A program made the position numbers and the translations under genes. From contig RPFO01000253.1 in NCBI GenBank assembly GCA_009746045.1, forward strand, positions 4,089,832 through 4,153,831: DNA of 64,000 nt, written 5' to 3'. The DNA is from Mesostigma viride. Its lineage: Eukaryota; Streptophyta; Mesostigmatophyceae; Mesostigmatales; Mesostigmataceae. Within the stretch, counting starts at the first letter, position 1; each line of letters starts with the position of its first letter. Positions 1 to 64,000 of the stretch are shown piece after piece. The notes under the pieces were generated by a model that was given only the letters and a program-made list of their open reading frames with translations, was not told where the DNA came from and did not search any database.

Positions 1-719
1 AGGTTGGGGAGGATGGGACGGTGAATATGAACAGGCTCTGAGAGCATGGCACGAACATCATCACACTCGCATAGCCACTGTCACATCCTCACATGATTTG
101 ATCATGATCGCGGAACAAAGGAAAAAAGGCACAATGTGTACTTTAAATAATTGAGCCAATACCAAAGATGTAATGACAGCTTTACTTGTATGACATTTCC
201 TTACAATAAAAGCCCTATTGAGCTTTTATTACTTGAAGCTCTACTATTCTGAACCTAGCTTAGCTTTGCGTCAAAGAAAGAATCACAAATGGAGGGTTAC
301 CTGGCTGAAGGGGCTATCACCACTGCGCATCAGAATAGAGGTCCTGAGTTCGAAACTAGCATTCTGTGGCACTACCAACAATATAAGGGTACCTGGGAGT
401 CTGCCTCGGTGCCTGGCAGCCATTGCTCGCACTCGCGCTCGCACAGCCAGATGGGGCACGTGAAAGAGGATGGGAGCGCATGCACGTAGGGCGCATGGGG
501 GCCTGCAGGGAGGGCGGAACGATGTGCACAGGATTCACGTGGTTAGAGTGACAGTCACTAGCAACGGGAGAATGCGCACAGAATGCCGGCGTTTCGATGG
601 ATAGCTCCGAATGACAGGATAATGCCAAGCAGGATTGGGGACTTTGAGAATTGAGAGAGAGACTTGGGGATAGCGAGTGCGTGCCCTTGGTCCCTTCCAC
701 CTCCTCGCCACCCACCTAC
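1..719. other. No recognisable gene; left-edge sequence
   Basis: Open frames here are short and show no family motif. The SET-domain gene on the minus strand should continue through this stretch and past the left edge, but I could not pick out a further exon with confidence. Nothing else is supported. Confidence 0.4.
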
Positions 720-1797
720 GGATGCGTCTTCAGTGTCGTAGCGCAAGCTGATGAGGTAGAGATACAGGCACTCCACGCCGGACACGGCGGATGACAGGCC
801 AGCGGCCTCGATTGCACGCCCGGTCTTATGCTGTCGTGCCGCATGGCTTGTGACCTGGTGGCATGCAGGAGGCGTGGCCCGCAGGAGAGGGGAAGAGGGG
901 TTTTGTGGTGGGGAGGGTTGGCGTTAGGATAAGAGGTTAAGGGTTAGATGGGAAGGTGGTGGGCAGCTCTAGATGATCAGGCCACCTTGTTTCACACCCA
1001 TTGAAGGCGAAGATCACGTCAAGATTCCCTAGAGAGCGTATGAGGCTGGGGCTATCTCATGCATAGGCTACTGTGTCAAAAGAAACTTGTCTTTAAGAAA
1101 TGGGCATCGCCGATTGGGTATGTGGGGACGGCGAGGAAAGAGAGGAGATGAACGTGCGGTGCCGAGTCCTCGGCATCTAAGAGGAATTACCAGTTCTCGG
1201 CATCATCTCATATAAGACACCATGGAACATCCGACGAATGAGATGCCGTGCAAGATACTGCAGTGTAGATGCAGATTAGCTGCCTGTTGGTGGGAATTGT
1301 GCACGCTAGCCGTTACGGGAACGAGGGACGTCACCTGGGCAGAGTCGAGGGATTTCTATACTTCACACAGCCCAGGATTTGTCGAAAACCGCAACGTCGT
1401 TAAAAATGTTTTGCAGCGTAACTAGGAGCATAACCTGTTTGTTTTGCATGCCATTTACAGCCCCCCTTATCCTTCCAGTAAGAAATGGGCGCGTTCATGG
1501 CATGATGTAAATCTTCATGAAGTACGTCTTTACCATCAAATGCCGCGGAATGGATAGGACGGTCGTGCCTGCCGGAATGTCCGCCTTCGCAACGATGCCG
1601 TAGCCGTAATTCTCATCCAGGAAGCGGCACTCCAATGTTTCCGCCTGCCAATGTGCACCGTTAGCATGAGCCCAGTCTGCCAGCGTTGCTATTGCATGGT
1701 GGCCAGGACGAGCGTCGGGCGAACAGCCACACATAACGACGTCGCCTTCTGCGTTCGAGCCCATTCCAGAATGACTTCTGCCACTAGGCTCAGCCAT
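720..1797 (-). CDS. SET-domain methyltransferase, 5' part (two exons), gene runs off left edge
   Basis: Exon 1 is 1797-1534 and starts with ATG. It contains LADWAHANGA, then ECRFLDENYGYGIVAKADIP and AGTTVLSIPRHLM, which is the usual opening of the Rubisco-LSMT/SETD3/SETD6 class of SET proteins (a G-x-G-l-v-A-t-r-dI-paG strand followed by l-s-iP-r-lm). The donor GTAAAG directly follows ATG(Met). A candidate exon 2, 830-720, is in the same phase after a CAG acceptor and reads GVECLYLYLISLRYDTEDAS, matching the helical E-x-L-x-L-x-L...E...S stretch that follows in this family. The catalytic NHS and C-terminal motifs are not in the window. The expected product is a protein-lysine methyltransferase using S-adenosylmethionine; the substrate cannot be predicted. 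Exon 1 is fairly secure, exon 2 less so. Confidence 0.5.
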
Positions 1798-2357
1798 CGT
1801 TTCTTGTCATCGCCACCTTGTCCAGGATAAAAGTTTTCCTGACTTCGCTTGCACGACAGTGGCCGCCATGCACAGTGGTTAGGTGTCAAATGGTCAATGA
1901 CGCAAATCATACTCGTAGCCATCGATGGCCGTACAGTTCCGTATGCGCGGGAAGTGCCGCGAGCCCTCGCATTCGTCAGTTTTACGCGGGTCAGGCGAGC
2001 TCACGTGCGCAGTGTCTAGCGACAGGTTTACGGTTTGGCGCACCACGCACTGGGCGACCTGGAAAGTGGACGTGCCTGGGGTGATTGTCGCGTAAAACGC
2101 CTACAGTAGGTCAGCGCCAGACATTTCCCTCGCCACTGATGAGTTGATTCGGCTGCTGTCCAATTCGGCTGTCAAAATTCGGCTGCTGCAAATGGCTGCC
2201 TCCAAACATGTACTTTGCATAGGAAACCATGGTAGGTTGCAATGCTGCTCCCGAAAAGTGAGGGCATGGCCCCTATGACCAACCGATAGCTGAGCTTAGG
2301 AAACGTTTTCTGGCGTTGCTGACGTACGCTTGAAACGTCCTGTGTTACCTGACCCGT

Positions 2358-3191
2358 TTGAGAGCCTGCACGGCGGATGTGTGGCAACCTAAAAGCACTT
2401 CAAGACACGGGCTCTTACCTAGAGGACAACAGCCGCGCTTTGAAAAAATTTTGGCATTCAAAATGGCATCAACCTTGATCGTTTGTCCAGCCCCTTGTCG
2501 TCTTACTAAGCAGAGCCCAGCGCTGGCAAGAAGTTTACAGCGACTTTCCGCGCTTTCTGAGGTGTGCCCCCGAGTTTGCGCGAGGCTCATCGTTACGCCC
2601 AAGTGCGGCCGTGACGGCGTCCGCTGCAGTATCTTTCCTTGCGCGGCCTCTCTCATCTCGCTGGAATTTCTTTCGGGAGGATATGCCACTAGGCACGTGG
2701 GCCCAGTTCTACTCAATAAGGACTTCCTGTCACCGCAAGCAAGCAGCGGTGCATTTGCTGGCCTGATCGGCCAAGGGCATGGTGGCGCCGGGTTCCTCGT
2801 ACCGCCGTATTCCGTAACCGACACGATCCTGCCGATGCCTGAGCATATGCACGAGCCCAAGGAAGTGCCTACTCCGAACCGAGTCCCTGAGCCGGATCAA
2901 GTCCCTGAGCCTGACACACTGCCCTCCCCCGAGCTACCCCGGAAACCGGTGGAAGTGCCCATCCCTGAGGAGGTGCCGACCCCGAATGAGATCCCACCTG
3001 GCGAGGACCCTGGGACGCCTCCCATCGAGGTGCCGAGTCGGCCCCCGGGCCCGACCGAGTTCCCCATGCCGGGAGGCGGGGAGTTCCCCTCGCCCTCTCC
3101 GATGGAGGTCCCTTTGACACCTGGGTCCCCGACACCGAGCCAAGTGCCCAGCGCGCCCCCAAAGAAGATTCCGACCATTGGGATGATGTAG
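2358..3191 (+). CDS. Hypothetical proline-rich repeat protein (277 aa ORF)
   Basis: This intronless ORF has a unique first half (about residues 1-155) and a second half built from short Pro-rich units of the form EVPxPxxVPEPD, PSPELPRKP, EVPIPEEVPTPNEIP, ending at PKKIPTIGMM. The repeat frame has Val-Pro spaced every 5-7 residues, and acidic residues alternate with prolines. This suggests an extended wall or extracellular protein, or a low-complexity linker. No signal peptide is obvious at this start, so the true start may be an internal Met or an upstream exon. It lies divergently to the SET gene. Two other frames are also open across the repeat (2869-3178 on the minus strand), so coding is not proven. 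I do not recognise a family. Confidence 0.35.
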   Translation: MRACTADVWQPKSTSRHGLLPRGQQPRFEKILAFKMASTLIVCPAPCRLTKQSPALARSLQRLSALSEVCPRVCARLIVTPKCGRDGVRCSIFPCAASLISLEFLSGGYATRHVGPVLLNKDFLSPQASSGAFAGLIGQGHGGAGFLVPPYSVTDTILPMPEHMHEPKEVPTPNRVPEPDQVPEPDTLPSPELPRKPVEVPIPEEVPTPNEIPPGEDPGTPPIEVPSRPPGPTEFPMPGGGEFPSPSPMEVPLTPGSPTPSQVPSAPPKKIPTIGMM

Positions 3192-5040
3192 GCTACTCAA
3201 AGGGCTCATCGTCCCTTTAAAAAAACTTCATCCATGGGGCTGATGCAGACATTTGACCAAGGCGCCGCCCGGTCGAGTTGCAAACATTTTTAGTGAGAGG
3301 CGGCAGGCTGTCACTAGTCCAGTGGACACTCTTTTTCCCGTTTTCCCACACTTGCGCCTTATTTCGGTGAGTACACCTGTGGCCAAGGTCCTCCTCCTAG
3401 CGCGTGGCGTGGCCCCGATGGTGAAGGGAGTCGACCTGTCCTGGCTGGCTTTGTCACCCCCAAGGTTCCGTTGAGACATGCGAGGGGGATGGAATGAATG
3501 CGTATGTCCTCACTTGATGTGTGGCCACCATGAGGATACTGGATGCGTGGCATGCCACCCATCCACTGAGGAACAAGCGTATCCCATGGGTGATTCCCGT
3601 AGACCTGCGCTATGTGTACGCCTGCGAACAGCACCATCGAATTGCTTCCAACTTCCGGCGGAGGAAGTCCAGACATGGACGTACAGTGAGCTTCCATGTT
3701 GCAGGACGGAGACGGTGCCTGGATGTATCGAGAACCACACGCATCGCCATGGTGGGCAATGATGTGGCTGCATTATAATGCTTGATATATCTGAAGTTGA
3801 CCAGAGGCGCCCACTGGCCCTTGTCATGATCATACCCAGCTGTCGGCCGGGCAGGTATATCAAAGAGACAAAGGTATATATGCAAGTTCTTGCGTGCACG
3901 AGCTGGCATGCCGTGCAAGAAGTGGGATCTGCAGCACACCCGTAGCATGCAGTATCGCGCCAATTAATGCGGGCGCCGGAGCGCCGCGCTGAATCTGGAG
4001 AAACGGTCCGTTGGGATCCAAGAACCATGCAACTTGGGGCTATTTGCATATATTTTTTATTTTTATTTTTGGATAATAAATATTGGTGAATTGCACGCTG
4101 CCATACATGATCTCCCAACGGAGGCATGTTATAATGTAATTTTAATTGAATTTAATATGAGGGGGGTTGGTTATGTAAATCTTAACAAAAAACGGGTGAT
4201 GAGATGGTGGCATGGTGCTAAATTGGGGTATGATAATAATTAAGTTGAGGGCACCAAAAACCTCCTCAACCTAAAAGTATACGCTACCAAACTGACGTTT
4301 GGTGAGAAAATCAGCATCAATCATGCACAGCCTTCCAAGTACCTAGCTAGGGCTCACTGAAGGTATCACGGGTGACAACCGTATAATAAGAACTGGAATG
4401 CTACTATTGGGGTTGTGGGTGAAACCTGGGTATGCCCCCCCAAACCCTCAAGCTCCAGGAGATATTCTCCCAAATCGGCGCCTCCTCGAATGAGTTCCAA
4501 GCTTTAGATCTGTGGCCATTCGACCATTGGGCAGCCGGCCTACTGCACCCGCTATGCTTTTGCTATATCGTTTCGACGGGTCCGATTGAATGGATGGGGA
4601 CCGGGATGGTGTTATTCCGACAGTTCCCGGCCCATCCATGCTCCCAGCAACCAGAAGTCCCACTTCCCAGCCTGCTTCCCAGTAGCGCTAGCCCCCCCCC
4701 CCCGCCCCACACGTCTAACCGTTGAATGCAAGGTTTGAGCTAGATTGCGAGACCCTGGATTTGACCTCTACTAGTAGTAGAGTAGTAGTAGAATGAAGTT
4801 GAATGTAGTAGAATCAAATCACAGTAATTTAAGATCGTGAGCCATGAATTGGTCGTCCGGACCCCAATCTTTCGGGTAAGTGGATTTATTATCCAACTAT
4901 AGACAAGAAAATCCTAACTACTCATAGTTAGCTTAGTTAGGTTTCGCGGCTTCGCTCACCTCCATCCATCCAGCAAGGGAATATGTGCTACATGCTCTCC
5001 CAACGGAGTCATTAAAATTAAATTGTATGTATTATTATGT
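3192..5040. other. Intergenic; AT-rich patch 4030-4300, no gene seen
   Basis: Open frames are short and overlap on both strands without motifs. The part from about 4030 to 4300 is clearly AT-rich relative to its neighbours and is full of stops. A short TAG-rich microsatellite (tagtagtag) sits near 4771-4812. No gene is supported. Confidence 0.5.
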
Positions 5041-5282
5041 TACATATGCGCCAGGCACGTGCTCGCTTTGCTAGCATTGCAGGCCGTGCCCGTGGCCTAG
5101 CGATCACGAATGAGCTTGGGGAAGGGGGGCCGATCGACTAACAAGCAGAATTTACTAGCTGACCTCATTTATGCCGACGGCATCACGCTCATCGAGCAGC
5201 CGGAGTCTGCCCAACTTTGGCTGGACTGCCTGGCGCTCGAGGCCCTTGGGCGGTTGGTCTAGAAATCAGCCCCAAAACGGAG
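5041..5282 (+). pseudogene. Dead LINE A reverse-transcriptase fragment
   Basis: The sequence from 'gttacatatgcgccaggcac' to 'ggaggccctggccatt' is nearly identical to 35330-35572 of the full-length LINE A. The conserved YADD catalytic box reads YADG here (gccgacggc in place of gccgacgac). There is also a 4 bp insertion (gatcgac...) and a small indel near 'gaggcccttgggcgg', so the frame is broken. It is a truncated, inactive remnant. Confidence 0.85.
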
Positions 5283-5429
5283 GCCCTGGCCATTAAGGGG
5301 ACATGACACCCCAAAAGGGCACTTTTCTGGAAACCATACCTAGGCATGTGATAAAAATCCAGTTATGATGGGGAACCATAAATATGATAAAAAAAATTTT
5401 CCAACCACTTGGGGTGGAGGTGACGGTGG

Positions 5430-6250
5430 TGGAAATGTGAGGGAGCTCAGCAGCTAGCCAGCGTGCCTCCCATTGCTGCCACATCTGTGGCAAGGGGGGT
5501 CACGTGCTGCTCGAAAGCTTCCTCAAGGAGGGTGCGGACGATGGATTCTGTCGCGGTGGGGGGCGCGATGGTGCATGGGGGAGCCCAGATCTCGGCGTCG
5601 GAACGCCCGAGGAGGGAGCTGAGGGCGTCAGGGCGAGGCGCTGGAGCTTGGGGCGACTTGAAGCGAAGAAACACGCGGGAGATCTTCGGCGGTGCATGTT
5701 GCAAAGAGTGCCATTTGGCCAGCGGCCGCGGTTGTGGGAGATGAGGTGCGAGTGCTCACAGGGCTACAAGCGAGGCGTACGTACGTGCCGAAAAACACGT
5801 CTTCCATGAAGACTCATGGGCTGCGATTCCAGTTACGGCTAGCCATATTATGCGTTGATGTCAAAGGCGATCTCGTCCCAGTGCGGCTCGGCATGCAGGG
5901 CGACTGCGCTTGGGCTCAGGCGATGCAGATGGCGAGGCAAGCCCGGAGGGGGGCTGGGCAACCACCAGTGCGCGACTAGTGTCACTGCTGCCTTCCGGAC
6001 CTGAGGGCGAAGTTGCAGCCGGAGCTGCAGACGTATTTTCATTGCTTAACGCTGTCGCCATGCTGCGTTGCGTAGATGAGCGTTTGCTCGTCATATATTG
6101 CGTAACAGTTTCAGAAAATTATATCAGTGTGTGCGTCTTAGAAAGACGAAGCGTTGGTGATATTCACAGCCAAATTCGGTGCCCAAACATGAAAGTTATG
6201 AGCTGCGCCGTCAGTCGTGGCTGCCTCGTGGCTCATGGCTCGTTGCTCGT
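5430..6250 (-). pseudogene. Degenerate LINE B 5' end and ORF1 N-terminal half
   Basis: Read on the minus strand, 6250-6095 matches the LINE B 5' leader seen at 30326-30166. 6094-5861 translates to MTSKRSSTQRSMATALSNEN... with SRALVVAQPPSGLASPSAS, the counterpart of the ORF1 N-terminus at 30165. 5704-5447 carries LLGRSDAEIWAPP and QHVTPLATDVAAMGGTL, the counterpart of the coiled-coil start at about 29650-29580. Frameshifts and deletions separate these blocks, so it is a decayed copy. It still helps to define the true ORF1 frame of LINE B. Confidence 0.8.
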
Positions 6251-6290
6251 GTAGCGTCTGTCCATCTTGGTGAGCCATTTGGTGAGGCCA

Positions 6291-6450
6291 CAGCGTACAA
6301 AGCCTCATCACTACTAATGTGCAAACCAAAGGGAATATTAAGGGCCTTGCGCAGCATCTTGGTGACCGTGCGTTGCCGTCGAGTCGTTTCTCCAGCTCCT
6401 GCGTTGACCAGTGTCCAGCCGGTCTCGGCGCCGTAGGTCAGGATGGTCAT
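6291..6450 (-). pseudogene. Dead LINE A fragment (post-RT region)
   Basis: The sequence matches, in reverse orientation, the region after the RT domain of LINE A (compare 43125-43270). The recognisable peptides on the minus strand are TYGAETGWTL and MLRKALNIPFGLHIS. Small insertions, such as 'gtgcgttgcc', break the frame. It abuts the LINE B remnant to its left. Confidence 0.8.
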
Positions 6451-6480
6451 CATTACCATGTGTGAACCTTGGTAGAAGTC

Positions 6481-6660
6481 GGGAGGGGGGGGGGGGGGGG
6501 GGGGGAGCCTTCTTTCTCCCCCCCCCCCCCCCCCCCCCTCCCCTTTTGACCCCTCGGGGGTGGCCGGGCAACGATTGAGGTGGGGGGGGGTCTGACCCCC
6601 TAGCCTCGGGGGGTTCCCGTGGCTGCGGGGGGGGGGGGGGAAAGGGGGTGCTTGACCCCA
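6481..6660. repeat. Facing poly-G and poly-C tracts
   Basis: A run of more than 20 G at about 6482-6505 is followed, after a short spacer, by a run of about 20 C at 6518-6538, with further G runs near 6582 and 6627. The two main tracts can pair as a hairpin, and the G runs could form quadruplexes. The exact lengths may be unreliable in sequencing. Confidence 0.8.
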
Positions 6661-7391
6661 CCCCACCGCCCTTTCGGGCGATATATCCGCGAGTGTCGCG
6701 AATATGCCCGCCATTAAGTGGATGGATGGATGGGTTCATTTAGTTTGACGTGCACGCGCTTTCCTCGAAATCAACCTTAAATCCTGTTGTTGTCGGTCGT
6801 ACCATCTAGGCCACAGAGTCAGGAGTTTTGCGCCAAGATCCGTCGTCCAATCAGTAGACGCCAATGGAAATCGTCTCATCGCGTCCGCTCTTCACGCACC
6901 TCTCCAAATAAATTGGCTACGCACTTTCTTCGAACCTTCGGTGCAGTACTTGGTTCTTCCGAAAATGGGCTCCGCCGGTCCGCCCCTGCTCCGCCCAGGC
7001 TCCGCCGGAAATTTTGCCGAGTCGCGACGTCGCGACTGCCGGCAGCCGGACGCCCCCCGGCCAAGCTCGAGCTTAGACTTGCGATCCACGTGGCTGTCAC
7101 GCTCATGATTGTGGCATTGTGGACTGAGGTGCCATTTCTAGACGAAAAGACGGGCGCAAATTACTACCGGATCCCAATTAATTAAATGCACCGTGGTGTC
7201 CACAGCCCGGTATTGGGCTCTTTTTCCAGAGGTCCATGCGGGAGTTATTCTAGTGGTTCTCTCAACAAGTTTTTACAATGAATAAAAGGGTTTAGCTCTG
7301 ACAATTGGAGTGTATCCCGTCTTAGAAAATTTGTTTTGTCTCCCTTCTGTCTTCTTTACAGGCCTTGCTGCTTTAGTTAAGAACCGGGACC
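6661..7391. other. Upstream region of the EREX-like gene, no gene seen
   Basis: No coding feature is supported. The stretch precedes the start codon of the PX protein at 7392 and should contain its promoter and 5' untranslated region. I could not identify a TATA box or other site with confidence. Confidence 0.4.
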
Positions 7392-10300
7392 ATGGCGGCG
7401 TACGTGGCACCTCGACATGGTCAACCCGGTACGCATACCTATCGCCATGACGGAACGTCCCCTCTTCCCCTGGGAATGGATGCTGCTCTTCAGCAGGATG
7501 AGGTGTGGGATTGGCGGCGTCCGAATGACCGCCCTGCAAACGCCTCGCTGCCTTGTCGCGGTTCGTGGAGCTACCGTGTCAGCATAGGTTCCTGGACGAC
7601 TGGAACACCCAACCGTGGCAGCCCTCCCCAACCGAACTCAAAGGGAGCCACGGTCTACTACCGCGTGAGCGTGTTCCTGCAGTCTCCAATCGGCAACATC
7701 ACGTGCAGGAGGATCCTTCGACGCTTCAGCGATTTTATGACCCTAAAGGACGCACTAAATGCTGGGCTTCGGCGGCTGTCAACGGGCGCGCATGGAATAG
7801 GACCACGGGAAAAGAAACTTCCTGAGGCCCCGCCGAAGCTCGCGTCAGGTCTTCGGCGGGTGAATGCGCATGGCGAGCTCGTGGAGGAGCGTCGCCGCGC
7901 GCTCGAGCTGTGGATGTGGGAGCTGCTGGCGGACCTGGATGTGGCGCGAAGCGCGCAGATGGCAGCATTCCTGGAGCTGGAGGCCCTGGCCCGGGAAGGT
8001 GCCGAGGCAGAGATTGAAGCGGAGGCCCTCTGGAGGAGCTCGCAGGGACATGCGCCACTGCTTCAGACACCAGCGGGTCTTCTTGTAAGCCTTCCTCAGC
8101 ACGTTTTGACGGTCCTCTTCCAGCTCCTTTTGTTATACCTCGGTTATCCGTGTGCTATCCGCTTGTTGTTCAGCTGTTGTATTTTGTTATCCCTTGGCTA
8201 TCCCTTGGTTATCCCCTTGTTGTCCACATTTGTTATCAACTTGTTGTATTTTGCTATCCATTTGCTATCCCTCTGTTATCCTGTTGCTATCCCTACGCCC
8301 ACTTCTACATATTTTGAATCCTTTTGTTAACTTTTTGTTCATCGGATTTATTATTCTCCAGCAGCTTTATCCGTGGATCCCCTTTGTTACTGCTTCGCCA
8401 TCCTTGCTTTAACCATGCTCCTGCGGGTGGATGAAACATTACCTAATGCCACATGACATCCCAGACAATATCCAATCTCGTTTTGTGTTGGGCTCAGCAG
8501 GTGATAGCACTTTGATTATTTGGGCTTGTTTGGTACGATAGTGGTTGCCGTGCAAGTCTATGGGGCAGAACCAATACTACCCACCTATTGCCTGTCACAT
8601 TGCTTCTACCTTAATCTTCACCTGGCCAGTGGGTGGCTGGATTCGAACAAGCGGGGGATGTCCTTGTCAATGGTCATGCCTAAAACCTTCGTGTCCCGGA
8701 GAGTGTGCTCTGTCTCGCGTTCCTCCTCGGTGCGGGTGGTTGCGTGTTCCAGTTGCAAGCAAGATGGGTGGCTGCGTGTGCCAGTTGCAAGCAACATGGA
8801 TGGTTGCGTGTGCCAGTTGCGAGCAACACGATGCATGGGTCACCCTCTTGCCTCTTGCCCCCGGCTCCCATCACCCACATCAGCCTGCACCCTATTCCTT
8901 CCTTGGCTCAGCCCGTTGTGCCTCTGTGTCTGCAGCCCACGGGATGGAACCATACATACACAGTCTTAAAAAATGTATGGATTCCGCATGTTGCCCCCTC
9001 GATGATGCATGGTTCTGCACGGTCATGCGGCATGCACATCCGAACTCAACAAAGTCTAAACTCGAATATGAAATTTAAAATAGCACTAATACAGCCAACT
9101 AATTCTCTCTCTGCCCGCGTTCCCACCGCTGATGCAGCCTTATTCCCCCCCCCCCCCCCCCCGCTGACTGCCTTACAAAACCCCCACCATGCGCAGGACC
9201 AGGGCCCGACGCCCCCCTTTGGCGGGAGCACCCCCAGCAGCAGCGGGGGGGGCCTGGTGACGCCCCTGGATGCGGGGGGTTCCACCCCTAGCTCGGGGGG
9301 GTACACCCCCTTTGTCTCGTTGACAGACGTCGGCAGCCACCGCGACGGTCAGAACGCCGCCGCCAGAAGCAGCCCCCCACCACACTGGGACGAGGCGGTC
9401 CATTCCGAGGAACCATCAACAGCAACCGCGTCGGGGGACCATTCAGTAAAGTATGTGACAGGTCCTGCGGGGGCTCCTCCACCCGCGCAACCTGTGTCGG
9501 AAGGAGGGGCGGATGGAGACACCCCACTGCCTGCAGGGGTGCGGCCGCCCCCTGGTGGGCTCCAGGTTTCGGCCCAGCGTGCGAATTTCGCCGAGGCCGC
9601 GGGCGGTGCGGTGGCGGATGCTGGCTACAAGGGAGCTGGCGTGGCGATTGGCCACAGCGCCGCCTCTGGCGTGACGTTTGGTGGCGAGAGGGGTGGTGAC
9701 GGTGATGCGGGCGTCAGCAGCGAGCGAGATCTGGCTCATGCCTCGGGCCTCGTGTCCCTCCCAGGGGAACACAGCGGCCATGGCCTGCGGGGCCCTGCCA
9801 GGGGGTACGGGAGCAGTTTGAGCGGGGAGGACGACGGCAGTGTATACGGCGGCAGAGGTGGCGGTGTGCATGGAGGTGGTGGTATGCATGGTGGCGCCCA
9901 GGAGGGCGGCATTGGTGGCGGAGGACGCGGCGATGACTGGGCGGTGGGGGCGGACCACAGCGGTATATTTGCGGGCGGGGCGGGTAAAGTGATCGCGTTG
10001 CCTGCCAGCCACCGCGCACAGGTGGTGCGGCTGCTAGCAGTGCTCCATCGCCGCATGGCCACGCTGCGGTCAGACTTGGACGATGGCGCGGCGCGGCTGG
10101 CCTCGGAGACGGCAGTGAAGGAGTTCCTGGCGGCCAAGGTGAAAGACTTGGAGGCGGAGCTCCACAAGGCACGGGGGGACGCTAAGGCAGCGCTCAAGGT
10201 GAGTGGGGGAAAGGGGGGGAGGGATGGGGAGGGGGGGGGGGGGGGCGAGGGGTTGGAAGGCTGTTATGGTTTGGCCGGCTATGACCTCAATGTTTGAGGG

Positions 10301-13300
10301 TTTTGGACCTCCTCCGAGAATGCTTGCTAGACTGGCTAAGCGGAGCCTGGCCTATTCCCATAGCAACGTAGTTCTGCCTGTTATGCAACGGAAAGGCTAA
10401 CTTGACTCATGTGCTGGTTTCTTTTTTCTGTAGTAGTCCATCTTGCCTAATAAAATCCTTCCTATTTTCATACAGGCCTGATTCGACTGCCCGATTCCGC
10501 CAGGACGATAACATGTCTGGTGTACTCACCCTGAACAAAACAAGGGTCCCCCCCCCTCCCCCCACACACACAACCAGGACGCAATTGAGTTTGAGCGTGC
10601 TGTAGAAGTGCAGGCTAACTTGACTGGTGCGCCTGTCGCACTTGCCCTGAACAACAAATCACCTGGGTCGCATTTCTTATATTCTATCATGTTGTTACGA
10701 TGATTATTTTCTAACATGCCCCCTCCCAGGACGCAATTGAGCGCGAGCGTGCGGCCGCCAGCAACCTCGCGTGGGAGCTGGAAGAAGCCCGCGCTGCCCA
10801 GCGCGAGGCCGAGGACAAGTGCGGGGTGGAGGCGGGGGCCAACGCGGCGCTGCTGGAGCGCGTCACTGCAGCAGAGGGGGAGGCGGCAGCCGCAAGAGAC
10901 AAGTGTGCGGCGGCCGAGGCGGAGGCGGCCAGGGTGTCCCAGGACGCAAGGGAGGCGGTTGTGCGGGTAGAAGCCGAGAAGGAGGTGAGGGGAGGGGGGG
11001 AACATGCCGAGGAGGGGGGGGGGGGGGGACATGCCGAGAAGGAGGTGTGTGTGGGGGGGTGAAGAGGCCGAGAAGGAGGTGAGGTGAGGGGGGAGCAGGC
11101 CAGGGTCAGATTCAATGGAGTGGGGTCGATGCCAGTTTTAAGTGAATGGGGCTGCCAAAGATAGGGGGTTAGGAGCAATTTTTCCGGAGGGGGGCAGTGG
11201 AGACTTCTGATTGGTCATGGGCTGTCGAAGCCAGGAGAGGTGGGGCAGGGGCTGTTGCGGGGGAGGGGGGAGAAATAAGAATTAGAGGGCCCGGGTGTCA
11301 ACCACTGATGCCCATGCCATGCGGCAGCTATAGCAGCTTTGCAAATGCTGATTCTACGAATCTCATCGTAGAGGCTAGCTGTGTGGGACTTATCCGTCCA
11401 CCCAGAATGTTTTTGCTGGCCTTGAGGTTGATGTTGTGTGGGCTCCGTTTGGGGTATAGTTTACCTAGGTTTGGGCGCTTGTGCCTCGTGGACGGCTTGT
11501 GCCTTGAACCCCTTCCTTTCACCCGCTTGCCTTAGCGCCTGGCATTCTCCCCCTTCGCACCTCGTTCGTGAGCTTATTTCAGTCACCTGGCAACCCAACC
11601 GCGGTCCCTTGACGTTGGTGAAGTGTTGACCTTGGCGCACGTTACCTTGGCATGCACCTCACTTGTCAGCACATGTGTCACTTACCTCGCCCCATCCGTC
11701 GCATTCCTCCTTCCCACTCCCCTGGATTGGAGGATCCCTTGCCTCGCTCGCTCCCGCCTTGGTTGCAAGTGCCTTTTTACTCACCTTGCCACCGTGGAAC
11801 CTTCACTTCCATCCGTCACATCTCATCCCGCTCCCCTCACCAGGCGCTGGCCCAGGAGGTCCGAGCGCTGGCGCGGGACAAGCAAGCGCTCGAGCAGCGG
11901 CTGGTGGCGGTGGAACGAGAGCGCGACGCGTTAGCCAAGCGTGTGGCGGACATGGACAAGGAGCGCGCGTGGGTGCGCAGGTGAGGGTGGATGAGGCTGT
12001 CAGTCCAGTATTGTTGTGGGGTAGTTTGAACAGTTTCGGAAAAGGAGCGCGCATGGGTTCGCAGGTGGGGTATACTCACACTACCATACATGTATTGCAT
12101 ATGTATATATTCATTGCACATGTGGTACACGAGGGTGGCTGACAGCGTGGCATGCAAGTTGTCCTAGTATTGGAACGCTGACGTCGTTGGCGTGCGTGGG
12201 TGCGTGTGTGCGTATGTGCGTGTGTGCGTGTGTGCGTGGGTTCGCGGGTAGGAGGCCATCATTCAGAACATTACTAGGGACATATACCAGGAACATTACT
12301 AGGAACGTTAAGTAGAAACGGTCCCCACGGCTTCCGTCCCTTCTCTTCACAAACAGCACCACCTAATGGCACTTTCATCAGTTATACAGCTTTTCTATCT
12401 TTAGGCTCGAGTAGTTTTTCTCTCTGTCTCAGGTGTTTCAAGTATAAAGATTTTCTCTCTTTATATGTGCTCTTGCTACCCCCCATCCCACCTCCCTTGC
12501 AACCCTAACGCTACCCCAACCCAGTGAACCCAACCCTCCACCTTTCCCTCACCCCCCCAACCGGGACTGCAACCCAACCTCCCATGCCCCCCCCCCCTGG
12601 CAGGGACCGCGCGGGCATCATGGCGGAGGTGGACGCGCTGCGCAAGCGGCTCAAGGAGTGTGCAGTTGACCACCTGCTGCGTGAGGACAGCCAAGCCGCT
12701 GTGAGCGCAGGCGCCAGCAGCAGCGCCGGGGGGGGGCAAGGCGGCAGCGCCAAGCTGGCCTCGGCCAATCTGGAGCTGTTGGCCGTCTCGGATAGCCGCA
12801 TCGGGTGTCTGATCGCAGAGGCGAACCTGTTGGCGGAGTTTGCGGAGCCAAATGGGGGGGGGCGGCAGCGGGGCGGGGGCCGGTAGAAGGGTCGGCGGAG
12901 GAACGGGACATGGAGGCGGCGCTGCGACGGGCCTTTGCAGGTGAGGAAGTGAATGTTACGGGTGTGGGCCTGTACAGGATTTTTTCCCCCCTGTTGTTCT
13001 TCATTGTCTTTGGGGGGGAAGAAAGGGGTGGGAATTTGGTTCAGGTCGGCGCACGCCCATTCTTGTTGTTGTTGTTTCCAGCGTTGTTGGAAGCCATATC
13101 GATTTTTTCAGTCCAAGTTGGAAAGCCGAGCTAAGGCAGACAACTCACTGAAAATGAGAGAGAAGAGAATGTGTATTATGGAAATAATACAATGAACGCC
13201 CAACGAGCTCAGAATGGAACGCTGTGTCTGCGTGTGCAACTCGGTGCTGTGGCACTCCCCAGTGCTACGCCTATATGCCTATGGCAGCGCTGACTGCAGC

Positions 13301-14397
13301 GTCTACCAGTGGACAACTGTACACTGCAGTGCCATGCGACCACGTCACTAGCATCAACTACACTCGGCCCGTCAGGCCCGGATAACCCGGAGCTGGCGGG
13401 TCGAGCTAGAGTCTAGGCACAGTCTGGCACTAACTGCACATCAGTCCACATGACACCTCAGGACCGTACGACCTGCCGTACAGTACTGAGGTGTCCCGCT
13501 CAGCCGCGGTAGGCAATACGCGGCGCGCAGGCCGGAAATCCGTGTGTCAGCCTAAGCATCTCATCTAACTGTTGGGGGGCGGGAACCTTTGTTCAGACAT
13601 GGGCAGGGTGGAGGCTGTATCAATCGTTCCGGGGATCTCATTTTTGCTGGACGTTGGTTGTCGGTGTAGCTGGATGGCAGCCTAATCAGCACGGTCAGCG
13701 GCGTTGAGAACCTGCGGGTTTTAATTCATTCTTGTTGGCCTTTTTCAATAGATTCTCATGGGCTGGGATTCACGCGGATCTGCGGCTCACATGATGCATT
13801 TCAATTCTTTTTCTTATACGTGTAATGTGTCATCTAGATACCTGCATCTTTCTATATCATCACCACCACATTCCACTGGCTCTTGCGGAATCATGGTCCT
13901 TGAGCCGTGTTGCTTGGTTCATTTCATCAAGTCTAGTCTGATCGAGCTATCCCCTCAGGCACCCCATTCTTTACGTGCAGCGTAAGCCCACAGTTTGGGG
14001 GGCATGGTGTGAACCTTTTTGTTCGTGATGCTTTTATCTGGTGGCATGCCCCCTTGCCTTTTGCCAACTGTTGCGTGTGTTCCGTCAACGACTAACGTGG
14101 CCTCCCTGTCTATGGCTTCCCGCCGTGCATGCAGAGATTCTCATTGACAACGCGCAGCTTCGCAAGGCCACCAACTCGCTCACTCGAACCGTGCTGTGCA
14201 CTGCGGAAGAGCTCAAGGCAGATGGGCCAGCCCCGGCCCCGCCTCATGCCAAGGAGGGAGGCAGCTCGCATTTTGGGTTTGCAGCCAAGCTGGGAAGCAA
14301 GGCGCAAGGCATTCTGGCAGGTCAACATGGTGGGAGTGCCAACGGGGTAGACGCAGGTGCAAATTCGTCTGGGGGATTACTGGGTAGATTCCTATAA
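7392..14397 (+). CDS. EREX: EREX-like PX-domain RAB5 effector, six exons
   Basis: The exon model is 7392-8084, 9197-10198, 10730-10984, 11844-11980, 12604-12940 and 14135-14397. All junctions are GT-AG and phase-consistent; the total gives 895 residues once one base is allowed for in a G run. Residues 17-30 carry HDGTSPLPLGMD, followed by WSYRVSIGSW and a PX domain (about 89-205) with RRFSDF (110-115), PPK (147-149) and EERRRALELWMWELLADLDV, which is the signature order of plant EREX/EREL proteins. Exon 2 encodes a Gly/Pro/Ser-rich linker. From its end, through exons 3-5, lies a long coiled coil. The last exon has EILIDNAQLRKATNSL, also typical of EREX. The known role of the family is binding PtdIns3P and active RAB5 on endosomes for vacuolar transport. 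The oddity is in exon 5: after AAT at about 12853 there are nine G, and the frame stops at 12886. One more G restores EERDMEAALRRAFAG up to the donor. Confidence 0.88.
8141..8300 (+). repeat. Degenerate TATCC-type repeat in intron 1
   Basis: Intron 1 of the EREX-like gene contains many diverged units of the form ctatcccttggttatcccctt. They make a pyrimidine-rich tract more than 150 bp long on the coding strand. It sits about 60 bp inside the donor at 8085, far from the acceptor at 9196. Confidence 0.6.
8739..8834 (+). repeat. 32 bp tandem repeat, three copies, intron 1
   Basis: Units beginning at about 8739, 8771 and 8803 share gttgcgtgtgccagttgca followed by agcaacatgg. They differ at a few positions each. 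The repeat lies inside intron 1 of the EREX-like gene. Confidence 0.75.
10571..10600 (+). other. Intronic copy of the exon 3 acceptor region
   Basis: The true exon 3 start at 10730 reads cccag|gacgcaattgagcgcgagcgtgc. An imperfect copy, accaggacgcaattgagtttgagcgtgct, lies about 155 bp upstream in the same intron. The copy keeps the AG and the first coding bases. It could serve as a cryptic acceptor, or it may be debris of a local duplication. Confidence 0.65.
11002..11085 (+). repeat. Copies of the exon 3 end and donor in intron 3
   Basis: The real exon 3 ends gccgagaaggag|gtgagg at 10984. Inside the intron the same string recurs at about 11004-11015 (partial), 11032-11047 (gccgagaaggaggtgtgtg) and 11066-11085 (gccgagaaggaggtgaggtg), separated by G-rich spacers. 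At least one copy is a potentially usable splice donor. Frames differ between copies. Confidence 0.75.
12040..12070 (+). repeat. Copy of the exon 4 end and donor in intron 4
   Basis: The real exon 4 ends aaggagcgcgcgtgggtgcgcag|gtgagg at 11980. A close copy, aaggagcgcgcatgggttcgcag followed by gtgggg, lies 82 bp downstream in the intron. A more diverged gtgcgtgggttcgcgggtagg lies near 12231-12251. Confidence 0.75.
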
Positions 14398-14962
14398 TGC
14401 TTAGAGAACTGGGATTCGTGCACATTATTGGCTTCCTTAGCACATTATTATTTATGGAATTTAAAGCTGGTTAGCTTATTTCCTGGTGTACCTGTAGATT
14501 CTCACGCATATCATGGAGACCTTGGTTTCAAGATTCCACAGCTCATCATACTAGTGCCTCACGTGTGTCCCTCGTACAAACACGTGTGTCTTGTCCTGTT
14601 TGGCAATTACAATGGTTGGTTTATTTCCATATTTTACACGTAACTGCGTCACGTGAGCATTGGTCCTCAGGGAAATGAATATGGGATGCGTGGATGGATG
14701 TCGCTATGTCTAGTTCCTAGTTACAGGGTTGCGGTCGCCACTCGCCACGGCCCAAATCGCTATTCATGCCAAACTTAGGCACAGGCGGAGGCCCCACCGT
14801 TCCTTCCACATTATTGATACATTAATAATTAGTTCAGCTGAATCTATATCGAGTCATATAATATCATCCGCCTATTCAATCTACGAAGGGTCCCAGGTCC
14901 ACATGCATCTCCGATGGCCCCGGGGTGTGGAAGGGCAGCATGTTTGTTCTCATTATAGATGG
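14398..14962. other. 3' flank of the EREX-like gene with an old LINE A 3' end
   Basis: From about 14643 to 14800 the sequence is a strongly diverged, reverse-oriented copy of the LINE A 3' end. It keeps aactgcgtcacgtgagcat, a relic of cctcagtgggagg, and gtcctagttacagg in the order seen at 42645-42760. The rest holds no gene that I can support. Confidence 0.6.
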
Positions 14963-16383
14963 TGAATCGGATTTCTTTGAAAAGAGTTTCTCCAAGTGAG
15001 GCGGGGAATAAGGCCGCTCACGGGAGCCGCCTGGATGGTCGGCTGAACCGGGCGGGTTTGGCAGATGTAACCGGATTTGGCTAATGGCTGGCGACCTGGA
15101 ATTGTTAGTAGGGGCAGTGGCCCTATTGTGCTACAATCTCGAAACAATCTTATGCTTAAAGTTTGACAGGGCCGGGTTTGTTGAACCGGTTTGTTGAATG
15201 ATAATTAGAACCTTTCGGAAAGGGTATTTGATTGGTTGTTGTTTTTGTGGTACGGTAGGTGTCGCTACATTCTCAGGTTGGCGTGTAAAGTTAAGCTCGG
15301 TTGCTGATGTCAGCCCCGTGCTAGGGCAGTTTGACTACTTTGGCGGCGTAGTGACATTGTTGTGGTCTTTTTTCTTGTAAACGTTGGCTGAGCGCCGACG
15401 GCTGAGGCTATGGCGGTACAAGAAGTGCCTCACCAGCCTTGCGCTCAGCATGGGTGCGGGGCTAAAATTTGTTAACCAAATTTCCGGCATCCATGATCCC
15501 TGGCTGCTTAAGGCGGTTGGGATTCATGGCTGCCACTGGCCCGGAATTAATGTCCGGGTGATCGGGGTTTAAATGCGAAGCGGGGGCTGATGCATTATTT
15601 AATGGCTGGTTTGTTTGAAAGAAACGGCCAGCTGGCCGGGTTGGGCAAGGGCTAGCTTGCTTGATGGTTCCGTACCTGGGGATGCTTGCGCCTCGGGTTG
15701 GGCTGTCGGCAGGCTGGCCTGCCTTTGAGTTGTCTCGTACCTGGAAATGCTTGCATTCCGGGTTGGGCTTGGCTTGAGGGCCGCCGCGGCTCGGGGGGGT
15801 AAAAAATTTAAGTCACCGTTGTGGGACACGGAGCCTCGGCGCAGGAGGCAAGGGCTGAAAACCAACTTGATTTCGTATTCAGTGGTATTTCCACTTTTTT
15901 GTACGGAAGGAGTGTTTATGTGCTCGGCACTAGGTTGGTTGCTCTTCAAAAAAGTTGTAAACTGGGCGTCGGCTGGAATCAGCGGTGCCAGTCAGCAGCT
16001 TTTGCTTTGACTTTGTGTTCCGCGACAGCACCCCTTAGCGGACCAGAGAAGAGGTCGGCAACGAGGTCAGCGGGGGCCCCCGAGTGGGGTCAAAAATGCG
16101 AGCTGTGTCGATCGACAGTGCATGAATTTTTGTGCATTCACAGTCGCTGGGAATTAAATCTGTTTTCTGGCAACGGAGAGCGCCCATCGCGACAGGACAG
16201 CTTTTGACGGGAAAGGAAATGGTGCTTCTTTAGCGGACCGGAGGGCCAGGAAGGGGAGGTTGGGTAATCGCGAGCCATGCCTAAGGAGTTCTTAATAGCG
16301 GTTCTGTAACCGCTACCTGTCTGTATGCATCTACTTATTGTTTTAACAAAGATGCTGGTGACTATGGTGAGCAAACGGGTGTA
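14963..16383 (+). repeat. Tandem duplication, long copy (1,421 bp)
   Basis: This unit starts tgaatcggatttctttg and ends gcaaacgggtgta. Its first 418 bp (to 15379) and last 120 bp (from about 16264) are repeated almost exactly in the copy that follows. The middle (15380-16263) has no counterpart there. It has no convincing ORF. The ends lack TG...CA, and no primer-binding site is visible, so it does not look like an LTR. Confidence 0.8.
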
Positions 16384-16961
16384 TGAATCGGATTTCTTTG
16401 AAAAGAGTTTCTCCAAGTGAGGCGGGGAATAAGGCCGCTCACGGGAGCCGCCTGGATGGTCGGCTGAACCGGGCGGGTTTGGCAGATGTAACCGGATTTG
16501 GCTAATGGCTGGCGACCTGGAATTGTTAGTAGGGGCAGTGGCCCTATTGTGCTACAATCTCGAAACAATCTTATGCTTAAAGTTTGACAGGGCCGGGTTT
16601 GTTGAACCGGTTTGTTGAATGATAATTAGAACCTTTCGGAAAGGGTATTTGATTGGTTGTTGTTTTTGTGGTACGGTAGGTGTCGCTACATTCTCAGGTT
16701 GGCGTGTTCAGTTAAGCTCGGTTGCTGACTGTGTCAGCCCCGTGCTAGGGCAGTTTGACTACTTTGGCGGCGTAGTGACATTGTTGTGGTCTTTTTTCTT
16801 GTCCCACCCACCCACCCTCTTTGGTGGCCTGGTCTGCGCAGGTAATCGCGAGCCATGCCTAAGGAGTTCTTAATAGCGGTTCTGTAACCGCTACCTGTCT
16901 GTATGCATCTACTTATTGTTTTAACAAAGATGCTGGTGACTATGGTGAGCAAACGGGTGTA
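16384..16961 (+). repeat. Tandem duplication, short copy (578 bp)
   Basis: This copy directly follows the long one. About 884 bp of the long copy is replaced here by some 40 bp starting cccacccacccaccc. The base after both copies continues tgaa, so the junctions share tga(a). The two copies differ at only a few sites, so the event is recent. Confidence 0.8.
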
Positions 16962-17007
16962 TGAACTATATAAATTGTCAATTCTCAATGAAAGTATATT
17001 GTCAATG

Positions 17008-17090
17008 ACCCACACTCCGCCTCTTAGACGACACCGAGGTCAACTACCCTACTTCAGGCCGCTTCAAGCTGCTCGGCAGTTGGCTTCCCG
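17008..17090 (+). pseudogene. LINE A copy 1, segment left of the DNA transposon
   Basis: It matches 35588-35670 of the full-length LINE A (cacactccgcctcttagacg ... cagttggcttcccg). The match stops at the left end of the 11 kb transposon and resumes at 28104 at the right end with ccgactgcgagg, so this LINE A copy was the target of the insertion. Confidence 0.9.
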
Positions 17091-17123
17091 GAGCTGGTGG
17101 CCATGAGTTTGCTCAGTTGGCCA
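17091..17123 (+). repeat. Left terminal inverted repeat (33 bp)
   Basis: It is a perfect inverted match of 28071-28103. Just inside, at 17129-17145, is gtcaagtgagcaaactc, which pairs with the GAGTTTGCTC inside the terminal repeat and gives a short subterminal hairpin. Confidence 0.92.
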
Positions 17124-17530
17124 TGTCTGTCAAGTGAGCAAACTCAAAGTATGCATATTTTGCGTCCTACGTGTCAATTTATACATGTCTTGGGTTATTT
17201 TATGGGTTGTCATGCATTGTGGCGGAGTTTGGTACCTAGTGGGGGTTGGAAACACACCCCTTGACTATAGAGACCCACTAAAGCCCCATAAATCATGCAA
17301 TTTGCACAGTCACACCATGTGGACATGAAAGTGCATGTTTTATTCTAGTTAGGTTTATCATTAGTTAAGGCTTATATTATGCATAAACACCAAAGATAAT
17401 CGATAAACAACAAATTGTTGAATTTCTTCCCACACTGCAATAACATATTTGACAAAAACAGATCACTTATGCCAACCAAGTGATGCAACCCACAGATGGA
17501 ACTTAAACCGTGACCATTTGGTTCACTAGA

Positions 17531-20500
17531 CTAGTCCACAGACGTATCAGATTCAGATGTGGCACTGTCCTCAGCACTGGGCTCCTCATCCTCAGACTCT
17601 TCCCCCTCACTTGCCTGATCGCTGCCCGGGGAATCGACGGGCGCGCTACGGCGGCACCCCCTAGTTAGCTGCTGCCTACGCTCAGGGGGGGCTGGAGGGG
17701 CCACACGCTCGTCTCTAGCTGTATTACTCAAGAGCTCCTGCCCGGCATTGTGGTCCGTGGCTAGAAGCTCGGGCAGCACAGCACCTGGGCAAGAACAAAG
17801 GACTGCTTGTAGATCATCATACGGAAGCACGTCCTTCTCACCGTCATCCCACAGCACGGCGGCCAAGCGAGAGCCCGCGTCTATTGCTGTTACCCTACCG
17901 TGAAATCTTTTTTTGCCAGCTCCCACAGCATACCATCTACAGATGGGAGTGGACACCATGATACCATCCGCTACCCGCTTCTCCCAAGCCTCGCTGTTCC
18001 TAGCCCTAGCAGCTGCTGCATTCTTGTACTCTGCAAAACAAAGTCTGTCATCCTTCACTACTTGTTGCAGGGCATCTACAGTGGCTGCAGCCAGGCACCC
18101 CCCCTTTGTAAGCTTTACGGTGTTTGGCTTCGCCTTGGTGGGCCCTGGCCACGACGAAAGGAGCACGTCCCCCTTGGGCACCGCATACACATGGACGGGC
18201 AATGATGATGACACCGGTACGCCGGCAGATGATGGATGCCACCTGAGCCACTTGGCAGCGTAGTGATCAGCATGAAAACATTCTACCAAGACGGTCGTGT
18301 CCCCTGGCGCAGGCGTCTTGTGGACTACACCGTACAGAGCAGGTGTCCACGTAAACTTGGTGTTGCCTTCAGCCAAACAAGGATGGGCTACAATAACTGG
18401 GTGCCCCTCTTCAAGGCCTACAGACGCTTGGGCTGCAGCTATGTCGAAGGCTATGGCCCTATTCGCCTCATCCCACTGCGCCTGCGTAAAGCCCGCATGT
18501 CGTACAGAAGGCACCAACGGCTCTACAGCAGCCGCGATGGCCAAAGCCAGTTCCTCCTCCTCGTATGTTGCTGCTGGCAGAGGCGTCGGCGCACTGCGCG
18601 GGGAAGGGCGGGGCCATTCAGGAGGCCTCCACTCCGCGGGGACAGTGTCAATGCCCTTGGGGACCTTTGGCCAAAATTCTGCCCACCGGATCAACCGGTT
18701 CACCTTTGTCTTCGCGTCGACGAAATACTGAGCCCACACGGTACCATGCAGCCCGCCCACGAATAGCTTGATTCTTGGGATGTTCTCCTGCATGCATGGG
18801 CAGAGCAGTGCGACATGGACAAGGAGTACTTAACTCTTAAACCGTTCTCGCGCCGTTTTCGTGGTACCAGTTGAAGTCCTACCACTCTAACGGACTGAGT
18901 TTGTGCGCCTACCAGGCGCCGCGCCAATAATAATTTAACGGTCAAACCTGGGGGGATCGAAAGATCTAGACGTCAGCTTTCCGTAGAGCACTTCAGACCG
19001 TACTTTGGACACCTGGCCAGGGAGATATGCTTGAGCAAAGTTAGGGGGGTACCATGGTCCAACGGGACCGACGTGCAGGAAAAATATTGACGCGCACGGC
19101 TATGGCGGTGCAAAGAACTGACTGGTACGAGAGAATGGCTTGACGTATTGGACTCAAATTTTGTAGGCATGATTCTTAGATCCTAAAAATTGAATATCCC
19201 TAGCCATGGAAGGTTCGGAGGTACGTAGATGGGTCTCGGGGTGCTGGTCGGCGCAGCAAATGACGTTAGCGGCCAGGCAGTGATGGTGCGAGTGCTGCAT
19301 GTTGCTAGGCCGAATTTTCCCAGACATCTGCGCATCGATCAATTTAGTACGTTGTTCCCAACAAGATTGATTAGCATTGGCAGCCAGTAAAGGCTCGAGG
19401 CTACGTCCATTACTCTGGCGTGCTGGCTCGCGCAAGAAAGGTAATCTGCTGTACCGACCTGGTACGTTCTAGCCTCCAAGCGTGTTCTATTAGCCGTATA
19501 TAGTTGTATTATCGTTTAAAGCTAATATCAGAGTTATTACCGAGGGGTTGTGATTGTCTTTTTGTTGTTTTGCTGCCTCTACGCATCGGCTTGTCATGGT
19601 TGGGGAATACCATCAGGTCAAGCAGATTTTGGACCATGTTTGGTCACCGTTAGCTGATGCTGCAACGGAAATAGCGAGGTAACGATTGTTATCGGTCACT
19701 AATATGGTAACGTTGATTACCCAATGCTTTTCCTTGGTCAAGCACCCCGAGACAAGTTCTTTTCTGACCAGTGTTAGGCGTGGCTTCTTGTTTTGCTGGC
19801 CAACGCCCACCTTCTTGTTTTGCATCCATTGCATGTGAAAATCGTGGAGATACCCATAACCTGTTTGCATGGGAGCATTATACCAACTTATTCCTATTGT
19901 TTTATTCATTGTTTCCAAGAACATAGAGGTGTTTTGTCGTTCATTGGGTGTGTTAGTGATGTAGCTCCTTGCCACCCTTTGTACGCGCGCTTTAGGCCTT
20001 GATATGAGCCTTACACCTATTGTATAGCATGAGCTTGTGTCTTATATGCTGGACATGGTGTTGGCATTGCTTTTGTGGCCATCTAGTTGTTGTTTTGTGC
20101 CACTTTGGGATAGGAAACCTATACGGCAGTTCTAGCAACCGTCCCAAAATAGCTTGCACCGTTATAACGGTCTGAGCTATTTTGGGCTGTTTGCTAGATA
20201 GCATGTGCAGTTCTGTGACATTTCATGCTGTGAATGCATTGATGGCATGCCTGTGATTCTAATAAACTGCCTTTAAAAGGCCAGGGCCACCTGATTTGTG
20301 TAAATGGTCTATAATGCATTATATATGTCTCCAACCCCATGTGCACCGTACCCCCCTGGGGGGGGTGCTATTTATAGCATGCATGGGGCATAGATATGTG
20401 ACCAACCAAATTTCCCAAACATTATTTGATATAAAAGCATGCTTGGTTCCAAGGGTGGGCCAGAAAATGTTATTTGGCTAGTTACTCTCAGGCGCACAAA

Positions 20501-23141
20501 GATACCCAAACTCAGTCCGTTTCGGTGGTTCCAGTCCAGACGGTTGAAGAGTTAAGTCGAGCATATCCGAGGCCAAATTTAGATAAGGTTGCACCAATGG
20601 ACAAAGAATACATCAAATAACCAAGAGGTATGACGAGTAATGAAAGCAAACTTGGTAGCAAATGCTTACAGCTTCACCATGATTCAAATTACTCACCTCC
20701 AGGTATCGCAGGTTGAGACCAGCCAGCAGGGGCCCTGCGGTCGCGCAAGGAATGTCCGGATCAAACACGCGAATGCCATACAGGGGACGCCCCTGCTGAT
20801 CATAGGCGAGAACACGCCCTGAGAGTACACCATCTGGCCGCGGCTGCGTGACGATGTAGCACTGGTAGCTCATCCACACCTCTGGGTTGCCTTGCACTTT
20901 CCGAAATGAGGTGTGGTGGCAGCGAGCAGCCTTGCCAGTCCGCGTAGGGAGACCATCTTCAGAGTCAGCGCTTGGAGGCATGTAGTCTAGTGCCATGCTC
21001 CAGCCAGCTAAGTTTGGTTCCTTCCGGTGCAGCAGCCAGGCCGCGACATCATACACGCAGCCTAAAACCTTCACCCGGGTCCCAGCTGGAGTCTTGGCGC
21101 TCATGTCTTCAGCTGCCACCACGTCCGCATGCTCAAAAGCGCTCAAGATGGCATCAAAGAAGTCGTCAGGCGCACCGTAGACAACCACGTCCTTGCCACG
21201 TCCACTCTTGGCCACCGTTGCCCACAAGTGGCCGAAGCGCTGGTCAGGATCAACGTGAGAATGCCCACGCATCAACCTGTGGATGTGAACCTTGTCGAAG
21301 CGGCCATCCTCCACCAACTTGGCTGCCCAGAGCAATACGGTGTCATTCCTGTTCTCGCTCCCTCCGTCCAGCTGAAAATGGGCTTCCGTTGGACGAGGCT
21401 GGCTGGCAGCCTCCCACGACTTGGCCGCCTCCCAGTCAGCCAACATGCACTCTAGCATCGTGCACGTCACGCTGCCAGACTGCCCATGTACCTCCACCCA
21501 TGGCCACACGGGAAAAAACGTCGAGGTGCCACCCAATATGATGCCGCAATACAAACTGAATTCAAGGCATTTAGCCCGATTCTGCTCCCAGCCCTTAGGT
21601 GCATTAGCTACCAGGGGTGACAAGGTCTTGGTGCTGTCAATCTTGTCTAAGCAGAAAAGCAAGATTAGCCCCTTGATCGCCAGGCGGCACAGCCTCGCGT
21701 ACTCACGTCTTTCGCGGCGGACCAAAGCCATGTGCTTCCGGCGCTCCAGGTCATAGCGTTTTCGCCGCTCTCCAGAACCGGCACCTCGGCGCAGCGTCCG
21801 CAAAAGAACGCACGTCTGGCAGACACCCACATTCCTCGTGTACTCCAGCATGCGAATCTTAGGACTACCTGGCCAATAGTTTCCAAGGGCTACTTGCTTC
21901 CAGCATTTCATAAAGGGACTGTAGCTGAGACATAGAGACTTGAACAGGGCCTCATCTTCCCCGCATTCTAACCTGAGGTCCTCCTTGTACTCGTGTTCCC
22001 AGCATTGCTTCATATTCAAGTCACCCAAGAGAATCTCGTTGGCCGCTCTCGCAGGGTCGTAGTCCCCACATTCCTTTGCGAAGTCCATCTGCCACGCTGC
22101 ACACCACTCCTTCGCCGAAGAGCCGCCCGGATGCTTGGCGACATCGGCCAGGTCCTCCTCAGTGAGCCCATGATAATCCAAGACATCCCCATCCACCGGC
22201 ATGGAGAAACTGGCCGCCGCCTGTGCAAGGTAAGTGCGCCAAACCGAATGCTGAATGCCCAACAGCTGCCGCATGGCCCGATGACAGCATTTGACCTCGA
22301 TGATGTCGTTCCCCACAGGCACGTCCAGAATAAGTGGCACGTTGACGTCATAGGATTTTTGGCTCCCCCCGGGAGCTGCAAAAGTCCAACCAACAAGCAC
22401 CCCCAAAGCAAAGCGGAAAACATGTTATTCAACATAACACGTACCGACATGATAGCTTGGCCCCTAGTTAGCTGGCACCCTTACTAGCCATAACAGCATG
22501 TGTACTAGTTATTTAGGTCTCTTTTACTTACTACTCAGCCGTAACAACGAAACGTCCCAGCAAAACAGAAAATTTCGCCATTACGACGCCTAGAAAAACG
22601 TGTAAGGGCTGAAAAAGCCGGATGGCGTTCGTGCTCGGAGTAGTGGCCTTTCACAGATTGGAAGCATTGCAAAGAAAATCAATGCAAGAACATGCTTGAC
22701 ATACGCAGAAAATGGCGTTCTAATTTACTGGACACCTGGAACAATGCAAGATTCAAAGCCATAGGATCAGGGTCTTCCATGGCCCAGCTACTAGGGGCGC
22801 GGATGTCTATAACTAGGGTACCAGTTTACAACATAACGAAAAAAGAACGAACCTGGTTCCTTTATTACGATATGCTGAACCCCTGCCCTTTGAAGCAGCG
22901 ACGTCACGAAGTCTTGACGCAAGCTCTGGTTGTGTGCTAGCCAGAATAGTTGCCTAGCCGCAGGCGGAACCGACACTAGTCTAATGGCATGCCGGGGATC
23001 TCGCAAGCACCTTGCACTACACTTGCAATCTATGGATAGATCTTCATTGATAGATCTTGGGTCAATACGAGATGCGTATGTGACCAATGCTGAGCGCCTT
23101 CCGGGCTTTGCAGCACGAAGATTCTGGGCTGATTCATCCAT
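17531..23141 (-). CDS. Putative DDE-type transposase, three exons, 1,074 aa
   Basis: The exons are 23141-22853, 22375-20697 and 18787-17531. Each junction is GT-AG and the phases agree (1, then 0), giving 3,225 bp. Exon 1 has a Cys cluster (DCKCSARCL) and then a basic helical stretch. Exon 2 has IIEVKCCHRAMRQLLGIQHS, a Cys-rich knuckle (GVCQTCVLL) and a basic region. It also has a likely RNase-H-like core: FCLDKIDSTKTLSPL, YCGIILGG, FQLDGGSENRN and MRGHSHVDPDQRFGHLW. Exon 3 holds a Tudor-like segment (FHGRVTAIDAGSRLAAVLWD followed by DGEKDVLPYDDLQ) and a long Asp/Glu/Ser tail. The Asp residues of KID and LDGGSEN and the acidic residues of HVDPDQ are the best catalytic candidates; this is inference. 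Intron 2 is about 1.9 kb. The gene is intact, so the element may have been active recently. Confidence 0.75.
22376..22852 (-). other. Transposase intron 1
   Basis: The donor is CCAG|GTTCGT at 22853/22852 and the acceptor is TTTTGCAG|CT at 22376/22375. No other feature was seen in it. Confidence 0.55.
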
Positions 23142-23378
23142 GATAGTTGCTTATGATGCCTGATGAGGATGCCATTCATTATCGAAATAAATACTGAGCA
23201 CGCCGCGGTTGCAAGGCGGCAACCGCGGCGTGCCCTTGCTCATGGTGGCGACGAATCCTTTCTGGCCTGCGCTGGCTGTCTCCTTGATCTGGATCGGCTG
23301 TGCCGCATGCAGGCTGCTGAGGCCGGGTTCCCCGGCTATGAAGGTCGTAGCCAGCCGCCAGGTCGCAGGCTCGTAGCC

Positions 23379-23930
23379 CATTCTGTAGCCGGGCTATAGC
23401 CAGGCTACCGACCAGGCTATAGCCTGCTCTTGCCCAAGCCATTTTCCCTGGTTATTGTACGGTGCTGAGCTATGATTGGGCTACGAACGGTTACACTAGA
23501 GACCTGAACTTTGTAACCGTTCGTAGCCCAATCGTAGCTAAGCACCCTTTTTTGTAACCGTTCGTAGCCCAATCATAGCTCAGCACCTCTTTTGTAACCG
23601 TTCGTAGCCGGGCTATAGCCAGGCTACCGACCAGGCTATAGCCTGCTCTTGCCCAAGCCATTTTCTCTGGTTATTGTACGGTGCTGAGCTATGATTGGGC
23701 TACGAACGGTTACAAAAAAGGGTGCTGAGCTATGATTGGGCTACGAACGGTTACACTAGAGACCTGAACTTTGTAACCGTTCGTAGCCCAATCGTAGCTA
23801 AGCACCCTTTTTTGTAACCGTTCGTAGCCCAATCATAGCTCAGCACCGTACAATAACCAGGGAAAATGGCTTGGGCAAGAGCAGGCTATAGCCTGGTCGG
23901 TAGCCTGGCTATAGCCCGGCTACAGAATGG
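23379..23930. repeat. Large nested palindrome between the two divergent transposon genes
   Basis: The outer arms are about 113 bp (23379-23491 and about 23818-23930) and match as reverse complements, starting ccattctgtagcc and ending ggctacagaatgg. Inside, the strings ggctacgaacggttac and its complement gtaaccgttcgtagcc alternate several times, around two copies of a core with actagagacctgaacttt. The 10 bp palindrome ggctatagcc recurs throughout. Further partial units lie at 23931-24060. The whole lies between the transposase start (23141) and the accessory gene start (24217), so it could be a bidirectional regulator or a transposase-binding array. Confidence 0.88.
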
Positions 23931-24216
23931 CCTGGTCGGTAGCCTGGCTATAGCGCATACCGGTAGCCTCTCTGTAGCATAGATGATCGACCTGGACTTG
24001 GACATTTTGGCGCTAAACAGAAAATGGCTGGGCTACGACCTGGCTATAGACACGTGCCTGCCAGCCCTACCGGCCGGCTACCAGGCGCACACAGCCAGAG
24101 ACGCGCGCGTCATTTAAATTTCGACACGGCTATAGACAGCAATGGGCTCTGCACAGGCGCACACACGACAGACATCGCGGACGCACACACGACAGACATC
24201 GCGGACGCTAGTTTCC

Positions 24217-27200
24217 ATGGAGGACATTCCCCTGCAATTATGTGGGGGTTGTCCTGAGTTGACAGGAGCTGCCCATAAGTGCACATGCGGTGTGTGGATG
24301 CACGGGATTTGTGGCATCGGCCAGGGAGAAGAGGGGTATGGCCAAGTGAGGATCTGCACGAAATGCCAGCAGGGGGGCGAGACTAAAAAACAGGACAAGC
24401 CACAGCCGGCGGGCCCCACTAAAGCCGCCTGTGATGAGGATAAAGACGATGACAAAGAGGAAGCTGAGGACATGGCCCTCCTAGCCGGCGAGCAGGCCAT
24501 ACTAGAAGGGGATGGCCTGGACGATGTAGACGCCTACTTGTTAGGCAAGACGGGCAGAACCGGCAAGCACGTGATGGATGCCACGGGCAAAAAGCAGGTC
24601 GGTAAGCGGACGGAATACTGTATGACATGCTCTTGTTCTTCCCTTCCTCCTTGGGGATGCAAATCATCTTATCGCTGCCCTGTTTTGAGAAATCTGTATG
24701 AGCATTGCTACAGCGCCTTTGGGATGCAAATCATCTTATTGCTGCCCTGATTTGAGAAATCTGTATGAGAAACGCTACAGCGCCTGGCAAGCCAAAAAAA
24801 AAAATTTCCCCTCGCGGGGGGCGCTGGAAAACGCTCCGCTACGCCCGCCCAAAGGCGGCGGGCTCCGCTTTGCCTTTGCCGTTTTCCAGCGCCCCCCGCG
24901 AGGGTAAATTTTTTTTTTTGGCTTGCCAGGCACAGTTCTTGTCGTTGCATTACTAAAAGGAGTTAGGGTGTCATGGGTTGTCCGGCGTTTGTATAAACCC
25001 CCTCAAAATTAGGGTTGGTGGTTTAACAACACGTCATGGTATATTTTGCTGCTGCTTCGCGACATGTTTACGCAGGAGGGCGCTGGGGGGGCGCCAGTTG
25101 ATCGCCATCGCCATGGTTATAGCGACGGCGACGGCGATGGCGATGGCGATGGCGATGGCGATGGCGATGGCGATGGCGATGGCCATGGCGATGGCGATAG
25201 CGACACCGACGGCGGGGGCGACGGCGATGGCGATGGTGGGGGCGGCGGTGGGCGCGGCAGCGGGGGCAACGGCGTGGGTGACGGCGGGGGAGAGGGCGGG
25301 GGCGACGGCGGGGGCGACGGCGGGGGCGACAGCCGGGGGGGGGCCGCGGCGATGGCGGGGGCGACAGCGGGGGGGGTGCCGCGGCGACGGCGGGGGGACG
25401 GCCGGGGCGACGGCGGGGGTGACGGCGGGGGTGACGGCGGGGGCGAGGGGGGGGCGACGGCGAGGGCGACAGCGGGGGCGATGGCGGGGGGGCGACGGCG
25501 GGGGGGCCAGCGGGGGCGACGGTGGCACGGAAGGCAAGGATGGTAGCCACAGCAGTCACGGCAGTGGGATGGGGAATGCACGGCGTCCGGCTAATATCAA
25601 CCAGCCGCCGCTTCCATCCGGGTCAACGCCGACCTTGCAGCCGGGCTGCATCTTTTCAACGAGCAAGCCCCACGCAACCTTCGTGGCAATCTCGGTGATT
25701 CCAAGCAAGGGCGCCTTTATGGCAAAAACTGTCCTTGCCCTTGCCAAGAACATCAGAGTCCGCAGGAGCGATAAGCCTATCATCGATGGCTCTGCTCAGG
25801 TAGTGTTTTCCAAATTGCCAATCGGCAAACCATTCAACCAACTCATGGAGCCTAATGGTTCCCCGTACACCTTGCGGGGGCCATCCTGGCAGGCCACGAT
25901 GGCGGTGGCAACGCCACTTTTGGCACCACTGCAGGTGGATGCCTTCGCCGCGTACCCAGCGACCTACTGCCGGGTGGGATCCGACTTTCTTCCATTTCCT
26001 TACGACGAGGAGGAGGACAAGCAACCCAGGCGCGGGTCGGCGCGTTTCGGGAAGGCCTCGCCCACGGCGAGCTTGTTGCCTGAAAAGATGGCACCGCCCA
26101 CGCCCACGTCGACCCGGAAGACTGCACAGCTGGCGGGGCCCTCGCCCACGTCTAGCGGGAAGACTCCCTCCAAGAGATCAACCAGGGCAGCCTTAGCAGA
26201 CCTCACAAATGTGCCAAAGGATGTGCCAGAAGTCAAGCCCGCGCCAAAGAAACCCAAACTGGAAGTTCACCCAGTTCAGAGAAATCATGCCGGGCCATGT
26301 GAGGACATGGTTACCAGCAAGGTTCTGGACGCGCTTGAGAATCTATCTGTAGCTTTTAAAGACCAAGCCCAGCAAGTCGCCCAGCAAGTTGTGGCGGCAC
26401 TAGCCTTGAAGAGTGCAAGTGCCTCCAAGGTCGAGCACAGGAACGACAAGGACATGGGCACGGCAGACATGGTTGCCGATGGGATGGGCACCAGCAGTGA
26501 CACAGACGGCACTGGCAAGGGATGCACCACAGGCATGGGCGGTGGCATGGGTGGCGCTAGCATGGGTGGCGCTGGCATGGGTGGTGCTGGCATGGGCGGC
26601 GCTGGCATGGGTGGCGCGGGCATGGGCGGCGGTGGCATGGGTGGCGCTGGCATGGGTGGTGCTGGCATGGGCGGCGCTGGCATGGGTGGCGCTGGCATGG
26701 GTGGCGCTGGCATGGGCGGCGCTTGCATGGGTGGCGCTGGCATGGGTGGCGCTGGCATGGGCGGCGGTGCCATGGGTGGCGCTGGCATGGGTGGCGCTGG
26801 CATGGGCGGCGCTGCCATGGGTGGCGCTGGCATGGGTGGCGCTGGCATGGGCGGCGCTGCCATGGGTGGCGCTGGCATGGGTGGCGCTGGCATGGGCGGC
26901 GCTGCCATGGGTGGCGCGGGCACGGGCGGCGTTGGCATGGGCATGGACGGTGGTATGGGCATGGGCATGGGCGGTGGCATGGGCATGGGCGGTGGCATGG
27001 GCATGGGCATGGGCGGTGCCATGGGCGGTGCCATGGGCATGGGCGGTGCCATGGGCATGGGTGGTGGCATGGGCATGGGCATGGGCGGTGGCATGGGCGG
27101 TGCCATGGGCATGGGCATGGGCATGGGTGGTGGCATGGGCATGGGTGGTGCCATGGGCATGGGCATGGGCGGTGGCATGGGCATGGGCATGGGCGGTGGC

Positions 27201-27713
27201 ATGGGCATGGGCATGGGCGGTGCCATGGGCATGGGTGGTGGCATGGGCATGGCTGGCATGGGTGGCGCTGGCATGGGTGGCGCTGGCATGGGCATGGCTG
27301 GCATGGGCGGCGGTGGGATGGGCATGGGCATGGCTGGCATGGGTGGTGGCATGGGCATGGGCGGTGGTGGCATGGGCATGGGCGGTGGTGGCATGGGCAT
27401 GGGCGGTGGTGGCATGGGCATGGGCGGTGGTGGCATGGGCATGGGCGGTGGTGGCATGGGCATGGGCGGTGGTGGCATGGGCATGGGCGGTGGTGGCATG
27501 GGCATGGGCGGTGGTGGCATGGGCATGGGCGGTGGTGGCATGGGCATGGGCGGTGGTGGCATGGGCATGGGCGGCGGCATGGGCATGGCTGGCATGGGTG
27601 GTGGCATGGGCATGGGCATGGGCATGGGCATAGGCGGAATGGGAGGCACAGCCGAGCCTAGCTTGAACCTTAATCGCCTTGTTGGGCTTCATCTCATGGG
27701 CGTTCTTCGTTAG
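24217..27713 (+). CDS. Transposon accessory protein: Cys/His finger plus Gly-Met repeats
   Basis: The first exon starts at ATG 24217 ([17 protein letters not shown]). It encodes a Cys/His module of pattern C-x2-C-x8-C-x-C-x4-H-x2-C-x13-C-x2-C, resembling a PHD or other treble-clef finger, then an acidic stretch, and ends near a donor (cag|gtcg|gtaagc) at about 24598-24603. The 3' exon, from about 25560, is open to the stop at 27713. It has a unique region ([20 protein letters not shown] ... [20 protein letters not shown]), a Ser/Thr/Lys/Pro linker ([20 protein letters not shown]), a helix ([20 protein letters not shown]), and then about 370 residues of Gly-Met-Ala repeats. What lies between (a foldback and GCGATG repeats) is intron or low-complexity coding; I cannot tell which. 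Function is unknown. DNA binding plus self-association is a reasonable guess. Confidence 0.6.
24654..24785 (+). repeat. 66 bp direct tandem duplication
   Basis: The unit gggatgcaaatcatcttat...ctgtatgag...gctacagcgcct occurs twice, starting at about 24654 and 24720. The copies differ at about five sites. It lies in the intron of the accessory gene, directly left of the foldback. Confidence 0.8.
24782..24931. repeat. 150 bp foldback (MITE-like) element
   Basis: The arms gcctggcaagcc + A-run + tttcccctcgcggggggcgc and their reverse complement enclose a GC-rich loop. The arms are about 55 bp with one or two mismatches, including facing A11/T11 runs. Similar flanks acagc and acagt could be a degenerate target duplication. 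No coding sequence is present. Confidence 0.8.
25115..25545 (+). repeat. GCGATG / GGGGGCGACGGC microsatellite block
   Basis: An almost pure run of the hexamer ggcgat at 25117-25195 passes into imperfect gggggcgacggc units up to about 25530. Several frames are open through it (Gly-Asp, Ala-Met, Ala-Thr), which is expected of any such repeat, so openness here is not evidence of coding. Confidence 0.85.
26530..27640 (+). repeat. Coding Gly-Met-Ala repeat tract
   Basis: Three sub-blocks are visible. 26536-26940 has units ggcatgggtggcgct (GMGGA). 26941-27240 has gggcatgggcggtggc mixtures (GMGMGGG). 27350-27580 has a near-perfect 21 bp unit giving MGMGGGG. The frame is kept through all length changes, and unique coding sequence flanks both sides. 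Confidence 0.85.
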
Positions 27714-27918
27714 ATTGTGACATTGGTATTGTAACGACAAAAAAGTAACGTGGTGGAGCTGCCGTCTTATTGAACTTTCATGATTTTTAGTGGAACTGCC
27801 GTCTTAACGATTTATAATTATTATGGTGCATGTCATGACTACAATTTGCATCGTTTTTCTGTGGAAACTAAACATGTCAAAGCTTCGTGCACAAGTGGCT
27901 ACAAACCATACCTGGCTA

Positions 27919-27923
27919 GGGGG

Positions 27924-27970
<47 letters not shown>
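27919..27970 (+). repeat. Poly-G tract of about 45 bases
   Basis: A G run interrupted by a single A near its start lies about 200 bp after the accessory gene stop and about 80 bp from the right end of the transposon. Its length in the assembly is probably approximate. Confidence 0.85.
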
Positions 27971-28070
27971 CGCGACACTTAACTTTGGGGAACACTTGAG
28001 GGAGGTAGGTGGTATTATTCTATTGATTTCACACAAAGTTGGAATACTGGCCGTCAAGTGAGCAAACTCT

Positions 28071-28103
28071 TGGCCAACTGAGCAAACTCATGGCCACCAG
28101 CTC
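28071..28103 (-). repeat. Right terminal inverted repeat (33 bp)
   Basis: It is a perfect inverted match of 17091-17123. The adjoining inner bases 28053-28070 repeat gtcaagtgagcaaactct, so the motif GAGCAAACTC occurs twice at this end, once in each of two neighbouring blocks. Confidence 0.92.
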
Positions 28104-28344
28104 CCGACTGCGAGGACAACCTGACGACACGGAATCATCGGCATGGCGTGGGCGCACCTCCATGACCACCACCGCTGGTGGAGCAACCCCACCCTACCCC
28201 GGATCGTCAAGCGTGACCTCTCCAAGGTCGTCACTCTGACGATCCTGGTCAACCTACGGCGCCGAGACCTGGACACTCACGCAGGAGCTGGAGCAACGAC
28301 TCGACGGCACCGTCACCAAGATGCTGCGCAAGGGCCGCCCTTAA
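28104..28344 (+). pseudogene. LINE A copy 1, middle segment
   Basis: It continues copy 1 from the transposon's right end (matches about 35665-35890) and is cut at 28344 by a LINE B insertion. It carries frame-breaking changes such as ggaatcatcgg and ctggtcaacctac. It ends with aagggccgcccttaa, the sequence duplicated by the LINE B insertion. Confidence 0.88.
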
Positions 28345-30326
28345 TTAATTAATTAATTAAAATCATAGCTCCGTGGGGAGCATATGTAACACATAGCCCT
28401 GAGAAAGGGGCATCTATGGGTTTGTAATACAATCAGGGCGACAACCTGCAGGTGTAGGATGTACAACTATCACCTGCTCTGGGTGCACTAGGTGCACCTG
28501 CACCTCCATGGTGGTTCATGCCTCCTAAACAAGCACAGGCACCCAGGGGGGGCTTGAGGAGAGGGCCTAGAAGGCCTGCATGACATATGGGGTGGAAGGT
28601 ATGTGGCTAGGCTATAGCTGGGGTACACATGGCCTCTCAGCAGAGAGTAACTCCCTGCATGGGCAAAGCATGACTCGAAATTGCTACGGCTATTGCAAGG
28701 GCGGGTGTGGGCCCGTCACGTAGGCATACATGGCCACGTCACTAAGCTTTCTAGGCTACACTACTGCTATATATTCCCTAGGCTGGGGTGGCTGGGGTGG
28801 CTGGGGTGGCTGGGGCGGCAGGGGTCGCCTGCCAGGGCTTGTGGGCGACGTAGATGTCCGCCCCCTTCCAGTAGACCGGCTTCTGCCCCGCCTTCTGCCG
28901 AAGCTGGAGGTAGGTCGGCCATAGCTCCCGTCGCCGTTGTTGCTGCGTCAAGGTCAAGTCGTCGTCCAGCGTGTAGGCGGTCCCCCCAAGCCGCTTGCGA
29001 CACTTGAGGAACTCCATCTTATCCGCCATGGTGTCAAAGGTGAGGAGCAAGGGGGAGGGGCCGGCCTTACCCCGCGAGCGGGGAAGGCGGGTCACCCCCC
29101 GCGGCTTGCCCTTACCAGTGATAGCCATGGGGACAAGGATTTTGTTCTCAAACGCCAGGGCAAGGGTCTCGGAGGTCTCGTCCTGCAGCGGGTCGAAGTG
29201 CTTGACTATGACGTTAAGGCTGCGCTTGGCGAGCTCGGCCTCCTCGCGGAGGTCCAGCGTCTGCTGCTTAAGCTGGGCGGCGACGGCGGAGGTGGTGGAG
29301 GTGGCGTGCTGCTTAAGCATGTCCGCCCAGGTCGGGATGCCGGGAGGAGCATCGCCGGCAGGGCCAGCAGGGGCTGGCCGAGCGGCGATGTCCTTCACCG
29401 CCTGGGCAGTGATGCCGGCGGTGTTCTGCAAGCATTCGATGGCTATGGCATTGTCCTGCAGGCGCTTGTCGATGGCGAGGAGCTGGGCGGTGAGGGCGTC
29501 GGTTGTGGTGGAGGTGGAGGCGAGGAGCTTGGAGGTGGCGGTGGTGGTGGAGGAGAGGAGGGGAAGCTCGGCAGCCAGCGTGCCGCCCATGGCCGCCACA
29601 TCTGCGGCCAGGGGTGTCACGTGCTGTTCGATGGCCTTGTGGATGATGGAGCGAATTTCGGAGGTGGAGGGGGGGGCCCAGATCTCGGCGACAGAGCGCC
29701 CGAGGAGGCAGCAGAGGGCGAGGAGCTGAAGGCGGGGCGGGAGTAGCGGGACCCGCGATCCGGGTCAAAAAAATCACCGCGGGTAGGCGGAATGATGCGA
29801 CCTTGGACGTAAAAGTACTTGCACAGGGCAAGAAGCGAGGTGCGCGTCCCGAAGAACACGGCGTTCATAAACTGGATGGGAGCTGCTTGGCCGTGTGTCC
29901 ACCAGGCAGCTGATTTGGCGTCAAAGTCGATTTCTTTCCAGCCCGGCTCGTCAGGGGGCGGATCCTCAGGGCGACTGCGTTTGGGCTCAGGCGATGCAGA
30001 GGGCGAGGCAAGTCCGTGAGGGGGCTGGGCAACCACCAGTGCACGACTAGTGTCACCGTTGCCTTCCGGGCTTGAGGGCGAATCTGCTGCCGAAGCTGCA
30101 GACGGACTTTCATTGCCGAGCGCAGCCGCCAGGCTGCGTTGCGGCAAGGGGCGTTTGCTCGTCATATATTGCGTTATAGCTTCTGAAAATTATATCAGCA
30201 TGTGCGTCTAAGAAAGACGAAGCGATTGTGATATTCACAGCTGAATTCGGGGCTCAAACGTGAAAGTTATGAGCGCCGACAGCCATGGCTACCTCGTGGC
30301 TCGTGGCTCGTGAGCTCGTGGCTCTC
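28345..30326 (-). mobile_element. LINE B insertion in LINE A, ORF1-only, 15 bp TSD
   Basis: The element reads right to left: 5' leader 30326-30166, ORF1 30165-28778, 3' untranslated region to about 28365, and a tail of TTAA units at 28341-28360. The string AAGGGCCGCCCTTAA is present at both edges (28330-28344 and 30327-30341). It occurs once, uninterrupted, in another LINE A copy at 37475-37489, which shows the empty site. No reverse-transcriptase sequence is present, and none is linked to any other LINE B copy here. Confidence 0.88.
28778..30165 (-). pseudogene. LINE B ORF1 protein (L1-type), one frameshift
   Basis: The N-terminal part starts MTSKRPLPQRSLAAALGNES at 30165. The C-terminal part is in another frame and includes LLGRSVAEIWAPPSTSEIRS, a helical coiled-coil region, and LLLTFDTMADKMEFLKCRK. 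It then has LDDDLTLTQQQRRRELWPTY and IYVAHKPWQATPAAPATP, ending at 28778. The last part matches the C-terminal RNA-binding domain of L1 ORF1p (R-x-E-x-W-P...LR). The shift between the two frames lies at about 29700-29760; the copy at 5447-5704 reads through that point. The product would be an RNA-binding, trimer-forming chaperone. Here it is most likely inactive. Confidence 0.75.
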
Positions 30327-30870
30327 AAGGGCCGCCCTTAACATCCCCTTTGGTTTGCACATTAGTAATGAGGACTTGTACGCTGATTTGCCCTATGTTT
30401 CCCACATTATTAGGCCCAGGCGCCTGGGCCTAGCCGGGCACCTGGCCCACACAGATCAGGTAGACACATCAGATAGACTAGCTGGCACCAAGCCCGCCCA
30501 GCCTAGGCGATATGTCCTCACCTGGACTGCCCCCGGCCACGCGCGGCAGGGCCGCCACCCGTGGACTTTTCGTGATAGACTCGATGATTCGGCATGGACA
30601 TGTGCTACACTAGACGTGACGGGCTCACCCCCGGGCAGCCTCCTAAGTAAGTAAGTAAGTACAGGCAGCCTCCTGGTTTGTCTGTAATATGGAGGCAGAT
30701 GGTGCGCTAGGATATACATATGGCAAGTAGTGATGAAGGAGACCACCCCCAAGTCTGTGGGGGCTCCGCGTGTGACCAAGTATGGCATTCATAGCGATTC
30801 GGGCCGAGGTGCCCACAACCCTGTAACTAGGACCTAGATAGCTTACACCATCCATTCCTACCATGGACTA
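30327..30870 (+). pseudogene. LINE A copy 1, 3' segment
   Basis: It resumes copy 1 after the LINE B insertion (cccttaacatcccctttggt) and runs to the 3' end near ttacaccatccattcc. Near 30643-30665 there is a small taag/taagtaag expansion with a duplicated ggcagcctcct. It lacks the TA insertion found in the full-length copy (gatcaggtagacac). Its end lies about 35 bp from the 5' leader of the next LINE A. Confidence 0.85.
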
Positions 30871-30904
30871 GTCTACACGATATGAGCAAAACTGGTGACG
30901 GAAT

Positions 30905-31240
30905 GCAATATACGAGAATGCTCATAACTTTTTACTCCGGCCATGAAATTTCATCGGGTTGGTTGCATTAGACTCGTCTGTTGAAGACGAACACGCTGAT
31001 ATAGTTTTCTACAGCTATCGCTCAATATTTCCGAAGATACCGGCACCGCCCTGCCCAGCAAATATCGCTGTTGCAATATACGAGAATGCTCATAACTTTC
31101 GACTCCGGTCATGAAATTTCATCGGATTGGTTGCATTAGACTCGTCTTTTGAAGACGAACACGCTGATATCATTTTCTACAGCTATCGCTCAATATTTCC
31201 GAAGATACCGGCACCGCCCTGCCCAGCAAATATCGCTGTT
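30905..31240 (+). repeat. LINE A 5' leader: two 168 bp tandem monomers
   Basis: Both monomers start gcaatatacgagaatgctca (30905 and 31073) and end gcaaatatcgctgtt. They differ at about seven sites. Tandem 5' monomers act as promoters in some other LINEs (for example mouse L1); that role is inferred here. The motif gaagacgaacacgctgatat is also present, diverged, in the LINE B leader. Confidence 0.88.
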
Positions 31241-31252
31241 TTTCAGCTCGAT

Positions 31253-32722
31253 ATGGCGGAATACGACTCATCCCAGCAATCACAAGCGTCCGCGGCCCTG
31301 CACCAACTCGCTGATGACGCCATGGCGTCATTGGAAACACCCTTGCACGCTATGCCGGACGCCACTGTCAGCATCCAGCCGCTCCACTCCACCGCTCCGC
31401 CGAACAGCGACCCTGCCATGGATACCCGCGAGGAGGCCTTTTCTGCCGAGGAAGCTGCCGCATTTTTACCTGGCAAATGGCCAGGCCTTAACGCCATCAT
31501 GCGCCTGTCCCGAGCTGCCGCCCTCACCATCCTGCACCTGGCTGCCGAGAAAAAGTGCGAGATCCGGGACTGCAACCAACAGGTTACCCACCTGTCGGAC
31601 TTTCTCCACGACGACCCCGACGACACTGACCTCTGCCTCGCAGTCTGGTGGACGTGCTCCCGTCTTTCCGACAGCGCCCTTGAGCGCTTTGTCATGGCCT
31701 CTCTGGACCTGGGAGCCGACCCCACTGTTGCGGCCGCCATCAACATCACCGCCAAGCAAGTCGCCAATACCTGCTTCGATCGCCTCCCTCCCCTCCTCAA
31801 CGCTGCCCTCAACCCTGTCCACAACCACCTCGCCACCCACCACGCCCATTCCTCACACGCCGACACCTCCATCCACTCCGCCATCACCCACATTGCAGCA
31901 GGGCAGCAGCAGCAGCAGCAGCTCCTCCACCAGCTCCAGCAACAACTTGCCGCCTCCATAACTCCTGCCAAGACCACCTATGCCGCCACGCTTCAGAACC
32001 CTACGGAGCTCATCAACGAAATCAAAACAGCCGTCAAGGCCAGCACAAGGGATGCTATGCACGAACCCATTCGCTCATGCAGTATTGTGGTACGTGGCGT
32101 CCCCTCGAACGTCAACGATGCACGCCTGGGCACCTACCTCCGGGGCGACCCCTTCCTGGGGAAGCTCGGCGTGGCCCAAAGCGTCGTCATCAAAACGGCA
32201 CGACGGCTCGGCGGCCCCACCGCCCCTGTCTTGGTGGAATTCCACCGCAAGGAGGACAAACTGCAGGTGCAGAAGGCCCGCCGGAACCTCCACGATACCC
32301 AACTGAGCATCGACGATTACTATACCCCGGAGCAGCTTGAGGCCCGGGCTGCCGCTTTGAACCGGCCGGAGGTCCACGAGGCTCGGGCAGCCAAGCAGGC
32401 CAACCCGCAACTACGGTGCAGCATCTATGCCCGCCTCTTTAATGGCGTCTTCATCGTCCGCATTAACGGCCAGGACCTTCCTCCAATGACGGCGACCCCC
32501 ATGGATACCGCCGTGCCAGCGCCCCAGCCCCCTGCTCGGCCCCCGCCGTCACCGCCATCGCCACCGGCATCGACGGTCACCTGCTCCCCAGCACGTGTGG
32601 GGATCCGCCGGGGCAACTTCAGCTCAGGTATGGCTGCCAGGCTTGGCCGTCCCCCTAATAAATTCGTTCGCTTTGCACCTGAGCCGGAGCCCGCGCTGCG
32701 AACCCTTCTCTCCTATCAATGA
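31253..32722 (+). CDS. LINE A ORF1 protein, 489 aa
   Basis: The chosen start is ATG 31253 (MAEYDSSQQSQASAALHQLA), the first Met after the second leader monomer. Residues about 60-200 are helical and Ala/Leu-rich. A Gln run (GQQQQQQLLHQLQQQL) marks a likely coiled coil near residue 220. About residues 275-400 read CSIVVRGVPSNVNDARLGTY, GGPTAPVLVEFHRKEDKLQV and LSIDDYYTPEQLEARAAALN, consistent with the RRM and C-terminal domains of L1-type ORF1 proteins. The tail is Pro-rich. The stop codon TGA overlaps the ORF2 start as ATGA. The product would bind element RNA in the ribonucleoprotein. The frame is intact. Confidence 0.82.
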   Translation: MAEYDSSQQSQASAALHQLADDAMASLETPLHAMPDATVSIQPLHSTAPPNSDPAMDTREEAFSAEEAAAFLPGKWPGLNAIMRLSRAAALTILHLAAEKKCEIRDCNQQVTHLSDFLHDDPDDTDLCLAVWWTCSRLSDSALERFVMASLDLGADPTVAAAINITAKQVANTCFDRLPPLLNAALNPVHNHLATHHAHSSHADTSIHSAITHIAAGQQQQQQLLHQLQQQLAASITPAKTTYAATLQNPTELINEIKTAVKASTRDAMHEPIRSCSIVVRGVPSNVNDARLGTYLRGDPFLGKLGVAQSVVIKTARRLGGPTAPVLVEFHRKEDKLQVQKARRNLHDTQLSIDDYYTPEQLEARAAALNRPEVHEARAAKQANPQLRCSIYARLFNGVFIVRINGQDLPPMTATPMDTAVPAPQPPARPPPSPPSPPASTVTCSPARVGIRRGNFSSGMAARLGRPPNKFVRFAPEPEPALRTLLSYQ

Positions 32723-35700
32723 CGACGCTCGCGGCCCCGCGGCTCCGCGGCTCTAGCAGTGGGATCTGCCTAACTCCCCTTCCCGCCCCTTTGCCTTCGC
32801 AGCCCTCGGGCTGTCGGAGAGAGAGCAACGGGTCGGCAGTGAGCCAGGTTCGCCCCGCCTCGCGCGGCCGCCTCCGAAACCTCCTCAGACTGCACGCATT
32901 TCTTATGCGTGCAGACGCAGACTCATTCTACCTGGCCACCCGAGCCAACCGTCGGCGTCGCCTCGACGCGTTGGCAGGAAGAATCGAAACGGTGATTGAA
33001 AGCATAAGTCCCCAACCCGCCCCCCCTACCCCACCACCTCCACCCCCACCCCCATCACCACCCTGCTCCATCTCCGCCCCCACCCCCGCCTGCACCCCCC
33101 TTTTCGGTCAACGCGCGCCCTTGGTCATCGCCACCTTCAACGCCCGCACGCTCCAGCCCGACGCTGACCGCTGTCACTGCCTGCGCAGTGACGACTGTCA
33201 GTGCCATCGAGTCTCCAATCTTATTGGTTTCTGCATCGACAATAATATCGCCATCCTGGGAATCCAAGAACACAGGCGCACTGCATCGGCCCGCGGATCA
33301 ACTGCCCTTGTTGCTGACGACATCGACGGCTGGCGGTTCTACTACGGAGGCGGCGACGGCACCGGGAACGGGGGCGTCGGTCTCCTCTGCTCCCCGCTCG
33401 CCGTACGCCACATGGGCGAACCCCAGCTGGTCAACGCTCGGCTCCTCGTGGCCACTTTTCATTCGATGGAGGGCCACTCGACCTACGCCCTGACGGTGGG
33501 CGTTGGTTACGCACCCCACTCCGGCCACCCAGAACAAGACCGCAAGGACTTCTTTGCAGCGCTGGAGAACCTGGCGAACGGCATCCCTGGTCGCAACTAC
33601 CTCGCTCTGCTGCTGGACGCCAACGCCACGCTACCACCGGGTACTGGCGGATGTCAGCACGCCCCCAACGGTACGGTCTCCAATGCCAACACTGAACTTT
33701 TTGCTGATTTGCTTACGACATGCGATTTGGTCACTGCCAACACCCGCTTTCCACATAGTCCAGATGCTTTGGTCACACACACCTCGCCAACTGGCACTGA
33801 ACGCTGCATTGACTATGTTGTAATGCGCAAGCGTCATCAAGGATCTGTACTAGCTGCTCGCTCGCATGTGATCCCCCTGGTGCGCTCCGATCATCGCATC
33901 GTCACCGCCCGCATCCGCCTGCGATTCCCCTCGCCCTTTCGTAAGCACGTGGCACCACCTGATTTGCGCACACTTCAGTTGCTCGAGAAATCTGACGACG
34001 CTCTGGAGGACTTCCCTGAAAAACGCGCCCACAAGCGCGCCGCAGAGGCGTTCGTCGACGCGCTGGACATCCCGGCCAGCCACGCCCAGCTGTTCGCTGC
34101 CGGCCCGGCATCGGCCCTTCGGCACCTCGCTGACAAGCTGCCCGCGGCCGGGGCCCTACTGCCCCCCCGCCGCCCGCCCCGCTTCACCAGCCTGCACCGG
34201 CTCCCCGCCGTCATCCAGGCCCGGCAAGCCCTGCGCGACAACAGCGACCCCGCCCGCTACGCCCGCCTCAAAGCCGATTACCACTCGGCCATCCGGCAGG
34301 CGACCAAGGAGCAGGAGGACCTTCATGTCCGCGAGTACTTCGCCCACCTCAAGGACCAGCACGGCAAGTACGCCTGGACCCGCCTGCGTCACGCCCAACG
34401 GCCCGCCGGCGGCGCGCAGCCGGCGCCGCGGACGCTCTCTGGCTCACCGCAGCAGCAGCTCGACCAGTGGTATTCCTCCCAGTCCCGGCTGCTCGGCGCC
34501 CCCCCGCCGCCTCCGCCGCTTGGCCCTCTGGCGGCCGCACGCCTGGCAGTAGCACCGGCGGACGTCCCTGCGCCGCCCACGCCGCCCGCCGCTGAGCAGG
34601 ACTACACGTACCCAGCCCTGACGGAACCCCTGGCCGACCCCAACGAGCTCCCGCCGTTCACCGAGCTCGAGCTGAGCACCGCCGCCAAGCAACTCCGCTT
34701 CTATGCCGCCGTTGGACCTGACCAGCTCCCAGCCCCGGTGATTAAGCTGACGGCGCTCACGGGGTTCCTGCTTGACGTCTGCAACCGGATCCTGCTTGCC
34801 GACGCGCCGCCGATTCCTGAGTGGCAGCACAGCTACCGTATTATGCTGTACAAAAACAAAGGTTCCCCTGACGACCCCGCCAACTACAGAGGAGTCTGCA
34901 TCCAGAGCGCCGCACTTAAGTTGTTCATGCGCATGATCCTCAACCGCCTTCGTTCTGCTCTCGACTGTCACCTTGGGGAAAGTCAAATGGGCTTCCGTCC
35001 TGGGCGCAACACCGTCATGGCCATCTTCGTCGCGCGTCGCCTCTTCGAGGAAATCGCTCTCCTGCAACCTGGTGAGTTTCCCGCCATCCTGATCTTCGTC
35101 GACTTCATCAAGGCTTTTGATTCTGTCCTCTGGGACGCTCTATGGGCTGTACTTGCTCGCGCTCGCGTCCCCACTCCCCTGATTACCGTCATCCGCACGC
35201 TGTATGAGGGGTCGACCACTTCGGTGCGCACTCAACACGGCATTACCCCGCCATGCCCACTGCAGACCGGCGTCTGGCAGGGTTGCGTCCTGTCGCCGTA
35301 CCTGTTTATTATTGTAGTGGATTATGTTATGCGCCAGGCACGTGCTCGCTTTGCTAGCATTGCAGGCCGTGCCCCTGGCCTAGCGATCACGAACGAGCTT
35401 GGGGAAGGGGGGCCGACTAACAAGCAGAATTTACTAGCTGACCTCATTTATGCCGACGACATCACGCTCATCGAGAAGCCGGAGTCTGCCCAACTTTGGC
35501 TGGACTGCCTGGCGCTCGAGGCTCGGGCGGTTGGTCTAGAAATCAGCCCCAAAACGGAGGCCCTGGCCCTCGGCATGGCAGGGCCCCCACCCACACTCCG
35601 CCTCTTAGACGATGCCGAGGTCAACTACCCTCCTTCAGGCCGCTTCAAGCTGCTCGGCAGTTGGCTTCCCGACTGCGAGGACGACATGACGACACGGATC

Positions 35701-36021
35701 GGCATGGCGTGGGCGCACCTCCATGACCACCGCCGCTGGTGGAGCAACCCCGCCCTACCCCAGATCGTCAAGCGTGACCTCTTCAAGGTCGTCATTCTGA
35801 CGATCCTGACCTACGGCGCCGAGACGTGGACACTGACGCAGGAGCTGGAGCAACGACTCGACGGCGCCGTCACCAAGATGCTGCGCCAGGCCCTTAACAT
35901 CCCCCTTGGTTTGCACATTAGTAATGAGGATTTGTACGCTGATTTGCCCTATGTTTCCCACATTATTAGGCACAGGCGCCTGGGCCTAGCCGGGCACCTG
36001 GCCCGCACAGATCAGGTATAG
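32719..36021 (+). CDS. LINE A ORF2: AP-like endonuclease and reverse transcriptase, 3' truncated by frameshift
   Basis: The ORF has 1,100 residues. An endonuclease/exonuclease/phosphatase domain covers about 135-410, with TFNARTL, IQEHRR, LLLDANATLP, IDYVV and SDHRIV. The reverse transcriptase covers about 690-960, with YKNKGSPDDPANYRGVCI, GFRPGRNT, FVDFIKAFDSVLWD, QGCVLSPYLF and LIYADDITLI (YADD catalytic box). After the RT come LTYGAETWTLT, MLRQALNIPLG and RRLGLAGHLARTDQV. The frame stops there because this copy has gatcaggtaTAgatac. Copies without the TA read on as VDTSDRLAGTKPAQPGRYVL to a stop equivalent to 36358. The start overlaps the ORF1 stop by ATGA, suggesting translation by re-initiation. 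The first ~120 residues are Pro-rich and poorly conserved. Confidence 0.9.
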   Translation: MTTLAAPRLRGSSSGICLTPLPAPLPSQPSGCRRESNGSAVSQVRPASRGRLRNLLRLHAFLMRADADSFYLATRANRRRRLDALAGRIETVIESISPQPAPPTPPPPPPPPSPPCSISAPTPACTPLFGQRAPLVIATFNARTLQPDADRCHCLRSDDCQCHRVSNLIGFCIDNNIAILGIQEHRRTASARGSTALVADDIDGWRFYYGGGDGTGNGGVGLLCSPLAVRHMGEPQLVNARLLVATFHSMEGHSTYALTVGVGYAPHSGHPEQDRKDFFAALENLANGIPGRNYLALLLDANATLPPGTGGCQHAPNGTVSNANTELFADLLTTCDLVTANTRFPHSPDALVTHTSPTGTERCIDYVVMRKRHQGSVLAARSHVIPLVRSDHRIVTARIRLRFPSPFRKHVAPPDLRTLQLLEKSDDALEDFPEKRAHKRAAEAFVDALDIPASHAQLFAAGPASALRHLADKLPAAGALLPPRRPPRFTSLHRLPAVIQARQALRDNSDPARYARLKADYHSAIRQATKEQEDLHVREYFAHLKDQHGKYAWTRLRHAQRPAGGAQPAPRTLSGSPQQQLDQWYSSQSRLLGAPPPPPPLGPLAAARLAVAPADVPAPPTPPAAEQDYTYPALTEPLADPNELPPFTELELSTAAKQLRFYAAVGPDQLPAPVIKLTALTGFLLDVCNRILLADAPPIPEWQHSYRIMLYKNKGSPDDPANYRGVCIQSAALKLFMRMILNRLRSALDCHLGESQMGFRPGRNTVMAIFVARRLFEEIALLQPGEFPAILIFVDFIKAFDSVLWDALWAVLARARVPTPLITVIRTLYEGSTTSVRTQHGITPPCPLQTGVWQGCVLSPYLFIIVVDYVMRQARARFASIAGRAPGLAITNELGEGGPTNKQNLLADLIYADDITLIEKPESAQLWLDCLALEARAVGLEISPKTEALALGMAGPPPTLRLLDDAEVNYPPSGRFKLLGSWLPDCEDDMTTRIGMAWAHLHDHRRWWSNPALPQIVKRDLFKVVILTILTYGAETWTLTQELEQRLDGAVTKMLRQALNIPLGLHISNEDLYADLPYVSHIIRHRRLGLAGHLARTDQV

Positions 36022-36358
36022 ATACATCAGATAGACTAGCTGGCACCAAGCCCGCCCAGCCTGGGCGATATGTCCTCACTCTGGCGTGCCCCCGGCCGCG
36101 CGCGGCAGGGCCGCCACCCGTGGACTTTTCGTAATAGACTCGGCATGCATGGACATGTGCTACACTAGACGTGACGGGCTCATCCCCGGGCAGCCTCCTG
36201 GTTTGTCTGTAATATGGAGGCAGATGGTGCGCAAGGATAGATGGCAAGTAGTGATGAAGGAGACCACCCCCAAGCCTGTGGGGGCTCCGCGTGTGACCAA
36301 GTATGGCATTCATAGCGATTCGGGCCGCGGTGCCCACACCCCTGTAACTAGGACCTAG
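36022..36358 (+). pseudogene. ORF2 C-terminal extension, out of frame in this copy
   Basis: After the 2 bp insertion the remainder of ORF2 is still largely open in another frame (YTRRDGLIPGQPPGLSVIWR, RKDRWQVVMKETTPKPVGAP, HTPVTRT then stop). The same peptide is present in the reverse copy at 42927-42718. It shows that the family consensus protein is longer than 1,100 residues. Confidence 0.75.
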
Positions 36359-36368
36359 ATAGCTTATA

Positions 36369-36532
36369 CCATCCATTCCATCCCATGTTCCCCTCCCACT
36401 GAGGACTTATGCTCACGTGACGCAGTCACGTGTCTATTAATTAATTAATTCATCCATTCCATCCCATTTTCCCCTCCCACTGATGGAGGACTTATGCTCA
36501 TGTGACGCAGTCACGTGTCTTTTAATTAATTA
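36369..36532 (+). repeat. Duplicated LINE A 3' terminus with hairpin and TTAA tail
   Basis: The block catccattccatccca ... cacgtgtct + TTAA units occurs twice in tandem (36369-36449 and 36450-36532). Each has the inverted repeat CACGTGAC-GCA-GTCACGTG (the second has one change) followed by ttaattaatt. The same 3' block closes other LINE A copies. Confidence 0.88.
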
Positions 36533-37272
36533 ATAGATAATATTAGTAGATAATAATCGTCATGGCAATGACACGCAACCACTCACGGGGGCTGCTCCGT
36601 GCTGTTCGAGAAGTTTAACCCCATGAAGACAATCAAACAGTTGTGAGGGAGAGAAACGAGCGAAGAACAACCTCCATGGCCGAGGCTCGTCCCATTGAGC
36701 TCTTTCCAAAAGTGCTGCTGACGCAAGCAAATCCCGCGGCTGGTTCCCTTAAGCTATTTCCAAAAGTGCTGCTGACGCAAGCAAATCCCGCGCCATAGCA
36801 CTAGCTGTCAAACCTGGCTACGAGCGCGCCGCAAACTATGTGCGCATTTCCCAGCAATGTAGCAAATCGTGTGTGCTGCCAATCCTGCCTGCTTGCCACA
36901 ACACATTTCAGGCTTTAGCGCGCTCAGGCTATAAGCGACGCGTACACGTGCGCATCAATCAAATCAGTCTGCATGGCAGCAATACAATAATCGGATTACG
37001 CGCGACACTCAGTCATCATAACATAATGACTTCACCGTCCAATATCTACTGAACGGTAGACTGAACATACTACAAAAGTAAATATTCAGCCACAAGCGTC
37101 ATAGAGTTGGGTACTAGCCCCCGGCGCGGCGCTTCACACCAGCCGTTACCTACCCAGACTTAAACAAATCCAAGCCAAACGGCTGCCAAGGAACCAAACC
37201 AACGGAACTGAACCGTACGTAAATGATTCGGTGAAAAGCCGTTTCTCGAGTGCATGGACGTAAATGATGAAC
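36533..37272 (+). other. Unique spacer with a 36 bp direct repeat
   Basis: No gene is seen. The string tttccaaaagtgctgctgac gcaagcaaatcccgcg occurs at about 36705 and 36756 (51 bp period). The stretch separates the full-length LINE A from the next LINE A/LINE B cluster and may be original host DNA. Confidence 0.6.
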
Positions 37273-37770
37273 GACACGGATCGGCTGATGGCGTGGGCGC
37301 ACCTTCATTCATGACCACCGCCGCTGGTGGAGCAACCCCGCCATACCCCGGATCGTCAAGCGTGACCTCTTCAAGGTCGTCATTCTGACGATCCTGACCT
37401 ACGGCGCCGAGACCTGGACACTGACGCAGGAGCTGGAGCAACGACTCGACGGCGCCGTCACCAAGATGCTGCGCAAGGGCCGCCCTTAACATCCCCTTTG
37501 GCTTGCACATTAGTAATGAGGACTTGTACGCTGATTTGCCCTATGTTTCCCACATTATTAGGCCCAGGCGCCTGGGCCTAGCCGGGCACCTGGCCCGCAC
37601 AGATCAGGTATAGACACATCAGATAGACTAGCTGGCACCAAGCCCGCCCAGCCTAGGCGATATGTCCTCACCTGGCGTGCCTCAGGCTGCGCGCGGCAGG
37701 GCTGCCACCCGTGGACTTTTTGTGATAGACTCGATCGGCATGGACATGTGCTACACTAGACTTGACGGGC
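37273..37770 (+). pseudogene. LINE A fragment with uninterrupted LINE B target site
   Basis: It matches the post-RT region from ggcgtgggcgcacct to gcatggacatgtgctacact. It contains aagggccgcccttaa at 37475-37489 without an insertion. It has the same TA insertion (gatcaggtatagac) as the full-length copy. It is joined abruptly to LINE B sequence at about 37771-37779. Confidence 0.85.
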
Positions 37771-37778
37771 ATGGGCGC

Positions 37779-38436
37779 ATGGCGGATAAGATGGAGTTCC
37801 TCAAGTGTCGCAAGCCGCTTGGGGGAACCGCCTACACGCTGGACGACGACTTGACCTTGACGCAGCAACAACGGCGACGGGAGTTATGGCCGACCTACCT
37901 CCAGCTTCGGCAGACGGCGGGGCAGAAGCGGCCGGTCTATTGGAAGGGGGCGGACATCTACGTCGCCCACAAGCCCTGGCAGGCGACCCCTGCCGCCCCA
38001 GCCACCCCAGCCACCCCAGCCTAGGGAATATATAGCAGTAGTGTAGACTAGAAAGCTTAGTGACGTGGCCATGTATGCCTACGTGATGGGCCCACACCCG
38101 CCCTTGCAATAGCCGTAGCAATTTCGATTCATGCGGCTTTGCCCATGCAGGGAGTTACTCCCTGCTGAGAGGCCATGCGTGTACCCTAGCTATAGCCTAG
38201 CCACATACCTTAATTCCACCCCATATGTCATGCAGGCCTTCTAGGCCCTCTCCTCAAGCCCCCCCTGGGTGCCTGTGCTTGTTTAGGAGGCATGAACCAT
38301 CTTGGAGGTGCAGGTGCACCTAGTGCACCCAGAGCAGGTGATAGTTGTACATCCTACACCTGCAGGTTGTCGCCCTGATTGTATTACAAACCCATAGATG
38401 CCCCTTTTTCAGGGCTATTAATTAATTAATTAATTA
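37779..38436 (+). pseudogene. LINE B 3' fragment (plus strand)
   Basis: It starts inside ORF1 at MADKMEFLKCRKPLGGTAYT, stays open to the ORF1 stop at 38024, and continues through the 3' untranslated region to tttttcagggctattaatt. It lacks the last ~30 bp (gtgttacatatgctccccac...) seen in other copies. Its tail meets the tail of a reverse LINE B copy. Confidence 0.85.
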
Positions 38437-41029
38437 ATTAAAATCATAGCTCCGTGGGGAGCATATGTAACACATAGCCCTGAGAAAGGGGCATCTATGG
38501 GTTTGTAATACAATCAGGGCGACAACCTGCAGGTGTAGGATGTACAACTATCACCTGCTCTGGGTGCACTAGGTGCACCTGCACCTCCATGATGGTTCAT
38601 GCCTCCTAAACAAGCACATGCACCCAGGGGGGGCTTGAGGAGAGGGCCTAGAAGGCCTGCATGACATTTGGGGTGGAATTAAGGTATGTGGCTAGGCTAT
38701 AGCTAGGGTACACATGGCCTCTCAGCAGGGAGTAACTCCCTGCATGGGCAAAGCATGACTCGAAATTGCTACGGCTATTGCAAGGGCGGGTGTGGGCCCA
38801 TCACGTAGGCATACATGGCCACGTCACTAAGCTTTCTAGGCTACACTACTGCTATATATTCCCTAGGCTGGGGTGGCTGGGGTGGCTGGGGCGGCAGGGG
38901 TCGCCTGCCAGGGCTTGTGGGCGACGTTACTAGATGTCCGCCCCCTTCCAGTAGACCGGCTTCTGCCCCGCCGTCTGCCGAAGCTGGAGGTAGGTCGGCC
39001 ATAACTCCCGTCGCCGTTAATTGTTGCTGCGTCAAGGTCAGGTGGTCGTCCAGCGTGTAGGCGGTCCCCCCAAGCGGCTTGCGACACTTGAGGAACTCCA
39101 TCTTATCCGCCATGGTGTCAAAGGTGAGGAGCAAGGGGGAGGGGCCGGCCTTACCCCGCGAGCGGGGAAGGCGGGTCACCCCCCGCGGCTTGCCCTTACC
39201 AGTGATAGCCATGGGGACAAGGATTTTGTTCTCAAACATCAGGGCAAGGGTCTCGGAGGTCTCGTCCTGCAGCGGGTCGAAGTGCTTGACTATGACGTTA
39301 ACCCATAGTCCGGGAACACTATCCATTTGGATAGTGTTTGGGTTCCCGCCAGAAACGGCGCGGCGCCGGTAGCGCCGCGCCACCCGTGACGGAGGGAAGT
39401 TGTCCGGTGGGTCCAGGAACACTTAGGGACGAAGGTGGTGCATAGGTTTGGGGGGTATATTCGCCATAGCCTGGTTATTACAAAGTGAATTGAGAATGTA
39501 TCACGTGACTTTGGCGGGAAATTTTCACTCGCGCGCGCGCGTATCGAGATATGGCTGCCAACGTGCCGTTATCACGGAAATTTTTGCGTCTCGCGGCCTG
39601 AGACGGTTCAGAATGTCGCTCAGAATGACGATGCGTGTTTTTCGTAGGTCAGGCATGGCCAGATTGGTAGGACTGGGAAAATACAGGTAGGAAAATACTG
39701 CCTTCTTGGTCGTCAGTGCCATATGAGTTATAGCTTACCATATTTCGATTTTCTCTGTATGGCCGAGCAGTCTGCGCCAGCCCGAGCATCCAGGTTTGGT
39801 ACGGGACATCTGCTGCAAGGTTTGCTGGGATTGCGGACGCGTTTGTAGGTCATCTTTGCACGGAATATCAACGTAGTAACCATAGCGGATGCATGCATGA
39901 TGAGGCTATGGCGGCCTATGCCTGTAGCGCACTAGTATGTGTGAGATATGAGGGTGCCGGCCAGCAGAATCCGGGCGGGACGTGAATGAGCCAGGTACGG
40001 CAACGTGTTTGCATGTTGTTTGCCGCGGAATACGCCTGCCATGCATTATAGTTGACGAGTTTATTGGTGCAGCACTTAGCAAGCTTCCATGCCTGCTGTA
40101 AAGAGTGGTATCAGCCCTGTGAGTGCTCAGTTTATGGCATTTCCTTAGAGTATACCACCCCGTTAGTTCAGGTAGGCAACCCGTTTGCATTCCAGCACTT
40201 TTGCCAGTCTTTTGTAGCTTGTTATAATGCATTGCTGTGTTGCATGTCATAGATGGCTGTCTACGCGCGCGTAACCCACACACGTATATGAGCGTGGTGC
40301 CATGTGCAAAACTCAATTCTGAGTGGCCCCCCCTGGTATGGAGATGCCTGAACTACCTAATAAAATTATCCAACCTTGACATTGGTGTTTACAACCCTCC
40401 CCTGAAAAAAAGGGGGGGGTTCCATGGTGTGATGCATGAAAATGTTCGTCTTTTGTCCAACTTTGACTGAGAATATCATGCAACCCACTTACGGGACTCA
40501 AGATATTATTGCATATTCTGAAAGCCCTTGAAGTGTAGATATTCCTGGCATCTTGGTTGAGGGTATTTGCAGTAGCGGTCTGGGAGTTATGATTTTTTTC
40601 ATTTTAGGGGGTATGAAAGTGCCAAAAATGGCTCTACGGACTATGGGTTAAGGCTGCGCTTGGCGAGCTCGGCCTCCTCGCGGAGGTCCAGCGTCTGCTG
40701 CTTAAGCTGGGCGGCGACGGCGGAGGTGGTGGAGGTGGCGTGTTGCTTAAGCATGTCCGCCCAGGTCGGGATGGTAGGAGCATCGCCGGCAGGGCCAGCA
40801 GGGGCTGGCCGAGCGGCGATGTCCTTCACCGCCTGAGCAGTGATGCCGGCGGTGTTCTGCAAGCATTCGATGGCTATGGCATTGTCCTGCAGGCGCTTGT
40901 CGATGGCGAGAAGCTGGGCCGTGAGGGCGTCGGTTGTGGTGGAGGTGGAGGCGAGGAGCTTGGAGGTGGCGGTGGTGGTGGAGGAGAGGATGAGAAGCTC
41001 GGCAGCCAACGTGCCGCCCATGGCCGCAC
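38437..41029 (-). pseudogene. LINE B copy (minus strand), interrupted by a piggyBac-like element
   Basis: The 3' tail (TTAA units) is at 38437-38460, the 3' untranslated region follows to about 38880, and ORF1 sequence follows to 39301. It resumes at 40652 with taaggctgcgcttggcgagc and ends at about 41029 (ATGGGCGGCAC... on the minus strand), 5'-truncated. ORF1 is broken by small insertions near 38931 (ttac) and 39019 (aatt). At 41030 it is joined to a plus-strand LINE B 3' end. Confidence 0.85.
39302..40647. mobile_element. piggyBac-like non-autonomous element, 1,346 bp
   Basis: It starts CCCATAGTCCG and ends CGGACTATGGG, an 11 bp perfect terminal inverted repeat. It is flanked by TTAA on both sides (39298-39301 and 40648-40651), and the uninterrupted site gacgttaaggctgcg is seen at 29211-29225. 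TTAA target sites with CCY...RGG ends are the hallmark of piggyBac elements. No transposase ORF is present. Internal hairpins include aacactatccatttggatag and the G/C-rich ggcgcggcgccggtagcgcc. Confidence 0.88.
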
Positions 41030-41090
41030 TCAGGGCTATGTGTTACATATGCTCCCCACGGAGCTATGATTTTAATTAATTAATTAATCC
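41030..41090 (+). pseudogene. Isolated LINE B 3' terminus (60 bp, plus strand)
   Basis: It reads ctcagggctatgtgttacat atgctccccacggagctatgat and then a TTAA tail: the terminal 60 bp of LINE B. It is joined head-to-head to the truncated minus-strand copy on its left, so the combined insertion has 3' tails at both ends. Confidence 0.8.
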
Positions 41091-41094
41091 ATTC

Positions 41095-42323
41095 CATCCC
41101 ATGTACCTCCACCACCTCCGCCGTCGCAGCCCAGCTCCAGCGGCAGACGCTTGACCTCGATCCGCGAGGAGGCCGAGCTCGCCAAGCGCAGCCTCAACGT
41201 CATTGTCAAGAACTTCGACATGGTGGAAGGTGAGAATTCCGAGATTCGAGAAGCTTGCGCGTGCGTTTGAGAGAGAAATCCTTGGTCGCATCAGGGCCTT
41301 ACTGGTGAGATCGAGCTGGTCGCCCACCGCCTTCCCCGCGCGCGGGGTAAGGCAGGGGCGCCCCCGCTCCTTCTCACCTTTAAGAACCCGGCGGACAAGA
41401 TTTCTTTTCTCCGCCGCCGCAAGCGGCTCGAGAAGACTCTCTTCACCCTTGACGACGACTTGACCCTGGCGCAGCAACAACGGCAACGGGAGCTATGGCC
41501 GACCTATACCTCCAGCTCCGGCAGACCAAGGCGGGGCAGCCGGTGTACTGGAAGGGGGCGGCCATCTACATCGGCCACAATTAATTAATTAATTAATTAA
41601 ACTCGTGCTCCCGTTGGGGAGTCACGGAGCACCGAAGTGCTTTTAATCCCTGTGTGTGCACTACAGGAGAAAGGGCAGAGACCCCCAGTCTCCTTCATGC
41701 CAAAGGCATGCCACAGCTGCAATCGGGCGCGGCTAGCTAAAAGGACAGGCTAACGATCCGGCAAACTGTGGGTGCAATAAGACCCATGTGAGCATATCAT
41801 AGCAAGGAGCGTGGGCAAGTAATCTGAACATAGCCAGGGCGTAGCATGGCTGTACTCGTCATAGCCAGGGCGTAGCATCGGCCACAATGAGCCCTGGCAC
41901 GCGACCCCCGCGGCCCCAGCAACTCCAGACGCCCCAGCTTAGGGGAATACAGCAGTAGTAGTGTAGAATAGATACTAGACCGTGGCCATGTACATGTACG
42001 CCTCCTACAGGCACTATACCAGCTGCTCACGAGCATTATATTTAACCATGTACATGTGTGCCTATGATGTGCCACACTCCAGATGATGCCTAGTTTTATT
42101 TCATTATGCTGTGCCCATGCAGAGAGCTGCTCTCTGCTGAGATGCCACGCTCTAGTTTTTGTATAGCTATGATGATCTTCCCCCACGTACATGACATGCT
42201 CCCCCTTAGCTGGGCATAGCGTGATAGATCATGAGGGTGCAGGTGCCCTTGTGCACCTAGAGCACGTGTCATTTACATTCCCACACTTGCAGGAAGTAGC
42301 TTATAGAATGTATTATAGGCCAT
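41095..42323 (+). pseudogene. LINE B-related element (subfamily B2), interrupted
   Basis: 41103-41580 is a diverged ORF1 C-terminal half (counterparts of EEAELAKRSLNVIVK, FTLDDDLTLAQQQRQRELWP and YWKGAAIYIGH) with frameshifts. A 295 bp insertion follows, and the element resumes at 41876 (catcggccacaatgagccct) through its 3' untranslated region to about 42323, with a last part at 42589-42637 (ccatatggcatatgcccctt ctcaaggg + TTAA tail) after another insertion. Divergence from LINE B shows a separate, older subfamily. Confidence 0.75.
41581..41875 (-). mobile_element. 295 bp SINE-like or truncated LINE insertion, 12 bp TSD
   Basis: It is flanked by catcggccacaa on both sides (41569-41580 and 41876-41887). 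On the left it carries a TTAA tail (41581-41601), so it is oriented on the minus strand. Its 3' end (actcgtgctcccgttgggga gtc on the plus strand) only loosely resembles the LINE B end. Near its other end catagccagggcgtagcat occurs twice. It has no ORF. Confidence 0.75.
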
Positions 42324-42588
42324 CCCCCGGGCAACCTCCTGGTTTGTCTGTAATATGGAGGCAGATGGTGCGCAAGGATAGATGGCAAGTAGTGATGAAG
42401 GAGACCACCCCCAAGCCTGTGGGCGGGGGCTCCGCGTGTGACCATGTAAGGCATTCATAGCGATTCGGGCCGCGGTGCCCACACCCCTGTAACTAGGACC
42501 TCGATAGCTTATACCATCCATTCCATCCCATGTTCCCCTCCCACTGAGGACTTATGCTCACGTGACGCAGTCACGTGTCTATTAATTA
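42324..42588 (+). pseudogene. LINE A 3' fragment inserted in LINE B2, 9 bp TSD
   Basis: It matches the LINE A 3' end from catccccgggcagcctcctg to the hairpin and TTAA tail. ATAGGCCAT is present at both edges (42315-42323 and 42589-42597). It has small changes such as cgggggctccgcg. Confidence 0.82.
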
Positions 42589-42624
42589 ATAGGCCATATG
42601 GCATATGCCCCTTCTCAAGGGAAT

Positions 42625-44487
42625 TAATTAATTAATAGACACGTGACTGCGTCACGTGAGCATAATTAAGTCCTCAGTGGGAGGGGAACATGGGATGGAA
42701 TGGATGGTGTAAGCTATCTAGGTCCTAGTTACAGGGGTGTGGGCACCGCGGCCCGAATCGCTATGAATGCCATACTTGGTCACACGCGGAGCCCCCACAG
42801 GCTTGGGGGTGGTCTCCTTCATCACTACTTGCCATCTATCCTTGCGCACCATCTGCCTCCAGATTACAGACAAACCAGGAGGCTGCCCGGGGATGAGCCC
42901 GTCACGTCTAGTGTAGCACATGTCCATGCCCAGTCTATCACGAAAAGTCTACGGGTGGCGGCCCTGCCGCGCGCGGCCGGGGGCACGCCAGGTGAGAACA
43001 TATCGCCCAGGCTGGGCGGGCTTGGTGCCAGCTAGTCTATCTGATGTATCTACCTGATCTGTGCGGGCCAGGTGCCCGGCTAGGCCCAGGCGCCTGGGCC
43101 TAATAATGCGGGAAACATAGGGCAAATCAGCGTACAAATCCTCATTACTAATGTGCAAACCAAAGGGGATGTTAAGGGCCTTGCGCAGCATCTTGGTGAC
43201 GGCGCCGTCGAGTCGTTGCTCCAGCTCCTGCATCAGTGTCCACGTCTCGGCGCCGTAGGTCAGGATCGTCAGAATGACGACCTTGAAGAGGTCACGCTTG
43301 ACGATCCGGGGTAGGGCGGGGTTGCTCCACCAGCGGCGGTGGTCATGGAGGTGCGCCCACGCCATGCCAGTCCGTGTCGTCATGTCGTCCTCGCAGTCGG
43401 GAAGCCAACTGCCGAGCAGCTTGAAGCGGCCTGAAGGAGGGTAGTTGACCTCGGCATCGTCTAAGAGGCGGAGTGTGGGTGGGGGCCCTGCCATGCCGAG
43501 GGCCAGGGCCTCCGTTTTGGGGCTGATTTCTAGACCAACCGCCCGAGCCTTGAGCGCCAGGCAGTCCAGCCAAAGTTGGGCAGACTCCGGCTTCTCGATG
43601 AGCGTGATGTCGTCGGCATAAATGAGGTCAGCTAGTAAATTCTGCTTGTTAGTCGGCCCCCCTTCCCCAAGCTCGTTCGTGATCGCTAGGCCAGGGGCAC
43701 GGCCTGCAATGCTAGCAAAGCGAGCACGTGCCTGGCGCATAACATAATCCACGACAACAATAAACAGGTACGGCGACAGGACGCAACCCTGCCAGACGCC
43801 GGTCTGCAGTGGGCATGGCCGGGTAATGCCGTGTTGAGTGCGCACCGAAGTGGTCGACCCCTCATACAGCGTGCGGATGACGGTAATCAGGGGAGTGGGG
43901 ACGCGAGCGCGAGCAAGTACAGCCCATAGAGCGTCCCAGAGGACAGAATCAAAAGCCTTGATGAAGTCGACGAAGATGAAGATGGCGGGAAACTCACCAG
44001 GTTGCAGGAGAGCAATTTCCTCGAAGAGGCGACGCGCGACGAAGATGGCCATGACGGTGTTGCGCCCAGAACGGAAGCCCATTTGACTTTCCCCAAGGTG
44101 ACAGTCGAGAGCAGAACGAAGGCGGTTGAGGATCATGCGCATGAACAACTTAAGTGCGGCGCTCTGGATGCAGACTCCTCTGTAGTTGGCGGGGTCGTCA
44201 GGGGAACCTTTGTTTTTGTACAGCATAATACGGTAGCTGTGCTGCCACTCAGGAATCGGCGGCGCGTCGGCAAGCATGCAGGATCCGGTTGCAGACGTCA
44301 AGCAGGAACCCCGTGAGCGCCGTCAGCTTAATCACCGGGGCTGGGAGCTGGTCAGGTCCAACGGCGGCATAGAAGCGGAGTTGCTTGGCGGCGGTGCTCA
44401 GCTCAAGCTCGGTGAACGGCGGGAGCTCGGTGGGGTCGGCCAGGGGTTCCGTCAGGGCTGGGTACGTGTAGTCCTGCTCAGCGGCGG
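42625..44487 (-). pseudogene. LINE A copy (minus strand), 5'-truncated, RT region broken by one 4 bp insertion
   Basis: The 3' end (TTAA tail, hairpin) is at 42625-42660. The ORF2 C-terminal extension, RT (VDFIKAFDSVLWD, YADD intact) and upstream region follow rightwards to AAEQDYTYPALTEPL at about 44487. A 4 bp insertion (tgcATGCttgcc) near 44275 breaks the frame just before the RT. It lacks the TA insertion near the ORF end, so it shows the longer C-terminus. It is joined at 44488 to a plus-strand LINE A 3' end. Confidence 0.88.
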
Positions 44488-44590
44488 TCCATCCCATGTT
44501 CCCCTCCCACTGAGGACTTATGCTCACGTGACGCAGTCACGTGTCTTTTAATAATTAATTAATTAATTAATTAATTAATTAATTATTTAA
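44488..44590 (+). pseudogene. Isolated LINE A 3' terminus with long TTAA tail
   Basis: It contains ccatcccatgttcccctccc, the hairpin CACGTGACGCAGTCACGTG, and a tail of about ten aatt units (44551-44588). It is head-to-head with the minus-strand copy, so that composite also has 3' tails at both ends. Confidence 0.85.
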
Positions 44591-45271
44591 TGGGCGTAAA
44601 TGATCACGGACGTGACATTCCCCTTCGGCCAAGCGGGCAGCCGCCAACAACTGTCATTTAATTCGATCCGTGTAACGTCAGACTTGCGTCACAAACTCCC
44701 TACGAATTATACCAGTTTTGAACTATTCCTACTACTTTCAAAGCCCACTTGGGCTTGCCACACAAAGTGCTTTCGTCACAAAATATGGCCACTGACAAGT
44801 TGCGGCCGCCACGTCACTATCATATGACGCCGTCTTTTCAGCAATTGCGTACATTCCGCACTAGCTGCCTAAGGACTAGTGACGCGCGGCCTGACCAAGG
44901 GCAGCCGGCCCACAATTTCCCATATTTAATTTATGACTAAATTGTATGACGCCTGAAACCCGCGCGGCCGGCGGGACATAAAACCGGCGGCGGTCTCTCT
45001 CGTACCACTATAATCAAACTATTTTCGAAGAAATCCGATTTTCATGCACGCCATTCTCACTTCAGAGAACTTTTCTGTTGAACATTTAAATATCAATCAA
45101 GTACAGCGATGATGGAATGGCAACATGAATGAATTAATTTACACGTAGCCCGCGCCATGTGATGGAACGGCAACATAAACAAAGCAATCTGGATATGTAC
45201 GTGCTGCACCACATGTGTGGGTAAGCAGGTAAGACACTAATACTACTTAGTGAGGCTACTACAGCTGGAGG
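44591..45271. other. Host spacer and 3' flank of the cyclase gene
   Basis: No gene is seen. It lies between the last retrotransposon tail and the stop codon of the minus-strand cyclase, and should include that gene's 3' untranslated region. I could not fix a polyadenylation site. Confidence 0.5.
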
Positions 45272-48200
45272 TCATCCACCACGCTGGCCGTGTGCAAGCA
45301 TCGCACGCAGCGCGCGGTTCTCCCCCCGGTACTGCTTGACCATCTGCACCAGCTCCTCCAGCAGAAAATCCGAGTAGTTGGGCTCGTGCTCCTCGGGTGC
45401 CACCGGGGGCAGCTCGTCCGACACCGAACAGCGCCCCTTGCGGCTGCTACTGAGGCGTCGGATCTTGCTACCATTCGGACGACCCCCGATCGAGATGCTC
45501 TGCGGGCGAGACGGGGGCCGCTCGGGGTCCATCGGCGGGTCCATGGTCCCAGGGAGGGGGATCGTAATGGTCACACTCCCCTCCAAGTCGAGCTGCTTAT
45601 CACTCTCTGCATTCTGGGAAGGCGTGCCGCGGGGGCTGTTGGCAACGATGAGGTCGACATCTGACATGAGGAACGTCGCCAGGTGGCGCGTGCGGGGGAA
45701 GAGCCGTTCACTCAGGGCTGGGCTGGACACCTGAAAGAGTTGCATGGGCTCTTTCACACCCTGTGGAAATCGGTGAGCAGGAAGGGGGGGGGCGGGGAGT
45801 TGGACCAATATGCGGGTAAAAGTCGGGGACATTCAGGAATCAAGTCAACATGACGGGCATGCAGTGAGTTAAGTCCTAGCTGGATTTCGGAAGCCGCGAT
45901 ACGCTTAATCCCTGAGCAAGGTCTAGGTAGTGCGAGGCGCGCGTCAGCATTCAGGACTATAGTCCAAAGAAAGACATGCACATTTTTCAGACTGAGTGGA
46001 GCGGCATAAAAATGCACCTGCAAATACGCGTAAAACTTGGCAAAAGCGGGGTGTTGCTGGTGCGCACACTTGCTGCCAGTTGCACAAAATCGCGCGGCCC
46101 ACCACAACCAGTCTCAGCAAGCCCGTCAACGCCACTACGCACGGGGCAAGAAGATAGGACACAAAGACCGCAAGTTTTGCCTATCTAACCACCAAAACCA
46201 CGACGATGCCCACAACACCTCCCACGGTCGAGACAGCCCATTGTGTAAGTATGCCTCACCTTGGAATCCAACGTGCCCACCATCACTGACTGTGTTCATC
46301 TGCATGCATTCCGCAGTACTTATACAACTGGCAGCCACAGTGTGGGCACGTACCTTGAGGTCAAGTTTGCTCATCATCACGGACTGCGTTCATCTTAATG
46401 CATTCCGCAACATAAATTACGTTCATCTCACCCAATAGTGATGGTATGGTAGGACTAGCAGTGACAGCATGGGCCCTTACCTTAAAGTCAAACTTGCCCA
46501 ACTTCTCACTAAGTAGTGCAGTCAATCTGGGGCTAGCAGCGCCAGTATATGATAAGCCCATACCTTGAAGTCAAACTTGCCCATCTCCTGGAAGATTAGG
46601 TTGCGGCTGTCCTTCCGCGCAGCTTCCACTAGTTCTGCATTGGCCAGAGTCTGACCACACGCGGCCGTGGCCGCGATGCGCGCAGCACGGTTTACGATGG
46701 GGCCAAAGTAGGCGGCGCGCCCGGTGGCCACGTGCGGCTGGCAGTCGGTGGGCACGTCCATGCACATGCCAATCTGCATGCGCAGGCCCCTGAGGGAAGG
46801 GACGGGTGGGTGGGTGGGTGAGTGGGCGGGTGGGTGGGTGGGTGGGTGGGTGGGTGGGTGGGTGGGTGGGTGGGTGGGTGGGTGGGTGGGTGGGTGGGTG
46901 GGTGGGTGGGTGGGTGGGTGGGTGGGTGGGTGGGTGGGTGGGTGGGTGGGTGGGTGGGAATTAGAAAGGAGTACACCCGATCGAAAGATATGCACCAAGT
47001 GATCAGCAAACTAGTTTTGCCCTTCTAGCTTCTTCGGTGCCAAGTCGATATGGCGGAGTTTTGTAGACACCAGAGTTAATATGCCCGCCCCCCCCCCCCC
47101 CCCCCCCCCAGGACCGCCCCCTGATGGTGCGCCCCACATTTGATGGAGCCTGGTGCCCCTGTCTGCATCTAGACCTCAAGTTCATTGAAGTACATGGGGG
47201 TGTCAGGCCGCGCCAGCTTCACACAACGCGCAATTCAAGCCACGGGCACTGGCCAATTGCACGGCCGGTTGCATGGCTTCCCACGCGACCATGTGCGTGA
47301 TAGATGGTGGGAGCTTGGCAGCGGTGGCACCATGCATATGGTGGTGTGACCGGCAGCATAAGCGTGGACCGCAAACGTGAGTACAGCAGATGGCCGGTAA
47401 AGGGGAATGACGGCTCCAAGGAATCTGTGTCCGCTGCGAACACATGAGGCAGACTTGACACAACCGACATACTGCTGCATGGGCGAAATGGCATGACCGA
47501 CATATTACTTCATGAGTACAGTGGCACAACGACAGCAATGATGCAGCCGACATACAACTGCACGAGCACAACTACGTCACTGCGTCACTGCGAGCCAGAC
47601 TATAGCAGGGCCACCGAGGGACAGGGGTCATGATGTGACCACAAGCCACCCTAGGAGTCTGTTAGTCCAGCAGAAAACATGAAGCCCTGAGTAGCACGAT
47701 GGCTTCAACAAGCTGCAGTATGGCATCCGCAACACCCGCATAGCTGCACGGCCCTTTCTCCTCACCAACCCAACGGCCTTGATCACCATGGCCATGCACC
47801 GCCAAGCTAACGCTTCGTTAGGGGGATCAACCCTCCATTTGGGGTCACTTTGCAATCCAACAACCGCCAAGAAGCACACGTACCGGAACACGACAATGTC
47901 TGGCTGCGGCACCCCGTCGCTGGATCCCTGCGTCGATTTGATGACCTCAGCCGCCCCTTCCTGTTCCAAGATATCCTCCACCCAAGGCAGCGTCATCGCC
48001 TCCCGTTGCACCGCCTCTGCAAACTGGGCCGCCGCCGACGCACTGCGGAACGCCAGCAGGTAGTTGCCATCCTTCTCCTCCACCTCATACGCGTCGAATC
48101 GCCGCTGTAGCTTCTGCACGAGGTCGACCAGCATCTCGATGCACGCCTTGTAGCCGGGCCATCGACGCAGCGCCTTTGCATTCCCCACGAACATGAACGC

Positions 48201-51200
48201 GATGACGATGGGCTTGGTCGGCGCGCGCAGGTGCACGTAGCAGTCCACCGCGCAGGGCGCATCGAAGAAGGAGGGCGTGAGCTGCTTGGTCTTTAGCGGG
48301 GGGAAGGGCGCGCGGTGGGCCATCTCCTCTGGGACCACCTGCATGATGTGGACAGGTGGCAGCTTCTCGCCCAGCTCATGCAGGCCCATGTGGTGGCAGA
48401 TGATGGAGGGGTAATGCACGCCGACCGACTGCCACGCTCGCATGGACATGAGCACCTGGCCGCCCACTGGCGCTGCTTCCTGGATCGCCTGGGCCACCTC
48501 CATGACCTCCCCCTTGTAATGCTGGCGACCGTTGGCGTGCGGGACGATGCTCTCCGGCTCCCCGATGTGGATGCCCATGCGCACGCGCAGGCCGCGGTAG
48601 AGAATGCGGCTCGGGTTGGCCGCATCGACCACCTCGGTGCCCGCTCCGAACGAAAGCAGTTCCACCGGCCAGTCGGAGTAGGCGTCCTCTCCGGGATCTC
48701 GGCTGCTCCTGTGGGACGAGGGCGAGGGCGAGAAGGATGCCATGCTCCCTGGATTTGACCCCTTTCGATGGAAGAGATTGAGAGGAAAGAGCAGGTCCCG
48801 TTGCACCTCCATAGCCCACCCCAGCGCGTCGATGGCGTTGTGGAAGATCAGCGTGAATGAGTCGCCCTCGGTGTCGCTCTCATAACCGTGGTACTTGGGC
48901 AGGAGTGAGCGGCAGACCTGGGGGGCGCATCGGGGGCCAGCCACAGGGAGGAAAGGGACAAACCGTGTGGTTGGAGCATGGATGGTTTCGTCGACAAGCT
49001 GTAAGATTAACCCATGGATAAGCCACGACGTAGCTGATGCATCCCATCCGAAACTGATATGGTAGCATCGGCTTTCAATGATGGTAAATTCAACTCCAGG
49101 GCCCTGCCGAAGGAATGCGGAACGCGGTCGTTGTGGTCATCATGGACGAACGAATGCTTAACGCCGTCACGGGTCGATCCCATGCAAACTCTCATTGTGG
49201 TGGATGGCCAGCGCCTGCTTCATGGTGGAGGGCCAGCATTCACGTTTAAAATGTGGACAACTTAGTGGCACTCCTATTTCTAAAAGACACAATATGCTCA
49301 CATTGCGGTGAATGGCCAGCGCTCTCTTCATGACACAGTGGCCGCAAGCAAACAGAGGTAGTAGGGCGGCACTTTGCTTTAGGACTACCATGCTCACACT
49401 GTGGCAGATTGCCAGTGCCTTCGTCATGACGAATGGGCATATACAAATATAATCAGGTATACCGGCACTGTTTTACTAGCAGTAAACTACTACTACATAG
49501 TACAGTGCGTAGTACACATTAAGCAGAGTGCCGCTATATCTGTTATATAGCGTATAGCAAGTGCATATACCCACTAGTATATCCTAACTCACATTATGGT
49601 GGATGGCCAGCGCCTTCTTCATGACGGCTGGGTTCCACTCCCAAAGCGATGTCGATCCCTCGATGTCTGCGGAGCCATCACAAACGCGCAAGGGTGCAAA
49701 GATGCAAGGGTGAGAACGTGGATGGGTAAGAACGGATACATTAAGTCACTGTAACGTGCATACCCGGGTCGAATTTTGGCTGTTTCCGCACCGGACACGC
49801 TGGCTATGGGACACGTCGTCTTTGGGGCAGCTGTCCGCCGTCACATGATAATAGCCCCTTTACCCCGGATGGCCGCCCAACCCATCATGACGGCGTGTTC
49901 CCCACGATGAAGGCCCTACCTCAAATGGCAGCCACCACCCTACCCATGGTGTCAGCCACCCTACCTGTGACGGCAGCAGGCCAACGCGTGACGAGAGCAC
50001 GCGTCTATGCCGACCCGTGACAAGAGATGCCCAGGTCACCTACCCCTAGCTTCACGACCACATGGGGTTCTGGGCCGCCTGTGGCACTTTTGGGGAGGTG
50101 TCCTACACCATCCCACGCGGCGCCGAGCTTGCAAGGTCTGTACTTGTTCTGTATCACACGAACAATGCGTGCAAGCCTCCTTTTGCCTACCCCATCCCAC
50201 GCAGCGCCGAGCTTGCAAGGTCTGTACTAGTTCTGTATCACACGAACAATGCGTGCAAGCCTCCTTTTCCCTACCCCATCCCACGGGGCGCCGAGCTTGC
50301 AATGTTTGTACTAGTTCTGTATCACACGAACAATGCATTCAAGCCTCCTTTTGCCTACCCCATCCCACGGGGCGCCGAGCCTACCCGTGATGACGGCGGC
50401 GATGAGCATCCCCTGCTGCGGCGGGTTGCGCTTGCGCAGGAACGCACTGACCAGCGCGTCCGCCGTTTGGTCCGATAGCACGTGGTGGATGAGGAAGGCA
50501 GCAGCCAGGCCCAGCACCGCCGCACCCAGCAGGCCGGCGAGCAGGGCGATGAGCAGCGTTCGGTGGCCACCTGGCAGGGGAGACGCATACGACGGCCAAC
50601 ATCGAGTGATGAGATGGGGCCCCAAATCGTCCAGATTCGGCCACGACAAACAGCGGTGGCAGGCAAGAGCTGGGAGATGCCCGGCAATTACCTTTAGAGT
50701 ACCAAGCAACCCTCTGTCAATGGCAAAATTTGACAAGATTGGGGGGGTGGGGAGGAGGGGAAGAAACTAGCTTATTCTGAAGACCTCTTATCGCAGACGG
50801 ACAGCAATGCAATTCCATTACATGGCAAAACTGCACACCATTCTGCTCGTTGATAACTGCACAAAAGGCATACATAGATCGGCTTTCCCCAGCCCCTGCC
50901 CCTGCCCCTGCCCCTGCCTCTCCCCCCCATCTGCCCCCACAGAAAAGAAGGCTACTCGTGTGCCGGTTCTAGAGTCGTCAGCTGATTACCCCGCACCATG
51001 ACATCAACTTAAGAACACGTCTCAAAAAGGGGACCCAACACTGAGCACTGTACTAGACTTTAGCTAGATCTTTAATTTAATACTACTTTTTAATTAGTGG
51101 GGGTACTAGACTTAAGTGATCAATTTGATGCCAGTTTTTTTTTTTTAATCAGTGGAGGTCATGGTTGCCATGGTAATCTCAGAAGCGGCAATAGCTTGCC

Positions 51201-54200
51201 AGCTCATGCAGCTCACCTGAACTTTTCTCTGCCAGGGGCTGCGCTGGCCCTGCACGTGCTTGTAGGGTGCGTCAATGAAGATGCCAACACCACGTGATTC
51301 GGCAGCAGAGTGTGAGCAGGACCATACGCGCAAACCACTGCTAACCGGCACCAGAACAGGAACAATCCATGTTGTTGCTATCCATCGGTACTACTGCTGA
51401 CAAGAGCCATCAGAGCAGGCCACGCAGCCTATTTGGGCAGGCCAACAGCAAAAAGAAGTCCACAGACTTTTGCAACGGCTTTTCTTGGCCAAGCCACCAT
51501 CATTCCATAGAGGATACTTGGGCGAACGAACATGTTGCAGTGTGTGTGTGACCTGTTCAATCGCCCCTGGATGCTGAGGTAATCTACCTCCCAACTTTGT
51601 TCGCACCTTCTGCTCGAAATCGCAAGCCAACATGGAGCAAACCCCACCATCCATCACCGCTTCGCAAGGCTAGGCAAGCTCTTCTCCAATTCTTCTCTAG
51701 CAGGCCGGCAACTGCTCCGATTGGCATTGCAGGCACAGCCTCACCTTTCTTGTCGACATAGCCAAGATACAACTCTCCCGAAACAACTAATCAATCACAA
51801 AACACTCAATGTCTGTAAGCTCAATCCATCGATTCACATCAACTCGCTCCTACACTGAGCCCAAACGGGTGTGCACATAATCCTGTCCAATGTACCCCCA
51901 TGCAAGCAACCCCCCACCGCCCCTTCCTTCACGTGGCCTCGCCCGATTCAAGGGACGGAAAAAATTGGTACCTGCTGGCGGCGCGCTGGGCATAATACCC
52001 TATACATAGCTTTAGTGTGCCTATCCGTACACCCATGTTCTTTATAGAGATATTAACGATATTCCCTGCACGTGGAGAAATAGTTCCATCAAGTCGCTGC
52101 ACAGGAAATATGCATGCACTGAGTTGCGCCAAGGATGCTACGGTCTCAGTGCGGAACCTGATGGCTGCGCCCAGCCAAACCACCCTCCCTGGAAGCAAAG
52201 GTGCGCCCTCCGTGCCCTGTGTCTAAGAAATTATAGCAAACCTGCCGCATGCGCCCGCTGTGCCCTGTGTCTAAGCAAACATAGCAAACCTGCCACTTGC
52301 GCCCAGCTTACCCTGAGTTCAGAAATTTTCCTCATCCTGTATCTAAAAGACATCCCCCTTATATCCCGTGCCATGAAAACACCCTCCTTACCCTGAGTTA
52401 AGAAATTTTCCTCATCCTGTATCTAAAAGACATCCCCCTTATATCCCGTGCCATGAAAACACCCTCCTTACCCTGAGTTCGGAAATTTTCCTCATCCTGA
52501 ATCTAAAAGACATCCCCCTTATACCCCGTGCCATGAAAACACCCTCCTTACCCTGAGTTCGGAAATTTTCCTCATCCTGTATCTAAACGACATCCCCCTT
52601 ATATCCCGTGCCATGAAAACACCCTCCTTACCCTGAGTTCAGAAATTTTCCTCATCCTGAATCTAAAAGACATCCCCCTGATCCCGTGCCAGGAAAATAC
52701 CCTCCTTACCCTGCGTCAGGAAGACATAGTCCGTGCCCGTGCTGTTGGCCTGCCTTGCATCAGTTGTGACCCCGAAGTAGATGACCGTTCCCGCCGTGAT
52801 GTTCTGCTTGCGTGGCTTGTCAGGATCGATTGCGAAGTTGCCGATGAAGCATACCATGTTGTCACAGACCGTTGAGCGGGTGGCCTGCAGGACGATGAGG
52901 CGGATGGAGGCGGGATTGGTCGAGTTGAGCAGCTGGACCGCGTGTTCGCCGGTGGCCTGCGTGCGCCCATAGTACCTGCAACCAGCAGGCAGAGGGAAAA
53001 AGATACATTGCGCGCGGATGGGAAGAAGAAATGTAAAGGCGGATGGAAAGGAAAAACACTTTTTTTATTGACGTACTTTTGAAGTGTTTTATCTCACTTG
53101 ATCAGTCCTTAAATATTCCTTTATCACCCTCTTATGCCCACAAAGGCATCACAGGCTACAATGCCAGCGCAGCTACATCAATAAGCTGAAGATGCGGGCG
53201 GCACACACGAGCGTCAGGGTTTGCGAAGAAGGTGATTCGATTCCTGATGATTTACACAAGCCGCACACACCTCCGTGAGCATGCAACCTCCCCACAAGCC
53301 ATCCATATAACACACTAGACGGCATGGCTACTTAACAGCCCGAATGTGAGACAGCAGCTGCTGTAAATAATCTGCGGTCAATCGAATGGAAGGCTGTAGG
53401 AAGCTGAAGAGGGCGCGCCCTACATAGGAGTGGGTGTCAGGTTGACATTGGAATCCAGGCAAACGGTATATTGGAAGTTGGAATAGAAATTTTTATTTCT
53501 TCCTTGCAATTTCTTTCTTCATTGACATTGGATTTCAGGCAAACAGTCTAATCGTCCCCTCATGCTCGAAGGTCCCTCCCCTAAACTGGCTTTTACTAAT
53601 TCCACTTATGCATGCCCACCTGTGCCCTCTCATGCCCGCACATGCCCACTCATGCCGGCACATGCCCACTGCTTGCCCGCCCACCATCGGCAAGAAGCCC
53701 AGGGACCTTGCTCCATGCTGCAGACGACTGTCTTTTCTTCGCAGAGCCAAAACAAGCGTGCGCTGTGAGCGGTTCCCAAGGAAATTCGCTAGCTTATTTT
53801 CAACCCCAGATTTCATTCAAAATGGGGCAGAGACTAGCTGTGTTGAGACCTCCACTGGGCTTCATGCTCGTGCTCATGCCCATCACCCTAGACCAAGACC
53901 AAGGGAGCCAAGCCATTGACGCCTCGCAGAGCCTAGTCGTACCAGGTGGCGCCTGAAAGGGACAGAGCCTCGGCTAATATTTATTATTCCATGTATCAAC
54001 CAGTCTCCACCCACGCCAGTGCTGATGCTCATCGTCGTCGTACCAATTGATGCGGCCCCAGGGGACCTGCTGGGACCCGCAGGAGAAGAACCTGGGCTTG
54101 GTGCCCACGGTGGTTCCACCAAAGGGCTCACCCAAGGTGACCTCTTGCGCGCCAAAGCAGATCACTGTGACGGAGACGACACAAAAGGCCAGACGAGAAC

Positions 54201-57200
54201 CACGCAGGGCAGAGCAGGAGGGACCGAGGGGGGGTGGGGGGGTAAAAACCGGCCAGAAACATACAGTCGTATCAGGCATCACATACCTACGCCAAGAAGC
54301 AGATGCATACATTAGCTGTGTGTATGTGCAGTGTGTGGCGACATATGAGCGCATGGACTGGCGCACCAAACGCTTCACATCAAATGGTAAATTGTAGACA
54401 TCCCTGTTGAATGCAGCTGCTGCATCGAGGGCCAGGACATGGTATAACCTTCATAGTCAAGTGCAGCAAAACTGAAATTGGCATTGCAAAAGCAACTCAG
54501 CTAAACTGCCTTGACAGCTGAAGAATTCTTTCAGCTCTTGCTCATTGTTAACTTCATTCGCCTGCGATATGGTCTCAGAGGGGGCTGACCTGCCGATGGG
54601 GAGCCGACGAACTAGATCGTCGTAACAGGTAAAAGTACATTACTCTGGATCGCCTTACACTTAGAAGCCAACCCAGGGGATGACAGGGGATGCTGCAGGG
54701 GTTGACAGTCGGCGAGTAACTGCCCTGGATGTCTAGCAAAATTGTGCAACACTATGCCAATGGCCTTAACTGTTGGGCTGAACAAAAATGGGTCTGCGAC
54801 GGGTCACCACAGGTGGGAGGTCCCAAGTCACCAGAGAAAATGGTCAGAAAAGAGACATACAAGAGATAGTAAACATATATGTATATATATATTTACACTA
54901 CTATATATAGTAGTGTAAAGTCTATTTCTAGAAGATGCCAAGCACCCAGCTATGGGCTGACCTCGTGCATCAACTGTTTTGGGGGCTAGTGCAAAGAACT
55001 AAACTAATCGTGCATACTTAAAAGAACTCCTATGCAGTTAAACGAACTACTACTATATACATATTATATCTTTACACTAGCGCCAAGCACCCAGCTCTGG
55101 GCTAATCTCATGCATCTACTGGAACTCCACAGAACCGTGGGGACCGGACATCGCTTATTTGACACCCATCATCAACATTCGTTATACTTAATAAATGCAC
55201 AAGGGGCATACACCACACCTCAGCATGCGACCTGGGCACAAAGGTGCCCGCAGGGGAACAAACGCAGCGTATGACAGCATGAATTAATTTACACGTAGAC
55301 TGTATCACATGAGCATAACTGCGTGCGGATGGTAGAAAACAGGACACTGTCTGCTGCATGTGCCTTGCGCCTGCACGTGGCTGATTCTTTATTCTACATG
55401 GTCGGCCAATGCAGGGGACCCAGAGGACGCCATCCACGGGCACACACAGGCTCCTAGAGTACAGTACACAGGTCCTAGAGTACGATACACGGGCACCTAA
55501 ATTCCAAAGGCTAAAGGCTATGTGGGGCAGCAAACTCTTGAAAGCGGTTGGCTATCAAGGAGACAGAAGTGAAAGAAGCCAGCAGTACAAGATGTCCTCA
55601 ACGCTCAAGTACCTTCATTCCACCCGTCTGGGGATTCGCATGGCAACGAGTTGCATAGGTTGCATGGCATGAATTGGGAGGGGTTGCGCCACGGGCAATG
55701 CGGCAGAACCGGCCGGGCCATTCGAAAAACGAATGAGAACATGGCCACCACCCAAACCCCACCCGAGAGGAGCACAGTCAAACGGAACTCCACAAAGATA
55801 CCCTCAATCAGTGCCCAAATTTTCAATCACATTGTAATCGAATCCAAAAGTCCGCACACCGAAAGCACATTTGCTTGGTGCACAAGCCCGCTATGAGGCA
55901 ACCAGGCAGGCAGCAGGTTGCCCGATGCAAGCATGCCACACATATTCTGTGCTGTGGCACACAGAGAGCGGGTTGCCTCCATCTAGAGGAAGAAGCATTG
56001 GCGGAGCACTGGCGACGCCATGCAGCGTGGGGGGCGATGGGAACCACATGGTAGAGCACTTGTACGGGCAGGCCCACTTCATTGCCAAGGAGAACAACTC
56101 TCACTTCTACATGGCATTGTTAGTGGCTGCTTGTGGCCGCCACTTTGTACTAAACAGGAAGGGAGCATTTAAGCCGCTGCAACACCCAGGTCAGGTCGAA
56201 CCAACGTTGTGCTGATCTTCACCACACTTCTGGAAAGGAAAAACGACATGATGGAAGGAGGACGCTAGCTAGTTCCCCATGCATGTTGGCCATCCATGGC
56301 TTGTCTGTGTGTAAAAAGAAACGTCTGCCAAAAAAAAAACGTGCGAAAAGAAACGTGTGCGAGGAGGAAAGCCATCATGCCAAGCGGAGGCCACGTTAAG
56401 TGCCATGGCACAGAATACGTTACATGAGGAATCCGGCGAACATGGGATACCATTGTACAGTCATTCACGTCTCAAGTTGGGTCCGGCTCCCAAGCAAAAA
56501 ATAAAAATTTAAGAAGTGAATTCAACTTAAGATGCAAATGGAGCTACTAAAATGTAGTGAATGAACTACCCCAGTAGCTTGTACAACTGGGGACCTATTC
56601 CTGCTATTTTGTACCTGGCTGTGGTGCCGCGGCCGCGAGCCACGACATCCCAACTCAAGCCGCAAAGACACCTTAACCCAACCCAACTTGAGATGTGAAT
56701 GACTGTACCATATTTGTGGTTCTCTGAACATAGTTTCTTTACAGTGAGATGGAAGGGTAGTCGCTATAGCTAGGTTATAGGGTTCACATCCGGGCAAAGG
56801 CCGCGTGACACGCAAAAAAGTCAAAAGCAAACCCACCTACTGTAGCTAAGGTCGGCCTCTTTTCTTATCCCGCCCACCTTCTCTGCGTGTCTTGGGGATA
56901 AGGCTAGCCTTTGCCAAGCAATAAGTGTTCCCATGAGCATTGGCGGCTGGGATGTGGCCTGTCTTGTGTATGTGCTCCACTCATCGTTTTAATTAAGAGT
57001 CTGGCTACCCTGGAGTTCCACGGTTAATAGAAAGTTCATCAGACACATGAGAGGGGGCAATCACCGGAAGAAATTCTCGTCACTGTCAACACGATACTTA
57101 GAAGCACAACTTGCTGCAAGGGGAGGTTAACGTACAATCCACCGTCAATTCAAAATCCCCCGCGGCCTGAAGCCACCCGTGCACGGCGAGGTAGTAGGTG

Positions 57201-60200
57201 ACGTTTGGCTGCAGAGTGATCCGCAACCCGCTGAGCCCGGCCAAACGGCCGCCGTTGTCGTTCACATTGGCACAGGTGAGCGTCTGGCAGGTACCGTCCA
57301 GGGACTCAGCGATGCGGAGGACCGTGTCAAAGGTCGCGTTCCTGACCTCAAACGTGTAGTCTGATCGCACCAGCGTGACAAACTTGTACCTGCGGGGTGG
57401 CATACCCCGTTTAATGTGAGGGGTTACAGCGCGGGGGGTGCAGGGATGCGGGGTCAAGGCGTGCCCGTGGGTCAGCGCTGGAGACGTTTGGGCCCGCGAC
57501 GTCCCACGGCAATAGAGCAAAAGGCCACACTCATTAACATTGTAGGCAGCGTGCTGATTGTGTTCTAGGACCGGGTGGTGAGGCAAATCAGCAGGACAGT
57601 CAACAACATAGCAGCGGGTAATTCGAAGAAGAAGAAGATGAGCAGGCTTTACGGTTGGGGCATGCCCCAACATGAGCAGAGCATGCGCTGGCAGCTGCCA
57701 ATACCAGGGATGTCACCATCTCTACGAAGCCAGGTAGTGGAACTTGATGAGGACAGGGGATGGGGTCCATGCCCATAGATAGTAAAGGCCAGCCATACGC
57801 GGTAGCAGCGAGATGGAGTAGACTCCTTTCCAGCCCCTACCTTCGGCTTTGGCGTTTGTTCGTCAAATGCCAGAGACCTGGGCTTGAGTTCAAAATGACA
57901 CAACTGCATAAACTGTTTCCATGCAGCCCTAAGTTCAACATGGCGAAACTAAATAAATTCACGAAACTAAATAAATCCTTTCCACGCAGAGCGATATCCA
58001 ACTTTCCCGAAATGTCCACCTGGCACGTGTCTACTTTGACATGCATCCACATGTGCCCCCCCATGGCTAGCACGCCCAAAAAAACGCTTCAGTCCTTGAA
58101 AGTGGTCACCTCAACCACGGGGGTGTAGCGCACCCATGGCGATGTTTGCCTCAAACGGGCGGCAACGCGAGTAACTAGCCAGCGAGGGTGCAGAAGAAGG
58201 CAACTCTCCCCCTTGAAAACTTAAACAAATGCGCCAGCAGCGCACACAAGCACGTGCCGAATGCCATCATTGTCGTCAGAAAGCAACAAACGTGAAAACG
58301 CTAGCTGCCCAAATCTGAGATTCCACGGGACACACATAGAAAGTAAGAAAGCCTAGAAGCTACCAGCAAGGAATCGAAAATAGGACCTTTGGCATGATTT
58401 CGCGGCTGTGTGAGTCTCCTGATCCGAAGGCATCTCACTTAACGTTTCGAAACAGCCCAACTGCGAAAAACCTCTTTACCGGAGAGGGGTGCCACTATGT
58501 CCCATATTGCTGAATCTATAGAAGATGACTCACCACTAGACCTAAGTGCGCAGGAGTACTACGCACGGACCTACGCGATATTCTAGTATCGCCGAAGTAG
58601 GCAGGTTGACCACGGCTGGAGTCTGGTTGTAGTGTGACGTACAAACCGTGTAGAGGACGTAGCTGAAACTGAATAATATCATCTAATCTTACATTGTCGT
58701 CAGAAAGCAACAAACGGTTTCACGTTTGTTGCTTTCAGAAAGCAACAAACGTGCGAATGCCATCATATGCGTCCGACGGCCGCACATGCATCACTCTCAC
58801 GTACCATGCCACGCGCGCAAAGCCCGTTGTCAGGAGCGGCGGGCAGTTGGGCACGGTTGAGATGTCCATGTCCGATGCGCTGCCCCGGAGCGACCAAGAC
58901 ATGCCTGGCTGGAGGGTCACCAGGGGCGCGGTGGAGCAAGTGCCGGTCACTGTACAGTATTATAGGGGGCGACAGGCCAAGGGACCCGTGGGGTGGAAAG
59001 GAACAGAGGGGGCCATTAGTTCAAAGTTCAGTTCCCTTGATTATGGGATGATAGGCGAGACTCGCGCCGGGTTAGTTATTACGACAGGAAACACTTTTGG
59101 GGTCACAGCCAGGGAGCGCAACAGGTTTGTAAAGACCGTCAAGCAACCGCCTGCCAGTGCAGGCTCAGTCGTGTTCACAAAATGTGAGCGAAATTCCAGC
59201 TCGCCGTTCTAGCGTCGCAGAGGCAAGAGACTCCCCACATTGCCATGCGCAGCATTTGAGTAAAGCTCTGAACGCTTAAACACCGAGCTCCCCAGGTGGT
59301 TCACTCCTTGCCAAGTTCCAAAGACCCAGCGCGGCCCCACAGAGATATCACCATCACCCACAGCCTCGCATTTAGAACATTATCAAATGTGTAGCTAATT
59401 ACAGGGCCCCGTGATGAAAATCAGGCCTGCCCTCTGTAAGTTCTTGATGACAAAACATTCCACCTTTACAAACTAGCTCCATTCAGACTTGGAAAACATA
59501 GCTGCCGTAAGTTTTCCCAGTAATACTCAGTACATGCGTGTATCACAGGGTAGTAAACTGTCACCGACAACCCATCTACCTAAAACTATTACCCAAACAA
59601 CAAACGGGCAACTTTAACAGCCCACTGCGGAGTGTAATGCCTGCAATCCAAACCCGATGGGAGTTGGACAGGGGCATTCCGCCAAGTCTGCTTACATGGA
59701 CCGCGTCCCGACTATTCAAACAGTGCCAGAGTAGTCTTGAAGAATCCAGAACAGTAGTCTTGGAATACAGAACAACATGACAGACGTGTTCCCATAGGCC
59801 ACCATGATTTTGACCTGGGTGTCACTTGTACAGTCAAGACTAAGCCAACAATGGCAAAGAGCCATGTGGCGGCATAGCTGGCATGCGGCCAGCTGGGGTA
59901 GCCTCCAGCGGCTGTACAGCACACAGGGGACCAAAAGGCAGATCGAGATACCAAGCATTTCTGGTAGCAACCTAGTCATCATGCAATTACTGAGCAGAAG
60001 GATTCAAACAAAATTACCTTGTACGTCCCCATCTGCAATCGTGACGTGAGCGGGAAGCCAGATCAGGCAGGATATTCCCCCGACACCCGTGCGCCATGAA
60101 GGTATTTTGTAGCCAACCCACCGCAGCAAGTAGCCAACAAACCACGGCCCGTTGCCAATCCGATTCAGTTAGTGGATGCAGTTGGCCGAGCCAGTTACAG

Positions 60201-63200
60201 GGGCCGCATATGCTCGCAGCGCACCACGACACATCCACGGCATACCGCTCAGACAAGGAAGACATCCTTCGATTGATTCATGGATCAAGTATCTGACTTA
60301 GCCATCACTCAGGGGATATAAAGCAGACCAACCAGTGTGCGAAAGAACCGGGAAAGACTAAACTGGCGCGGCTTGCACAGGTGACGGGCACAGAGGAGAG
60401 ATCACTGGACGATCTGCGGGAACCCAAATGCATAGATCAACTATAAATGACTTAGAGTTCATTAAATCAACTACAATTACGAGGGGCGCCTCCTGTCTAA
60501 AGAGACATGTCTCCAACGTAGGCTGTCAAGGACAGGATCTAGGGGACTGTGGTTGCGGGTTGCTTCATGCTTGCGCTCCAAAATATCCGTGTGGCCGCAG
60601 GATCGTGGACCAACAGGGATACTGAGCAAGCAGAAGAGCCTCACAAAGGTGCATAGCTGACCTGGACGATTCATGGCATGAAGACGTGGAAGTGACAAGG
60701 TTGGCACTCGGGAGCCAACCTCGACGTTGCCACTGCACGCTTGCACGGAGAGTGCGCCATGCATACCACCACTAGCCACAACCATTCATTACACCCACAA
60801 GATGTACAAGATTTATACAAGATGACACCCACAAGGAAAGTATGCAATATCCAGCATGGTGTGGGTAGCGCCATTTTAAGGATGACTGCGGCCCAAGTCC
60901 ATCCGAAACCGGTTTGACATTCGCCATCTTGAAACATACCCTCAAAGTAACGAGCTTTCACCGGTGGAAAACACCTCACTCCACACAGACATGATATATT
61001 GTGTACTTTAGTCAACAGTGATAAGTTCTAGTCAACAGTGCAAGCTTACTATCTTAGTCACTAGTATAAGCTTTAGCCAACAGTAATAAATCACGCACCC
61101 CCTCAAGGCAATGGATGGAAAACTGGCTAACAACAGGCATGTGGGACACCAATATGTGCGGCAAACAGGACATGCCGCACAGTCAAGATGTGCGGCAAAC
61201 AGGACACGGCGCGCAGCCAAAATGCGCAGCAAACAGGACACGGCGCGCAGCTTGTATGGTACTACTATATACAACTATGGTAATATAATTGGTGTGTAAA
61301 ACAGGACACGGCGCGCAGCTTGTATGGTACTACTATATACAACTATGGTAATTGTTGTCTCCTTGATATAGTTGGTATGCAAAACAGGACACGGCGCGCA
61401 GCTAATATGTTATACATGGTACTATTACTGGTATGCGTGGTATGCACGATGCAGATGTGACAGCTATGGCAAGGCGAGAACAACTACTCCCTGGCCGCTG
61501 ATGGCCTGTTAAAGTGCTTGAGTTTTAACCAGCCCCCAAAGCAAGGATCAAGCACATGCTGGCTCCCTGGGCGGAACGTACAGTTGACCGCCAGTCGAAA
61601 GTCCCCTGCGGCTCCCATCCAGCCGCTGATGGAAAGGTAGTAGGTGATGTTTGGCAGGAGCTGGCGCACGAGACGGGAGTACCCTCGCTGCAGCCCCCCG
61701 TTATAATCAAAGGCGTCGCAAGATATGCCCGCGCACGCACTGTCGTACGATCGCGACAGGTGGATGACCGTGTCAAAGGTCGCGTTGACGATCTCGAATG
61801 TGTAGTCCGCGCGCCGGGATGAGGTGAACCGGTACCTGCCAGGTCGGTGGCAGGAAACCAGGGGGAAATGGCAGGCCCCACCCATACGCCCACCCACAAA
61901 TTGCACCCAGCAGAGTTGCCACACATCGCAGAAGGAGGAGGTGCGTGAGCCCGCCAAGGCTGTGAGAGATGGCCCGGATATAAAATGGGCATCAGCCAAC
62001 TCTGTATAAATGAGACTGTGCGTTCACCAAGAGAATGCATCCCTGGTAGTGATTCGATTAAGGTTTTTGCAGTAAGCCACTTGTGGCGATTTGAACTGTC
62101 AAGACTTCCGTTGACTCGGACAATGTGTGGCTTTTGGCCGATAAAAATTGCGCTTGGCACGGCCACGTGTGGCGGGCGGCCTTCCCACCATTCTTTGGTG
62201 CAGCTAAATCATCCCCAGCGCCGAACCAACAGTCGGCGCTGTCGGCGCGGCGTTATGCGTGCTTGCTGATTCTAGCGTTCTTGCACACCTCAGGCGCCCT
62301 CCGGGCCCCTGCCTGATTGCCGGTGGCAACCGGCTGGGGAATGTGCACGGACGCCTGCTGCACACTACGGCTGCACTGCCCCACGACAGTACCAGTACCA
62401 GTACTACTGATAGTGACTAGTGAATGACTGCGCGCTGCTTTGCTTCGATTAGTATGTATTCGTGGCAGGAAATTTGTGGCGGAACGCCGCTGGAAGCTCG
62501 TCTGACACTGCCAACTAGGGGCGTCACCTGTACTAGAGTAAACTTCAGACACGGCCTTTCTGTGGCAAAGGGCACTAGAAAAGGAGAACAGCACGGCCAA
62601 CTTGTGGCGTCTTGGCGAAGGAAAACAAAGGGTGGTACCGCCACATTCTACCAAATTTGGTGCCGCGCCGCCACTTTGGGCGCCATTCCGCCACAAATCG
62701 AAACACTGATTTCTGGGACGGATAGACTTAGGCCAACGAGTTACGGGGGGGATCCAAACCAAGGCAGCGCGTCTCATGAGAAGGTGCTGTTAGGCGCCTT
62801 CCTAATGGTTAGCCATTGTCACACACAATTTCTAGCCAGCCGCTCGAATCCAAGCCCAAGGATCATCAGAGGCATCAGAGGCCCTGGTTTGCTTGCCTTA
62901 AACATATAACAGATGCCATGCACGAGCCGTGTCATGTGGTGAGTGGAGCGACTACATACGACACAACTTGGCTGCCGGCCCCGCCGGCAAAATCTTGTGC
63001 ACATCATGTCGTGCATGAAACTCTGTTTGATGAGGTGGACATGAGGTGCAGAAAGTCAACACGAGCGGCAACACGAGTGAGGCATGGGGCAGGCCGAACC
63101 CCTAGCGAGAAAGACGACAACGAACAACAACGATCTATAATGTGGGGTGAGCGTTGACAGCGATGGGGGGGCAGGGGGGAAGCGTGTCGGGACAGACCAA

Positions 63201-63364
63201 TTGGCAGTCTTCCGCTTACCAGACCATGCGCGCGAGCCCTGTAGGGTATCCCAACGTTGGGCAGTCAGGAACGATCGCTGGCTCCATGTCGTTCGCCGTA
63301 CCCGTGAAGCTGAGCGAGGTGTCAGGACCCAGCAGTATCATTCTCGATGTCAAGCAGTTGCCTG
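45272..63364 (-). CDS. Receptor-type class III nucleotide cyclase (multi-exon)
   Basis: Exons in coding order: 63364-63220 (start could be 63361), 61835-61582, 58949-58805, 57389-57136, 54164-54044, 52975-52710, 52188-51972, 51340-51217, 50570-50385, 49666-49593, 48917-47884, 46789-46564, 45760-45272. All have GT-AG ends, and phases agree except between 51217 and 50570, where a small exon may be missing. The ectodomain has three modules of about 130 residues, each from two exons with a split Trp codon (ARMVW|YRFTSS, ARVAW|YKFVTL, INW|YYGRTQ). They resemble PPC-type beta-sandwiches (YTFEVRNATFDTVLRI ... NVTYYLAVHGW..AAGDF). Next come one membrane helix (LLIALLAGLLGAAVLGLAAA), catalytic domain C1 (VITDIEGSTSLWEWNP, GYESDTEGDSF), domain C2 (FRGLRMQIGM, YFGPIVNRAARIAA) and a coiled-coil tail. 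The product converts ATP or GTP to a cyclic nucleotide at a membrane. The 5' end may lie beyond the window. Confidence 0.8.
46257..46510 (-). repeat. Three copies of a cyclase exon end and donor in the following intron
   Basis: The true exon ends gggcaagtttgacttcaag|gtatgg at 46564. Copies lie at 46510-46476 (gggcaagtttgactttaag|g taagg), 46380-46349 (gagcaaacttgacctcaag|gtacg) and 46290-46257 (gggcacgttggattccaag|gtgagg). Each retains a GT donor, and the intervening intron sequence (gcattccgca...) is also repeated. The units are roughly 85-125 bp apart. Confidence 0.85.
46804..46958 (+). repeat. (GGGT)n microsatellite, about 150 bp
   Basis: A nearly pure ggtg/gggt tract lies in the intron between 47884 and 46789, directly upstream (on the coding strand) of the acceptor. 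On the minus strand it is (CACC)n, so it doubles as a pyrimidine-rich stretch before the acceptor. The open Pro-Thr-His frames across it are repeat artefacts. Confidence 0.9.
47086..47110 (+). repeat. Poly-C tract of about 22 bases
   Basis: A C run sits inside the same cyclase intron. On the coding strand it is poly-G. No coding sequence is nearby. Confidence 0.8.
49195..49430 (-). repeat. Three copies of the C1-start exon end in the following intron
   Basis: The true 74 bp exon ends catgaagaaggcgctggcca tccaccataat|gtgagt at 49593. Copies are at 49430-49392 (acgaaggcactggcaatctg ccacagt gtgagc), 49334-49297 (aagagagcgctggccattca ccgcaat gtgagc) and 49231-49195 (aagcaggcgctggccatcca ccacaat gagag, GT lost). 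Each encodes a near match of MKKALAIHHN. They look like decoy or spare exon ends. Confidence 0.88.
49904..49990 (-). repeat. Copies of the transmembrane-exon end and donor
   Basis: The true exon ends gccgccgtcatcacgg|gtaggc at 50385. Diverged copies in the intron, ctgctgccgtcacag|gtaggg (about 49985-49962), ggctgacaccatgg|gtaggg and ggctgccatttgag|gtaggg, follow at about 26 bp steps. The similarity is weaker than in the other arrays. Confidence 0.6.
50105..50384 (-). repeat. 87-90 bp tandem repeat starting at the donor
   Basis: The units catcccacggggcgccgagc ttgcaa...tgtatcacacgaacaatgc...cctccttttgcctac occur three times, plus a partial fourth that begins exactly at the splice donor at 50384. 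The copies are more than 90% alike. The array forms the first ~280 bp of the intron. Confidence 0.88.
52308..52709 (-). repeat. 80 bp satellite carrying splice-donor copies
   Basis: The true exon end is ctgacgcagg|gtaaggaggg at 52710. Near-perfect 80 bp units follow downstream on the coding strand, with the corresponding ctgaactcaggg taaggaggg at about 52640, 52560, 52480, 52400 and 52320. Each unit also has ggaaattttcctcatcctg and catcccccttatatcccgtg (plus-strand reading). The first unit starts right at the donor. Confidence 0.9.
54891..54918. repeat. 28 bp perfect palindrome in an intron
   Basis: The sequence tttacactactata is followed directly by its reverse complement. The AT-rich flank tatatgtatatatatat adds to a likely cruciform or transcript hairpin. 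About 145 bp further on (55083) a related segment, cgccaagcacccagctctgg gctaat, repeats gccaagcacccagctatggg at 54937. Confidence 0.8.
55000..57135 (-). other. Cyclase intron, part without features
   Basis: It lies between ectodomain exons 57136 and 54164. Short open frames have no family signature. I see only AT-rich microsatellite patches near 55040-55080. Confidence 0.5.
58378..58512. repeat. Dispersed intronic repeat, copy 1
   Basis: It shares tctcctgatcc-aggcatc, gactgtgaaaaa-ctctttaccggagag and the flanking cgaaaataggacct with 63484-63610. On the minus strand the order (ggatcaggaga ... aggtcctnttttcgattcc) is reminiscent of a degraded tRNA with a B-box-like end, so a tRNA-derived SINE is possible. 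That is a weak inference. Confidence 0.45.
59213..61149 (-). other. Cyclase intron, no further gene seen
   Basis: It lies between exons 61582 and 58949. No open frame with a family motif was found on either strand, and no transposon ends were noticed. Confidence 0.5.
61150..61400. repeat. Tandem repeat with aacaggacacggcgcgcagc
   Basis: The core caggacacggcgcgcagc (first copy caggacatgccgcacagtc) occurs five times between 61163 and 61402, with intervals of about 36-80 bp. Two larger units also share ttgtatggtactactatata caactatggtaat. It lies in the intron following exon 61582. Confidence 0.82.
61836..63219 (-). other. Cyclase intron between the first two ectodomain exons
   Basis: No further gene or mobile element is supported. 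Local open frames do not show motifs. Confidence 0.5.
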
Positions 63365-63483
63365 CTAGCATCCGCACCCCGGCATAAGCACCAAGCCGCA
63401 CCGCGGGGACACGTAAAAACGGAAATAGTGTGTTGCGGGTTGTGAGCGGTGTTCTGGCACTGCGAAATTTTCAGTACCATACT

Positions 63484-63610
63484 ACAATCGAACACAGGAC
63501 CTCTTGCACGATTTCGCACTATAGGGGTCTCCTGATCCTATGGCATCCCAAGCTATAGCCCGGCGACTGTGAAAAAGCTCTTTACCGGAGAGCGGTGTAA
63601 GTTCGTCCGA
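63484..63610. repeat. Dispersed intronic repeat, copy 2
   Basis: It is the counterpart of 58378-58512 in the same orientation, sharing gatttcgc, gtctcctgatcc, atggcatcc and ctctttaccggagag. Its position relative to the nearest ectodomain exon differs from copy 1, so it is not simply part of the exon duplication. Confidence 0.45.
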
Positions 63611-63885
63611 AATTCCCCAATGTGTACCAGCGGATCGAATGTAGCTGAAATTCCCAGAAGGGCGAATGTGAGCTGGAGTAGTGACAAAACAATGATGATA
63701 AAGGTCATCATGATCATGATTGTGAGGGCCATACCGTACGTGCAGCCATCGATGCGACGCGCTGCATGCCTAGAGCGATGCCTGCATGGCACATTCCTTA
63801 TTCCATACGCACGTGTAATGGGAGCAACTGTGCGGGATCTAAGGTCGGCATAGCCCAAGGAGCCGTGGCCGTGGCCGTGCCGCAT
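63553..63885 (-). CDS. Possible N-terminal exon of the cyclase (signal anchor)
   Basis: The minus-strand frame contains MALTIMIMMTFIIIVLSLLQ followed by LTFALLGISATFDPLVHIGE, a convincing hydrophobic helix near an N-terminus, upstream of the first ectodomain exon. That would suit a signal peptide or anchor. However, the donors I can see (ctg|gtacac, ccg|gtaaag) are in phase 0, while the next exon needs one base carried over. The link is therefore not demonstrated, and the exon may belong to another gene or be chance. Confidence 0.3.
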   Translation of the reverse strand: MRHGHGHGSLGYADLRSRTVAPITRAYGIRNVPCRHRSRHAARRIDGCTYGMALTIMIMMTFIIIVLSLLQLTFALLGISATFDPLVHIGEFRTNLHRSPVKSFFTVAGL

Positions 63886-64000
63886 GCCATCCCCTGGCGA
63901 GGTTAAGTAAGGATCATTATAATCAATTCAGTGGTAATCATTAGCCATTCCCTGGTTGAATGATCATGAGAATAAAGTAAGAAGATGCTCTTCCTGCAGA

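Follow-up and report, generated by a model that had tools for sequence, protein, structure and literature searches.

The question raised by this locus is what kind of element occupies positions 17091 to 28103 of the window (the whole 64,000-nucleotide stretch of Mesostigma viride DNA analysed here, C667:4089832-4153831 in the 440-Mb genome searched), and which of its two genes moves it. The element is a complete DNA transposon of 11,013 bp with two genes, delimited by its inverted ends, by comparison with a LINE and by other copies. Its terminal inverted repeats are 33 bp long and lie at 17091-17123 (plus strand, starting GAGCTGGTGGCC) and 28071-28103 (minus strand). Pairing between the arms (17090-17123 with 28071-28104) is 100%; their outermost complementary pair consists of flank bases and is coincidental, and the true repeats are thus the 33 bp inside 17091-28103. 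A related LINE copy without the insertion is found on the minus strand (43480-43212) and is continuous across the insertion point, and comparison with this empty site gives CCG on each side of the transposon, at 17088-17090 and 28104-28106 (neither the transposon nor its target-site duplications are assigned a strand). The perfect 33-bp repeats and the 3-bp duplication against an uninterrupted LINE that were originally predicted are therefore both real. The ends were also said to be unlike those of CACTA elements, and this stands: the termini are GAG...CTC in the window element and in the copies read, instead of CAC...GTG. Motifs of the GAGTTTGCTCA type recur just inside the 33-bp ends.

Other copies were identified by their ends. 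With a left-end query of 77 bases, for which the best 40 of 58 candidates were scored, at least 17 matches (the window's own included) extend over its full length at no less than 91%, and the right-end query, for which the best 40 of 96 candidates were scored, has at least 12 matches identical over 79 bases, again including the window's own. Twenty end loci were read (L009-L028); L028 is a right end and the other 19 are left ends. Besides the window, 18 of the 19 left-end loci begin exactly GAG[CT]TGGTGGCC and adjoin unrelated flanks, and the remaining locus, L020, is damaged there. Two subfamilies are distinguished by end sequence, GAGCTGG and GAGTTGG. Three pairs of loci (L011/L015, L012/L014 and L013/L016) each represent a single site found on different contigs, which leaves 16 distinct sites, each counted once. 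Identical 3-bp flanks are seen at 9 of the 12 sites where both ends of a large element were read: the window (CCG), L009 (TAG), L010 (ATG), L011 (GGT), L017 (CTT), L018 (ACA), L021 (CTT), L023 (CAT) and L024 (TAA). The flanks are non-identical at L012 (CCG/CGG), L013 (ATT/GGA) and L020, with its damaged left end. This count excludes L019, L022, L025, L026 and L027, where the right end was not found, as well as L028. Element lengths range from 8.98 to 12.2 kb, with one outlier of ~18.9 kb (L018). When the short elements described below are included, 15 of the 20 sites with both ends read have identical 3-bp flanks of varied sequence and five do not, the chance of 15 such sites in 20 being ~1e-23 at 1/64 per site. 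Copies with other boundaries, which would have refuted the original interpretation, did not turn up among those read.

The predicted transposase gene is on the minus strand, divergent from the second gene, and encodes 1,074 amino acids in three exons: exon 1 (22853-23141, with the ATG at 23141), exon 2 (20697-22375), which carries the DUF7869 domain, and exon 3 (17531-18787). Alignments of four relatives with the protein begin at residues 1, 9, 15 and 39. Intron 1 lies at 22376-22852 and intron 2 at 18788-20696. The join of exons 2 and 3 is supported by an uninterrupted relative, L133, which reads through this point without an intron, its residues 516 and 515 mapping to 20697 and 18793, respectively. 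Intron 2 is long in the window copy because a 1.7-kb insertion is nested in it (18834-20551, no strand assigned), between TTAA at 18830-18833 and TTAA at 20552-20555. This insertion is a separate element and not part of the transposon proper; it has inverted ends CTCTT.../...AAGAG (CTCTT[AC]AACCGT) and is absent from all three copies compared (L048, L049 and L050), the empty site being read in L048.

The transposase exons are nearly unchanged in these three copies, which argues for recent movement. There are no changes at all in exons 1 and 2 of L048 and L049; in L050 the substitutions number three in exon 1 and nine in exon 3, and exon 2 is free of them. The element is thus young, as had been proposed, and its age is given as recent alone, since the substitutions between copies are too few for a rate. 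The copies vary in intactness, as L049 is one base short in exon 3 and L050 carries four extra bases in exon 2. The original prediction of an intact three-exon transposase holds for the three exons and the 1,074 residues, but not for the tail: compared with L048, L049 and L050, the window copy carries an additional base close to where exon 3 ends, which places its last ~50 residues in another frame. A Tudor-like stretch in exon 3 (residues 948-986) is weakly common to the window protein and to a protein from ENA (P0002), falling below the Pfam cut-off in both.

The assignment of this protein to DUF7869 (PF25273) was confirmed with an HMM search, in which the domain covers residues 374-484 with 40.2 bits against a gathering cut-off of 26 (E 3.6e-10). 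In the searched genome there are at least 150 matches to DUF7869 (the best 150 of 275 candidates), and the same profile search finds no match in 14 control genomes. Twenty of the 150 matches were taken as loci (L113-L132); all are of one family, represented in the alignment by L137. Six further stretches were read, of which L138 was omitted as a fragment of L137's family. The alignment thus consists of seven proteins: five stretches, exon 2 of the window and P0002, that is, six families of this genome and one ENA protein. DUF7869 is matched in all seven, and they are 26-55% identical pairwise, with 27-42% identity to the window protein in the core. With L135, homology extends far beyond the core (761 alignment columns, E 3e-92). 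The dN/dS ratio of L135 and L136 is ~0.28 at a dS of 1.3; for the window protein and L133, dS has reached saturation.

Among the 150 scored places, the DUF7869 genes form several divergent families, with many genes of identical open-frame length, which suggests recent spread. Ten genomic places share L133:1-219 alone, at 97-98%, and these may be shortened derivatives of the L133 family.

Four aspartates, and no glutamate, are invariant in the seven aligned proteins. They are found at positions 340, 433, 472 and 474 of the window protein (exon 2 residues 243, 336, 375 and 377, exon 2 beginning at protein residue 98), with the DDE-like spacing D(93)D(39)D, and are surrounded by the motifs hhhD, QxDGG[SG][ED]NxN and GH[ST]HxDxDQxFG. 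Cysteines at exon 2 residues 185 and 188 are also invariant. On inspection of the alignment, hydrophobic stretches stop at the first and second aspartates, as strands would. As the aspartates are invariant in such divergent proteins, the best reading of the sequences is that the DUF7869 protein is a DDE/D (RNase-H-like) enzyme. AlphaFold run on two-sequence alignments gave poor models (mean pLDDT 33.5 and 48.1), in which the region of the first aspartate comes out as a helix. The order of elements in the low-confidence model, strand-strand-helix-strand-D-helix-strand-GHSHVD, would fit part of the RNase-H core.

Foldseek with the low-confidence model found nothing at E 0.001, the top matches being mostly MPN/JAMM domains (best E 0.078). 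These insignificant matches, together with two invariant histidines in the GHxH motif of the seven proteins, are the points in favor of the core being another metal enzyme that cleaves DNA, either JAMM-like or phosphoesterase-like (cf. GH[ST]H). However, Foldseek matches of a low-confidence model weigh little. JAMM enzymes have a characteristic serine, and phosphoesterases have a DxH motif as well as GHxH, but neither the serine nor DxH is seen among the invariant columns. A metal enzyme of this other kind is highly improbable. No named transposase family in Pfam is matched by the seven proteins at E up to 10, a range in which the HMMER filters drop most weak matches, and the NCBIfam search also matches no named transposase. 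A two-row profile has no match among PDB sequences. With exon 2 alone, TAL-effector repeats were hit in the PDB over 24-27 residues (E 0.00015); no stretch passes by itself, and these hits are taken to be spurious.

The second gene is on the plus strand. Its first exon (24217 to ~24597) encodes a zinc finger, Znf_SCAND3 (Pfam E 1.7e-6, 28.4 bits against a cut-off of 27), and has a counterpart in the short elements. The 3' exon (25557-27713) has an approximate 5' limit, since many acceptors preserve the frame, and it carries a conserved domain (~25600-26000) followed by Gly/Met-rich repeats. The zinc finger alone is recognised in this protein by the Pfam scan, which finds no catalytic domain. 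Nested inverted repeats of up to 152 bp, 98% complementary, lie between the two divergent genes (23375-23933, no strand assigned) and have counterparts in three copies, in both orientations. The intron region of the second gene contains an inverted repeat of 57 bp that includes runs of A/T (24777-24936); close to it, two pieces (24624-24702 and 24716-24772) show 90-93% matches to the beginning of L133, a DUF7869 stretch.

Short elements of another group (family C), which have the second gene alone, are ~3.3 kb long and have ends similar to those of the window element (GAGTCGGTGGCC..., 88% over 49 bases at the left end) with a different interior. The left ends of eight copies are 99.8-100% identical over the first 1,000 bases. 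The zinc-finger frame is open in all eight, with L073 lacking one of its cysteines. One copy, read fully from L074 and L079, is 3,297 bp long with GCT on both sides and has the second gene only; a transposase query against the 11 kb read around it gives no transposase (best E 0.71). A further short copy, L142, has other ends, a length of 3,354 bp and a broken zinc-finger exon with no detectable domain. Including L142, identical 3-bp flanks are present at six of the eight short-element sites where both ends were read (L072 TGG, L074 GCT, L075 GAA, L077 CAC, L078 CAA and L142 AAA), and they differ at L073 (TCA/TGA) and L076 (TCT/TGA); in L071 the right end was not found. The family C protein is 57% identical to the second protein of the window in the zinc-finger exon and 45% in the domain, with dN/dS of ~0.24 and ~0.38, respectively, and dS near 1.5. 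These ratios show that the second gene has been under purifying selection since the window and family C genes split, although part of this selection may predate the loss of the transposase from family C.

The short elements bear directly on which gene encodes the transposase. If it were the second gene, or if this gene encoded the core that recognises the ends, the DUF7869 protein would be an accessory or passenger. Consistent with this, family C elements have similar ends and 3-bp duplications, the fully read copy carries the second gene only, and the eight copies are nearly identical with an open zinc-finger frame. However, the protein shows a zinc finger and no recognised catalytic domain, whereas the DUF7869 proteins of divergent families have invariant acidic residues. 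In addition, L142 is flanked by AAA despite its broken gene, suggesting that the second protein is unneeded in cis, unless L142 decayed after insertion. A transposase encoded by the second gene is highly improbable.

It is instead likely that the element is a two-gene cut-and-paste transposon whose transposase is the DUF7869 protein, an enzyme most likely of the DDE/D type; the second protein would be accessory, and elements with no gene but the second would move in trans. The transposase would recognise the 33-bp ends and the inner GAGTTTGCTCA-type motifs, and catalysis would proceed via Asp 340, 433 and 472 (or 474). The element would be excised and inserted into target DNA with a stagger of 3 bp, showing no strong sequence preference. 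The product of the second gene, with its zinc finger, conserved domain and Gly/Met-rich tail, would act as an accessory protein, and the second-gene-only elements would be mobilised by the transposase through the shared ends.

Pfam gives no function for DUF7869; in the window, a gene of this family is part of an element whose ends and target duplications are defined. Among the DUF7869 families, ends are known for that of the window, the others being known from protein stretches alone. The standing of the element relative to named superfamilies was judged by Pfam and NCBIfam domains, termini, duplications and descriptions. In CACTA elements, too, motifs recur inside the ends and there is a second gene; short terminal inverted repeats and a second gene are features of PIF/Harbinger; and DGGGSN is a motif of the Zator/ISAzo13 core. 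CACTA/EnSpm elements are thus like the window element in the recurring motifs and the second gene. They also make 3-bp duplications (as given in excerpts of PMC12730594), but they are disfavoured because the termini differ, and no CACTA transposase domain is matched. PIF/Harbinger (PHIS) is similar in its short repeats, second gene and short duplications (0-4 bp in excerpts of PMC10045372). However, the target triplets vary here, the zinc finger of the second protein is of another kind, and Harbinger is disfavoured because none of the seven proteins has a Pfam match to a Harbinger-type transposase domain at E up to 10. Kyakuja-Dileera-Zisupton (KDZ) elements differ in having duplications of 7-8 bp (excerpts of PMC12730594) as against 3 bp here.

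Duplications of 3 bp in Zator and of 3 or 4 bp in AcademX (both in excerpts of PMC10045372) are a further point of likeness. The window element nevertheless differs from Zator in its GHTHxDxDQ motif and in being a large two-gene element, and from Academ in that a scan of three protein pieces shows neither a nuclease nor a helicase domain. It is possible, rather than probable, that the element belongs, in diverged form, to a known Repbase 3-bp superfamily such as these, with the link missing in Pfam only. Besides the duplications, DGGSEN here is reminiscent of the Zator/ISAzo13 motif, a possible DGGxxN resemblance, but no ISAzo13-type domain or other Pfam transposase family is matched in any of the seven DUF7869 proteins, and the nuclease and helicase domains are not found in the pieces scanned. 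This affiliation would concern classification only and is compatible with the cut-and-paste mechanism. The chances are about even that the DUF7869 proteins serve as transposases in a superfamily of eukaryotic DNA transposons that is as yet undescribed, makes 3-bp duplications and has expanded greatly in Mesostigma, with satellites that lack a transposase and retain the accessory zinc-finger gene alone accompanying its two-gene members.

The relatives found by protein searches, each scoring the ~8,000 candidates that share most words, are P0002 from ENA and a pair of Mesostigma proteins. The latter, P0001 (100%) and P0003 (98%), are the near-identical ones, with identity taken over the aligned parts, and their label, jgi/Mesvir1, points to Mesostigma viride as the host. 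Scans of viral contigs and of prokaryote contigs give no real relative. Mesostigma genome papers describe abundant repeats (PMC6947507, PMC7027972), and the element is not named in the excerpts of either. No mention of DUF7869 or PF25273 was found in a body of literature that has no bioRxiv preprints and only a minor part of the papers behind subscription. If the preferred reading is correct, the DUF7869 family gains a concrete role with a testable anatomy of ends, duplications and recent copies. It would also account for a large set of repeated genes in the genome of this alga, an early-branching streptophyte; some of these genes appear in gene annotations (P0001 and P0003). The second-gene-only elements pose the question of why an element without a transposase keeps an accessory protein open.

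Beyond the right end of the transposon, the window contains a cluster of repeated pieces, direct and inverted and some of them LINE (28140-44487), within which two arms of 1,226 bp (34793-36018 and 43051-44276) match at 99%.
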